From: Pomacea canaliculata | Taxonomy: Eukaryota > Mollusca > Gastropoda > Architaenioglossa > Ampullariidae | Assembly: GCF_003073045.1 (NCBI RefSeq) | Contig: NC_037590.1 | Span: 9,877,042-9,941,041, forward strand | Length of the DNA stretch: 64,000 nucleotides | Direction of reading: 5' to 3' | Shown: piece by piece, positions 1 to 64,000 of the stretch | Position numbering within the stretch: position 1 is the first letter of the stretch | Layout of the letters: each line of letters begins with the position of its first letter | Position numbers and translations under genes: made by a program | The notes under the pieces: model-generated | Databases searched by the model: none | Told to the model about the DNA's origin: nothing | The model's input: the letters and a program-made list of their open reading frames with translations, nothing else

Positions 1-20
1 TGTGAATCAGACGGACACTT

Positions 21-75
21 GTTTGTTTATTTGTGTTTAATGCCCAGCAACTAGGGCTATAGCACGGCAAATCAG
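21..75. repeat. Dispersed repeat, copy 1
   Basis: The stretch 'TGTGTTTAATGCCCAGCAA' followed by 'CTAGGGCTATAGCACGGC' matches, with differences, segments at 4271-4310 and 9931-9970. The shared core is TTTAACGCCATGCCAGCAAC. It is a short interspersed repeat of unknown class, and similar sequences are familiar from gastropod genomes (recollection, not checked). Confidence 0.5.
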
Positions 76-3000
76 ACGGACACGTCCTTAGCCATATCAA
101 TAGTCCTATAAAGGAAGTGAGTCGAAGTCGCGAACACCAACATTTGGGAAGAACGGGAGCCGGGGGGTACACAGGCAGTTCGTATCTTTTCCTGTACATA
201 AAATGCTCACAAGACCTGTTTACCCCTATAAAGCGTAAAAGGAAATTTCCGTATGCAAGCGGCCCAGACCCTTGTAGGGACATCGATGCAAGTGGAAAGA
301 GTTTAACCTGCTTGGTGTCTGTTGCCCTCGGCTGTGTATTGACAAAACAAGAGCGCGCAACTTTTTATCATTTTCTAAAGAAATTTTAGACCTACAAAAA
401 AATTCCCTTTGGACCATTTTGTACAAAACCGAAAATCATAACCCTTGCTAGTAAGAGCTTAGTATTGTATGTCCACTGACAAGAACGGATAGTCAAAGGC
501 GCCGGACGTCCTGTTGTTCTCTTCAAGTACAGACTGCACTTGTGGTCACTGGCATGTACACAGTTGCAAACTTGTGTATGTTGCTGATTCCAGCCACTTA
601 AAACAAGCATTTAAATGTTATGACAAGATATTCTTCTATGACCGATTTCTATTTTTCACTCTAAGCTGTTTTGTAGAAAATGGTGTGAAAATAAACAATG
701 TAAATCTGTGACGCACCAACGAGCGTTCGGGTCTCTTTTTGTTTCTCAAACGAGAAAAGGAAGATAAGATACCTCTGTTGCTTAGAGTATAAATTGTTCT
801 TCAAAGGACAGGTGATTGAAATCACTGCAGTTTCAGTCGGTCCCTGCAGTCCCAAGGAGCACCAGCAGTAAGGACACATGGGAATTTCTGTTGTCAGGCG
901 TAGATTAAAAGCTAACTCCAGTCCAAAACATTTTCTCCCAGATGACTGGGCTTAGTTCCAATTCCTCTCCTCCTTTCTCGATCTCACTTCTTATATGCAT
1001 TGTGAAAAGCAGACAAGACCTTATTTCTTACAACGTCAACAAAAAAACAAAAAACAAAAAAAAGGCTCGTTGCTATGGCAAGCACCTCGTTAGCAAGAGC
1101 TTGAGGCTCTTACACTGGATGCAGCCTTCAACGACATCAGAAACTTAAATTTCACTCTCCCACCCCCACCTAAAAAAAATCCTTTAAATCACAAGGTATT
1201 TTCGTGACAACTTAATAATGGGGCTGCATTCTGTCAGCAACTTCCATGCTTGTCTCGGAGTAGCTTTTAATATAAATGGTTTCCGGGTCCCATTGGTTCT
1301 ACACTGTCACAATTTTACTGTTTACCTTTATAAAACGCGTACGATCAATCCAGTCTGTCCATGACACCATCTGGACAGACGACTAACGAAACAGTTGCTG
1401 CGAACTCTGTGGGCGTGAAGCAGTAACAACATACTCTCAAGAGAGAGAGAAACAACCCGGTACAAATATGTTTATGGAGGACGGCCATGCTGACATCGGA
1501 GACATAGGGGTGGAGTCATGGAATTCGAGTCTTTAAACAAAGGTATTGGGTATAATTCCATTAAACACAGGAAAGGGAAGCCGAACATTTCAATTTCAAT
1601 GCTCGAATTCCTCGACAGTTCCAATGGCGATAAGGCTTTTTTTTTTTTTTTTTATGTGTGATGAAGAGACAGAGAGCCGTGTAGATGCTTAAGATATAGC
1701 GATAAATTTGGTAGGGGTGGGGATGGAACCCGTCGCTCATCCACATCCATGACCTCATCGGGAAGGATTACAAAACGGTTTGAGCTGAGCGAAGAGGGGG
1801 TCCTGTCACACCAAGGGCGTGTATAGGTGGACTGCTGTCTGTCTGCCAAGACCAACCACTCGCGAATTTGATCGCTGTTAGTGACTAAACCGAAAGCTTT
1901 GTCTCATGCCTCGTTTTAGCAGCTAACTGCAAAAATAGTCTGTCAGCAGTCCAGGGATATTAGTTCGTGGTCGCACTGTGGAACTAGAAGTCTTTGACCT
2001 GGAGGCCAGAAATAGGGTTACATCGGAGAAAGATGTATGGTGTGCCTCGTGGGTGTCTGGCTGTTGGTATATTTTTCTTCGGATTTTGATGTTGATGTGG
2101 TACGTGTTTGTGTGCGTGCAGAGGATCTGGCTGACAGTAAATGATTCAACTGGAAGGGGTTTTTTCTAGAGATTTCTAGCAGGGCAAACCACAACCAGCC
2201 AATTAACTGGTGTGGGCCACACCAACCTTCTACCTAAAGTCCGGGCCAAAGAGTAAGATACGAAGGGTCGCAACCCGTCAGGTTCCGTAACTCAGGATAC
2301 CATCCCTCCTCCAATACTACTACTCCTGCTGCTGCTGGTGGTTGTTCTGCACGGTAACGCAAGGGAACTAAACGAGCCCAAGGAGAAGAGAAGCCGGAAG
2401 AGAGTAGGTTTGGGTTTGTTCCAAGTCAAAACAGAAACGGCCAGAGGGTAGACGGTAGCAAAGAAACAGCAGTGTACTGATAAATGTTTTGGTGGAACGA
2501 AATAAGGGTTAAAGGACCTATGACACAGGGCAGTGAGAAGAGGGCGGGCCACTGTCACATCAGAATAAATGTCCATTCCCAGCGGTAGAAGCGGGTCCCT
2601 CGGTGACAAATTGTAGCCCAATTTGTTTTTCTTAATGACACTTAAAGTCATGATTTCTGTATGCACATCTTACTGTCAAAGGAAATGGATTTATCACAGG
2701 ATGACAGTTCAAAAGCATTTCACCCTCACTCTTTCACACAAACACAAATTATAAACCAGGAATGCCAAATCACTTTAAAAATCACATTTTCAATCACTCC
2801 CTTCCCTCAACAGAAGCATGCATAACAAAGAAAAGCTGGATTACATTACACCATTTTAAAAAGCAAAATCTGTTTTCTATATAACCTAACCTACCTCCCA
2901 GAAAAGAACAGAATAACACTTTAGAAAGTCACCCCATTTTAATGATAGCATATGCTTTCAGACCAACTGGACTAATCCTTTACCATACCAATGACAATTC

Positions 3001-4270
3001 AAGTACATGCTTGGGTTACCATTCAACACACAAAATGGGGAGAAACATTTTTAACCAACTAAAAAGTCAACATTCCGTGTACTACAGGTGACCCTGCACA
3101 GTAACATCAAAATATTCCTTAGCAGACCATTAAGCAAATTTAACACATACTATTCACAGCATCCTTATGGACATTTACAGTTGATGGCTGAGGTTTCGAT
3201 TAGGAAATTATGGAATCTGCAATCCTCTTCCTTGCTCACCAAAGAACCAGATAACCTTGCAAAATATAAGCATGGTCTCATTCCTACATTTAAAATAAAA
3301 AGGAATAATCTGCCAGTTCTAATTGCATCAAGAAAATAAAAGCTTGAGTAGGAATGCACAAAGAAAAAAATCTTACAACCCTGTGAAATATTTATAAATA
3401 ACTTAATGCACTGGCTTTGGAAATGAAGTCTGCAGAATTCTTCCCCCCCTCCCCCGATCTTCACACTGCCTAGTAACAAACATGCTACTGCCACTCGCTC
3501 AGCAGATCAACAAGATATACAATATCTGTACATACCAAATAGATCTCTGTACATAATGAGGTTACATCAAAAGTCCCACTTTGTGAATGCAGATTTTGAG
3601 ACAAGTCATGAAATGAAGACTTCTGTCATCATGGATCATTCATCATTCATGAGTCTTTCATGGGTAAGTAACCATTGGCCTGGTAGTAATGGTAAGGAGG
3701 AGCAAGTAAAAGTTGACCAGGTTTCCTTCTCCCTACAGAGAATCTTATGAACAGGCACACAAGTATAGCACTGAAAATTTTACTAGTGTATTTAAAAATC
3801 CAACCAAAAAAAAAATACAAACAAGAAACAAGAAAAAAAAACTTTTATATGACAAATGGTCGTTTAACTGAATGGCTGTTCTTTTATGACTGGATGCTTT
3901 ATGAAGTTGCGAGCCTTCAGTGAGTACTGAATAACACGTCTGAAGAAAGCAGTCAGTATTCCAAACACACGTGTTGAGAGATGAATTCATGATATGAGCA
4001 CTAAGCATGAGCAAGGCTTGAAGCTTGTATAACCCCAGCAACACACCTCAAGACTGAAGATGAGACTTGCTGCAAAAGAGTGCTCGAACTGCTGCTCATC
4101 TGTTCCTTAAAGCATCATTCATGTCACACCTTAAGCATGCACCAATTTTTAAATCAAGTCCAGCCCCACAAAAGGTGTAGAATATTCATTAATTTCATTT
4201 TCAGCTCAGTTTCAGAGTGCGTTTTTGGCATGTTCTTGCATGAACAATACCTCCAAAGATACAATGTTAG

Positions 4271-4310
4271 AGTTTTACGCCATGCCAGCAACTAAGACTG
4301 CTTCATGGCG
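4271..4310. repeat. Dispersed repeat, copy 2
   Basis: It carries 'TTTTACGCCATGCCAGCAAC' followed by 'TAAGACTGCTTCATGG', the same core as the copies at 21-75 and 9931-9970. This copy lies in the 3' flank of eIF4E. Confidence 0.55.
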
Positions 4311-4477
4311 GGTTCAAAAAATACAAAGAAACTTAATGCTCAACTATGTTAAAAAAAAAAAATGCAATAAAATTTCCTTAAACTTGTTAGAAAGTTTAAA
4401 CCAAACTAGCCTCCAGAACTTTAATTCTTTTTTTAAAAAAACCCACTTTTAGTACAAGTGAATGGCATCCTAAAATA

Positions 4478-4530
4478 GCCAGCTAACTAGTGTTTATTTC
4501 AATTATCAGCTAACTAGTGCTTATTTCAAC
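4478..4530. repeat. Short direct repeat, two units
   Basis: The unit 'CAGCTAACTAGTGTTTATTT' occurs twice in a row with a T/C difference, about 28 bases apart. It lies in the probable 3' UTR of eIF4E, and the first unit contains the candidate poly(A) signal of that gene. Confidence 0.7.
4493..4498 (-). terminator. Candidate poly(A) signal of eIF4E
   Basis: AATAAA on the minus strand, about 210 bases 3' of the eIF4E stop codon. It is the first canonical hexamer I found downstream. Other AT-rich sites farther away could also be used. Confidence 0.35.
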
Positions 4531-4703
4531 AATGTCTTCCACAACAAAGTTTTTTTATGTTTTATATGCTGGAAGCAGTCATCTTTGTGAGCTGGACAAC
4601 TGGCTGTAGCAGGCTTGATTGGTGCACCCCAAAAGCGAAGCACAGATCCAAACACAAGTCTAGGATTACAAGTCACTCAGGACATGTAATCCCAGAGCAG
4701 TCA

Positions 4704-7700
4704 TTAGACCTGGTACCTGTTCTTGACTGTTGAGCCTGTTTTAACAATAGCATCTGTGTGTGCCTGCAACACAAGGACAGCAAGGCTTGTGGATATATGG
4801 ATGTCCTTTCCATCATGCATGAAAATACGGGAGTTGAGCTAACAACTGAATCCCTCACAACACAAGCACCTACCATTGTAAAATCTGAAGAAAAGCTTAA
4901 AAGAAATCAGAATGCCAAAGTAAAGCAATAGATGAAATAAATGAATAAAGCATGCAGGTCAAGAACCACAAATAGTGAAAACGTATCTTTAAGTTTTTTC
5001 GCATGAACACATAGTGGTTTGCAGTAGTTCTTGTGTTTCTGGTGGTCTGAATAGTCAAGTGGCAAAAGTTAGTGTGGTTCAAAAATGTGATCTGGCACAA
5101 AACTTTGCTGAAGACTGTACTTCAAGGAACCTAGTAAGTCATAACCAGCTCACTAATGTGAAGGAGTGGACTGATCATACTGTCAGCAGCTGTACCTATC
5201 CATGTGCTCTCCCCCCCACCAACTGAGCAACCAAGACCAGTCAAAGGAATGGAAAAATTTTTCAGAAAAAGAAAGCAATGTTGGAAAAAAAAATCTATCC
5301 TCTTCCACTGGTATTCATTCTTTTTGCCAGTTAAGGGATAAAACTCGCTTTAGATATGTTCAGGTAAGTGCTTTTGCCCATTTGAACACAAAAATTAAAC
5401 ATGCAGTTTAGTCTACAGTTCACCACAATTAGCCTGCAGATTGCGTAATACATGGAAAGGCAATACTGTTAATGTTTTACAAGGCACCTTATAACTGATG
5501 AAAAAATTGTAAAATAAGATTTCGAATGCATAACATTTAAAAACCATTGTATTTTTTCAACTCTACTAATATCCTCAAGACTCTGAAGTAATGGCTATTT
5601 CTGCCAAAGCACAATCTAATGTTCTCACTAAATTTGCAACACAGCTACATCGCCCTAACTTATGATAAAATGTACACCAAAATCAGATATTCTTACCTGA
5701 TAACCTAAAGGTATCTTTGGTGGAATTTTCAGCCTCTCTTTTAATGTTTTCCTGAAAAAGGGAAATGGCATGAAAAACTTTTTTTAAAAAACCTTCACAT
5801 CTTACTGCAGTAAAACCTCTCTATTACGACTTGCCTAAAATCCACCAAAATGTGTAACTGAGGGATCATAAGAAGAAGATCAACCAGTCTGCTTTCATTC
5901 CAGAAGCCACAACTTCAAGCAATGTTGTTCTCTTTACCTGCATACATTAGCTCATTGTGGTTCATTCATGAATTTTTTCCCAAAGTCACATTTTCAAAGA
6001 AATAAAATTCTCTTGGCCATTTGTGCTTTACTGCTATGCCTTGCAGATATTACTTTCAAGAATATAAATGGTGTATTTTGTCTACCATGGGGCATGTGTA
6101 TAGATCCATTGCTTTTACCTGAAGATTCCCCTATAAATCTTCAGTCAAGCATAACAATAAAGAATAAGTATGACTAAGCAAAAGCAAAAGCAACAAAACT
6201 GCAAGATATGGTTTTCAAGATATGGTTTTAGCATTCAAAAAACCAAACTTTATAGGTGCTTGGAGTCCAAGAAAAGAAATGTCAATGAAGAAAGCTTGAG
6301 TCATAATAGGAAGTCTTAATATGGAGGTTTTACTGCATACCTTACTTTCATAAGAATTAAACTTTCTCCACATGGGGATATGACGTCTAGCAATTCAATT
6401 ATTAAGTATATTTTAAACAGCTTTGTAATAATGCAATATGTTGGATTGTAACAGTTCTGTATTCCTTATAATGCTTACTGACCTTATGATATTTAAACTT
6501 TATGTATGAATCTAGATTCATGTTATCTTCTTCATACAGAATGTTACTACAGGAAAAATATTGGTCATACCCAGTTATTAACATCTGCAAACATAACACA
6601 GTCTCCATGTGACATCATTTAAGGCCTTACCCAATTTTCATGATGGAATCTGGCCGATTACAATCTCTTGTCCACAGACCCAACTTGTCCCCCTTCGTTC
6701 TTATGCTGACCACTGCTCCACATATGTCATCACTTTGTTCATCAAATGCCTCACCAATCAGACAAAGTAACTGGAAAAAAAAAATCAATAGATTATAAAC
6801 TGCTAACTTTTCAACACTCTATAAACTAAGCAAGCTAAGACTTAAGACGGACATGGCAAGAGTATTGTCTATCACTTGAAACTTGCCTGTCAGATACGGT
6901 TAGAACCACATTGTTGGCTACTACACTGTCAATGCAGTGGTTTTGCTAAGCACCCTTCGGTGCTCCCCCAAAAAAGTTAAAAATAGTATTTCTACAGATA
7001 ATTACTTCTATATCACAAAGCCAGGGTCAAATAAGTATGTTGATATTATGGGCCACAACCCATCAAGAACTGTAACGTACAGGATCTTATATCTTGTGAC
7101 ATCGGTTGCAATGATATGGCACATAAAGGTGGCTGTAGCGAAAAATAGATCAAAGGAAAAGAAGGCTTTATGGGGAAATGCAGACAAGAATGAAGGATGG
7201 TAAAGATAGAAAATAAAAAAGATAAAATAGCAGCTAAGGAAAGAGAAAGGTTGTCAAAAAAGTATACAGATAAAAGGATCAGCAAGAAAAAAAAAAAAAA
7301 AGTCAATGAAAAAGAAAATGGGCTCTGTCACCCAGGAAGAGAAAGGCTGAAAATCTAGGCCATGGGGCTCACTGTCAGAAACCAGTAACAGCAGTTGTGT
7401 TTAATATGCAGTGGATTGTCATGAAGAAAAGTGAGATGCAAAATCAAGTTGAAATTTACATACAAAAGTAGAGGGGGAAGGTGAACTTACTGTTTCAAGC
7501 CAAAAGTTGTCAAGATCTGTATGCCTCTGCTGCTTATTAAGATTTATTAGCCAACGCCCGCCACGCTTGTTCTGGTCATCTTCCCACTTTGGCTGAATTC
7601 CATCCTAGATACAAAAACATCCCCAGCTTAATGAACTTGATGTCAATCTGAGATCTATTAGGAAATGTATGTCCCCACAAGAAATAATAACCCAAACCTG

Positions 7701-10700
7701 TTTTCATTGTCAAGACATTCACAAATATACTATTAAACAAGATTTTTTAAAAGTCTTTCATAACTTGATAATTATCTGTTCCCTTTCTTACTGAACTCAC
7801 TGTTGCTTCTCATGTGCCTTTTTAATTTTTTTCCCTTTAGACTGAGCATTTTCATCTTGGTAACAAAGAAAATTATGTATGCAAAAATTACATAAATTAT
7901 TAATCCTTTATATGTGTAAATATGTGGAATATGTAAAAATGCAAATTATAATATACAGATAACTTGTAATTTATGCAAAAGGTTTCAGAAAGAATACTTG
8001 TAATTTTTAAAAAAGTGAAAATTCATTTTATTAGTAAAAGAATTCATATTTTGCGTGAAATTTTATTTTCTTCACACTTGCAATTGAATTATTTTTCTCA
8101 TTTCAGACATTTCGACTTAGACATGCCATATTTGCTGGTGATATCCGACACACTCATGCCTCTTTCATACTTTGAAATCATTTCCTTTTTCAATGCAATT
8201 GTTGGATGCCTCCTTTTCATTACCTTGCTACTATTGCTCTTAATCTTTTTTTGGAGCCATGATTGAGGGCTAAATCACTAAAGAAAAGGATGCGCACAGA
8301 TAAAGATAACGAACGACCTATTGTAGCTGTGTCTTAAGCGGGAATAATGCTGGTCACACACGTGGCTGTTCGGTATCCAAATTTTCTTCGGTATCCGCAG
8401 CAAATTTTTAACAAACTTTTTGGTTGTTATCCGAAATGTTCGCTAGCCGAGGTTTCACTGTATTTATTTTTAATTTAACTGAAACTTCTGAATTATTTTT
8501 TTACAAAATTGTAAAATGTGTTATTTCAAATTTGCTTAGTTTGTGAGGGTATGGGGTTGTTTTTACTGGTGTTCTTAAAATGCCTTTTAAATTATACATT
8601 AACCTCTACAGAAATAATCTGGTTATGTTCTGTGCTCTAACATTTACACGGTTTTCACAGATAAAAAAGGAACATTTGTAATTCTTAAAGGTCTTGAATG
8701 TTAAAAAGGTATTACTTATTTGGAACAAGTACCTTAAAGACAGAATAATCACATCCAGATGGCAGCTTGCTGGCTTTCTGAATATGATTGTACAATCTGA
8801 AAAGCAACAAATATCTACAAGTTAACAAGAAATAAAAACAGTTGAAGACAAAGATTTTGATATAACCTTACAATGTTGCTACAAATACAAATGTTAAATA
8901 TATATATATCTAAAGGAAGTCTTGTGCAGCAATTGGGGAGTGAAATGCTATAGCCCTCTCTTATCAGTATTTGTGAGGCAGGCCTCCAGTTGCCGACTGG
9001 GTGGAGATGCACACTTTTGGGTTTGGATGCTGTTGCTCTAACCCCAATGTCCCCAATAACTGGAGGTAAAATACTATTAATCTAAGCTAGTGTCACTGAC
9101 ATTTGATAAAGAATGAATTGCTAGTTTTCATATCTTTATTATACAATGTCTTACACACCGCACAGTAAAGTCATGTAAATCACAAATAAAAGCACACAAC
9201 CCACCCATCCCTGAAAAAACTTACGCCCAAAAATCTTCCACGGTGTCAAATGTGGTCACAAGGCGGAGGTTATCACACCAGTCACGTGCCTTGTCGCTTT
9301 TAAAAAACCACATCGCCCAGCGGTTTTGAAGAGGATGCTTTATGAGCATCTCAGGGGTGATACTAAGGTCTTCACTGTCCACCTCCTCTGCATCTTGCTG
9401 CAAAAGAAAGATCTAAAAATACACTCCCCATCTGCATATTTTGGAGTTTTTAACGTTACTATAAAAATTTCTCTAAAAGCAAAGCTTTAATTTTGAAATG
9501 TTAATGTATTTTTGTCAGTATAAAATAACTAAAATTACCTGAATAATATCTGCTGAAGACTCCATTCTAATAAAAATATAACCTTGAAGGTGGCAACACT
9601 ACAAGCAAATATTACTAAGTATTGGAAAATTTCTATAGCCCATTCCATCCTGCGTGTGAAGGGAAGCTCAACGTACTGTGCATGTAAGACTATGAATAGC
9701 TAACCACATAACAAAGAAACAACGATTGGTAGGATATTACCAAGGCACAACGTGGGCAAAGTTCTTAAGGAGTAAGTAAAAGAGTCTGCTACATTATGAA
9801 AGATGTTTCTTAAAGATGTGGGTTCTGAGTCTGGAGTTCAAAGCTTTGAATACAGACACAACCTGAAGAAAAAGGGGTAAAGAATTTCAAACGGTCAGGC
9901 AAGAGAAGGAATATCTACTGGATGTGACTGTTTGTGTTTAACGCCATGCCAGCAACTAAGACTGTATCACCGCTACACCCATTGGATGTGGACCACAGAG
10001 AGGAGTTCAGCACAACTGAACTAAAGAGACCATGGCAGCAAGGCATCAGTAGTTCAGACATGAAAACTGAGGCCATGAAGACAACAGTAGCAAAACTATG
10101 TGATTTTAGGCTGATCCTATGAAGCCATAAGGTGATAAAACAATGACTAAAGACGGTCCCTTTTTCTCATCAAGTGCATAATAAAGGACAAGTTTGATTC
10201 AAAAGCAAAAATCATACAGAAACAAAACTACCCATCTAAATTTTCCGGAATCAGAAAATTCTATCAATCAATAACTTATCATAGGGTGGAGTGCATTAGT
10301 TACAACACTAACATCGCGATCTTATAAAAATATTTTCAGATCTTCCTCAGGTTCCCAAAAGTTTTAATTTATAACCCTATTGGTCTAAAGCGATACTGTT
10401 ACCTAATAAAGTCTAGTGTCCTGTGGAATCACGCTGCCTGTTGAGGCAACGTGAACAAAGAGAGACAAAACAATATAAGGAAACGTTCATTACTTTGTAA
10501 AATAAGCTAAAAAAATAAACACTCTTTTAAAAGATAAATTGTGATAAATATTTAGCTGTTTATCACTTTGTAGGGAAAACCCCGTAAGTTCGTGGCATGA
10601 ATGAAACCGTTCAATCTGTCAAGTTGGGATCTGTTAGAGTGACGCCGTCTTCATTCTGCTTGTAACATCGTATTGTATGACAGAAAGACTTGAAATTGTC

Positions 10701-10808
10701 TTTTATTTAAATATGTAAATTGTAAGGAAAATGTGTTTTATATAATCATCACAAAGTCTTTTACGGGTTTCTCACCTCCTTCGTAGGATCTTCGGTACTC
10801 GAGGCCAT
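4704..10808 (-). CDS. EIF4E: Eukaryotic translation initiation factor 4E (mRNA cap-binding protein), 7 exons
   Basis: Binds the m7G cap of mRNA and, through eIF4G, recruits the small ribosomal subunit; 4E-BPs compete for the same surface. Coding exons on the minus strand: 10776-10808, 9225-9397, 8733-8796, 7491-7604, 6631-6770, 5697-5751, 4704-4763. All junctions are GT-AG and phases match, giving 212 residues against 217 in human. Visible landmarks: HPLQNRWAMWFF near the start; the cap-sandwich tryptophans in RDWCDN and QPKWEDD (with the adjacent Glu); the eIF4G/4E-BP surface Trp in VEDFWALY; LGLWTRDCNRP; and a C-terminal KTGSTVKNRYQV that keeps the serine matching human Ser209, the Mnk site. 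The start MASSTEDPTKE has A at -3 and G at +4. No frame break was found. Introns hold pogo-type transposon remnants. Confidence 0.96.
5806..6337. mobile_element. Non-autonomous DNA transposon (MITE) with inverted ends, in an eIF4E intron
   Basis: The left end reads TGCAGTAAAACCTCTCTATT. The right end, read on the other strand, gives TGCAGTAAAACCTCCATATT, and similarity continues for about 30 bases (ACGACTTGCC against AAGACTTCC). The length is about 530 bases with no transposase reading frame. The CAGTAAAACCTC end resembles pogo/Tigger-type termini, and a pogo-like remnant lies about 2 kb away, so it may be a deletion derivative of such an element. The target duplication is not clear. Confidence 0.7.
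8110..8462 (-). mobile_element. Pogo/Tigger-like DNA transposon remnant
   Basis: On the minus strand a terminus TACAGTGAAACCTCGGCTAG (ends near 8462) is followed by a stretch starting ATGGCTCCAAAAAAAGAT. A frame there reads KRRHPTIALKKEMISKYERG and then MSVSDITSKYGMSKS (about 8115-8225), which resembles the N-terminal helix-turn-helix (CENP-B/psq type) of Tigger/pogo transposases. The catalytic part is not seen. It lies in the eIF4E intron between exons 3 and 4, on the same strand as the gene. Confidence 0.65.
9931..9970. repeat. Dispersed repeat, copy 3
   Basis: 'TTTAACGCCATGCCAGCAAC' followed by 'TAAGACTGTATCACCGCTAC', same core as 4271-4310 and 21-75. It lies in eIF4E intron 1. Confidence 0.55.
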
Positions 10809-13800
10809 GTTTCTGAACTAGAATGGCTGACGGTCACGTGACATACCGGCCTGCTACAACGAGGCTATACACGGTCTTCGCGTTTTTTACTGTGCGCGCT
10901 ACGTGCTAGCTGTTAAAAAGGGAGAAACTAAATTCTTATAAATTCAGTATTTTATGTCAGTTTAGAAGATGATCAATTATTATTTCTGTTTTCTTACTTT
11001 TCTCTTATTTTTTAGTTTCCAGATGTACGTGGAGGTCGGCCCGGTGGCGCTGCGGTTAGCTCCTGACAGTGTTGGGTTTCATGGGTTCAGTTCTCAGCTC
11101 GGGCACGCTATTCTTTTCTGTATGTGGCATCTGTTTATACGGTTGGCTGCCTTGCCTTACACATGTACTTGCTGGCTCGGCGGGAAACACCTACTCAAAC
11201 GTATGCGCATGCACACGCTATAGAAACAGCTTGGTTAGAAGGGTCCGGTTTCTTTTTTATTGTTTGTAGCATATCCTATCTTGATTTTATTTGGTATACA
11301 TTTTCATTTATATACATACACGAGTACGCTCACTATCTCTACATGTATCTGCAGGAAATCGGTGAATCATTAGCCTTTGCAACTTGTCTTGCCATCTTCT
11401 TGAGTTTCTTAAAAAGAGTGAAAAATGATAGAGATTTCATGAGGTGGGGTCTGCAAATGTATTTAAGTTCTGCATCCTACCACCTCACACATAAGAGATC
11501 AAATGCTGATGACAAGAAAGCCCTGGTAGTTTACAGGTGACAGTTGATGGTAGTGGGGGTTGAGGAGGGGGAAAACTGACAAAAAAGCTTCATGAGACCA
11601 CCATGCATGTCTCGCAGGAAAGCAGGTAGTAAAACCAAGTATTAAAAAAGACAGGACAGGACAAACTGAGAAAGCAACAAAATTAAAAGTATGATGCAGG
11701 ATGTGTTTGTCAAAGTTAATGTAATATAACTTAATAACATTTTTGTGAGATTGATCACTTTTATTGTTAAAAGAGCAGCTGACAATCCCTACAATTTTAT
11801 AAACAAATAAGTACAATGGAGGATGAGCCAGTAGATCAGTTGCCCATCACTATAGTGAATTTTAGAATGGGCTTGGTATATCAAAGAACAGAATGAGACT
11901 GACCCAAAACTTTATAGGCTGACAACTTTACCTTAAGACACAAAGTTAAGAATGATGATGACCAACTTTATTAATCATAGTGTGCAGTTATACTCGGGAC
12001 GTGTGCTCAAATACAAAACTAAAACAATAAAACAAATGCTAGTTACAATATAATGATGAGGACAAGATAAGGATAAAGTTGTGCCTCATAGAATACTTTA
12101 GACAAAAAAACATGCAATTTTGCATTTATACCTTTCTAAAGACGTTCCTACATTATTACACATCCATGCACACACACACAACTGATTTCATCTCTGGGAG
12201 AGCAGCTGGACTGCTGAGGGTTCAAGTATCTGTTACTTCTGCATACAGACATAGTGTACCATTTACCCGAGTTTAACAAATTTTCCTGCTAGTACATGTT
12301 ATGGTATGTACAAAATGCAAGATGCCATATTAACAATTTGCTGATCACTGCCTGACAACTATTACCTTAGAAACATATATTGACAGTGCTGTTCAAGCTA
12401 TTCTGATTAAGAGCAGACTGCAAAACCAAGCATCAAGCAATGCAACAAATTCTGTCCACTTTGTGCCTGGCAGTCTCTCTTGGGTTCAGTCTTGTGTTAT
12501 TGGAGTACTGTGCCAATTAATATGGCACAATTGTGTCAAGTATATTATTATTATTGAACTAATGGAAATGCAGACAAGCTTGCACCACTTTATTGCTGCT
12601 AGGTGTTAGCGAGTTATCAAAGAAATAAATTTTTTGAGTCATTGGTCATGGCTTCAATCTAGAAATTTGAAGACATTTGGTCTCTTGCTTGTGCAGCTGG
12701 TACTTGGAAGAAAAGCAGATGGCGCTGATCAATTTCCAAATCATGTTCAGTCCTGTCATTGTAGATTTGTACTGTGCAACTGTCAAGACAGTGGTTTTAC
12801 TTTATCTGGGGAATTTCATTGGTTTTCCATGCTTTGTGAGCTCTTTCGCAGTTCAATTGACTTGTCAACATTTGCATGAAAAACTTGCTTAACAAGTATT
12901 TTGATACCATTTACATTTTTATTTATATATTATCTTATGCTTGATAAATGTTTCAAAAGTAATTTCCCCCCCCCACATATTTTCTTATAATGAAGGGTGT
13001 AGGCAACGTAATAGTGACATTTCCAAAATACCAAGTTTAGATCACAAACTTATAGTCTGGTATATACAGTTTGCAGACATGGCAGGACCTATATAACCAT
13101 AAAAAAGTATCTCTCGATGAAGCTGCCATTGTTGCCTTCAATAAAACTATTGGTGACAAGTCAAGGTAAATTGACCTTTTTCCCCTCAAGGCAGCTGAGG
13201 TCCTATTACTTAACAGAGGTTATTGCACAACTTAGCTTTAAAATTCTCTACTCAAGCTGTAAAAGAAAACTTATAATCTTGTAGTTTAAAAAATAAATGC
13301 GCATTTTTTATGTCATATCCTTTCAAAATCAAATGTTAGAAATCTCGCTTTGTCGGCTTAAAATTTTCATTAGCAGTAACAGGTTATATAAGAAATGGAA
13401 AAAAAAAAAAGAGTCATTAAAGAAAAGATTAATGTTGACTTTATTTGATGGTACTCTCCCTCTCCCATGCTAAAAATGGATAATCATATGCAGCAAATAA
13501 AGTGAAAATCATTTGTCAGAATAGGCAATCTGAAATGATTAGTAATAAAATCTCTTAGTGCCATTTCTTACACAGCTTGCAGCAAAGTTTGAAGCATACC
13601 CATGCATAGTTTCTCTGTTTGGTAAAAAAGCACTGATTTTTTAATTCACGCAAACCATTTGTTCCCGAACGCTGACAAAAGGTATCCTGTTGTCCCCCAT
13701 AAAAATAATTGCCAAACATTTTTCACTGCTAGGAACTTTTTAGCGAGTAAGATAAATTTGCAGCTCTATGGTCACCACTGAGGTGATAAAACACAAGAAA

Positions 13801-13956
13801 CCTCACCAAAAGTGTAAATTTAGTGAATGGGTACAATACAAAACCCAATGCTTTAGTCTGTAAGATAACTACACAGAGCAGATAAGTCCTTGAGCATGTC
13901 TCTCTCATTCCAAACAAATATGTCCATAAATATAAAAAAGCTGTTGCTTAGTTTAT
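10809..13956. other. Intergenic, between the 5' end of eIF4E and the 3' end of the nucleolin-like gene
   Basis: The first roughly 100 bases after the eIF4E start are GC-richer and should hold its promoter and 5' UTR; no TATA box is seen. Otherwise there is a tRNA-derived SINE at 11038 and AT-rich DNA. An open frame near 11124-11540 has no recognisable domain and overlaps the SINE. The stretch nearest 13956 is probably 3' UTR of the minus-strand gene. Confidence 0.5.
11038..11106 (+). mobile_element. tRNA-derived SINE head
   Basis: GGCCCGGTGGCGCTGCGGTT followed by AGCTCCTG looks like a tRNA 5' half with a pol III A box (TGGCGCTGCGG, 11045-11055). GGTTCAGTTCT at 11084-11094 is a B-box-like sequence about 30 bases on. 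No cloverleaf closes cleanly, so it is a SINE rather than a functional tRNA gene. The 3' tail probably continues past 11200 without a clear end. Confidence 0.55.
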
Positions 13957-13957
13957 T
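13952..13957 (-). terminator. AATAAA overlapping the stop codon of the minus-strand nucleolin-like gene
   Basis: The minus-strand sequence GATTAAATAAAC contains the stop TAA (13957-13959) and an AATAAA whose first A is the last base of the stop. If used, the 3' UTR would be only about 15-30 bases. A more distal signal is equally possible. Confidence 0.4.
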
Positions 13958-16900
13958 TAATCCTCATCATCATCATCATCCACCTCCTCCTCATCATCGT
14001 CGTCGTCGTCATCCCCCTCGTCGTCGTCATCGTCATCTTCATCATCATCATCCTCATCTTCATCCTGCAAAAGGATGTAAAAACTTTTATTTATCAAGGA
14101 CAGAAACATTAACACCCAACTTAAAGGATGAATCATGCTACTTTTAGCCTCACAAAAAAAATATGGCAGTTATTAAGTAATAAAATTCCAAACATGATTT
14201 TAAAAAGACAAAAACTCTCCCCATCAAGGGGAAGTATAGATAGACAAAATGCAAAAACATAAATACAAAATCTGCATTGCAGGGAAATAATTACATAAAA
14301 GATGAAAGTGCATAAATGGTGAGCATTAAGCTTTTGAAACTTTACCTATAAGTAATTTGTAAGCTATGCATGTAAAACCCACAGACAACAGGTAAATCAA
14401 ATGATCAGGATTACATACATCACTATCCTCATTGTCTTCATCACTGTCATCTTTCTTCTCTATTTTTGTCTTTTTTTGTGCTGGCCCTTCTTTCTCTGAA
14501 AAAGTAAGTTTACCCAATTAAATGATCCACTAATGCTTCAAATGACAACAAATAAGTAGTGGAGGGAGGAGAAACCTTCCAAAAAAAAATCCATAGCATA
14601 GAGTTTAGAGCTTGTAATCTATTGTAGATTTAACTGGTAGCCAGCAATAAGAATGAAGAAGAGGTGTGACATGTTCAGATTTTCGAGTTTGGAAAACGAG
14701 ACCAGAGGCACACTTCTGGACTTTCTGAAGTCATTGAGATACTGTGGACAGCCAGCAAGAAAGAAGTTGCTGTAGCTTAGACAGAGCAAAAAAGCAGATG
14801 AGAATTTTGATGGTTGAGAAGAGCAAAGTATGGCGAATGGAGCTGATCTTCCGGAGCTCATAGTATGCAAAATGACAGATGTGAGAAACATGCTTATCAA
14901 GAGACGTGTCAGCAGACATTATGTCTTAGACGATAGTAACTTTTTTTTATCTAAAGCAATTATCAACGCAGAGTTCTGTAAATGACCGTGTGTTGATAAA
15001 TAACATGACCTTAAGTATGGGTATGTTTAGTTTCCCTCTGAGTAATGACCTAAGCTATAACAAAGGAAATCAAAGAAAAGCTTTTTTTAACTTAATTATT
15101 CTTTAAAAGTATGATTTTAGAAACAAATTTACTTTACAAAGAAATTATCTTTGTTGCCAGAAAATGCTCCATAACCATCATGTTTCAAATTATAAATAAC
15201 TTAGCAAAGGTTTAAAATTTTAAAAAAAATTTAGGACACCTGCTTCATTTCCATTCAGTCATCATGATGCATCTTTTATATGCACTTACGTTTATTTTCT
15301 TTCTTTCGTTTCTGTGCTTCGACTTTTTCAACTCTTTTCCGAGCAAAAAGCACTACCAAAGTATCTCCTCTTATCTGCTTGACTTGAGCCTTTTCATGGG
15401 CTGCTTTAGCCAGTTCCTCATTTTCAAACCTTGCAAAAGCAAACCTGAATGAAAAGAGAAACAATTTTATATTTAAACAAAACAAATGATATAAAACTTG
15501 CTGTGAGACCAATATCCTGATGGATAAATTCTGATAACAATTCATTCAATAATGACTGAAATTACCCAACTGGTAACATATAACGAACAGCTACAACATA
15601 AAGTCATTTCCTTCGCAATAAAAAGGCTGCTTTATCCAGAACAGCTACACCCTCTACCTCTTTAATCTTGCCAGTAAAGCATCACAGCCATTGCCATCTA
15701 TGTATAATTATGTTTCACATCCTCAGGAATTGGCTGGATTTGACATTTTGGATCATTGTATTATCCTCCTTCAACTTTTTCATTTCCTGCACAGTCATTC
15801 TAGGTTGGTTCCACTCCTATCTGTTTCCTTGCACCTAGTCATTTAGTGTCCAGAACTTCACATTAAAGCCTGCTGCTGTGCAATATGGAGTGCCTTAGGG
15901 TTCTGTCAATGGGCATCAACATGTTTACTCCCTTTGTCTAGCCATGTAGTCCTATGATTCACTTCTGGGATGCCACATGTATGCTGAGAACACAGCTTCT
16001 GACATCTAGACCACCTTGCCAACTTCAATGGCTGTTCGCCCCTCAGCAAATCTGTCAAACGCTAGATCTTGAACAAATTAAAGCTAACGATGAAAAATCT
16101 GGTCATCCAGACACCCTCTGAAAATGTGTTTAGACATCTGCCTATCCACATAACTCTCTGGATCTACCACTTCTTCCCCAGTCAGAAATCTGTCAATCAG
16201 GAATCATTAACTAAGTTTGCAAGTCTATCTTGCAAAGGATAAGCCTGATCAGACATCTGATCTTTGATACTTCCCCCAAGCATCCTACAATACTATAGGC
16301 TTGACTGTGCGCATGGCTTTTTCCTGCCACCTGCCTGCTTGACAAGCTGCAGAGAGCTCACAACTATGTTTTCACGATATTCCACAAGCAGAAGGCTATT
16401 ATGTGACCTAATTTCTGTGCGACCTGTAAAGTTTGAGCTTCGATCAAATTCAAGATTGCCATATTTTGCTATTGTTTTGTTCAATACCTTGCCTCAATCT
16501 ATCTCTGCTGGTGTCCCCCTACCAGCCTGGCAGGTCAGTTCACTCTGTCCAGACTGGTCTTCTGTTCCATTTATCAGGCTGGGATTCCACCATCACTCAC
16601 CACTTTCTCCAACTCCAGTTTCTAAAATTTCTATCTCTTTGTTCAGCAGGAATGCTTTCTGGTCTGGACTAAATCCTTTTTTTTTTTAAAAAAAATAACG
16701 TTATTTGTCGATCATGTTCCTTTCTCCACCATACTCTTATCTCCCTGTTTTTCACGTTTTTGGCAGTCTTAACTGTGCATGTATTTTGCTGTCCTCTACC
16801 ATATCATAAAGCTTAAAACAAAAATTTCTAAGAGAAAATTGTTAATATGGTGAAATACATCCATGACAAATTACTGGTTGTCTCTAGGAGGGGATGTGGG

Positions 16901-19900
16901 TCGCAATATGGAATGTTTTAATGAGGTGGTTTTATAAACCTGGTAACAGAAATGCATAAAAATGGCATACCCTAATGGGAGATGATCCTTCTTCCTAATA
17001 GGCAAAGTGATTTCAACTGCCCTGGGGAAAATTTTTTGCAAGTCAGCAACTGTTGTGTCCTTGCCAAATCCAGTAATGTACAGCCGTAGAGGATCAATGT
17101 CCGCTGAAAAAATGAAAGATATAGAATTACTTCTTATAAACATACTCTTATTAAAACTAGGTTAACCCTTTAGCTGCTTCCAAAAATGCCTATGCGTTAG
17201 AGTGCCCACTGACAATATCTGGTCGTGGAATATTCTATTTTTAAAAGAGAAACTGGAGCGATGGCTATGTAACAGTTGGCAGATAGGTGATTTCCCCTAT
17301 TTAAAGTACCAGGTCTGACACCATGCTTGGTTTAATTTGTGTTTGATCAGGCTGGATAATGGGTAATCCTCTCTAGAGTTTTCCAACCGCAAGAGTCAAT
17401 GCAAATTGTACGCATGCTGTAATCAAAGAACGCGCTGGAACCCACAGGCGTGGGAGACCCAGACAGACATGGAGAACAGTGCACAGAGACACAGCTGGAA
17501 TGACATGGTCCCAACTGGAAAGGGACGCCCAGAACCAGGTCTGATGGTGGGATGTAGTTGTGGTCCTATGAGCACTGGGGGCGAATAGGATCAAGAGAGA
17601 GATTGGTCTCCCTTATTAGAAAAATCACTTCTATGCATTTACAGAGCTCCAGATCATTTTTTTGTTTTGTAAATTATGACCAAAAAATCCTCGAAATTCC
17701 CTAGCACAGGCATGTACATGTTCCTCATTAGTGAATGGCAGTCAAAGGGCTACTGGTAACAGCATGAAATTTCTACATTATATGAAAGTATTTACAACGG
17801 CTTGCTTTTAAGAACATTCCAACAGCATTTAACTCTCCTCACCCATGGTCGACTGTGATTAAGGAAAAACAGTGAAATTACACACCCAACATCAATCAAA
17901 GAACAAACCTGGTTCTTTCTTTGTGGCAGGCTTGTGCGAACTCTTTTGCCCAACGTAGTCAACAAACAGTGCTGTGTCCTTCAATTTTGCTGTTTGCAAA
18001 AGCTTATAATTCTTTTCAGCAAGCTCCTCTGATGCAAATTCCAGGAATGCATATCTGTCATTAGAAAAATAACATCTACATTTATAATACTGTTTACCAA
18101 AGCCCAAACGACCTCTGACAAGGAAACCAGATTAAGTCTTAATCCTCTGTCGATTACTGAAGCTATATCATTTGAGTTTTCTGTACTACATTACCAAATC
18201 TAATAATTTCATTAAGCTGCATTCATTTCCTACCCTATCCTTTGCCTTTGCTTGTTTTTCACTCGAATGTTGACACGGAATCTGACATTCTTGATGTCCG
18301 CTGACAAGCTTTTAATTTCTGACATGCCAACATCAGCAGGAAGATTTTTCACAAACAGCATCCTGTTGTCAATATTTGCTGAAAATGAAAACAAGTCTAT
18401 CTAAACATCATTTATGAAAAACAAGCTTTATGATAATCTCTGATATCTGATGGTATTTTTTTAAAAAACAATACTGAAAATTACGCAATACTTATCAAAA
18501 CAATTTAAGACTTGGGAAATGATTGTACCTTGCCTGTCTTTATCCTCTTCCATAACTGCAACAGGAAAAAATATGCTTGTTTTTAAATCACACCACATTT
18601 AAGCATTCTCAGTAAATCATACTCCTTTTTCTAAAATTAAGTCTCGCTCAATTTATAGCCAAACATAATTGATGAAATTAGAGTTCTCTACAAGATTTTA
18701 GAAAACCTGCAATCAAGCAAGCTTCTAACTGTAGGAGAGCAAGCAATCATGAGAATATTTAAGGATCTTTTCCTTTAAATTGTTGAAAGAAAGCTAAACA
18801 CACCTGAAGAGCTACTGTGAGCTTCTTGAGATGCAGATTGCTGGCTTTTGGAAGTCTCCTGTTTCTGTTTAACCACAGCTTCCTGCTGCTTTTGTTTAGT
18901 AGGGCTGCCTTGCTTTTCAACTGTTTGAGACTTTTCCTGCTTTTTTGCTGGAGTCTGCTGTGTCTTTACTATGCTCACCTCTTTTGCACCCTGAGCAGTA
19001 CTTTCTGTTTCTTTAGTAGATGCTTTCTGCTTTTGTCCTTTGGGTTTACCTGGTGTGTCTTTCCTAATGGCCTGAATAGTCTTGAGAATAGCATCTGTTT
19101 AACAAATATTATGGATTTAAAATACATTTTAGTACTATTAACAAATAATCAGAAAGGTCACTAGCTGTAGCCCTGCCTATTAAAAATAAAAACATGTAAC
19201 CTGCACATTTTGTCAAAATGCAGAATACATTCTCGAACAAAAGTTTTTATAAAACTATGTGATGAGACAACACCTGCAGCAGCACAAAAAAGCGACCCTT
19301 CCCCCTCGGTCCCCATCCCCCCACTGCGAAATCACAGTTAAGATAAGACAAGACTTTATTTGTCCCAGAGGGCAATTCTGGTGCAGCTCGAGTAAAATTA
19401 AAATTCATACACAATTGCATGCACAAAACTATTCATGTCTCATTCATAACCCATTCAAAAGTCGCACGGCTGAAACAACAAAAGACAGCCGCAGTCTGTC
19501 TGTTCTGCATGCAGGCACACAAAATCGGCGGCCCGACGGGAGCCGGACAATTTCTGTCAACAGAGCATGCCTGTCATCACGAAGGATGGCAGACACCTTT
19601 AGAAGAGCCAGTCTATTATACAGAGCCTAGGTGAAAGCACTTTAGATTTTACACTGTAGTTAACTTCGACTTTCAGGTAAATGCCTATGAAGTTGCAAAT
19701 GCAAGCTCAGTATTTACCTTCTATTAATAATGAAGGAACTGAATCACATGAGAAAAGGCAAGAATGTGTAAATGGTCTCATCACTTTCCACTCAAATGAA
19801 GCTCTATGCACAAACAGGTACTGCTACTACCTATTCAGCTTATTTTTGGTCATTATACATAAAAGCGCAACCAATCAGCTAGTAGAATCAACTAGCAGGT

Positions 19901-22900
19901 GAAAGGTTCCCATATTGCAGAAATCTTTCTTTCCACCTGGAACCTACTTCATGATCCAATGTTGAATTATGGTTTAAAACTGGACTAAAACTAAAAAAAA
20001 AAAGATTCTTCTGAACAAGTCTCACACAGGAAAAGAAAGCTCTATTAAAAGAAGGCTTAACCTTTTCTTTTTGAGAATTTATTCCAAAACATACCTTCAT
20101 CCACTTCTTCATCATCACTGTCATCTTCTTCATCATCACTGTCATCTTCTTCATCATCACTGTCATCTTCTTCATCATCACTGTCATCTTCGTCCTCATC
20201 ACTATCATCATCTTCATCCTCATCGATTTTGGTTTCTGTTCCTTTCCCCTTTGGTGTTTTGTCAACACTTTTCTGTTGCTTGCTTACAACAGCTGCTGTT
20301 TTCTTGATGGCTGTTCCCTTAGCTTTTGCTGCTGCTTCAGAAGCTATCTTCTGCAACTTTCCCTTTGGTTCTGAAAACATGACAGTTGCACTTTTTTGTG
20401 ACTGATTATACGTATTCTTTACATTTTGATTCAGGTTGATAAATGAAATGCTGGGGTTTTTGTTTTTAGAAAAATGCAAGTTTTTTTATAGTCCATAACA
20501 AATGCTGCCCATTGTTCGTTTTTTAAAACACTAGTGCAACATACAGGGTTTCCAGGGATGGTGCCAAGTAAGGACCTTATAAAGATCTTTCATGCGTTTG
20601 TAAGTGACAGTCATCAATGCTTAAGTTTTTCTCATGCATAGAGGTATTATTTATGAATATTTAATCTTCTCTATGTTCTGAAATACGTATTACTATTCTA
20701 GTAATAAATAATGAAAGAGTTAATTTTGATGCCTATCAGCCATATTAAGATGACTTAAAAAGCCTTTAGCTCGCTGATAACATACATTGTTAATGTTAAT
20801 ATAGTAGAATATAGTAGGTGTAATTCTGACGAAATTCCGATGTATCTCTTGGTTGCGTCAATTTATGACGCCATAAAATGACGCTAGAGAAGGAACGGGT
20901 CGGTAGGTCAACCTGTTACAATGAGTCGGTATGTCAACCTGTTGCACCGGTCGGTAGGTCAACCTGTTCCATTAATGTTCCAAGTTTTCTAGAAATCTAA
21001 GTAATAATAATTGCAAGACCTGAAACCCACTCTTCAGAGTAATACAAAAGTCAGTTCATGAGAGAAATAGAGCTATGCACATTACTAGAAGATCAAGGCT
21101 CTGGTTCGAGAAAGAGATAAGTAAAATAAATTTGTGGATTTATTTATGAGAGGCATGAAAAATAAATCTGGTTATATTTTATCGATATAAGGACTTGTAA
21201 GGACCACATGGCAAATATAAGGACTTATAAGGCCTAATGGCGAAAATTCTCTATGTAAGGATAGGTAAGGACCCTGCGAACACTGAACACAATGGTTAAA
21301 AGCACTACGAAATGGCTTTGTAATTTGATACTCTTACAAGTATTTGTAAGTTAGTTATGACAATCTGCTAAAACCTAAACAAGCAGTTCAGCTAAATGCT
21401 AGATTAGGCCCTCATAAAATATACAAAGGAGGATTAATGAAATACCTTCTTCAACATCACTGTCATCATCATCGTCATCCATGTCTTCATCGTCATCGTC
21501 ATCATCCATATCTTCATCAAAATCATCTTCATCATCGTCTTCATCAAAATCATCATCATCATCATCATCGTCTCGTCATCATCATCATCCTCCTCTCTTC
21601 TTGCACCTGTGTCACTTTTTTGGATTTTGCCACTGCAGCTGAAGATGGAGTCTTCTTTGAAGCAGGTGTCTGTATTTTTGACTGTTGGGGTGTTTTGTTT
21701 GCAGGTGTTATAGCCTTCCACCTGGGCAGGTTAGCAGTAACAGGGGTATTTCTCTTGCTTCTTCTTAGCTCCAGCTTTGGCAACTGAAGTACCTTTTCAA
21801 CAAGCACCCAATCTTAGTATCCACTTGCAAGGAAAAGCCAAAACCACAGGTGATGGTAAGAAAAATTTTAGGATACAAGAAAAAATGCCAAAACAAGTAC
21901 TTTTTTATCTAGCATGTGTGAACATGCTGGCCCTTGTTCAGCAAGCTTGTTTTCCAAACATATTTGTACTGCAAATGGCTTAACGGGTATTTTTAGTCTC
22001 TAATACCAATGATCAAAACAAATATAAGACACATACCTTGTTTTCCCTTTGCTCCTGGAGTCTGGAAATAAAGCAAAAAGAAAAATAGTATTCATATCTT
22101 AAGCTCAGTCTTTATTAATAGATGTGCTAAGCTGTTATGATGCATATGAAGCGCTTAAAATAAAACACACAGCATCCAAAGTACTTAATTATATTTACCC
22201 CATCTCCTTTTCCATTTTGAAACAGCTTCATTGCAAGTCCTTTGGCGAGATCCTTATGATAATAAAATAATGCAGCAAATGTACTCCAAGTAACAAAACC
22301 CACTTTACTGAACTAATGAATTAAGCACGCAGGATACCAATTACAATAAATGAAAGAAATAAGAACAGTGGACTATTGAGCATCAATGCATAAGCATGCA
22401 CAACAGATTTACTTTCAGTTCCTTGCCATCTATCCTTTAAAATGTTTTTCAAAAACTTTATGAGCTTAAAGTTGTTACTGCCCGTTTATCTGCACATGCA
22501 ACAAAGAATTCCCCTCCCCTATGTCCTTAGATATACAAAAGACATGGTCATTATTAATCACCTCAGTTTTATTCGTCTTTTGGTTCGGAGTCTTTGATGG
22601 TGGTGCACTCTTCGGGGTTCTACCGGGAGTCTTCGGCCCTCTCTTAGGTTGCGGCGTCTGCACAAATGAATATTTAAAATTAGAATGACTTGAAACGAAA
22701 ACAAAAATATTAAGTGCATTTGATTAAAAGTGATTTTGTGGAAGTTATTTTATTTTTATGGGCAATGATGTTATGCTTCATGGGTGCTATCCTCTTTCAA
22801 CAACGTTAACAATGTGATTCTTGCTTGAACACATGATTGTTGAGAAGCATCATCGACTGTCTAGTCTCGTAGTTAAACTTCTTTTTGCTAAAAAAAAAAA

Positions 22901-23140
22901 AAAAATAGTTAACTAGAACCTTCTATTCTTATGTTGCAAAGCAGAAGACAATCATAAGAGTTTAGAGTCAACGTTTAACTTTTTGTTGATCCAAACAATT
23001 TTTAAGATGAACTTGGACTAATCTTTTACCTAGCAGTCACAATCTTTAGCATAAATATGTTATAAATCCTGGCGAAATTTAAAAATGATGCACGATTATA
23101 TTTACAAGTGAATTACCTTTGACGCTGATTTCTGTCCCAT
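13957..23140 (-). CDS. Nucleolin-like protein with two RRMs and an acidic C-terminal tail, 14 exons
   Basis: A likely nucleolar RNA-binding/ribosome-biogenesis protein, by homology to nucleolin. Exons (minus): 23117-23140, 22562-22657, 22199-22252, 22037-22061, 21446-21783, 20095-20370, 18804-19094, 18529-18555, 18234-18378, 17909-18054, 16971-17103, 15290-15444, 14419-14495, 13957-14064; about 630 residues. Order: MGQKSASK; Thr-Pro/Lys repeats (TPQPKRGPKTPGRTPK), as in nucleolin's CDK1-phosphorylated N-terminus; two Asp/Glu tracts; a Lys/Gln-rich linker; RRM1 (MLFVKNLPADV, then YAFLEF); RRM2 (RLYITGFGKDT, then FAFARFE); a tail almost wholly Asp/Glu. Each RRM is split by a phase 2 intron just before its RNP1 aromatic. 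There is no Gly/Arg domain, unlike the plus-strand paralogue. Exon 5 needs about three short indels to stay in frame (near 21750, 21600 and 21575). A spliced 5' UTR is suggested by TTTTACAG just upstream of the start. Confidence 0.85.
14619..14925 (-). mobile_element. LINE reverse transcriptase fragment, CR1/L2-like
   Basis: On the minus strand SADTSLDKHVSHIC, then YYELRKISSIRH, and in a second frame AGCPQYLNDFRKS. These match the conserved C-terminal part of CR1/L2-group reverse transcriptases (usual form: F-DKHV--IC--A---LR-I--IR ... LLAGCP-YL--KLQ). It is frame-broken and lies in the intron between exons 12 and 13 of the nucleolin-like gene. Confidence 0.7.
15735..16665 (+). mobile_element. 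LINE reverse transcriptase remnant, CR1/L2-like
   Basis: Broken frames on the plus strand show in order LGWFHSYL and QYGVP-GSV (about 15800-15910), PPACL-DKLQRAHNYV (16325-16365) and FELRSNSRLPYF...FNTLPQSI (16432-16505). This is the order expected for a CR1/L2 reverse transcriptase from the palm domain to its C-terminus. It is heavily decayed and inserted antisense to the nucleolin-like gene in the intron between exons 11 and 12. Confidence 0.7.
17400..17600 (+). mobile_element. LINE ORF2 C-terminal fragment (GRPRQTWR type)
   Basis: One plus-strand frame reads GRPRQTWRTVHRDTAG and then MTWSQLERDAQNQV, the C-terminal tail common to many non-LTR elements of invertebrates. It is short, decayed and lacks the upstream reverse transcriptase. 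It lies in the intron between exons 10 and 11 of the nucleolin-like gene. Confidence 0.65.
19340..19640 (-). mobile_element. LINE 3' end, with ORF tail and TTATC-type terminus
   Basis: On the minus strand an open stretch reads ALYNRLALLKVSAILRDDRH, then LPSGRRFCVPACRTDRLRLSF and a stop. A 3' UTR follows, ending in GGACAAATAAAGTCTTGTCT and TATC-like repeats. The same 3' end recurs at 63350-63560 and in part at 26557-26590. This copy is the least decayed, suggesting recent insertion. It is in the same orientation as the host gene, in the intron between exons 6 and 7. Confidence 0.7.
20110..20190 (-). repeat. 21-base coding tandem repeat, four units
   Basis: The plus-strand unit CATCATCACTGTCATCTTCTT is repeated almost perfectly about four times inside exon 6 of the minus-strand nucleolin-like gene. 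It encodes the heptad DSDDEED. The Ser-Asp/Glu context is a classic casein kinase 2 site. In-frame length variation between individuals would be expected. Confidence 0.9.
20544..21285. mobile_element. Probable non-autonomous hAT-like element
   Basis: The left end CAGGGTTTCCAGGGATGG and the right end read in reverse, CAGTGTTCGCAGGGTCC, share a CAG-GTT--CAGGG pattern typical of hAT termini. Next to each end lie related AAGGACC motifs, and the right half repeats AAGGACTTGTAAGGACC-type words. No clear 8-base target duplication was found. It contains the 20899-20968 tandem repeat and lies in an intron of the nucleolin-like gene. Confidence 0.4.
20899..20968. repeat. Three-unit tandem repeat GTCGGTAGGTCAACCTGTT
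   Basis: The 19-base word occurs at 20899-20917, 20925-20943 (one T for G) and 20950-20968, so the period is 25-26 bases. It sits inside the probable hAT-like element, where subterminal repeats would be ordinary transposase-binding sites. Confidence 0.85.
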
Positions 23141-24479
23141 TTTGGAAGAAGTACCTCAGGTCTGTAAAAGCACGAACAACGGTTAAAGTTGAACACGTGC
23201 GACTGAACGGGAAAATGAAATGAACACTGTCTAAAATCTTGTATCGAGCCCTCGATTCGTATTGTTTCTTCAGTGTACCTGAAAATTCGTGAGTGATTTA
23301 AACAGAATAGTAAAATTCTATAGGAATGTTATATTCTTTTCCTTAATTAATTCATCTAAACTTTTTAACTACGAAACTACATCACGAGGTTGGTAGTGTA
23401 GCCTCGTTCTAGTAGTTGACTGAAAAAAATCATTAAGGGTTGAAAAGTGCTAATTGGTAATTGCCAAAGTATATACAAGTATGGTCCACTATAGTTTTAC
23501 AACTCCAATAAGACATGGTACATATATTTAAGTGTAAACAAATTATAAGGTCTTTTCCGTTATTGTGGTCTTACACGCCACAAAAGTCCCCGTCCTCATC
23601 GGTCACAGTCCCCGTCTACATCGGCGGCAAATTCGTTGTATCCAGACACTTAATGTGACAGAAGGAGCAGATGTAAAAAATGGAAAAAAGCTGCGGCAGA
23701 AGCACCACAATGAGTATACCGTAACCCAAGTAGAAAAAGTGGAGACCCTGAAAAAGGAATTTTTACAATGTCCTGAAGGAGAACAATTAATTACCTAAAA
23801 GAGAAAAATGAGCTGCTAAGAAGTTAAATTATGTTCAGCAACGTCCACCACCCTATCACAGTAAGTTCTGAATAAAGAATGAAAAGTACAAATTGTCTTT
23901 GTTTCTAAGTACACCGTACCTAGTAACGTATGTGCAATTTCTAGATGCATTTCATTATCGCTGGAAGCAGCTGATGTCTGCCTTCATCCACATCATGGTA
24001 TTCACACACATATATGTATATATATCCACTGAAATGATTTCCTCTTCGACGATGCCTCTGTTAAGGAATTTATAAAATTGTGTAAAATACAATTAAGCTG
24101 CTATCATGATGTACTATAGGCATATCCTCAACTACCTGCATGCATGTCTAAATTATCCCTTTAGCAACCCTGTGGCTCCTTCAGTTTAATTCTACTCTAG
24201 TGGAGGAAGGCACCCGATGGTATTTCTTTTCCATGTCGGTCAAATGTCCAGTGTCCCTAAAGGGCTCCAGAACTCTATTGATCAACTGATGTGCAGAAAA
24301 AATGGTGAAAAGTTGGAGGTATCGTATTGTCTCGTAAATAATAATTAAACAAAAAAGTTTTGCCGGAAAACGTGTGCATGCATCGTCAGGGAACCTCCAT
24401 GTACATCTCTTATAAGGGAACACAAGTCAAACGAATTAATTCGTTCGCAGAATAGTCACCATCCTGATCGGTCCCCAGG

Positions 24480-24930
24480 AACCTCTATACTTGCTAGAGT
24501 CAAGAGATGGAAGATAGTTTTTGGTTCTGACATGTCCCTCCACATGACACACTGCCCAAGAGAGTCCTCCAGATATGGGTGAATGGGAGGACATCGACAA
24601 GGCAAATATAAAACGGGTGGCTGAATAACGTTAAGAAGTAGACAGGCATCAGTTGGATGACTTACTGAAAGATCGATCACATGATATAGGCCCGACTGGC
24701 GGGCCTACGCCAAATTTGCTGCAACTCATGATGCCCACCCAACGACTGGAAACAGGCAGTGGCGGAAGGAAGAGAGAACCAGATCAACACCTACACGATG
24801 CAATGGCACTTCTCCCGCACACGAAGAAGCTTAGCCTGCTGACGCCCAGCCCTGCGGACAGGTGTCTGAATCTTCCTATCCGTTTAATCCAAAGGTCCAT
24901 GTTTCGCATTCGCACAGTTAATGGAGACAA
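24480..24930 (+). mobile_element. LINE ORF2 C-terminal fragment with zinc-knuckle-like end
   Basis: Broken plus-strand frames resemble the ending found in many invertebrate LINEs: GHV near 24527, then PKRVL-like and gene-tail words, and near 24850 CGQV followed by LNLPIRLIQRSM, which fits the usual CGR-C-SRIGLYSHQR finger. The copy is strongly decayed and the family assignment is approximate. Confidence 0.5.
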
Positions 24931-25241
24931 CTAAGGCTATAGCTATAAGTTTCGCTGTTTATACTCATTGCTGTCCCAGATCTTGTTTAGCGTCTCCTGG
25001 GTCCGTTTGCTTTGCTCGGGCGCATATACCACAAAACTGCAGTCCTTAGAGATTGCTCTCATCTGCTTGAAACTCTGTACCTTCTCAACCTACACGCCAT
25101 TCAAATGGAACTCTGCATACCCATGTCGGATGGTCGATTCGGGGGGACAACAGTTATTAGCGCATATGACACCAATACACAGTGAGGATTCGCTGTCCTG
25201 TGTGCAGATCTTGTCTAAGGCCCGCTGTTCTTTCTCTATAT

Positions 25242-25394
25242 CAGTGGTTCTTAACCGGGGTTCTATCGAACCCTAGGGATTCGGTGAGTCGGTCTCAGCA
25301 CACCCGCAATTCGTGATGACACTAAAGAAGGGTTCGGTGAATGTGCATATGAAACTTGTGGGTTCGGTACCTCAAACAAGGTTAAGAACCACTG
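25242..25394. mobile_element. hAT-type MITE with target site duplication
   Basis: It starts CAGTGGTTCTTAACCGGGGT and ends AAGGTTAAGAACCACTG, perfect terminal inverted repeats of about 15 bases. The 8-base flanks CTCTATAT (25234-25241) and CTCTGTAT (25395-25402) match at 7 of 8 positions, the target duplication length of hAT elements. About 153 bases, no coding capacity. Confidence 0.88.
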
Positions 25395-26556
25395 CTCTGT
25401 ATAGATGACTCAGTTCCCCCTCCCCTATCCGCCTGTACTTGTTCAAAAGTGTTCGGTGTTCACCATCACTTTTAAATTTGCTCTTGTCAATGCTTTTAGA
25501 TTGCGTGATGTATGGAGCCTAAAATAATGATCTTATAAATATATGTGTGTATGGTCTTGAATAGCTACTATGCACATCTGTACTACATACCTGTGCATAT
25601 CTGTGCTTATATACAATATTGTATGGTGACTATTTTGATGAATATTTGTGTCAATTTCTTTGCATCAATAAAGGATTATATAATGGTTTGATGCATACCA
25701 GTATTTATACTTTAAAAGTCTAGTGGTGAGTATGTGTGCTAACGATATGGATAATATATTGCGTATTATCATGTTCTGTCATTCACCCCATGAAATCAGA
25801 CCATTAAATCATTAAAGAATATTAATTGTATCTTATCGTATCGTACATGTCCCGTCCATCCCATTTGCGCGAGTCTGTCATATTGCGAGGAGTTATAATG
25901 ACATTACGGTCATTTGACGTTTCACCTAAACAGAAAGCAGCTGGGAGGGCGAGGGAGGAGAGATTGTAGGGTGAACTAATCAATTACGCAGTTAATTCAC
26001 TATCGTAATCTATTTTTCTTTCACTGCACAGCCCACATCGTACCACAACTAAGTAGATAAATATGATCATTGAAATTTTGTCTTCGTCACATACTGCACT
26101 TCTGATGGCCGATGCTAAAAATGCGTTCCTCATAACAGGTGACGATAACGGGTCATTTCGCCCCAAGACTATATATATCGCCCAACAGCCTGAAGACGAA
26201 CAGCCGCCTATTTGAAACAGTGCCATATTTTTTTTTTCACTGATTCCCTAACCCTCTGCAAAAAATAATAATGTGGAGTTATGTAGCACATTTCTCAACT
26301 ACAGAGTAGAAGCAATAACCAAAAAGTCAAAATACAACTCCAAAATAAAATGATGGCAAAATCTTTAATTTTAAAAATCGTTTGAAGAGAAAATCGCGTT
26401 TATACGCCATTGAAAGATATGTTCTCTGCATGCGTAGTGGCGAGCGGCCATTTTTGTTTAGCAAAATGGTGGTTGAGCCTATATATATTCGAATGATAAT
26501 GTTTAAAATAGGCAGCGTAGCTTGCAAATGTATCTGTTTGAACAACTTATTTTTTT

Positions 26557-26590
26557 AAGACAATAATTTATTTATCCCAGCTGGCAATTA
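26557..26590 (-). mobile_element. LINE 3' terminal fragment
   Basis: AAGACAATAATTTATTTATC followed by CCAGCTGGCAATT is a diverged copy of the 3' end seen at 19345 (AGACTTTATTTGTCCCAGAG) and 63355. Only the terminus is recognisable. Confidence 0.45.
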
Positions 26591-27508
26591 GAGTAACTTT
26601 GATAGTTCTGGTAATAATTGACGTTAATAACTTGTCATAGTCTATTCGTCTTTTTGGCCTAGTACGATTCGCCTTTCCGTGGTGACTCCCTAAGGCGTCT
26701 CAAGCGTTTCTTGGTGTTTTCTGACAAGGATTTTACACTATTGTTTCTTAATCAATCACATATAGCATAATACAATCAATTATTGAAATATTATTTAGCT
26801 CAATTCGGATACTTTGAGCAGCGTTTCGTCATTCTATAGGTTGTTCAGGCCGGAAACCTATTTTGCTGCAATTTTTTAAAACAGCTTATTGACATCTTAA
26901 GGATTATCACATTGTGGCGAGCTGCTATACCATTTAGTGAGATGGCACTGTAGAATCTTTTAATTTGTGCTGCTCCACATTTTTAAGGACAGTACAGTTA
27001 TTATCTATTATGGCCATTGGAAAAATGTACATGAAATTACCTGACGCGTTGAATCACACACGCACATTCTCAAACACAGAATACAATCAGAAAGCAAACA
27101 TTCTGGAAATGTCAATGATTTTGGTTGTTTCTGCAACTGATGCGTCATATTTTATATTAGCATTTATGAAAGTGATCTTGAGTGATCTTGTAGTTAAATA
27201 TGTTTAAAAGATCGTCGCTCATTTAGAAAAGCTTTTCTCGTGAGTTGCGTATAATAATTGAATAGTTTTATTTAAAGGTCAAGTGTTGCCGAAAATCTGT
27301 AATGATTAATGAGATAAGTAACGCAAAAGAAAAATCAATAAAGTTTGCTCCGTAAAAACTTTATAATTTTGCTATACGGCGTTAATATGCAGCCATATGC
27401 GTACAGTAACGGTAGCTAGCTTTGCTTGAAGGTCTTTTTAAGCGCATTCTGTACATCATCGGGCCCATTTCTACGAACGGTGTCAGACGCTACGCTTCGC
27501 AATCAAAG

Positions 27509-30500
27509 ATGCCTTCCAAGACAGCCAAGAAAAATAAGGTTTGGATAGACAACGTGGTGTTCTGTTACATGTTTCCTATCAAGGATAAAGAAAAATTAAT
27601 AGTTAGGTTCGCCGATTATTTAAAACGTGTGCTATCGAATTTTTTTTCCCCTTGAAAGTAACACGTGGTGCACAGCGCTTGGTAGGAATTAACAAATAGA
27701 CGGATAAAACAGTATTCTGGTGTGATTATATTGTTATTTACCATTGGATTTTTTTGCAGGTATTTTGAGCTAATTTTTCCGTTTATAATTCCAAAACGTT
27801 TCTTTCAAAGTGTAATTAAAGAAATAGGTCACCACGTGCTCTTCTCCTACCACGTGTTTCCGCGTTGTGGCCAGTCTCATCCCAAGCCATTGTTCCGTTG
27901 CATCTTTGCGACCTGATGCTTTGGCACGCGACATTTAAATCGAAATGATTTTTATTACTAGCAAAGCCAAACGCTTTTTTTTTTTGTTCCGGTGAACCAT
28001 GCTTAACGCATTTACTAAGAAATTTTCGTTTTCACGGGGTAGTCATTGCTGTTTTGCACTTTTGTACGAAAGATTTTACTGATGACCTCTTCCCTTTTTC
28101 AGCTATTGCTTCTGTCTGTGCAGCATATTTGATAGCTGGTTGCGCCTCAAAGATGACCTGGCATCATGCTTTCCATATAACACTTGGTGGTGTGTACGAA
28201 TGGGAAAAGATAATCCTGGTCACGGGATGGCTGGCAATCGGTGGTGAAAGAGAAATGTGCGCTAAACTTTGGCAAATCAGCAGGTCTGGCCGCAGACCCT
28301 GCGTAAAAATTGACACGTATTGGGATGATAATTAACTTCTCTTCCGGGGAGAAGTTGCTGTGATGAGGGATAGGTCCTGGCCGCAGGACCAGGTGAGTGG
28401 CAAATGGCATATTTGGCGAATGGCTGTTTCCTTGCGTCGGCAAGGAGGCGTTGCCATTCGGGCAAAAGGCGTAGAGGTTGTCAGCAGCAGCCTTGTGCTG
28501 GTCTGGGAGCTAGAGGCAGCGCCCATGCTGTAACAGTATACCCAGCAGACTAAGTGCTGACAACTTCTGGTCCCTTCTTGACCCATTGATCCAGACTGCC
28601 TGCCTGCCAGCTTGCACTGCTGACTGCTGCGGCCATGGTAAGCTGCGTGTGTGGAAAGTTGGGATCAATAAATAACCATGCCGGTTGTGAATGTTCTCAG
28701 CTCAACAGATTTTAGTATAGTTAAAAACCATGCTTTAGTCATCTTTTTTTCAGCAGGAGACATGTTCTGAAACATGTAACAGGCTTACTTGATTATACTC
28801 AACAGGGGGGACAGGTTTCTGCGAAAGCCAAGGCACCAGAAATTGTTCAGCCAGAATCCGAAGAGAGTTCCGAAGAATCCAGTGATGAGGTGCTTTTTCA
28901 ATCTTTTGCTTGCTATTGGATAACTTAAGGTGCCTTGTGTGCTTAAGCGACAAATACTCAAATGCCTGTAAGAAATTATGCTTTAGTAGAATAGTTTCAG
29001 TGTGCCACTAAAAGTGTAGAGGCTTATTTAATGATGTTAGACAAGATTGGAGGGTTGTCCGCAGTAATATAGTCTTGTGTACGCTGCAGTTATTGCTGTT
29101 GGTCTGTGATGCTTATTGATGACGAGTCAGATGCAAAGATACTGGTGACAATATACGAGGCATTTGTCTGAGACCACATTCTGTAATGAAACTGTTGATT
29201 GCACCCTCTTGAAACTAGCTTAAGGCTTATGTGTTCTCCTCCGGATTTTGATGAAATATTGAAAAGGGCCACCGCCAACAACCACTTAGGATTTTGCCCC
29301 TGCGGCCTTTCTGGAACTTCAAGGCTTTATCTTTACGCATCTTAGGCGCAAGTGTAAACTCAGTTCTTTTATATGGAACAAACAAACACGACTGACCTAT
29401 ATCCACAAATGTCTGCCACATCCTCAAAATCAAATGGCCAGACAAGATCTTTAATGCAGACCTGTCGGAGGAAACCAACCAAAAAACCTGGCAGCCAAGA
29501 CATCAAGAAGACGAAGTACGGCTCGATCAGCAACACCTTTCAATATCAGGCCAAAAATTAACAAGACAATGGCTGGAACCCATAGGAGAGGCTCTGGGTT
29601 GGGAGATCCTTACAGACCCGTGTCCAAGTGCGTGTAGTTGTGGTTCTATGCTCTACTAGGGAGATTAGAAAAAGAAGACAAATGCATGTGACTACATTAT
29701 GCTTTAGTTAAAAATAGTTTCAGTGGCTCACTTTAAGTGTAGAGGCTTTTTTGTTTATGATTTTCTGGGACAATGTCAGCCAAGATATGCATTGTGTATG
29801 CTGCACAGTTATTGTTGTTGGTCTGTGATGATTTATTGATGACGAGTCAGATGCATAGATACTGGTGACACAATATACGAGGCATTTGTCTGAGACCACA
29901 TGCAGTTATATATAAATGGTAATTAAAACCTTATTTTGATACATAATCATGGTTATGTTCTCCCTGATTTTAAACTTTTAGGCTCCTGAGCCTGTCAAAG
30001 TACCAGCAAAGAGCAAGCCACAACCTGCAAAGCAGCCAGCTGCAAGCGACAGTGACAGTGAAGGCATGCATGTCTTTAATATTTTTTAAAAATTAGCTTA
30101 ATTGATCATGATTCCAGTTTTCAAAAGTATTATTTGTAGTAGTTTAAATTATGTTTTGCTGGCCTGTAATGAGGAATTTTTTCCTATATTTTATACTGCT
30201 GAAATAAGGAACTTGACTGAGACCACAGTACTCTAGAAAACCTAAAAGCTACTGCCAAGATGCCAGTAGCTGCCCTAAAAGATAATTTATTGCTTAAGTA
30301 TAAAAGAGAAATGTAAGTCAGTGATTTTTTTTTTAAAGCTTTAATTTTGAAGGTTACATTGTTTGCAGAAAGTGATGATGACGATGATGAAGATGCAAAA
30401 CCAGCAGGAAAGCCTCAGCTTGGGAAAAAAGCCCAGGTGAAAAAAGATAGTGATGATGAAGATGAGTCCAAACCTGCAAGAAGGGTAAAACTTCAAAAGC

Positions 30501-33500
30501 TGCACCAGCTAAAGAAGCTGAGAGTGAAGAAGAGAGTGACGAGAGCGATGAAGATGGTAAATAGTCTTTCCATAAATATGCTGTGCGTTCCTTTTTTATG
30601 GTCAGATATGTACTATACCAGGGCTTCTATTAAGGCTAAATTCTTTGGGGTCCCAGGGACCCCTTCAGATTTTTAAGGGGTCACTGTTCTTTGCCCAAAT
30701 TTGAAGGGGACCCCATTGACGTAAATTGAAGGGGTCCTCCAAACTTTTAATGCGTACTGTACGCAATTTTTTGCGTAAGCAGAAGCACTGCTATACAATG
30801 TAAATACGACATCTGAAAAAAATTATTTTTCTTTCAGCTGAACCTGTGGTTTTTATAACCAATGCAAAGAAACTTGAAGATGGAGCTGTAAAAAAATTTC
30901 TGAAGAAGAAAGGATTAGCAGTGAAGGAAATCCGTCGCTTGGATAAAAAGTAAGTGCATAAGTATATGATTGTGCCTTATTACAGAGTATGTGTGAGGTC
31001 AATTGGTAAAACTACTTGCATAAGACTACTTGTCACACAGCTTAGTATGCATTCACTTTTCAGTAGTTAATTCTCAATATTTGTACTCCTGGTTTTAGGA
31101 CAATTGCTGTTGACCTACTTCAAACTGGTGATGTATCCAAAGCTGTGGCATTGTCTGGTCAAGCTCTAGGAGGACAGGTCTTGGAAATCCAGTCTTCTCT
31201 AGAAAGTCCAAAAAGTGATGGTATGTGAGATCGTTCCCTGTAGGAACATGTGTGACTAACTTATGCTTTTGTGGACCGCTTAAAAGATTTATATTTTTTG
31301 AACAATGTCAGCCAAGAAAAAGGCTTGTCTTTGTAGGTCTAGTCTATTGTGTACGCTGCACAGTTGTTGCTGTTGGTCTGTGATGATTTATTGATGACGA
31401 GTCAGATGCATAGATACTGGTGACACAATATACGAGGCATTTATCTGAGACCACATGTTCTTCATAAGTTCTAGAATCGACAGCATCCAATTTTGCAAAA
31501 TTAAAATGATATAAGCTTTAATAAGCCTTTGCTTAAAAAAATAGTGTCTATGTAAATGCTTGGCATTCTTGATCAGTGATACTATATTTTTTTAAATAGA
31601 ACATTATGGAGTGGTCAACTAAATGTTTTCTTTCTTTTCTTTTTTTTTTTTTTAGTGAAAAAGGCGACAAAAAGACCAGCCTCAGACGGTATGACATTTT
31701 GTATATAATGTACTTGAACTTTTGGATTATTTTGGTAATCTCCGAAAGTAACAGGGTATATCAAGAAATGATAATGAGTTTGCTATTGGATCATGAACAA
31801 GAAATTGCAAAATGTACATGCCTTGGTAGGATTGTTTGATCACTTAGTGTGTCGTTGATTTGTTTTATAGATGAGGATGAGGACGATGACGAAGATGAAG
31901 ATGAGGATGAAGATGATGACAGTGAGAGTCCTGCCAAAAAAGTTGGGAATGAGGCCAAAAAGCAAAAACTTGAATCTTCAAGTATGTATAATGACGAAGT
32001 GAAAAGTTTGATTTTGTACTGCTCCTGAATTGCAATGTTTAACTGATTGGTGCTAAAAAAGTAAACCATTTTAATTATTTAAATTTAAGATTTTGATGTC
32101 GTGTCGTGTGCACAAATTTAAGGCACCTCATTGTTTAATCTGCAGGTGTTTTCACAGCATTTATTGGAGGCTTGAAGGCTGAGACAACAGATGCAACGGT
32201 TAAAAAGTTTTTGAAAAAAAATGGTGTTCAAGCTAAAGAAGTTCGCAAACCAGCAAACAAAAGGTAAAAACAGTACGTTTCTTAAAGGTTTTGTAATGGG
32301 TGAGTAAATCTAATGTTATTTTATGTAACTTAAACTTTTTGTTTTGTAGGTTTGGGTATGTGGATGTTGAGACGCGGGAAGACTTAGAAGCAGTGGTAGC
32401 ACTTTCTGGTGAAACGCTTGAGGGGGAAGTACTCCGCATAGAAGAAGCCAAGCCTAAGGGTTCCAGTCCAGACAAAAGCAAGCAAAGTGGTGATCAGACA
32501 CCTAGTTGGCAGCGAAAAAGTTCAGGTAAATACTCATCATGACACTGTGAAATGAGTACAGAGAAATTCTTGAATTTGATTGTCAAGATAATTTAATATA
32601 ATGTAACATTAATCCAATTGCACTAGAATCTACATCACAACAGAGTTGGGTACACCCGAGTGGTTTGTTAAAGGATGATAATAGTATTTTTATGGAGCTA
32701 GCAAAATTTTAATGGAAATTGCATCAAACATTTCTGTATCAGTCTTGGCTGATGCGGTTCAATTTAGTGTCAAATAGATTAGCCATCAACTGTCTCCAAC
32801 AATCATTGAGCCATTGCTACTTTAAAATAAAAATAAACTACTGAGGACTAGTTTGGACTTCTTTGACTTCTTAGTGTTATATTCCCTGAAAAAACTGTTA
32901 ACCATCCAACTATACTGGTCCCTAAGTTTTGTAACTTTGGTGAAAACCGAAATACAGTTTGATGGACAAATGTTATGCAGCAGTTCATTAGTTATGATGT
33001 GTAACTTGCCCTTACCTCAGTTTCCCTGCTCAGATCAGTTTTTAATGTGTACTCAAGCCTACATCTGCTATTGATGTTTTCCCTAAACCAAAATATACAT
33101 TTACAAATAAAACTAGCTCTTAATACTGTAATAATAAACGAAATGTTAAATATCCCAGCCATAGTTTAAATTAAATAACAAGGCACAACTACTTTATTCT
33201 ATGTTTGTTGGCAATGATGACTGGAACTTGCCCTCTCTGAACTCAATAACCCTGCTGAGATCAGTTTCCAATGTGTACTCAAGTTCTGAGCCGGCAAACT
33301 AGCTGTGCAAAGTTTTTTTTTATAAGACTAAAATTTTGGGAAGAATACTATGTGATATATTCACATTTTAGCAATGGAGGGGAGATTGGTTGTCCCTATC
33401 CAAAATATACACTTACTAAATAAACACTAGCTAATGAAATAATGGACCAAATGTGAAATATCCCGGCCATAGCTTAGTAAGCAAGGAACTACTATCATTT

Positions 33501-35522
33501 AGTCAAAGAAAGTTAGGTTAACCAAATACCAAAAAAAAAAACACCTGAAATATGTAAGTTCATCTAAAAACAACTAATAAAGTTTAAATTGCTTAAATGC
33601 TTAAATTGTTTAAGCTCTTAATACTGTAATAATAAACAGAATATTAAATATCCCAGCCATAGTTTAAATTAAATAAGCAAGGCACAACTACCATTTATGC
33701 TAATAATCATGTTGTTTGGCAATGATGACTGGAACTTGCCCTCTCTGAACTCAATATCCCTGCTGAGATCAGTTTCCAATGTGTACTCAAGTTCTGAGCT
33801 GACAAACTGCTTTGTGAATTTTTTTTTACTACAATTTTGTGAAGAATCCTATATATATATATTCACGACTTAGCAATGGACAGGAGCAAGTTTAAAGTAT
33901 GTTTGTATACATTTATTGAGATTGTAAAAAGATTAACAATGTCTTTTTGGTTTTAACAGATGATGACTGCACACTTTTTGTAAAAAACATTCCAAGCAGT
34001 GTTGATGAAGATCAGCTCCGTGAGTTTTTCAGTGAGGCCACAGAAGTTAGATTGCCTCAGAAAGATGGCAGTCATAAAGGGTAGGCATAAGATTTTTTCT
34101 TGGTATTGCCAGCAGTAGTAATTTCTAGTCACCAAAAAGCCATGTCATTTTGGATGATTACAATGCTGCTTTAATTAGACCAGTAACTGCTGCTTTAGAT
34201 AGACCAATAATTGCTGAAAAGTTTGCCATTTTTTTAAATATAGATATAGCATCCATGTGTTTTTCCATGTGTTTTAGGTTTGCATACATTGTGTTTGCTG
34301 ATTCGGAGACAGCTGATTCGGTCTTGTCAGACAAGCAGGGGGCTGACCTTGAAGGCAATGCATTGTATTTAGACCGCACAGGATCCAAGAGTTCATTCAC
34401 ACCCCGTGACAGGCAGAGTAGAGACAGCTATTGGAGGGAGAGGAGATGGTGCTCGCAAACCTTCAGGTAGGTTTCAGTAACAAGTTAAGCAAAAATCCAT
34501 ATTTTTTTCTATCAAATTAATTGGGACAAATGTATTGCATAACTATGGTGAACTGTTTCTTTCAAGTCCATTATATTGTATTTTACAGGAGAACGTGGTG
34601 AGAGCTCTGTGCTATTTGTGAAGAACTTAAGCTACAATGTTGATGAAGAGGCCCTCAAGGATGCATTTCCAGATGCAGTTGGAGCACGTGTGGCTAGGTT
34701 TCCTGATACTGGAAAGCATAGAGGGTAAGGTTTCTGTGGACTAGTGACGAATCTTGACTAATGCCTTAGTGTTCACCTGTTCAGGAAATTGTGTTCAGTT
34801 ACTTTGTCCCGTAAGTACCATTATTTTTCTTCCGGAATCGTTAATAAAAAATGTACCTGTTGCAGGTTTGGGTTTGTGGACTTCAGCAGTCCCCAGGCTG
34901 CAGCTAAGGCATTCGATGAAAAACAAAGCTCAGAGATTGATGGTAGACAGATCCTACTTGACTTCTCATCACCACAAGGTACATACACTAAAGGTTTCTT
35001 TAAATATTCAGCTTTTAATTGTTGTAACGATGAGCAAGTGCTTAATTGGATTGGTGGAAAATATTAAGCTATTATCCCTTTCAAAGAAAACACCTACATT
35101 GGCTGCTTCTGTAGAATTTAAGCATCTCAGAAGTGCAGATCACACATTTATTTACATTTTTTAACAGGAGGTGGCAGAGGAGGTGGCCGTGGCGGCCGAG
35201 GTGGTTATGGAGACCGAAGGGGAGGAGGAGGAGGATTTGGCGGGCGTGGTGGTGGTCGGGGACGTGGCGGTCGTGGAGGCTTTAACGACCGAGGAGGAAG
35301 AGGTGGCCGCGGTGGCTTCAGAGGTGGCCGTGGAGGTACATATCTTTTCTTGGATATGTTCCCTGTTATTTTAAAAAAGAATTGACCTACTGTGAGGTGA
35401 GCTAGTTTTGCTTTGGAAAGATGTCTTTACAAATGTCTTGTTTTTCTGTATTTTTAGGTGGCGGCGGCTATGGTGAACCACAGAATAAGAAAAAGAGATT
35501 CAATGACTCGGACAGCGATTGA
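27509..35522 (+). CDS. NCL: Nucleolin: acidic region, four RRMs and Gly/Arg-rich tail, 16 exons
   Basis: Major nucleolar protein acting in rRNA transcription, pre-rRNA folding and ribosome assembly. Exons: 27509-27538, 28806-28889, 29982-~30057, 30369-30556, 30838-30949, 31099-31220, 31656-31688, 31871-31981, 32146-32263, 32350-32525, 33961-34080, 34278-34466, 34589-34724, 34866-34978, 35168-35335, 35458-35522; about 615 residues. MPSKTAKKNK is followed by Ser/Asp/Glu tracts with basic spacers, RRM1 (VVFITNAKKL), RRM2 (TAFIGGLKAE, RFGYVDVE), RRM3 (TLFVKNIPSSV, FAYIVF), RRM4 (VLFVKNLSYNV, FGFVDF), then a GRGGGRGGRGG-type GAR domain and the end KKKRFNDSDSD. The third exon's donor is either GT after 30057 or GC after 30064; both keep phase. 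Two single-base indels break the frame, near 30480 and 34430. Introns host C/D snoRNA-like copies. Confidence 0.93.
29099..29177 (+). ncRNA. Intronic box C/D snoRNA-like sequence, LSU-guide family, copy 1
   Basis: In nucleolin intron 2. Closing stem GGTC/GACC, box D CTGA at 29168-29171, and a guide ACGAGGCATTTG just upstream that is complementary to the conserved LSU rRNA stretch CAAATGCCTCGT. Box C is altered (GTGATGC at 29106-29112), though a second TTGATGA lies at 29116-29122. It may therefore be a decaying copy of the one at 29818. Confidence 0.6.
29370..29660 (+). mobile_element. LINE reverse transcriptase C-terminal fragment
   Basis: Plus-strand frames read CLRHILKIKWPDKIFNADL, then LTRQWLEPIGEALGWEI, matching the common LINE tail (LR-IL-I-WPD-I-N--L ... 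R----WNP-GKR-RGRP). It is decayed and inserted between two snoRNA-like copies in nucleolin intron 2. Confidence 0.65.
29818..29899 (+). ncRNA. Intronic box C/D snoRNA, LSU-guide family, copy 2
   Basis: Nucleolin intron 2. Closing stem TGGTC/GACCA, canonical box C GTGATGA (29825-29831) and box D CTGA (29890-29893), total about 80 bases. The 12-base ACGAGGCATTTG upstream of box D is complementary to LSU rRNA CAAATGCCTCGT. By the box D+5 rule the methylated residue would be the third A of CAAATG. Vertebrate nucleolin introns are known to host snoRNAs (SNORD20, SNORD82, SNORA75). The rRNA target sequence is recalled, not in this window. Confidence 0.82.
30159..30228 (+). ncRNA. Degenerate C/D snoRNA-like sequence in nucleolin intron 3
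   Basis: TGGCCTGTAATGA at the left and CTGAGACCACA at the right (box D 30217-30220) echo the frame of the LSU-guide family, and ATACTGCTGA in the middle parallels its ATACTGGTGA. Box C is weak (TAATGA), and the guide next to box D is unrelated (AAGGAACTTGA). It could be a diverged paralogue with another target, or a dead copy. Confidence 0.4.
30619..30790. mobile_element. Short hAT-like MITE in nucleolin intron 4
   Basis: It starts CAGGGCTTCTATTAAGGC and ends GCAGAAGCACTG (CAGTGCTTCTGC in reverse), giving about 9 of 10 matching terminal bases. CTATAC flanks both sides (30613-30618 and 30791-30796) as a probable target duplication. The interior repeats GGGGTCC/GGACCCC words several times. About 172 bases, non-coding. 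Confidence 0.7.
31373..31453 (+). ncRNA. Intronic box C/D snoRNA, LSU-guide family, copy 3
   Basis: Nucleolin intron 6. TGGTC/GACCA stem, box C GTGATGA (31379-31385), box D CTGA (31444-31447). The sequence is almost identical to the 29818 copy, except that the last guide bases read CATTTAT instead of CATTTGT. The complementarity ACGAGGCATTT to LSU rRNA is kept. Similarity to the 29818 copy extends upstream of the snoRNA (TCAGCCAAGA..., ACGCTGCACAGTT), so a larger segment was copied between introns. Confidence 0.8.
32985..33062 (+). ncRNA. Decayed snoRNA-like copy, SSU-guide family, copy 1
   Basis: Nucleolin intron 10. ATGATGT (32994-33000), AACTTGCCCTTA, TTTCCCTGCTCAGATCAGTT and AATGTGTACTCAAG align with the intact copies at 33206 and 33716. 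Neither CTGA D box survives at the expected place, so it is probably non-functional. Confidence 0.55.
33206..33296 (+). ncRNA. Intronic box C/D snoRNA, SSU-guide family, copy 2
   Basis: Nucleolin intron 10. Stem TTGGC/GCCGG (with G-U pairs), box C ATGATGA (33214-33220), box D' CTGA (33237-33240), box D CTGA (33286-33289). The guide ACTTGCCCTC upstream of D' is complementary to the conserved SSU rRNA stretch GAGGGCAAGT (just before GTGCCAGCAGCC). The D'+5 rule points to the second G of its GGG, which I believe is close to human 18S Gm601 (recalled). The guide upstream of box D (TGTACTCAAGTT) has no target I recognise. Confidence 0.78.
33716..33803 (+). ncRNA. Intronic box C/D snoRNA, SSU-guide family, copy 3
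   Basis: Nucleolin intron 10. Box C ATGATGA (33722-33728), D' CTGA (33745-33748), D CTGA (33794-33797), stem TTGGC/GCTGA. The guide ACTTGCCCTC at D' is identical to the 33206 copy. The whole 75-base core differs from it at only about two positions, which argues for constraint or recent duplication. Confidence 0.78.
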
Positions 35523-35789
35523 AGAAGTGCTACCAGAGAAAAAGAGAATGTGTAGAGCATGACAAATGGAAGATGTAAGAGTGTATGTAGATGGGTGTTT
35601 TATGTATGCATGCATAATTTTAGTTTGAAGGTTTTAAGTTTGACTGCTAATAATAGTGGTTAGGCAGCGAGAAAAACGTGGTATTGTAATATGTTGTATG
35701 AACAATTTGTGCCATTTCCGTCGAGCACAAAAGGGCTGGAGTTCAAGTTCTTGCTTTGGCTGCTGTTGTCGTTAATATTTTCTTGTCAA

Positions 35790-35795
35790 AATAAA
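35790..35795 (+). terminator. Poly(A) signal of nucleolin
   Basis: AATAAA about 270 bases after the stop codon, followed by AGTTTGTAAAAAC and a GT-rich TCTGTCTGTATG stretch, the usual arrangement of hexamer and downstream element. Confidence 0.8.
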
Positions 35796-38700
35796 AGTTT
35801 GTAAAAACATTTATGTGCAAACATTCTGTCTGTATGCATGGTTACTCAAATCGATAGCATACAAAATCCTGTTATACGACAGAAATTTAAGCACACGTCG
35901 CGACTGCAACTGGACTTAGCCAGAAAGCTTGCAAATATGATTACTAACTGGCATAAACATGTAGTAGTTATAAATTGCAAACAAGCAGGATTTTTTTTGT
36001 CAGCTTTCACGTCTGTCATGTACTCAAAACGACAGGTATAGGTCAAATGAAAAGCCGATGACCCGTAAGAGACCTAGAAGTAAATGCTTGTTAAAACGCC
36101 ACTAAAACTTTGACCATTCGCATTTCTAAGGGTGGGTTGCTACGCACGCTAAGAACTATTGCTGTTGCCAATCATTACAATGACTTGAGATGTTAGTCCA
36201 GTTTCCAGCACGTCTTATTTCTTGTCAAGTTTCCTCCCCTTTCAAGTGTTCCGAATGAAAAATGTTGACAGAAAACACGAACGCCTGTACCCATTCACGC
36301 GGGAAAAATCACTGGCACGAAAAAGTGACCGTACATCTTATAAATTTTTACAGACACCAAAGACTTCGGTTTCATATGCAATCTAAATGATAGTTATCAT
36401 CAACGCTGCAAGTTATTAATGTTCCTCCCCCCTACCCCCTGCTGTCATCACCCATGAACTAGATATTGCATTCTTTATTCGGTGTTTGCAAATGTGTAAA
36501 GCCTTCGCACTATATTTTGGGAGGGCCTCCTATGTGTGGGTCAAGGGGGACACGGGTATCGACGTTGAAAGTCAGCACGAAATGTACCCGAGGGCAGCAC
36601 TGGGGTCGCGTGTGAGAGAAAACTGCCGGTGATGACCGCGGTGTGCCTTCGATTGATCGCGCTACTTCCAATCTCACTCCCCCTCCACGCCCCCGTAACT
36701 GACAGTTTGTGACGCGAGACAGATTGAAGCACACGATAATTAGTGGGTTGCAAAGGACTACGTTAATGAGCTAGGCGGCTAAAAATAGATTGCATACCGT
36801 ATTCTCATCACTGAAGCTCCTTCCGTTTTCGACTCTGGTTCTTTCGGATTGTGAGTCAGTCGTTCTGTTTAAGGCCAACACTTGCTCTCTCGGTGAAAAT
36901 CGCTGGAGATAAAATATAAAACATCACCAAAACACTGTTCGGTCTTACAGTCTTACAGCAGTACCAACTACACAAAAGCACAGCTGTTAAAACCAACTAC
37001 GACCGCTGCTGAAAAAGCACAACAAACACCAGATGTGCAACATCGACGTTTTTTTTCACAAACTTGCCTACAAGTAACATCGTGTTACAGTCACACAGGT
37101 GTATCACCAACTTCCAGTACATGTCTGTGGTCCTTTTTTTGTCCAGTCCAATGCTCAAAACTGACAGTGTGAGGGCATTATTGATGTACGTGCAGCATTT
37201 ACAATAGAATTGAGGGTGACAAACGTATGAAGGATATCTAAATATGTGTAGAATTATTTTTTAATGGTAAAACGTCATTGTCAGCAGTCAGTTACAATTA
37301 TAAAGTAAAAATGTAATGCTGGAAATTAACCACCTAACAAATTACAGGAGTGTATCTTAGACAAACATTTGAAATGGGTTTATATTTTAGTGACAATGCA
37401 TGGAAAATTTACTCAAATGCGCCTACTTGGTAAAAAAGAATCAACAACGTAGACTGCAATGAACCTGATCGTTAGAAATAAGATTATGATCTGGAGGAGC
37501 TTTACCTACCAGTATGTCAAATAAATTTGGTTTAGACCTTTTTTTTTTTAACTTCAGTTGAAGCAAATAAAGTTGAAATCCGCAGAGCTGTATTAAAAAT
37601 TCAGCCGTTTCATTATCTTGGGTAAAAAATAACATACTGAAGATGACAATCCAAGCGATGTTGCTTTATTTGACTAGGGTTGCTGAAGTGACTGATACAA
37701 ATACTATTTGTACACAACACCACTCTCCTCCGTAGCGGGTATTTTTCTTCTGTCATCGAAGTAGCAGGTGAGAATGCCGATGTTTGAATGCTTACATTTT
37801 AAAAATTAAACATAGTTATGTACTCGTATTTTGGGGATGATTGTTTTAAAATAAACTTAACCTGATCATAATGAAAAACATGTTTCACTCGTGTCGGCAT
37901 TTAATTTATTAGCGATTGGGAGATGTAGGGGAGGAGGGGTAGGGGAGTTGATAGTAGCGGGATCGCAGTATTGAAATGCTCGATAATAGTATATCAAGGG
38001 CTGTAACCAATGAAATTTCATTATTTATAATCGTAAAAATTTCCTCAAAAAAAAAAAAAAAAAAAACAAAAAAAAAAGCTAATGGCGTACATCTCAAACC
38101 AGGTAACGAGTGCATAGGATAATGTTTACAGAATAATAAATAAAAAATGTGGTGGAGAAGAAATTTACCAACCGCCGACTGAAGCTTCAGACGTTGTCAG
38201 TGCAATTTTAAACGTTGCCTGGCGTATAGTTTCCGGTAATTAAAGCTCAAAACATGAAAGTTCACACAGTCGTAGAGTACACCTGTACCCTTTCTTCATG
38301 CACGAACCCATAAAACTGCGATCTCCCAGATTTTTTTTTGTTTGTTGCAATAATCAGTTAAGTAGATAACGCTTACAGGTGGTAATCAGGTTTTCTAAAA
38401 GTTTCGCTTTTGTACCTAAACGTTCTGCCAAGCATTTAATAAGTTCTAAATGAAAATGAGCTGAAAAATTGGCAAAAAAGAAAAAAGAAAAAAGTGCAAA
38501 CTATTAGCAGAATAATGGTCTGAAGGTAAAGCTGTCAACTTGTAACAGGCTTAGTAGTGGCGGAGCAACCAAGAAGCAGTTAAATGGCGATCTCTCCATT
38601 GCAAGATGGTATCAACAAATAGCGGCAAAGAGGCAAGTGTCAGAGTAACAACAGTATGTTTCTTTTAAGTTGCAGCTTAATGCATTCTTTTCTCACACAT

Positions 38701-41700
38701 GATAGATACTGCATACACTTAATGTTCAAATGTTTGATATAATTAAAATCTAATACTTTTATTGCTATGTAATGCAATCTTTTACAGACGTAATGTTTTC
38801 CAAGATCGAGAATGAGGTTGTTTAAGCAGTACGAATTCACCAGAATCCTATTTAATTTATTTTATTTAACACAATACCGCCTGTCAGATGTATCCTTTTA
38901 AGGCATCTTTTGCTTATGATCATAGACACTGATTCGTGACCTCGTAAAGAATTATGAAATGTTTATTTTGAACACAAGGTGTCCGAGTCCTATTTGTTTT
39001 TTAATGATTCTAAGCATTTGGAAACATATTAAAATTATTTTTGAGTCACCACAATGTTTTTTTGGCAATCGGGTGCAGCTCACATCTTTTCTCGGTGGGG
39101 CGACGTCATGAGATCACGTGACAGTGAAAGAGACTGTCTTGAAGCAGCGAAGAGTCCTGGTTTTTTTATTTTTATACCCTATTAGTTTAATCTTTTTACT
39201 GGCTAAGGGGGCGACACGAACGTACAAAATGATCTTTGTTTTGAGGGGGCGTCATAGTAAACAGGTTGATTTTACCGCTGCTTTAAGGGTATCTACCAAT
39301 TTTCAGAGGTGTGTGTTTGTTGTACCTAGTTATGAAGCAATGTTTCTTTCTAGGGTAGGACCTCCGATTTTCAAAATTTTCCAGACGGGTACCACTTTCA
39401 AATATACACACTAGTCTAGGACTTAGTCATAGTGCTCGCATGCCACCCGTCGTACCACAGCTTGAAAACCTCGGGTCTACAGCAACAACACACGAAGTGT
39501 ACGGGACGACGTGTTAGCGAGGGCCAAAGAGCTCCGCAAGTTTATGTTTTCGTCTCACAAGCACCTTAAAACGCCCTTAGTGAGAGCATTTGTAATTGAG
39601 ATATCCAGTACAGGCAGCAACTGCAAGTGCTTTTGTTGTTGTGTATTTTTTTTGGCATTTTGTGACTCCAAATTTTGGGGACCAAGGCAGAGAGGGGTGT
39701 AAAATTCTCTATGAGAGGAGCTTCAAATACTACGTCCTGTGTAATCAAAGCTCTCATTAACATCCTCTTCGACAAAGGCAAAGCTGTTAGATGTGCGACG
39801 CGAGGCACGTGAGATAGGCGGAACGACTTTGTGTTTCTGACATTAAAGAGGTCCCTGCAGACCGCTCCCGAACAGACCTTGCATCTCCTGTGGTGGCAGG
39901 CAGCTATGGAAACGGACGAGGACGATTTTACCGTGGTGATTATGTATGCATGGCTTGTATCTCCTTTAATGCTGATTAAACATCAACAACCAACCAGTTA
40001 GTATGCATGTATGTGTGTGTATATTTGTCTTGCGCGTACGAGAGTAAAGGAGCAAACTAGTATCAACTGGTATTCCGTGAAGTTAAAATAATAGTTCAAA
40101 GCCTTAGTAGAATAAAGTAAATAATAAAATCAGCTTTTGTGTAAGATTGTTATAATTACAGAAAAGACATCTCCACTCCAAGCAGAAGAAGTAGTCTTCA
40201 AGTACATCATCCATTCCAGCTACAGCGTCTTTATAGATTCTGGTCACATTCTGATACTTGGAAGCTTTGTGTCCACTTTGTGTCTGTCCTAAACATCACT
40301 AGAACCAGTCAACCCAACCATGAAAGCCCAGTTTCAGACTTCCATCTATCTCACCAATTAACTCTCTGAATCCTGGACTTTTTAACAAACAGGCAACAGC
40401 GAGTTTTTGTTAACGGTCTTCTCTCAGATCCTGATGTCACCTGTACAGGTTCCCTTTACGGCTGCTGCTTGTCTCCACTACTGTTCATACTGTGTAGTAA
40501 CAGTTGTAGAAACATTAAATTAGGATAGGAGCTGTCTTATAAAATTTGCTGATGACACTTGCTGTCACTTGTATAATAATGAACATGTTCACAGTGGCGC
40601 TCTTGATGGAAGAACATTTGCACGAGGTGAGTTCTTCTAGGCTAGTACCTACGTGAATAAATGCACGTGTCGAGTTCTTTGAAGCTCACGCGAGACCTTC
40701 CAAACCGGAAGAACATTGGCGACCAAAAAAAGAAAAAGTCCCGCTAAATGGAGGACGCTTACCAACAAGATGAGTACAGTTTGGGAGCAGACAGCATTGA
40801 CATTGAAGACCAATGTTAATATCTAATAAAAGTAAATGCAGATACCCTTTAAAACGCCTTCATTCAAGAAGCGTCATTCTCCGGGTGGAGAAGAGAGAAG
40901 CTTCTTATTTATTGCACTTCCTGTCTTCGCAGATAAAGATCTCTGTTTTCTTAGAAAAATAGGTTTTACATTTCATTTTATAGATATACATAGTAAACAT
41001 TCACACAAATATCTGATGTTTCCTAACTCAGTGACACAGTTTGATTATATGTATACATATATCCTTGAGATCTTTAACATGAACAGAGCTTATTGAAACA
41101 CCAAGAAAAACAAAGAAAAATGTCGAATGTCCGTGCAAGCATTTAAATCGAAGAATTTAGTTCCTCCCTTTCCGGTTTCATCAAGAGGATCAATCCTATC
41201 GCTTTCAAGACTTTACAACTCAATAATCTGTTGCAACATCTTTTGAATAGCACAACAGACTGATCTTGACTACTCTTGGCTACAAGAAAGAATAGGTGGA
41301 AAGTCACGTGCAGACAGGAACTGAAGTAATGCTAATTAGTTGATCTCAATTTCCGACTTCATCAAATCACAGACCTCATCTGTAACATCAAACACTGTCT
41401 CTACGCCATCAAGTAATATTTCCAGCAGGAATCCATATATCAAAGCACAAACTACCGACCTTCACATAGTCCTTCGTCGACTTCATAAACATGTTAACAA
41501 CATCTCTTTCATCCTCTTATTTTATTTTCGGATTCCATGTATTTCCCACCCTAGGCTATACACTCTCTATTGCACGCTGCCTTTGGTGTTTGGGAGAACC
41601 CATGGGATGCGTTCCGAATACCGATGCCGCAACAGTCTCTGACTATTTTTAACCACACTCACACACAGCCCCTTAATTAGGATCGTCCTTTATTGTTTTT

Positions 41701-44700
41701 TAACACCGTTTCAGGACATTTACATTCCACCCCCTCCAAGTCCGTCGCACGAAATCACTGGCAATTAATATTACAGGACTAAACTGATATAATGGTGTTG
41801 GACTACATTTTTTTTTAAAAATCAGACATGACTAAACTCCTTGCGAAAGATTTTTTTTTTTTATTTAAAGAGTTTCTGAAAAACGTATCCAGAGGTTCAG
41901 TGGGATCTGTTAGACAAACTTGTATTTAGAAGAGGAATAAGCTAGGGAAGCGGGTAGCCAAGTGAACTGGTGTCTGAACCTTAAAAAAAGGACAGAAGAG
42001 GACTTTTATTTTAACCAATCCAGACGAGCAGGATATCCCTCACACTGCACTCGATGCACACAGAAAGTCTATGACATACTTGCCATCATGCCTACAGTCG
42101 TCTGGGATGGACAGAACTCTCTGGGTCAGGTTTCTCGTAGAGAACTCGTAGAAATTCCGCACTTGCGGACTTGCTTCAAGAATCTCGCTGCAACCCAGGT
42201 GATGACTAAAAGAAATATGTCGACGGTTTTTGAGTATTATCTACTTAAAAAAATAAATAGTCATAAACCAACGCAGTAACATGCTTACAGTTAAACCTGC
42301 CGTCAACCACAACCAGCCACTGGTGCCAGGAACATGGCTGCCTGCCTGGGTGGTTGTCGCCGCAGCAGTTTCAGCAAGAAAAATGTTTTATCCGAACGGG
42401 TGCTCCTGGTGAGACATTCACCTGAGCTCGCATGCGCACCGAAGGACCCACACGTGCAAGTGCGGCCGTTCTGCCGCCATTCAGGCTATCGTTCGTCCGT
42501 GCACACACGCTGCAAGACGAAACCTGTCAGACGGTTTGGTGATAAACCCCAGGGGCAAGCAGGGAAATATACTGAGAGTTCGCGAGGGTTCCGAAGCTAC
42601 ATTTGTGTTCCCTGCCTAAATGGGCGCCTTCCAAATAGCCCTCCCCCTCCCCTGCCTCCAGGGGGTAGGGTGAGGTAAGACTGACGGAAGGGAAAGAGAG
42701 TGGGGGGGGGGCATCTCGCCCGCAGCCCTCCGAATGCGCGTGCGATGGCTGACATGTAAATGAATTATAATTATTGCGTTGGGATGCTCACGCGGACACC
42801 ATTTGCTTTGATATTCGGAAATCCCAGATCTGAATGACTCCCACCTCTCCATGGACATCCTCCCTCCCCCTCCCCACGTTCATGTTGCATCTGACATCGT
42901 TGCCGACCACGGTCGTTTCCTCATGATGTCACCTTCCTCACGCACACACCCCTACCCCTGCCAGTGCACAAGGCTTAAAATGAGCTTTATTTGTGCCTCC
43001 TCACGCTTTGCATCTTGGTCCAACACCTGTATTTTTTTTCCTTCTTTCCGTTATCAGCTGCAACGGTGAACGCACAACTGTGTTGAAAGGAAAGTTTAAA
43101 AAAGTAGGTGCGAATGCGATGTTTCAAACACTGCTGCCACAGGTACACCATCGTGAAGGAGGGAGTATTCTGTGAGGAGAAAGAAACCAAAAACATCGAC
43201 CCAGGAGTCAGACGGGGTTCTGGCAAGGAGAGATGATATTTCCGATGTTGCAGGGTGAAAAGCTATCAGGATGAAGAGGCTTTCTCTTTAAAAACACTGG
43301 GATGAGCAGGATGCAGATGAGTACGGAAATGGCTCACACAACTATCGCGCCACAGACGCAAAAGAGGTGTGTACATCCCTTTTCGTTTTTTTATTTTGAG
43401 AAAAATTCATCGTTCTTGAATTAAAAAAAAAGCAACGAGACTGTTTACGAGTAGTGTGTCTATTTCTTGATTATCAGAAGATACAACATGCGACTTGCTT
43501 TCGAATGTCTTCTTTATCTTACTCATTAAAATACAGTCTTATAGGGGTGTACACTCTAAAAGAGTGAATTACCAAAACAGTCCATCCTGTTTACATGCCT
43601 GAATAAATATATTCACAGGTATGCATATACAGAATGTCCCAACTTACAGGTTCCGTTGGAGGCAGTCTGTACGTGTGTTGGTAAGTCGGGACTGGGACAT
43701 GTGATTACAGTCCGGTACATGTTGAATAGCTCTCCTTTCGGGTACCGACATAAATAATAGTTTTCGGTTGGTTTTAATGTCTTTGACAATTTTTATGTAC
43801 ATGAAATAAAGTTTATGATAGTTTATAATTACAGTACAGCCACTGAACAGTTCACTTGTTACATGATATTGTCTTCGTTATTGAAAATTGTACCGATAAT
43901 AAAACGATTTATCAGGTAGGAACGAGCAACATCAGCCATTTTCTCACCTCGCTCCACTCTTTTTTTCACTCCATTTTTTTTAACGTGAGCATTACCAGCC
44001 GCATCACCATTGCTTTTGGTCTTAACACCCGACTTGTTAGAATGCTCATTAAAGAGAAAAACTTCTGAAAACAATTAGAAAATCACAAAGTTTTCTGGAG
44101 AACGCACAAGTAAGAATCAATCACGGTGAGAGACGGAGAGAGTTAATGTTTATGCCATGCTTACCCTTCCCTCCTGCTGTCTGTGGACATGCGAACTATC
44201 TTTGAAGACAACCCTTACGAACTACTTTTGAGCTTGAGAACAACTTTGTTCGTATTTACAGACGTTTGTAGCTGGAATGTTCGTAAGTAGGCGACTAACT
44301 GTATTTACATTTCATCCAAACGGTTCATTGCTAGGACATAAGACTTTATAACATTCAGATATGTACAAATGTTTATTTTGGTAACAGAAAGGTGCGCAGC
44401 AATGGAATACATCGTTAAATGTATCTGCTATAAATCATGAATGAATTTACTAACTATAATCTTCTACGATATGTCTTCTTTTTTTAAAAAAGCAAGCACA
44501 AGACCCAAGGACCAGAATCTGGATAGTCATCGATTTGTCGTCGGCAATGCTCCACACAGTTATCTGCTTTATCATCTCTCGCAGCAATTTTACCTTCGCT
44601 GCCAGTGCCACATCTTTCACTTTTTATTTTTCACACCTGTCTTGTCTGAAAGCACGGGAATGCAATTTTTAATTGGCAACGATACATCATCATTTTCGCA

Positions 44701-46317
44701 AGGCCACACCTCCCAGGAGCAAAAGTCTATGGGCGAGGATCAGGCAGCGGTGGATCTGATGATCCGTTTCCCAGGCGAGGGGATGACGCCATAGCACGGC
44801 CCACTAATTTCCCTCTACCCCACTCCCCCTAACCCACCCCCTAAAATACCTCTCTCTGCATCCTTTTATGAGTTCCAGCAAAACGTTTGCAAACACCCTC
44901 GGGAGACAAACACTGCTGGGGGGAAAGATAACATGGTAACCACTGGCAGCGGATTTCTTTTTCTCCATTCACAGTGCCACGGTGGGATTGGTTTGACACC
45001 ACAGCTTTGTGAAGTGTGTCTCAATGAAAGGTTTGCTGCTGCTTTTGATACCTACGTGGGCGCGTGCGTGCTTGTGTGTGTGTGGTAATGATGTGCTTAG
45101 TTTTTGTCTGAGACCCCATAATTAACGCGTTGGCGGTTAAACTGCTGTACTGGGAGCTTGATAAATGTTGCAAAGATGGAGTGTTGCACTCCATTACAGT
45201 TCCAGGAACTGACGAATCGGTTGGAACGGTAAACTTCGTCTCGCCGCAGCCTCACAAATACATTTTTGTTTTGTTTTCAACGTGTTGCAGACGGGAGCGC
45301 CTGGAGCGATCGTTCACGGCCTGACACTTCTTGGAGCTCGAGGTCATAGTGCATGCTTGAACTTGTAAATCCGTTTTTTCCAACAGTGAACTCTCGTGTG
45401 CGCATGCACATACAACGTCACAGATAACGGATCCCAACGTATCTGCAGAATCTTGGTTTCAATACCTGTACAGGTGAGTGGATTCTTTGCAGGTTTGCTG
45501 TCGATTCTTTATTTATGAAAAGTTTGCTTAGTTGTTTGTGCCTGTATGAACAAAACTGCAGACGCTTAAATGTAGCCATTTCTTTTTTATTTTCATGACG
45601 AGAGGAAGTCGTATTAAGCTAATGACCCTCTAAAACTGATCTGGCTTTAAGTTTTGACACTACTTCTGACTGCTCTTAGTGCTACATTAAGACAAAATGA
45701 GGCCAAGGAGGGCATACAATTATCATCGCACGTGTTCTTCGTGCTCACAGGTCAACCTATGCCCCTCCCACAACACACGCAAACGGAGAGAAGAGATAAA
45801 TAATGTAATACAGACACATACTTTCAGAAGACCTGAATGCATATCGTCCACTCCCTTGCACCGTTTTCCTTTTTTTTTTTCTCTCTATCCGTTATCAGCA
45901 ACATCACCACCACAGATGAATGTAAAACGCAGTTGTGGAGGTAGACGCGATGTAAGAATGAGAAGTTCCGGGTGGACCAGGCTGGCTGGCTTCATAAACT
46001 GTTCAGCGTCAACAGTTTTAGTGGATTTGTAGAAAGACAGTAATTGTACGCAGTTGAAACATGGGCTGTTTGGACCAGGATATATTTGTACTCATGTTTC
46101 ACTCACAGAAATCTGTTTCACTTGTCGAAAGCAGAGCTACAGGCGAGGGCCAAAGTCACGGTACTACACACATTTTTCTTGTCAAGAATCAGACTTGAAT
46201 TTCTGTTCACTGCTTTTTGAAAGATATGACCGCTAACACTTTTAAATGTTGCATGAGTATCATTTTTTTGTTTAGTTTGATGCTCGTGGGTTCAAGTTCG
46301 GGGACTTGGTCTTTAGT
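35796..46317. other. Gene-poor interval between nucleolin and the first mGluR-like gene
   Basis: About 10.5 kb without a convincing exon. It holds a LINE reverse transcriptase fragment (40150-40620), poly-A/poly-T runs (38049-38067, 41850-41862) and a moderately GC-rich stretch at 42300-42700 with no recognisable product. Promoter and any 5' UTR exons of the downstream receptor must lie in its right part. TTTTTTGTTTAG at about 46264-46275 could be the acceptor of a coding or 5' UTR exon. Confidence 0.5.
40150..40620 (+). mobile_element. LINE reverse transcriptase fragment
   Basis: Plus-strand frames read WILDFLTNRQQRVFVNGLLS (about 40370-40430), then DPDVTCTGSLYGCCLSPLLF and ILCSN, then KFADDT-like bases (AAATTTGCTGATGACACTTG near 40546). 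This is the palm domain of a CR1/L2-like reverse transcriptase, including the FADD motif region. The frame breaks before FADD and no complete ORF remains. Confidence 0.75.
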
Positions 46318-46353
46318 ATGTCATTTGCTATCTCAATCAGGTCACATCTAACA

Positions 46354-49300
46354 ATGCCACCCGGCTTCTTAATCGTCGGATGTCTCTTCTTGGCGACTTT
46401 GTGGGTGGGAACATCTCGGAGCGGCGAGATTCGCCCCATCGCAAATATGACCCACATCACCTGGCAACGCCCCGGTGACTTGACCCTGGGGGTCATTCTC
46501 TCTCTCAGCGTCGCCGACCCACACACCTCCTGCGGCCGGAGGCTGCGCCGCCCGTCTGCTCTTCACCGCCTTGAGTCGCTGGTGTTTGCAGTAGATGAGA
46601 TCAACAGGAGGACCGACCTCCTGCCAAACATCACCCTCGGTTTCGTCATCATGGACGACTGCTCGCTGGAGACCGTGGCGCTGCTGAGGGCGCTGCACTT
46701 CATCCAGAAGCCGCCCCCGCGATTGCTGCCAGGTGGAGACATGGAGGAAACAGGGGCTTTGCACACCTTCCGGTCTTTTCCGGTGGTAGGGGTGATCGGG
46801 GCCGAGCTTAGCGCCAGCTCCATGCAAATGGCCAGCCTGCTGTCCCCTTTTCACATACCACAGCTCAGCTACGCCTCCTCCAGCCCTCATCTCAGTGACA
46901 AGCAGCGGTACAAGTTCTTTTCCCGCCTAGTACCGTCCGATCGTCAGCAGGCGTTGCTGATCACCGACATCCTGGAGCAGTTCAACTGGACCTACCTGAC
47001 CATACTGTACTCCTACAGCGTCTACGGCCAGTCGGGGCTAAAGCATCTCTTGTCCGCCTTATCCGAAAAGAAGAATTACTGCGTGGCCACGTCCATCATG
47101 ATCGAGAGCAACTTCAAAGACGAAGACTTCGACGCGGTCATCGAAGACCTGCTGAAGATCAAGCGCTCAAGGGTGGTGGTCATCTTTGCTCTGGAAGGAC
47201 TTTCCATCCTACGGGCGGCTCAGCGCAAGGGGGTGAAAGGTGATTTCGTGTGGATAGCCAGCGACGCGGTTTTGCCGAACGTGCAGGACTTCAAGGGAAT
47301 CGAAGATGCCTCCTTGGGCATCCTGCTGGTGGGATTCTCGTCCAACCCAGTTGCCAGGTTCGAGAACGCGTTAGAACACTACACGCTGAACTCTCGGACG
47401 GAGAACCCTTGGTTTCATCTCTTCTACCAGCAAATGTTTGACTGTTCTACGGAGCTGGATTCTTCGCCAACGAACAGAACCTGCGACCGCGACTTGCCCA
47501 TCTCTGCGTCCCCCGCCTACGCTCGCAGCACCACCGTCTCGCGCGTCTTCGACGCAGTCTACGCCTATGCGCATGCGCTTCACGCGCTGACCAAAGACTG
47601 TCACCTGGCACCGCACGAGGCCAGCAGTTGTTTCACGAGCGAGCAGCTCTTCGAGACCTTAAGATCCAACACAACCGCCTTTGTAGGTGAGAGCGATGTT
47701 CCGGTCGGCTTCGATTCTCTGGGGGACGGGCCACCGATCTACCAGGTGAAAAATCTTCGCGTGGACAATGGCAAGTACAGTTTTGTGACCGTTGGGGAGT
47801 GGGATGGCCGCTTCAGATACTTTGACAAGGACCACATTATGTGGCATCCTGGTCTGCTAGAGCCCGGAGACGAAACTCCCAAGTCGTACTGCAGGTAAGA
47901 GAACAGAGAGTGAGTGTTGTGGGACCCCCGAGGTGGCTGACACCTGTACATTTTATTCTTTCCTCGCTCTCTCCACTTCATCTCAACGGGTACTTGAACT
48001 ACAGCAAACAAAATAAAATGTCAAATGATGCTTATCAGCAATATTGCGGATAAAATTAAAAACACCCATTCTCATATAGAGACAGTTACTCCATACGAAT
48101 GCAATAAAGTCGAATCAACAAAGTGTTTCTGGTATTGAAGCAGGCTATGTAAGCCATCTTGCAACCAGAGCGGAAAAACTATGAATATTTTACTGGGATT
48201 TTCCCATCGGGGACGCTTTTCTAGCAATGACATTGTCCGTTAATGTAGGAGGTCGACATGGTAATTTAGACCCTTTCCAGCAGTTTTATTAACATTAACT
48301 ACATCGATAAATGGTCCTAGACGCAACAGGGGCCATTGTTACTGCATAAAGTTTAATCATAAATGTCACGAAGTGGCCTGACATTTGTCTCCACTCTCTT
48401 GCTTTCTTTTTCTTTCTTTTCTTTCTTTATTTTTTGTTTGTTATTTGTTATTTGTTATTTTTAGTTTCAATTTTTATTTCTTTTATTTGCATATTTTCCT
48501 TGTTTTATTTGTTTTGTTTATACATTTTGATTTTTGTTCTCTTAAAATTTGTATATTTGTTTTTGTTGTTTTTTTTTTAATATTTTTTTTCCTTTTTTTT
48601 CTTGAAATCAGTCTTGAAAGTGTGTGGAAGCTTTATCAAAGTAAAAGAATCTGTGGAATATCTGGAATGCAGCGAGCAGTGCGGGGTAGGGCAGCAGGCC
48701 ATGCGGTCGTGGCCAGTGTGCTGCTGGACATGCGAGCCTTGCCGAGAGAACGAGCGCACAGTCGTGCGTGACGACCTTCCCATCTGCCAGCTCTGCCCCA
48801 TCAACCCCGACACCGGCAACTTCACCTGGCCCGACGAGGCCACGCGCACGCGCTGCGACCCCATCCCTCCGACCTTCACCTCCTTCCGCACGCTAGCGGC
48901 GTGGTGATCCTGGTGCTGGACCTGCTGGTGCTGGCGCTGACCCTCACCTCCAGCGCCCTCTACGTGCGCCAGCGCGCCACGCGCCTCATCAAGGCCAGCA
49001 GCCGGGAGCTTAGCGGCCTGATGCTGGGCGGTCACGTGGTCGCCTGCCTGCTGGTGCCGGTCTTCGTGGTGGAGCCCTCGGCCGCCTCCTGTCTGCTGGG
49101 TCACACCGGCTTCCACCTCTGCCTGACGCTAGTCTACGCTCCGCTGCTGGTCAAGACCAACCGCATCTACCGCATCTTCATGCTGGGGAGGAGAACGACG
49201 AAGAAGCCGCCTTTCGTCAGCTCGTTGGCACAGATAATCGCATCTGTCACCATCGTCGTGATGCATGTAAGTGGCCAGCTTCAAGGTGGAGCGAAGTTTA

Positions 49301-50054
49301 CAGCACACCTTGTGTGTAAGATAACTTGGTAAGGTGCTCACTATGGCACTCGCCAGGTACACTTGCTAAGTACACAAAGTGCTCGTGCATGACTGCTTTA
49401 TTTTGTTAGTTTTAAATACTGTTTTATAAATTCCTGTTTAATCTTTTCCGCTAGCATCATTTTTCTTTTTGTTGTTGTATATTCCGTTCTGCATTTTTTC
49501 TAAATTTTTGTTTCTACATTTCTGTTGCTCGCCTAATACCCATCCTATGTTTGCAGTTGGTGCTGGTCGTGGCCTGGGTATCGACAGACCCACCCAGAGT
49601 CCTGACGCGCATGCCCAACTTGAACCGGAAGTACGTTGAGCGTGTGTGCGAGGTGTCGGAGCGAGGCTTCATCCTGTCCACCGTCTTCAACCTGCTGCTG
49701 ATGGCGGCGTGCGTCGTGCACTCCATCTTCACGCGCCACCTGCCGGCGAACTTCAACGAGGCCAAGTTCATCGCCTTCTGCATCTACACCATCGTGGTGC
49801 TGTGGCTGTCCTTCCTGCCCACCTACTTCGTGGTGGACACTAGCGAGGTGCGAACCCTGTGCTTGACCCTGGCGCTGCTGGTCAACGTCATTTCCTGCCA
49901 GTGCTTCCTGTTCCTCACCAAGCTGTACGCCGTGTACCGGCTTCCGGTCTCCGCGCAGCACGTGCAGTCAGGGTCATCAGAATCAGACAAACGCACCGAG
50001 GCCACGTTCCTGAGGGAGCCGAACCACGCAGCCATAGTGCCCTCGAAGCTGTGA
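46354..50054 (+). CDS. Metabotropic glutamate receptor-like class C GPCR (receptor A), 3 exons
   Basis: Plasma-membrane receptor that couples extracellular ligand, probably glutamate, to G proteins. Exons 46354-47894, 48673-49266, 49557-50054; about 880 residues, as usual for mGluRs. A signal peptide (MPPGFLIVGCLFLATLWV) is followed by the Venus-flytrap domain in one exon, a cysteine-rich domain with all nine cysteines (CSEQC...CCWTCEPC...CQLC...TRTRC), seven membrane spans and a short tail. Class C hallmarks: NFNEAKF before TM6 and TKLYAV after TM7. Pocket residues of mGluR1 appear kept: Arg (ALHRLE), Ser (LSASS), Ser for Thr188 (YASSS), Asp (VPSD), Tyr (VYGQSG), Asp (IASDAV); Lys409 is not obvious. 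An in-frame ATG lies at 46318 too. One single-base shift near 48900, just before TM1, separates TLAA from VVILVLDLL. The exons are GC-rich, unlike the flanks. Confidence 0.88.
48395..48602 (+). repeat. T-rich low-complexity tract in receptor A intron 1
   Basis: About 200 bases of TTTCTTTC, TTTGTTATTTG and TTTTTATTT words without longer structure. It ends about 70 bases before the splice acceptor at 48672, so it may act as an extended pyrimidine tract, but a nearer acceptor (TTGAAATCAG, 48612) would not keep the cysteine-domain frame. Confidence 0.7.
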
Positions 50055-52015
50055 AAATCCTGTCCAAGATATTCACGTGACTATGGTGGGTCAATTAGCT
50101 GGTTGTTGTTTTCTTTACTGACGGCTGTGTCAGGGGAACCCAGTCGGGCTTACAGCCACGTGTCATGTGCAGAGAGAAATGACCTGAGCCGGAAATGACC
50201 TGCAAACTGAATTTACAACTTCAAGTCTCACTTTTTTGTTACTCCAAAATGCGAGGACAGTTATCTTCAGCGAATCCCAAGTAAGCGTTGCAGAATAATT
50301 AGTGAAAAACAAATGAGAAATACTGGCTGTCGACAAACGAGTGATTTGTGACAGCTACAAAGTATTTTCCGTTAAATTTTTAATTAATGCTGGTTGCTGT
50401 TTTACCAAATCGTGGTAGCTTCATCCGAGAGGTTCAGTGCCAGACAATAACAATGAATGAACAGTTTCGGTGTCATTATCACATCAAACGACTGCTCCGC
50501 TGACGAATACAACTGATTGGGAAAAAACCTCGGTTGTTAAGGGCACTGACAGCGGTCTACAAATTTATCAGATGGATTTCTGCTGTCGGAGCCTTTCAAG
50601 CGGCATTATGCCCTTTATTATATTATCCACGTTGACATCATTAGGTTAATGAAGATGTTAACTTGGAAAATGCACTCGACATACGTGTACAAAGACTATT
50701 AGCCTGTGTATGGAGTGCGAAAGACAAATTCTTATCAGCATTTTTGGACTCGATATTGCGAGGTGTACTTTTTATTTATTGGGGTAACTAGAGGTTCATG
50801 TATAACTTTTTGAGGCACATTTTGGGAAGAATAACTGGTTTGTTTACGACCGACAAACACTCCGCTGAAACATCTTCGTGTCTGAAAGTGATTTTTGAAA
50901 CTTTTCATGGGCATGCCACTCCCTCACCGTGAGGACATTAACTGCAGCAGGGGGCCACACGATTTTGCTGGCAAAATCCAATATGCAGAAGTGGTGTTGC
51001 CCCTCCTCTTCATCACATCATCGTCATTGATCGTGTTATCAATAATTCCACTGGCAGCCTTTCCCGCTGATGTGTAGTCCGCCAGAGGACATGTTGAGAT
51101 CCGGGTTTTATTTTTGAGACTAAAAAGCTAGACCACGGATTGCTAGCAGGTAATCAGTTCCGTCATGTCATTAACACTGTTTATAACCACCAGCTGATGT
51201 CTTGGCTCTTGGACTGTGTCTTCATTTCCATTTTAAGCGCACTGAGTTCACTTCCTAGAGCGGAGAACTGCGCTAGAAAAAGGCCAACACTGTATTCTCG
51301 TCATACACTTATTATTATCTACATCTGAGCGTTTCCATTCACTTATTCACATATTCATATCTGGAGTTTTTAACAATTATTTAACTCCTTACTCTGTTTG
51401 TGTGTAGTATATCCGTATTTGTACTTTAATGTTGTATGTTGTGCAGATCGTGTCATCAGGCCGGAAGTTGCATGTATGATGCTTTGATATTTCTTGCAGG
51501 ATAGTCATCGAAACCTTTCTTCGTGCTATCCACTCCCTCACCCACATCCTTTTCTTCACTCTCTGCTTGCTCAAGTAGAGTAAATGCGGGAGCACCAGGG
51601 GTTATCGAATAAATCTTTTCGCCTCGGTTGTCTGCCATATTGCTTGATACCCATGATCCTCTGCACGGATGACGTCACCATGCATGCCCGCTTCTCGTGG
51701 CCTTGTTACCCTGCGAGAGCAGAAGAGTGTTACAGTGTTACATGTGTAATCCTTGAAAACATTGCAGCATGAGAATCGCCCTGAAGAATATCCTATCATT
51801 ATTACTAAGCTCTGTTTTTACAATTATCGCTCATCGACGACTGGTGGAGTGATTTATAGAAGGAATAAATAAATTAAGGAAAAAAGAGGAGTCGAACTGA
51901 AACCTAAGTAACAGTACAGTGCTACAATAACAACTCGATACTTCCGCGCTTCTACAAAATACCATAGATACTGAATACTCCCAGACATCACTTTAAAAGG
52001 GATATAACATGATCA

Positions 52016-52056
52016 TGTGTGTGTGTGAGAGAGAGAGAGGAGAGAGAGAGAGGGAG
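52016..52056. repeat. GT/GA microsatellite
   Basis: A run TGTGTGTGTG followed by (GA)n with a few G insertions, about 40 bases. Confidence 0.9.
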
Positions 52057-55000
52057 AGTGTTTGTGTTTTCTGTGTTTTCGTTCATGTTTTGTACCTGCG
52101 AGTTCAGTGCCGTACCCAGGTAATAGTTTGAACAGGTTGTATCTATCTGTTATGCACTCTCCCTGTAAGAGGAGTCTGATAATGTGATAAATAAAACATC
52201 TGTATTCATGTTTTATTTTATTTTCCAGTGAGCGATCACGTGTGTGTGTACATTGCACATTACATACTGACTGACGTTCACACAAAACTCTGGGTGGGTC
52301 TGTGATACACAGACCACTGACATCATATCACACAGTATATGATAAATATATTTCAATAGATACAATATTATATTTTTAGTCTAAAGAACATTCTTAACTG
52401 AAGAAACAGAAAATAGATGCTATATTATTTTATGCTGTCTATTGCTCATTGCACCTAAACATTTTTATTGGCGTCAACTTTTCAAACCTCGAATGTGACC
52501 ACAACTCATGATATTGAGATTAGGGAAATCTGTAACCATTTAAAAAAAATTTTTTTTCTCACGAATACAATATGCAAGAGAGCGAGGTGATCACCGAGGC
52601 ATAAATGGTCTTTTTACTAGTTTATTTTGGGACACATTTGACAGTACTGAACGCATTTCCGTAAAAGTTCCCCAGATGTAGATTATTTCTCCAACAGATG
52701 GCGGCAAGGTGACGAGTTAGAACTGTGTTATCTTTCATGAGTCATTCTCATATTATTTGGTCAACATTGAGTAATATTGTGTGCACTTTTCTCTAGTTGT
52801 GCCCCTGGTCACTTAGTCAATCATCGTGTACCTTGTGGCTTATCTTATTCCACATTTTAGTTGCATGCATGCTTTTACCAGCTATCTGCAAGTCACCTGT
52901 CTCATTTAATCGAACAAAATTTTGTAGGACTTTCACAATTCGCTCATTTATCTTTTAATTTGAAAGGTGATTCTCCAAGATTGATTCTTACATGTTATTG
53001 AGAGGCTGAGAGTAAAGAAAGTTTGCCCAGGTACTTCCTCTCGGATTCTACCCCCGGTTCACGGAATTTACTGTTTTGTTTTCTGTTTTTTATTTCTATT
53101 GATAAGACTGGTACTGTAGCGGACCTAGGTCCCCTCTGAGGGCTGAAAGTTTGGCTGGTGAGCGGTCAAACGATACAACAGGCTCCGTGTAGTCGCAGGC
53201 TGGGTTAATGAGAGTCCGGGAGACAAAGGAATTGCTGTTCGGGTTTCACGAAGCCATGGAGTTGGACGGATCAAAACATTTCACTGGTAATGGGAGCTGG
53301 GGCCAGAGGTATGCACGTGTGTAGGCACTAGCAGCAGGGTTAATGATTGATGCTGGTTAGAATGTGCATGATCAAGATACATCTCTTTAGCTGGTTGCTT
53401 CGTGGTAACCATCCGCTTAGCCACGATTCATGCAGTCGGCCCCTGGAGTGTTTTGCTCGCAGGCTGAGAAGAGACTGACAGAGTTGTTGTCTCGGAGGCA
53501 AAATTAATTCCCTTTGATGCCAACCCAGTGCAGGGACTAACTCGACTTCCACCCTCCGACCTTGTGTGTGTGTTGGTGTCTGTGTGTGTGCGGGGGACGG
53601 GGAAGAAAGGTCCATATATTTTTAGGGGATTATTTCGAATATTTCTCTCTGCATAAAGTATAATATAATCGGTCAGAGGAGGTAACTTTTTAGTGAAAGT
53701 GAAAGGCGCGGTAACAACCTCTCAGCAACATTCTCGAAACTCATACATTTGTATGCAATAAATGTAGTTCAGTCCTGTTACATGTCACTTCTGATGAAGT
53801 AACTTCTTTCTTCTCAGCTTCCTGCAATATTTCTAGCAAGGAAACTCACTTGCGAAGTAGGAAGGGTGTGGATACCCTGGATACCAGCTCCCTTTACAGG
53901 ACGAAAAGAACAGTTATACACAAGAAGCTGTTTCACACATCGCAAATTGCTCGCATCCCCCTACATACCCACGTACCATCACCCACCCCACCCCGACCTT
54001 CATTTCCGTCTTGTTAATCAGTCCATCGTCACTTTTATTATGAGGGTGCATGAAACAGCTGTTCACAGAAAACAAGCAAAGTATTTATGTCAGAGTAGAC
54101 GCGCTTGAGGAAAACATGGTTTGAAACATTTCCCAGTAACACTCAGTTGCTTCTTGTGTGTTTCAAATACTCCCAGTACTTAATATCCTTGTCCTGTAGA
54201 CACGACATATCGTTGTTCCATCTTTTCGTCGCCGTGAAAATGTGAGCGACAAATCCACAGCCGCTGATTGGTTGACGGTAAAGTACCACGTGACACGTGT
54301 ACCATGTGAATAACAAATTCAGTCCGAATCCATCCATCTCATCTTTCCAAGCAAAACACATCCGGATGTAATCCCCAGACTGCACCGCGATGCTTTCCCA
54401 AGGACGAATTGTTTAGAAAGACGGAGAGAAGATGAGGAGTAAACATGAAGACATTTTATAGCCGCCATCACTCTCTCACCAGACCTTGACCTCGTGGAGG
54501 TTGTTTCCCTTGACTCGCGACTGTAAATTTGATGCACTCGGTGAGGTTGTTGAGGAAACGAACACATGGGGTTCTTTGTCCTAAAAATGAGCCATCTTTT
54601 TTTAAATGCCCTGAGTGGAGACAGGAGAAAAGCAGCTGATGGGATTGGCAAGGGAAGGAAGCAGGTGCAATGCGCGTTGATGTAATGACGGAGGTTATTT
54701 TCTCACAGAGTGATCTCCCAGGACAGTGTTCGATCGTTTGAATTTACTTCCATCTCACAGCTCTGGTTGTGTTTGTTATTCTACATGATTAACTGACAGG
54801 CGTGGTTTATTAACTGTCATGTTTATTAAATGATTACAGCTTTCAATTTTTTTTTCAAGAACAGAATTAATGTTTCTCTTTCCCCGTCGTTAAAAAACCG
54901 TACTCTTTCCAATAAACCACCCATAATGCAACGCAAAGGTTTTTTTTTTTTTTTAAGCGATACCATTACCGTTAACACACTGGTTGAAGCCGTCGACTAC

Positions 55001-58000
55001 CGTCTTTATGGCAGTTTTATTCATTGAATGAAGTTAATGCTTCTGACACTGGGAAAGGGAGATTATTTCCTACGTGACAAGAAATAGGAGGTGTTCTATA
55101 CTAATCATTGACTGGTGCTGATGAAAAGAGCGACACTTTTTACAGATGGCGCTTGCGAAAGGGTAGAGCAGCACGAATGCCTGATAGTGTCTAGTATTAT
55201 ACAGTAGACAGCCTGGGTCTAGTATGCGAAACGCACACTGAGTTCTTCTGGACAGGGGAGGTAAATGCCATAATAGTTTGCTCTTGTCGTCGTCGAACAG
55301 AGCTGAGATAAGCCATCTGCCTATCCCTATATAATTAGCGGGCATTATTTTATCATACTCATCACAATCATGATCATCATTATCATCATGTTAAACGGAA
55401 ATTACTATCTTTTCTCTCTCTCATCTCTAATTTTCGACGCCATGTTGTCTTTGGTCGACCTTTTTTGTGTCTGGCTATGTGCTGCAAGAATTGCTATTTG
55501 AACGAGTTTTTCTTTTCAAGACACAAAAAATATGTCCACCTTCGTTTTGCATTTGTAATCGTTGTCGTATTTCTTTTGATTATAAATTGTTCACGCGCAT
55601 GGAAGGATGAATTTCAAGTAAGTATTTTATGACTGTAGACATTTAATAAATTGCAGAAAAGCTTCAGAAAAGTAAAGTGTTATTACCTGCTGACCCTGGT
55701 GAGAAGGATCAGATGTACAGTCTTCGTGTTGAGTCGGTTATAAGTCTTCAAATCGCGGTTGTGCCATTCTGCAGTAATCTTGCTACTCGTAATATTCATT
55801 AACAAAAACCAACAATAAAATAAATCCAACGTGAAACACGAAAGGGTTGACAATACCTCATTAGAGTTGAAATAAAAAAACTAAAGAAGTTAGAGAAAAC
55901 AAAGCACGCAAACATCGACAATTTACAAAAACTACGAAGATACCGCGGCAGATCACTCAAATACTGAGAGTATCGCCTTATGAGTACCAAAATGGCAGCT
56001 AGTGACCTTCAAGTAGAGCCAGCCAGGGTCTAGATATTATTTTCAAACTGTGGAGAAAAAGCTTGCATCTCATCTCAGTGTGGGAGGATTTTCAGATTCT
56101 ATTTTAAATTTCGTCTCGGGACACGCACCTCGTCTCTGGGTGTGTCATGTATTCACCTTGAGGGCTTTCAGGTGTGTTGTAAGAGAGAAAGAAGAGCAAA
56201 AAAGTTTTATTCCTGATAGAAACATGGTAAAATGATTCTAAATAGGTTGCAATTTTTTCCGATGCATCTTCTGCAAAAAGAAACAGAAGCACAGCCAGCC
56301 AGTTCCATGGAGTGAATTATCAAAAGACAGAATGGCGAGGTGCAGGGGAGTCTGCTGACACGAAAGCACAGAACAGCTTGAAGGTTTGTCTGGAAACAGA
56401 ACCCACAGGTCTACACAAAGCTTGTGGGGAGAAACATGATGAGTGTTAGTCTAGCTTCTTCATCATCAGACACTCGCCACCTCTCGGACCACCACCCTGA
56501 CCGCAAAGCGCGTGATGCATCATCCCAGGCAACGCTTGGCTTGGGTCCAGGGGATGAAAAGGAACCTTTATCCCTCCCAAGTCATCAATTTTCAACACAG
56601 TGTTAAGGATTCTTGGTATGACATTTTTGGCGAGGACAAACACATTTTCAGTAACACATTTATGTGTCTGTGTATCTAAACATATTTTAGTAATATAAAT
56701 GATAACATTGCACGAAGAAAATGTGAAATAATGTCAAAATGTTTTCTTGATTTAGAGAAACGTTCGTGAATCACTGGAAATGTTACTGAAAGTGACGCCC
56801 AACGCGCACTCATTCAGCAAAACATTAAACATCAGTTAATCGTCTTGAGATCTCGCGAACACCCACACACAAGCCTCAACAGTTAACTCATTCAGGACCT
56901 TTCTGTGAGCCTGACCCACTCGACCTCACAGCCCTAGAGGACCTCATTACTTCTGTGAAAAAGCAAGCGATTGGCTTTAATCTAGGACTCCATGTTGACT
57001 CTTTACCCGGAGGACAAAGGTCAAAGGTATGAAAGGACATAATGGCCAAGATAACTATTCTTCAAACAAGTGTAATGTTATTAACGAGAAACCGTGTGGT
57101 GTAAAGCCGACTTGCCGATTTTTTTTTTCTATTCCCGGACACCAAAAACAGGGAGAACTTCACAGAATTTAGCCACTGAAATTATTATTTTTGCATGGCT
57201 TTTCTTGCTTCATAATTTGACACCCAGGTGTTTTTCATCAGGACTGGACAGAGAAAAGTGTGTAAACACTACGATTTCAATCCCCAACTCTTTAAAATTT
57301 ATTTCTCGACAACCTCCCGAAGAACAAGAAGTTGGAGAAGAAGAAGGATAGTGAGGAGGAAGGAGATAAAAAAGAAAATACTGAATACGACTTAGTTACG
57401 TGTTATGTAAATACGACAGTAGAGGGCGCTGCTGGCACAAAGTGTAGGGGAGGACGTCCTATCGGCAGACCAATGATGTACAATTGTACATATTTCTAGG
57501 TGCAAAGCAGTGACCCAAAAGGGCGTTGGAAAGAATGACAACATCTGTCCTTTGAGACCACTTAGAAACTGCAATTAATTCCTGTCAATGAAAATGATAT
57601 TTAGCTGACGCACCCAAGATTACTGCTGTCAGCAAATAGTAAAGACATTTTAAGGGGAGCGCCGAGGCGAATAATAAATAAATATAATAAGAACACAGAG
57701 GATAGTGTAAATAGTGAAGGTGGAGATGAGAGAAGGAAGAAAGAAACAAAGAAAGAAAAAGAAAGACTGAGAGAAAGATTAGAGATCTAAGATAATATAA
57801 CACATGAATGATGATAGCCTTGGACACTTCACTAGCCATACACACACATAAAAAATAACTTGATTACAGCTTGTAACAATTTTAAAACAGCCTAATTATT
57901 TCAATGGACCAGCAAGGTAGATAACTCTCATTGTGTTCGATTAGGAAATGAGCTTCTAAAACATGGATAATTTGCGACTGGAAGTAATAATTAATGGCGA

Positions 58001-58376
58001 CATACATGTTGAAGAAATTTTTAAAAAATAATAACGCCTTGTTATTTAATTTAAAATGTGTTTGGGTATCTTTCTCCTTCTCCCCATCTCTTATACGTGC
58101 ACGCGCACATACACTCACACGCACACGCGCCTTCACGTGTGTATATATATATACAATAGCTTCTTTTCTTCTTGCAAGTTCATCAGAAATTCATAACACC
58201 ATCGAACTGCATATATACAAAAATAGAGATAAAAAAGGGAAATAATTGCAATTGTTCTTGCCAATTTAAATGCCTAAGTACAAACGAAACGTCGCTGTGG
58301 TCTTCAAGTAGGTAATTATCCTTCGACAAACGAGAACAAAACCCGGACGATGGGGATGTGGGGTGTCAGGGTAGTG

Positions 58377-58382
58377 TTTATT
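58377..58382 (-). terminator. Candidate poly(A) signal of receptor B
   Basis: AATAAA on the minus strand about 285 bases after the receptor B stop codon. No closer canonical hexamer was noticed. Confidence 0.35.
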
Positions 58383-58666
58383 TTGCTACACGAACATTTA
58401 CGACCTTTTTCATTGTAACGATTTTCAGATACAAAATGTCTTGCGGGATAAGAACACGAGCGGCGTACATCAAACAACGGGTGTCACGTGCCAGTGATAA
58501 TCAGCACCGGGGATGGAGACAACCCTCTTCGTGTCCTACTGTGCTCGTGGCCACACAGACAGAAGCAACAGTTCAAATTCGATGAACGAGATTTCAAACA
58601 CGGGAGAGACAGAAGAACTGCTCATGCTCCAACTCTCAGGTGTAAAGTTTTGTAGGTGCACGAAGA

Positions 58667-61600
58667 TCACCCTTGACCTGCTTGCTGGCCTCCCACGTGA
58701 TTATCAGAAGGGTTAGTCGTCCGGTTTTCTTTCAGGTGCATATCCTTCTCTGGAACAAAGTGCACGGCGTACAGCTTGGGAAGGAAGAGGAAGACCTGAC
58801 AGGAAATGACGTTGAGCAACATGGCGAATCCAAGCGACATCGTCTTGACGACGTTGCTGTCGGAGATGAAGTAGGTGGGCAGGAAGGACAGCCACAGCAG
58901 CCCGGTGGTGTAGACGGAGAAGGTGATGAACTTGGCTTCGTTGAAGTTGGCCGGCAGGCGGCGCGTTTTGATGGCGTGCACGCCGCACGCCGCCATGATG
59001 GAGAGGTTGAGGACCAAGGAGACGAGGAAGCCACTCTGTGGGGAGGAACACTTCCTCTCCACAAACCTCACGCTCAGACTCGGCATCGTGGTGCTGGCGG
59101 TCGGGAGGTTCAGCCCCATCCACACGCACATCACAAGGAACTGCGGACAAGCAGACAAACGGTTATTTTGCGACCAGGCAGCTACAGAAACAAAATAAGC
59201 ACATTAGCCAACGGACAAACCGTCAGGCCATATTTTTTGAAAACGGTTAAAGTAAAACAGATATCAAGATAAAACAGTTAATAACACGAAAGAATGGGAT
59301 TATTTATTTTCTTTTGTGCGTTTGTATCCAGGATCCAATTTCTATCAGGAAATTTCTTGATTCAAGAAACAAAGCCATGTTGTGTCTACACCTCTCGTGT
59401 TTTCATTTCTAATTAACGGAGTCATTATTGTGTTTGCTGTCCACTCGGAAGACACCTCGCTTTAATTTACTGAAATTGTGGCCCGTTAGTAATTTTCCTG
59501 CCTCTTGTATGGTCCAAGGGATGCAACTACTACTACGCTCTTCTTGGTAACAATTCTTCAAGAGTTTCTCCCCTTGCTCCAGCCTTTACCTAAAATATTT
59601 TTTATTTGGCTTGTACTGACTTGAACTCAAATTGGCTGTCCGATACAGATCAGTTGTCACATGTGTGCAATTTTCACGATCAATTTCACACAATCTGAAA
59701 TCTTTGTGGAGATATTATTTACTTTTTATTTTAAAATATAATCTTGGTTGTCTGGTTGTTGGCATTTTACACTGTCCGTAGGTGCAGTACGTCGATGTGG
59801 TCCACCCAAAATTTTATTAAAAAAATCTGTCAGACTGCGTGCAAGTAAAAAACTTCAACATTACTTACTTAGACTTCTCTCATCACTTCTGAGGTAATGT
59901 CGTCCTCTTTCACCCTTTGATAAATACATTTCGTAACCTTTCTCTCCCCTGGTGGAATAATACAATAATATTAATGTCATCTTTTCTCATCGCACAATAA
60001 TTATTAGGCCCTTTATGAAACGCGATCAAGGGAAATGCTGAAGCTTCCAGGCAAATAATTTATAGAACTGTGAGCAGCAAGGCGAAGTCCTTCACTGAAG
60101 TTTGTTCACTTCTGTCCATGATGGACATTGTCAGGAGATCGTCCTTATGACTAATGTGACACAGGGATGGGTGAATACATGAGTTGTGATTTTCCCACCT
60201 GTGAAGCGACGAGGACAGCAGCGATGACTACCTGAGCCCTGGAGCCAATGAACAGAGGTTTTTTAGTGATCGCCTTGCCAGGCATGAAGATCCGGTAAAT
60301 TCTGTTGGTCTTCACCAGGAGGGGACCATAGGACCAAGTGAAGGACAGGTGGAATCCCCAGTAGACATGACGCAGGTCGCAGAAGTGGGTTCAAGGACAA
60401 AGTTCACCACTAGGAAGCAGGTGATGACGTGACCGCACAGCATCATGAGCGACAACTCTCGACTACTGGCTTTAATCAGCCTCGAGTGCCTGTTCTTGAG
60501 GTACACGGCGCAGACGGTGCAGGTGACGAGGAAGACAATGAGATCGCAGGCCAGTAGTAGCTGCCCCTCCAGGCGCGAGAAGTGGACGAAGGTGGCAGGT
60601 ATCGGCAGACATCTGGTCCGTGTCTCAGCATCTGGCCAGGTGAAGTTTTCAGCAGTAGGACATACCTGTGGAGGCAAGACAAGGCAGTCGTTTTGACATT
60701 TCAAAACATAATCACAAGATACAGCCTGAGTATCACTGAGACTGCGCTGTTGATGACAGAATACACAACACAACACAGAACTGAACACAATCACAGGCAT
60801 AACTTAACACAATATAACAAAATACAGCACAGAGTACAGTTCACAATACAAATACGCTGACAGCCCAGGTCACGTGCCCACCTCGCACTTGGGAAGGTTG
60901 AGGAGGATCGTCCTCTCGTTGTCCCGACGGCTCACAGTACCAGCAGCACGAGGGCTGGGTCGTGACGGCCTGGTAACCCACAGAACATGGATGACTGCAC
61001 ACAGAGGATGGAACAGCCCAACCAAACTTGTGTAGGAGGGCAGAGTTCCATCGAACCTTGTTCTGGAATCAGAAAGCAAAGGGAATGACAAGCGACAGTG
61101 AAATTTGTTCGTTCTTAACTCCCTTAGAAGCGTCACCTGTATGCTAATGGTATACTCGATCTTGTCCACACGAATAAAGACATGCTAGGAATATTATTGT
61201 TACTCAGAATAGTATATCTACCACAGCGCTTGTGAGATCTTTATTCTGTTAATGATGGATTTTAAGTGCAGTGTCTAAGTCAGATATTTGTGGAGGAAGT
61301 GCGACTTCATTACATCATGTGATCCTATGTTTCACATCACAAATGAGGCAAACACATCGAATATTGAAAGTCAGATATGGTCTCTGGGATGATCTAGTCT
61401 TTCCACTTCCTGCCAATAGCATACAACACTTAAATAATAAACGTGTGAAGGGCCTTTGGTAAAAATACCCCAAATACCCGACTTTACCCGAAAAATACTG
61501 TAATATTTTCCTTGAAAGAGGCAAACCGCCCAGTAAATTAATCTGAATAGTTAATGTGAATAGGCTTTCTTATGCAGATGAATGTACACACTTTAAGCTA

Positions 61601-63324
61601 GAAGTTCAGGCTTGTACAGCTTTCCATCCTGAATCTTGTCTTCCGATGGAACAAACACAAAGAGTGAAGGAGGGAGCGTGGAAACGAATCAGTCAGTTCT
61701 AAGCAAATACAAAGTCTCCTTGCGTCACGCCCTGTATCAGGAAAATGTTCCATTTGTACAACCTCATATTTCTCTTCCTCTCAGATTATCGAGCGATGCC
61801 ACTCGAAGAAAATAAGATTTATTCTTTTTCCTCCGCATGACACTTTTCCTGGTGGTATCAGCGCAAAATGGTTTACACCTTCCTTAATCTTCAAACACTA
61901 ATTTGTCATAAGAAATGTCATCTCAGATTTTTATGATTCTAGCTACATCTATTTAATGCATTTGTCCCCCTTTATTTCTTCAGACTTCATATGCACATTA
62001 CGTTTAAATTAATCGTTCTAAACTATTACATATTCAACAACAGGTATAAAGTATTCATTTGGAAAGTAAGGAAAGAAACAATAATCATGAAAAAAAATAT
62101 ATCAAAGGCGGCAAACACCAGAAAACGGACAGATTAGGGAACCATAGAGCGAGTAACATATTGCTCGAGAAAAAAAAAAAAGAAGAAACAAAAACCGCAT
62201 AATTATAACAAACTTTCATATTGAACATATTTCCTACCTTCTATGTTGACTAAGAAAATGTTATTTGAAAAACAGAAAATGAAATCATGAAATGAAAGAA
62301 AAATCAAAAGGAAATAAAGAACCCAATCAATGAGATTGAAACAAATGAACAAACAAACGAACGAAAAAAAATAATAATAAACAGTTAGAACAAAACGAAA
62401 TGGAAGGAAGACAGAATAAACAACCAATTGTGTAAAATACACAAATTTTTAGAAATGAGCACCAACCTTGTCAAAGAAGCCAAAGGACTGATTAACGGTG
62501 TCCCACACGCCCACCACGTGCTGATGCATCGCTTCGTCTCCCAGTACAGGTTGCGGATCTCGTAGTTGCCCTGCAGGTTGCCATACTTATCAAAGCTGAT
62601 GTTCACCGATTCACCTTGAAACTTTAACAGTGCGGAGAGCATCTCGCAGCTGCTCAGACGTGAAGCACGTGCTGGGTGATGACGTGGCGTTGGAGCAGTT
62701 CCTCGTCACCAGATGGAGCGCGTGCGCCAACGCGTACACGGCGTTCATCGAAAGCGAGGCTGTGGCCTCGGTCTTGTACTTCGTTGAGTTTACGATCATC
62801 AAGCTGTCGTTGCATGACGAAGAATCGCAGTCGAAGAGGTCGGCGAAGAACTCCTTGAACCACGGGTTCCGGGCGCCGCTGGACAGGTTCATGAGTTGGA
62901 ACTCCTTCTCGAAGCGGTCCACGGGGGAGGAAACAAAGTTAACGGACAACAGCCCAGAGGCCACCGTCCCTGCGGCCTCAAAGTCGGAGGGGTTCATAGC
63001 GATGGAATCGCCGCCCACCCAGGTGAAATTGTCGTTGAAATTCTTTCGCTTGAGGGCCTCGAAGAGACGCTTGGCCTGTGCTTGGGTTGTGAACAGGACC
63101 ACCACCACGGCCTGCTTCTTATCCATTAGCTTGTTGATCACCTCGTCGTAGTCGGTGTCGTTGAAGTTGTCTCTGATCTCGGCTGTGGTCGCCGTGCAGT
63201 AGCCGATGTCATCCATGTTCTTCTGGATGGCTTTGTACCCTTCGGATCCATAACTGCCCCCAGCGTACAGCACCGACACGTACCGCCATTCAAAGACTTT
63301 CAGTATGTTGACAATAGCCTTTGC
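58667..63324 (-). CDS. Metabotropic glutamate receptor-like class C GPCR (receptor B), 5' part outside the window
   Basis: A paralogue of receptor A on the opposite strand. Visible exons (minus): 62467-63324, 60882-61062, 60199-60665, 58667-59140. The ligand-binding domain starts mid-way at AKAIVNILKVFEWRYVSVLY; the signal peptide and lobe 1 must lie past 64000. Tyr236-like (GSYGSEG) and Asp318-like (VGGDSIAM) pocket positions are kept. The cysteine-rich domain (CSHPC, SCCWYCEP, CEVCP, TRTRC), seven spans, NFNEAKFITF and the TM7 end FLPKLYAV follow, with a short tail. Exon phases agree at every junction. Four short shifts are needed: near 62620 and 62540 (mutually compensating), near 60928 (where the sixth cysteine is expected) and near 60388 (before FCDLRHVYWGFH). 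The TM4 intron is shared with receptor A; the others are not. Either a pseudogene or assembly error; the strong conservation favours the latter. Confidence 0.85.
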
Positions 63325-63349
63325 CTGCACAAGGGAGGAAAAAATATAT

Positions 63350-63560
63350 GATAAGACTTTATTTATCCCTGAGGGCAATTAGTAAGCAATGGTTAGAACC
63401 ACACACTAGAACAACATCACCAATCAGCCACACCATCATAGATTCATACCCGCCACACCAAAAGACCCTCATTCAATCACAGTCCAAAGCCTCCTTTCAC
63501 CATAATTCGTTCACAGTCTGCAGCGTTCAGAAGTCGCAAGGCCAAAGTAACAAAGGACTT
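63350..63560 (-). mobile_element. LINE 3' end, same family as 19340-19640
   Basis: On the minus strand KSFVTLALRLLNAADCERIM ends the reading frame, and the 3' end AATTGCCCTCAGGGATAAAT followed by AAAGTCTTATC matches the terminus at 19345. It lies in the first visible intron of receptor B. Confidence 0.6.
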
Positions 63561-64000
63561 CCTCATCACCATCATCATGATGTAAAATAAAAAAACAAAC
63601 AAACAAAAAAACAAAAAAACAACAACCACGGTTTCTATTTTTGCAATGCATTTTCAGCTCACAGACAGAAACTCTGAAGCACTGTTCTCAAACTGACGAA
63701 CAGAGGAAAAATGAATAAATCTGCTGTTTCCCACTCGTATTATTAGTCAACTAGCAGCAAAAGACGATAAACAAAAACCTCATTGACAAGTCATCTGCAC
63801 GCTGACGTCAGAGCGCGTGCGTTGTGCAAACAGCCTTCCATTGTGCGCGTGCCCTGCCCCAGGCTCCCTCATCACGATAGAAGCGGTTACGAGGCTGAAA
63901 TCTCCATACATGAGCACAGTCGTGTATTATTTTATAGACATCCGTGATAAACGGTTCTTGTCAGATGACTTCTGGCCACGAACAACTTTCCTCGAACAGT

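Follow-up and report, generated by a model that had tools for sequence, protein, structure and literature searches.

Box C/D snoRNAs of the U15 group are known from several eukaryotic lineages. In the site table of PMC8817022, the methylation sites Am2281, Am3764, and Am2271 correspond to each other, as do Gm2288 and Gm2278; the first group comprises yeast Am2281 and human Am3764, the second yeast Gm2288 and Arabidopsis Gm2278. The same table assigns both sites to plant U15 / SNOR75 (RF02539; Arabidopsis U15) and the human A to vertebrate U15 (human U15A/B; SNORD15A/B), whereas yeast has separate snoRNAs for the two sites, snR13 for Am2281 and snR75 for Gm2288. For chicken, a table of PMC2653536 lists three U15 copies of 158 nt in one host gene, RPS3, and one further 90-nt copy in RFWD2; nucleolin (NCL) is listed there as the host of U82 and U20, in introns 5 and 11.

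The window analyzed here, a stretch of 64,000 nt from Pomacea canaliculata, contains three elements that are very probably intron-encoded U15-type box C/D snoRNAs, redundant guides to an A and a G of 28S rRNA that arose by intragenic duplication (Table 1). Their positions on the forward strand and in introns 2, 2, and 6, as proposed in the first-pass annotation, agree with a hand-made exon map. Nucleolin, also named there, is confirmed as the host gene by acidic N-terminal stretches, RRM domains, and a glycine-arginine tail of the encoded protein and by a search of solved structures, in which nucleolin was the best match for both RRMs queried. In the assembly, single-base shifts interrupt the frame of the host gene (exons 4 and 12), which counts against the U15 reading.

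Table 1. Nucleolin gene of P. canaliculata and the snoRNA-like elements in its introns (window coordinates; scores are those of the Rfam models).
Feature	Position	Strand	Intron	Details
Host gene nucleolin	28635..35522	+		16 coding exons, placed by hand
U15/SNOR75-type C/D snoRNA, copy 1	29099..29177	+	2	SNOR75 46.0 bits; box C GTGATGC 29106-29112; D' guide GATGACGAG from 29118; D'-like CAGA 29128-29131; D guide from 29155; box D 29168-29171
U15/SNOR75-type C/D snoRNA, copy 2 (most canonical)	29818..29899	+	2	SNOR75 45.3 bits; box C GTGATGA 29825-29831; D' guide from 29838; CAGA 29848-29851; D guide from 29877; box D 29890-29893
U15/SNOR75-type C/D snoRNA, copy 3	31373..31454	+	6	SNOR75 42.5 bits; box C GTGATGA 31380-31386; D' guide from 31393; CAGA 31403-31406; D guide from 31432, mismatch at D+2; box D 31445-31448
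Shared block upstream of copy 2	29785..29817	+		no stable fold
Shared block upstream of copy 1	about 29068-29098	+		partly kept
Shared block upstream of copy 3	31340-31372	+		partly kept
Diverged fourth paralogue	30157..30230	+	3	box C TAATGAG
Decayed relict of SNORD103/85-like unit	32983..33057	+	10	
SNORD103/85-like C/D snoRNA, copy a	33207..33295	+	10	43.3 bits (gathering 45)
SNORD103/85-like C/D snoRNA, copy b	33715..33803	+	10	39.0 bits (gathering 45)

All three copies possess the 5-bp closing stem (TGGTC/GACCA) and box D (CTGA) initially ascribed to them, but the supposedly common box C is exact in two and has a non-consensus last base in copy 1. Likewise, the 12-base D guide ACGAGGCATTTG, reported as exact throughout, is intact in copies 1 and 2, whereas copy 3 carries ACGAGGCATTTA, with one mismatch at D+2. 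A second guide, GATGACGAG, precedes the D'-like box and is exact in 3/3 copies; this guide and the identity with the U15 group had been missed in the first-pass annotation. The D' box is CAGA rather than CTGA, which speaks against a U15 assignment, as does the single-strand folding of the copies, which is not above that of shuffles; a fold no better than shuffles is usual for C/D snoRNAs. The next exon lies 804, 82, and 201 nt beyond copies 1, 2, and 3, respectively, and a spacing of about 82 nt is near that favored for intronic C/D snoRNAs; the greater distances of copies 1 and 3, like the altered box C of copy 1, are points against the assignment.

Pairing was evaluated with the species' own 28S rRNA, as represented by rDNA fragments of the genome. 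Both guides of copies 1 and 2 match these fragments exactly; the D guides form 12, 12, and 11 bp (copies 1, 2, and 3) and the D' guide 9 bp, and copy 3 retains 11 bp over the target A together with the complete D' guide. Boxes, stem, and guide pairing thus uphold the original reading as C/D snoRNAs with an LSU target. By the D+5 rule, the nucleotide addressed by the D guide is the third A of CAAATG, the methylation site already predicted, which probably represents Am2281/Am3764 of the site table (PMC8817022). Its location in the R2/I-PpoI region is explained by the U15 target, which lies there. The D' guide, with correct D+5 spacing, selects the G in CCUCG, seven bases beyond the A. It is conceivable that the D' element only provides extra pairing for the A site and that the G stays unmethylated, as the table gives for human, because PMC8817022 lists no methylation for the human equivalent of Gm2288 and the D' box is CAGA. 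However, a 9-bp pairing with the proper spacing and the assignment of both Arabidopsis U15 and yeast snR75 to the Gm2288 site in the same source favor a genuine second guide, and we consider extra pairing a tentative possibility.

Taken together, the two guides identify the copies as belonging to the U15 / SNOR75 / snR75 group; the guide is a known one, not new. They resemble plant SNOR75 in their compact format, closing stem, box C, D' guide (GATGACGAGTC), and D guide (CGAGGCATTTGTCTGA), and the full-length model aligns with all three; they differ in a shorter middle, the nucleolin host, and scores 4.0–7.5 bits under the cut-off. The check with Infernal/Rfam proposed at the outset gave a divided answer: SNOR75 matches each copy (E-values of 4.4e-7, 7.1e-7, and 4e-6 for copies 1–3 in a cmscan of positions 28500-36000), but always below the gathering score of 50 bits, and no Rfam family exceeds its gathering score anywhere in the window. 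The snR75 covariance model also matches the copies in the same region. They are not Rfam-certified members of SNOR75 but are predicted to work like one. A weaker match (27.6 bits, E 0.54) was obtained with snoMe28S-Am2589 (RF00529), presumably from Drosophila, which has CGAGGCATTTGTCTGA in common with the copies but whose consensus lacks the GATGACGAG element. With vertebrate U15, the copies share the guide to the same A and, judging from chicken, the presence of several copies per host gene; they differ in host and in length (about 80 nt versus 158 nt in chicken RPS3). Yeast snR75 shares the D' guide, but the copies carry on one RNA both guides, whose sites the table assigns to two yeast snoRNAs. 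The chicken U82 and U20 share the host gene but have other guides and 18S targets (PMC2653536). Of the novelty originally claimed, neither the guide (known from U15) nor multi-copy hosting (chicken RPS3) stands; within the literature searched, it applies to host gene and lineage.

The bodies of the copies are 96–99% identical in pairwise comparison, whereas flank identity is 69–85% upstream (130 nt) and 47–64% downstream (60 nt; shuffled about 60%). These values supersede, for the U15 copies, an earlier count with lax gap costs (shuffled baseline 69–75%). The upstream homology shows duplication at the DNA level, and the contrast between nearly identical bodies and drifted flanks suggests that selection has maintained the bodies, unless it is the result of gene conversion. 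The shared block upstream of all three copies was considered as an H/ACA RNA and rejected, as its fold was not above shuffles; among the searched loci, its complement yielded just an 11-base match, in a locus (L011) whose rRNA status is not established.

Two other explanations of this pattern have to be weighed. Copy 2, perhaps together with copy 3, may alone be functional, with copy 1 decaying and similar merely by recent origin or gene conversion. The aberrant box C of copy 1 and its distance from the next exon would fit, and the diverged fourth copy and the SNORD103 relict show that decay occurs in this gene; nevertheless, copy 1 has preserved its two guides, closing stem, and box D without change and matches copy 2 in 77/79 aligned bases although its flanks have diverged, which makes its decay rather unlikely. 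Alternatively, the likeness of the bodies might stem from recent gene conversion or re-insertion rather than long-term selection. The 96% identity of copies 2 and 3 spans 112 bp with sharp borders and takes in 27 bases upstream of the snoRNA, the bodies of copies 1 and 3 are not clearly more similar than their nearest 30 upstream bases (p 0.075), and the SNORD103-like pair, whose upstream flank is as similar as the bodies, documents fresh duplication in the gene. By contrast, weaker homology extends farther upstream in all three pairs, and the best-conserved stretch largely coincides with the snoRNA, so that we regard recent conversion as rather improbable and retain selective maintenance of the bodies.

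The 12-mer ACGAGGCATTTG alone is weak evidence because it occurs seven times in the window with up to two mismatches versus 5.06 expected. A scan of the + strand of the gene for box C, box D, and stem, with patterns composed after the copies were known, returned five candidates, including the three copies, versus a mean of 0.16 (maximum 3) in 100 dinucleotide shuffles; the window outside the gene contains two more on the + strand and one on the – strand. In each copy, pairing of both guides with the own 28S fragment beats all 500 mononucleotide-shuffled targets. Judged by its sequence, the whole element is beyond chance; a chance likeness or a repeat without snoRNA function, as might be argued from the sub-gathering SNOR75 scores and the near-chance frequency of the mismatched 12-mer, is hardly credible when both guides, both boxes, the stem, the target, and the selective conservation are considered together.

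The gene contains further snoRNA-like elements. The diverged paralogue in intron 3 shares its ends and part of its interior with copies 1–3 (alignment score with copy 2, 12; none of 500 shuffles exceeded 4), but its D' guide is lost and its D guide changed. Family models, the searched loci, and a genome word search yielded no firm family or rRNA target for it: a 12-base match lies in a locus (L023) judged to be a repeat, not rDNA, and the word TCAAGTTCCTTA has 60 genomic occurrences versus 70 for the reversed control, with none at the inspected rDNA places. In SNORD103/85-like copy a, the D' guide ACTTGCCCTC matches 18S GAGGGCAAGT.

Non-exhaustive searches of the 440 Mb assembly revealed no other convincing U15 copy. 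For SNOR75, 55 of 117424 first-look candidates were scored, and five matches had E-values of up to 1. Three of these are the present copies; the remaining ones (28.4 and 28.0 bits) contain one-mismatch D'-guide-like words but not GAGGCATTT (up to one mismatch, either strand) and look like chance. Sub-threshold SNOR75 matches occurred also in 8/14 prokaryote controls. The pattern GAGGCATTTNNCTGA is present at 25 places (reversed control, 5), and among the 20 places read, just these three copies have GATGACGAG upstream. For Rfam SNORD15 (RF00067, gathering 75 bits), 48 of 30838 first-look candidates were scored; seven matches had E-values of up to 10, the best with 24.5 bits and none in the nucleolin gene. 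This model is absent also from the cmscan matches of 28500-36000, from which three overlapping same-clan matches were left out. Like the sub-gathering SNOR75 scores, the SNORD15 result weighs against the U15 assignment. The RPS3 region (9.9 kb) has no U15 family match, no candidate in a + strand box scan, and no exact guide word; it contains a weak match to SNORD51 (28.3 bits against a cut-off of 50) and three unpaired one-mismatch guide words. The exact two-guide pattern does not occur in collections of prokaryote and virus contigs, which has no bearing on molluscs.

If expressed, each copy would be excised from its nucleolin intron after splicing, with the four C/D core proteins protecting it, and would bring fibrillarin to 28S rRNA. 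There, the D guide would direct methylation of the A (human Am3764, yeast Am2281), and the G (yeast Gm2288) would be the site of the D' guide. Because the two guides share five target bases, they are expected to pair successively or with different molecules. Presumably born by DNA duplication within the gene, the copies are most likely redundant guides and may provide redundant dosage.

The unusual part is the host gene, whereas the guide RNA itself is old, widespread, and known; the type of system is not new. The locus presents an ancient snoRNA in a host gene other than the one listed for chicken and shows an animal that retains the compact two-guide layout known from plants. It also documents duplication, retention, and decay of snoRNA copies alongside one another within one gene. 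Moreover, it makes testable whether Gm2288-type methylation, listed as absent in human by PMC8817022, is present in a mollusc. In a broader scenario, which we regard as speculative and improbable, nucleolin would have become the principal host of snoRNAs of the U15 and SNORD103 types in this mollusc line, replacing RPS3 and PUM1. In this scenario, a single U15-type RNA would still methylate the A as well as the G, as plants do, and duplication within the gene would be generating a fourth snoRNA, with a new target, in intron 3.

All three stretches that the first-pass annotation had proposed as C/D snoRNAs (copies 1, 2, and 3; see table) are found at the places claimed, on the plus strand; each has CTGA as box D and is closed by the TGGTC/GACCA stem. 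The common box C holds for copies 2 and 3 (GTGATGA), whereas copy 1 has GTGATGC; likewise, the 12-base guide before box D (D guide) is exact in copies 1 and 2 but has one mismatch in copy 3, which sits at D+2 and leaves 11 bp over the target. Every copy also contains a further guide (D' guide), GATGACGAG, which precedes a D'-like CAGA and is absent from the earlier annotation.

snoRNA-related features of the nucleolin gene and its surroundings
Feature	Position	Strand	Location	Basis or score
Nucleolin gene (host)	28635-35522	+		
U15/SNOR75-type copy 1	29099-29177	+	nucleolin intron 2	
U15/SNOR75-type copy 2	29818-29899	+	nucleolin intron 2	
Diverged U15-derived paralogue	30157-30230		nucleolin intron 3	alignment to copies 1-3
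U15/SNOR75-type copy 3	31373-31454	+	nucleolin intron 6	
Decayed third SNORD103/85-like unit	32983-33057		nucleolin intron 10	
SNORD103/85-like copy a	33207-33295	+	nucleolin intron 10	43.3 bits (gathering score 45)
SNORD103/85-like copy b	33715-33803	+	nucleolin intron 10	39.0 bits (gathering score 45)
Box C, box D, and stem candidate	36629-36702	+	outside nucleolin	simple scan
Box C, box D, and stem candidate	54682-54796	+	outside nucleolin	simple scan

The proposed search with C/D snoRNA models (cmscan of 28500-36000) matched all three copies over their full length to the plant family SNOR75 (46.0, 45.3, and 42.5 bits; E = 4.4e-7, 7.1e-7, and 4e-6), although none reaches the gathering score of 50 and the whole window contains no Rfam match at gathering thresholds. 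Yeast-type snR75 also matched, weakly (21.9 bits for copy 1, 28.1 for copy 2, and 29.7 for copy 3). In the site table of PMC8817022, yeast Am2281 (snR13) corresponds to human Am3764 (U15A/B) and Arabidopsis Am2271 (U15), and yeast Gm2288 (snR75) to Arabidopsis Gm2278 (U15), with no human counterpart given; PMC6461891 assigns A3764/A2271 to SNORD15/U15, and in PMC2780460 a D' guide of Neurospora that targets 26S-Gm2250 is paired with snR75 and U15. The site numbers were matched here to CAAATG and CCUCG through the D+5 rule and the spacing of seven bases; with this matching, the cited passages identify the element as a predicted U15-type snoRNA on the two-guide plan that plant SNOR75/U15 and the snail copies have in common. 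The vertebrate SNORD15 model does not pick up the snail copies: in a search of the same genome (E up to 10), copies 1-3 were not reported, and all seven matches lie elsewhere (best 24.5 bits, cut-off 75).

A simple pattern scan (box C plus box D plus stem), whose box patterns were drawn up with the copies already in view, yielded five candidates on the plus strand of the nucleolin gene, against a mean of 0.16 (maximum 3) in 100 dinucleotide shuffles. Across the window it gave seven candidates on the plus and one on the minus strand, three of them outside nucleolin. The 12-mer guide alone (up to 2 mismatches) occurs near chance (7 in the window vs. 5.06 expected); it is the whole element, not the 12-mer by itself, that stands out.

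The claimed complementarity to the species' own 28S rRNA was borne out, with both guides exact to 28S fragments of the same genome. Duplex energies are -19.8, -19.8, and -17.0 kcal/mol for the D guides of copies 1, 2, and 3 and -15.2 kcal/mol for each D' guide, and none of 500 mononucleotide-shuffled targets reaches any of the six. The two guides cover bases 13-24 and 20-28 of the target stretch used, overlapping by five. The matching 24-mer occurs at two places in the assembly, both rDNA fragments or rearranged pieces; the remaining 28S fragments are diverged, and no intact unit was present among the rDNA places seen. At two rDNA loci, L010 and L012, the assembly's rDNA shows up as fragments and rearranged pieces; in L010, 18S-like and 28S pieces are joined, with a gap of 5,000 Ns some 2.5 kb away.

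That the host is nucleolin was upheld by the acidic stretches, RRM domains, and glycine-arginine tail of the predicted protein (16 hand-placed coding exons), and nucleolin is the nearest solved structure for both RRMs searched. When the assembly was searched with the last RRM, only this gene scored high (94.7 and 68.4 bits, two exons; next match 33.0 bits). Single-base frame shifts in exons 4 (30369-30556) and 12 (34278-34466) and a GC-AG intron 3 on the hand-made exon map are possibly assembly errors. Elsewhere in the window, class C receptor gene pieces with ANF_receptor and 7tm_3 domains occur on both strands (46306-49329, plus; 58670-63378, minus).

The intron 3 paralogue aligns to copy 2 with a score of 12 (maximum 4 in 500 shuffles) and to copies 3 and 1 with scores of 10 and 8, reached by none of 500 shuffles. 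Common boxes account for a small part of this score, since the control, SNORD103-like copy a, scored -6.5 (reached by 2 of 500 shuffles). The D' guide is lost and the D guide changed, Rfam matches are weak and mixed (best SNORD93, 21.3 bits, E = 0.09), and the rDNA pieces searched yielded no rRNA target; the paralogue would be a decaying or a re-targeted copy. The D' guide of the SNORD103/85-like pair, ACTTGCCCTC, matches GAGGGCAAGT in 18S pieces of the same genome that were fetched with a pattern including that stretch. The upstream flank of this pair (87/91, 10 gap columns) is as alike as the bodies (87/92; downstream 67/80), so the pair looks recently duplicated, with no sign of selection.

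Multi-copy hosting of this guide in a mollusc-like nucleolin gene had been flagged as possibly undescribed, but the chicken table of PMC2653536 lists three 158-nt U15 copies in RPS3 introns 4, 5, and 6, as well as a 90-nt RFWD2 copy directed at the same site; guide, site, and multi-copy hosting are therefore already known. What stands is nucleolin as the host, which was not found in the open-access literature searched, nor was any description of U15- and SNORD103-type snoRNAs paired with nucleolin. In the same table, chicken NCL hosts U82 and U20, whereas the SNORD103 family, in nucleolin intron 10 in the snail, resides in PUM1 (three U103 copies). The searches made of the snail's own RPS3 locus, a 9.9-kb region surrounding the stretches that match query residues 9-216, turned up nothing U15-like. 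Intragenic duplication is named in PMC2653536 as the main route to new copies.

The bodies of copies 1-3 are nearly identical (copies 1-2, 77/79; 2-3, 81/82; 1-3, 76/79), whereas identity is lower in the 130 bases upstream (92/124, 83/98 with many gaps, and 79/115; Fisher p = 4e-6, 9e-4, and 9e-7) and over the first 60 downstream bases (35/55, 33/54, and 27/58, close to the shuffled mean of about 60%; p = 2e-7, 3e-9, and 1e-11). Downstream similarity above the shuffled mean was not found for copies 2-3 and 1-3; for copies 1-2 the score is slightly over it (1 vs. -6, maximum 2), and their BLAST alignment extends about 70 bases beyond the snoRNA. The nearest 30 upstream bases are intermediate (82-86%; p = 0.013, 0.005, and 0.075). 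This block of about 30 bases (about 29068-29098, 29785-29817, and 31340-31372) exceeds most of the flanking sequence in similarity, and no fold or rRNA match accounting for it was found. Between the 3' end of the snoRNA and the next exon there are 804 nt in copy 1, 82 nt in copy 2, and 201 nt in copy 3. Between copies 1 and 2, 29180-29700 holds a broken coding remnant that resembles the terminal part of a LINE reverse transcriptase. The likeness of the bodies may also reflect gene conversion. These identities show that the units were duplicated as DNA, with the snoRNA body probably kept while its surroundings drifted.
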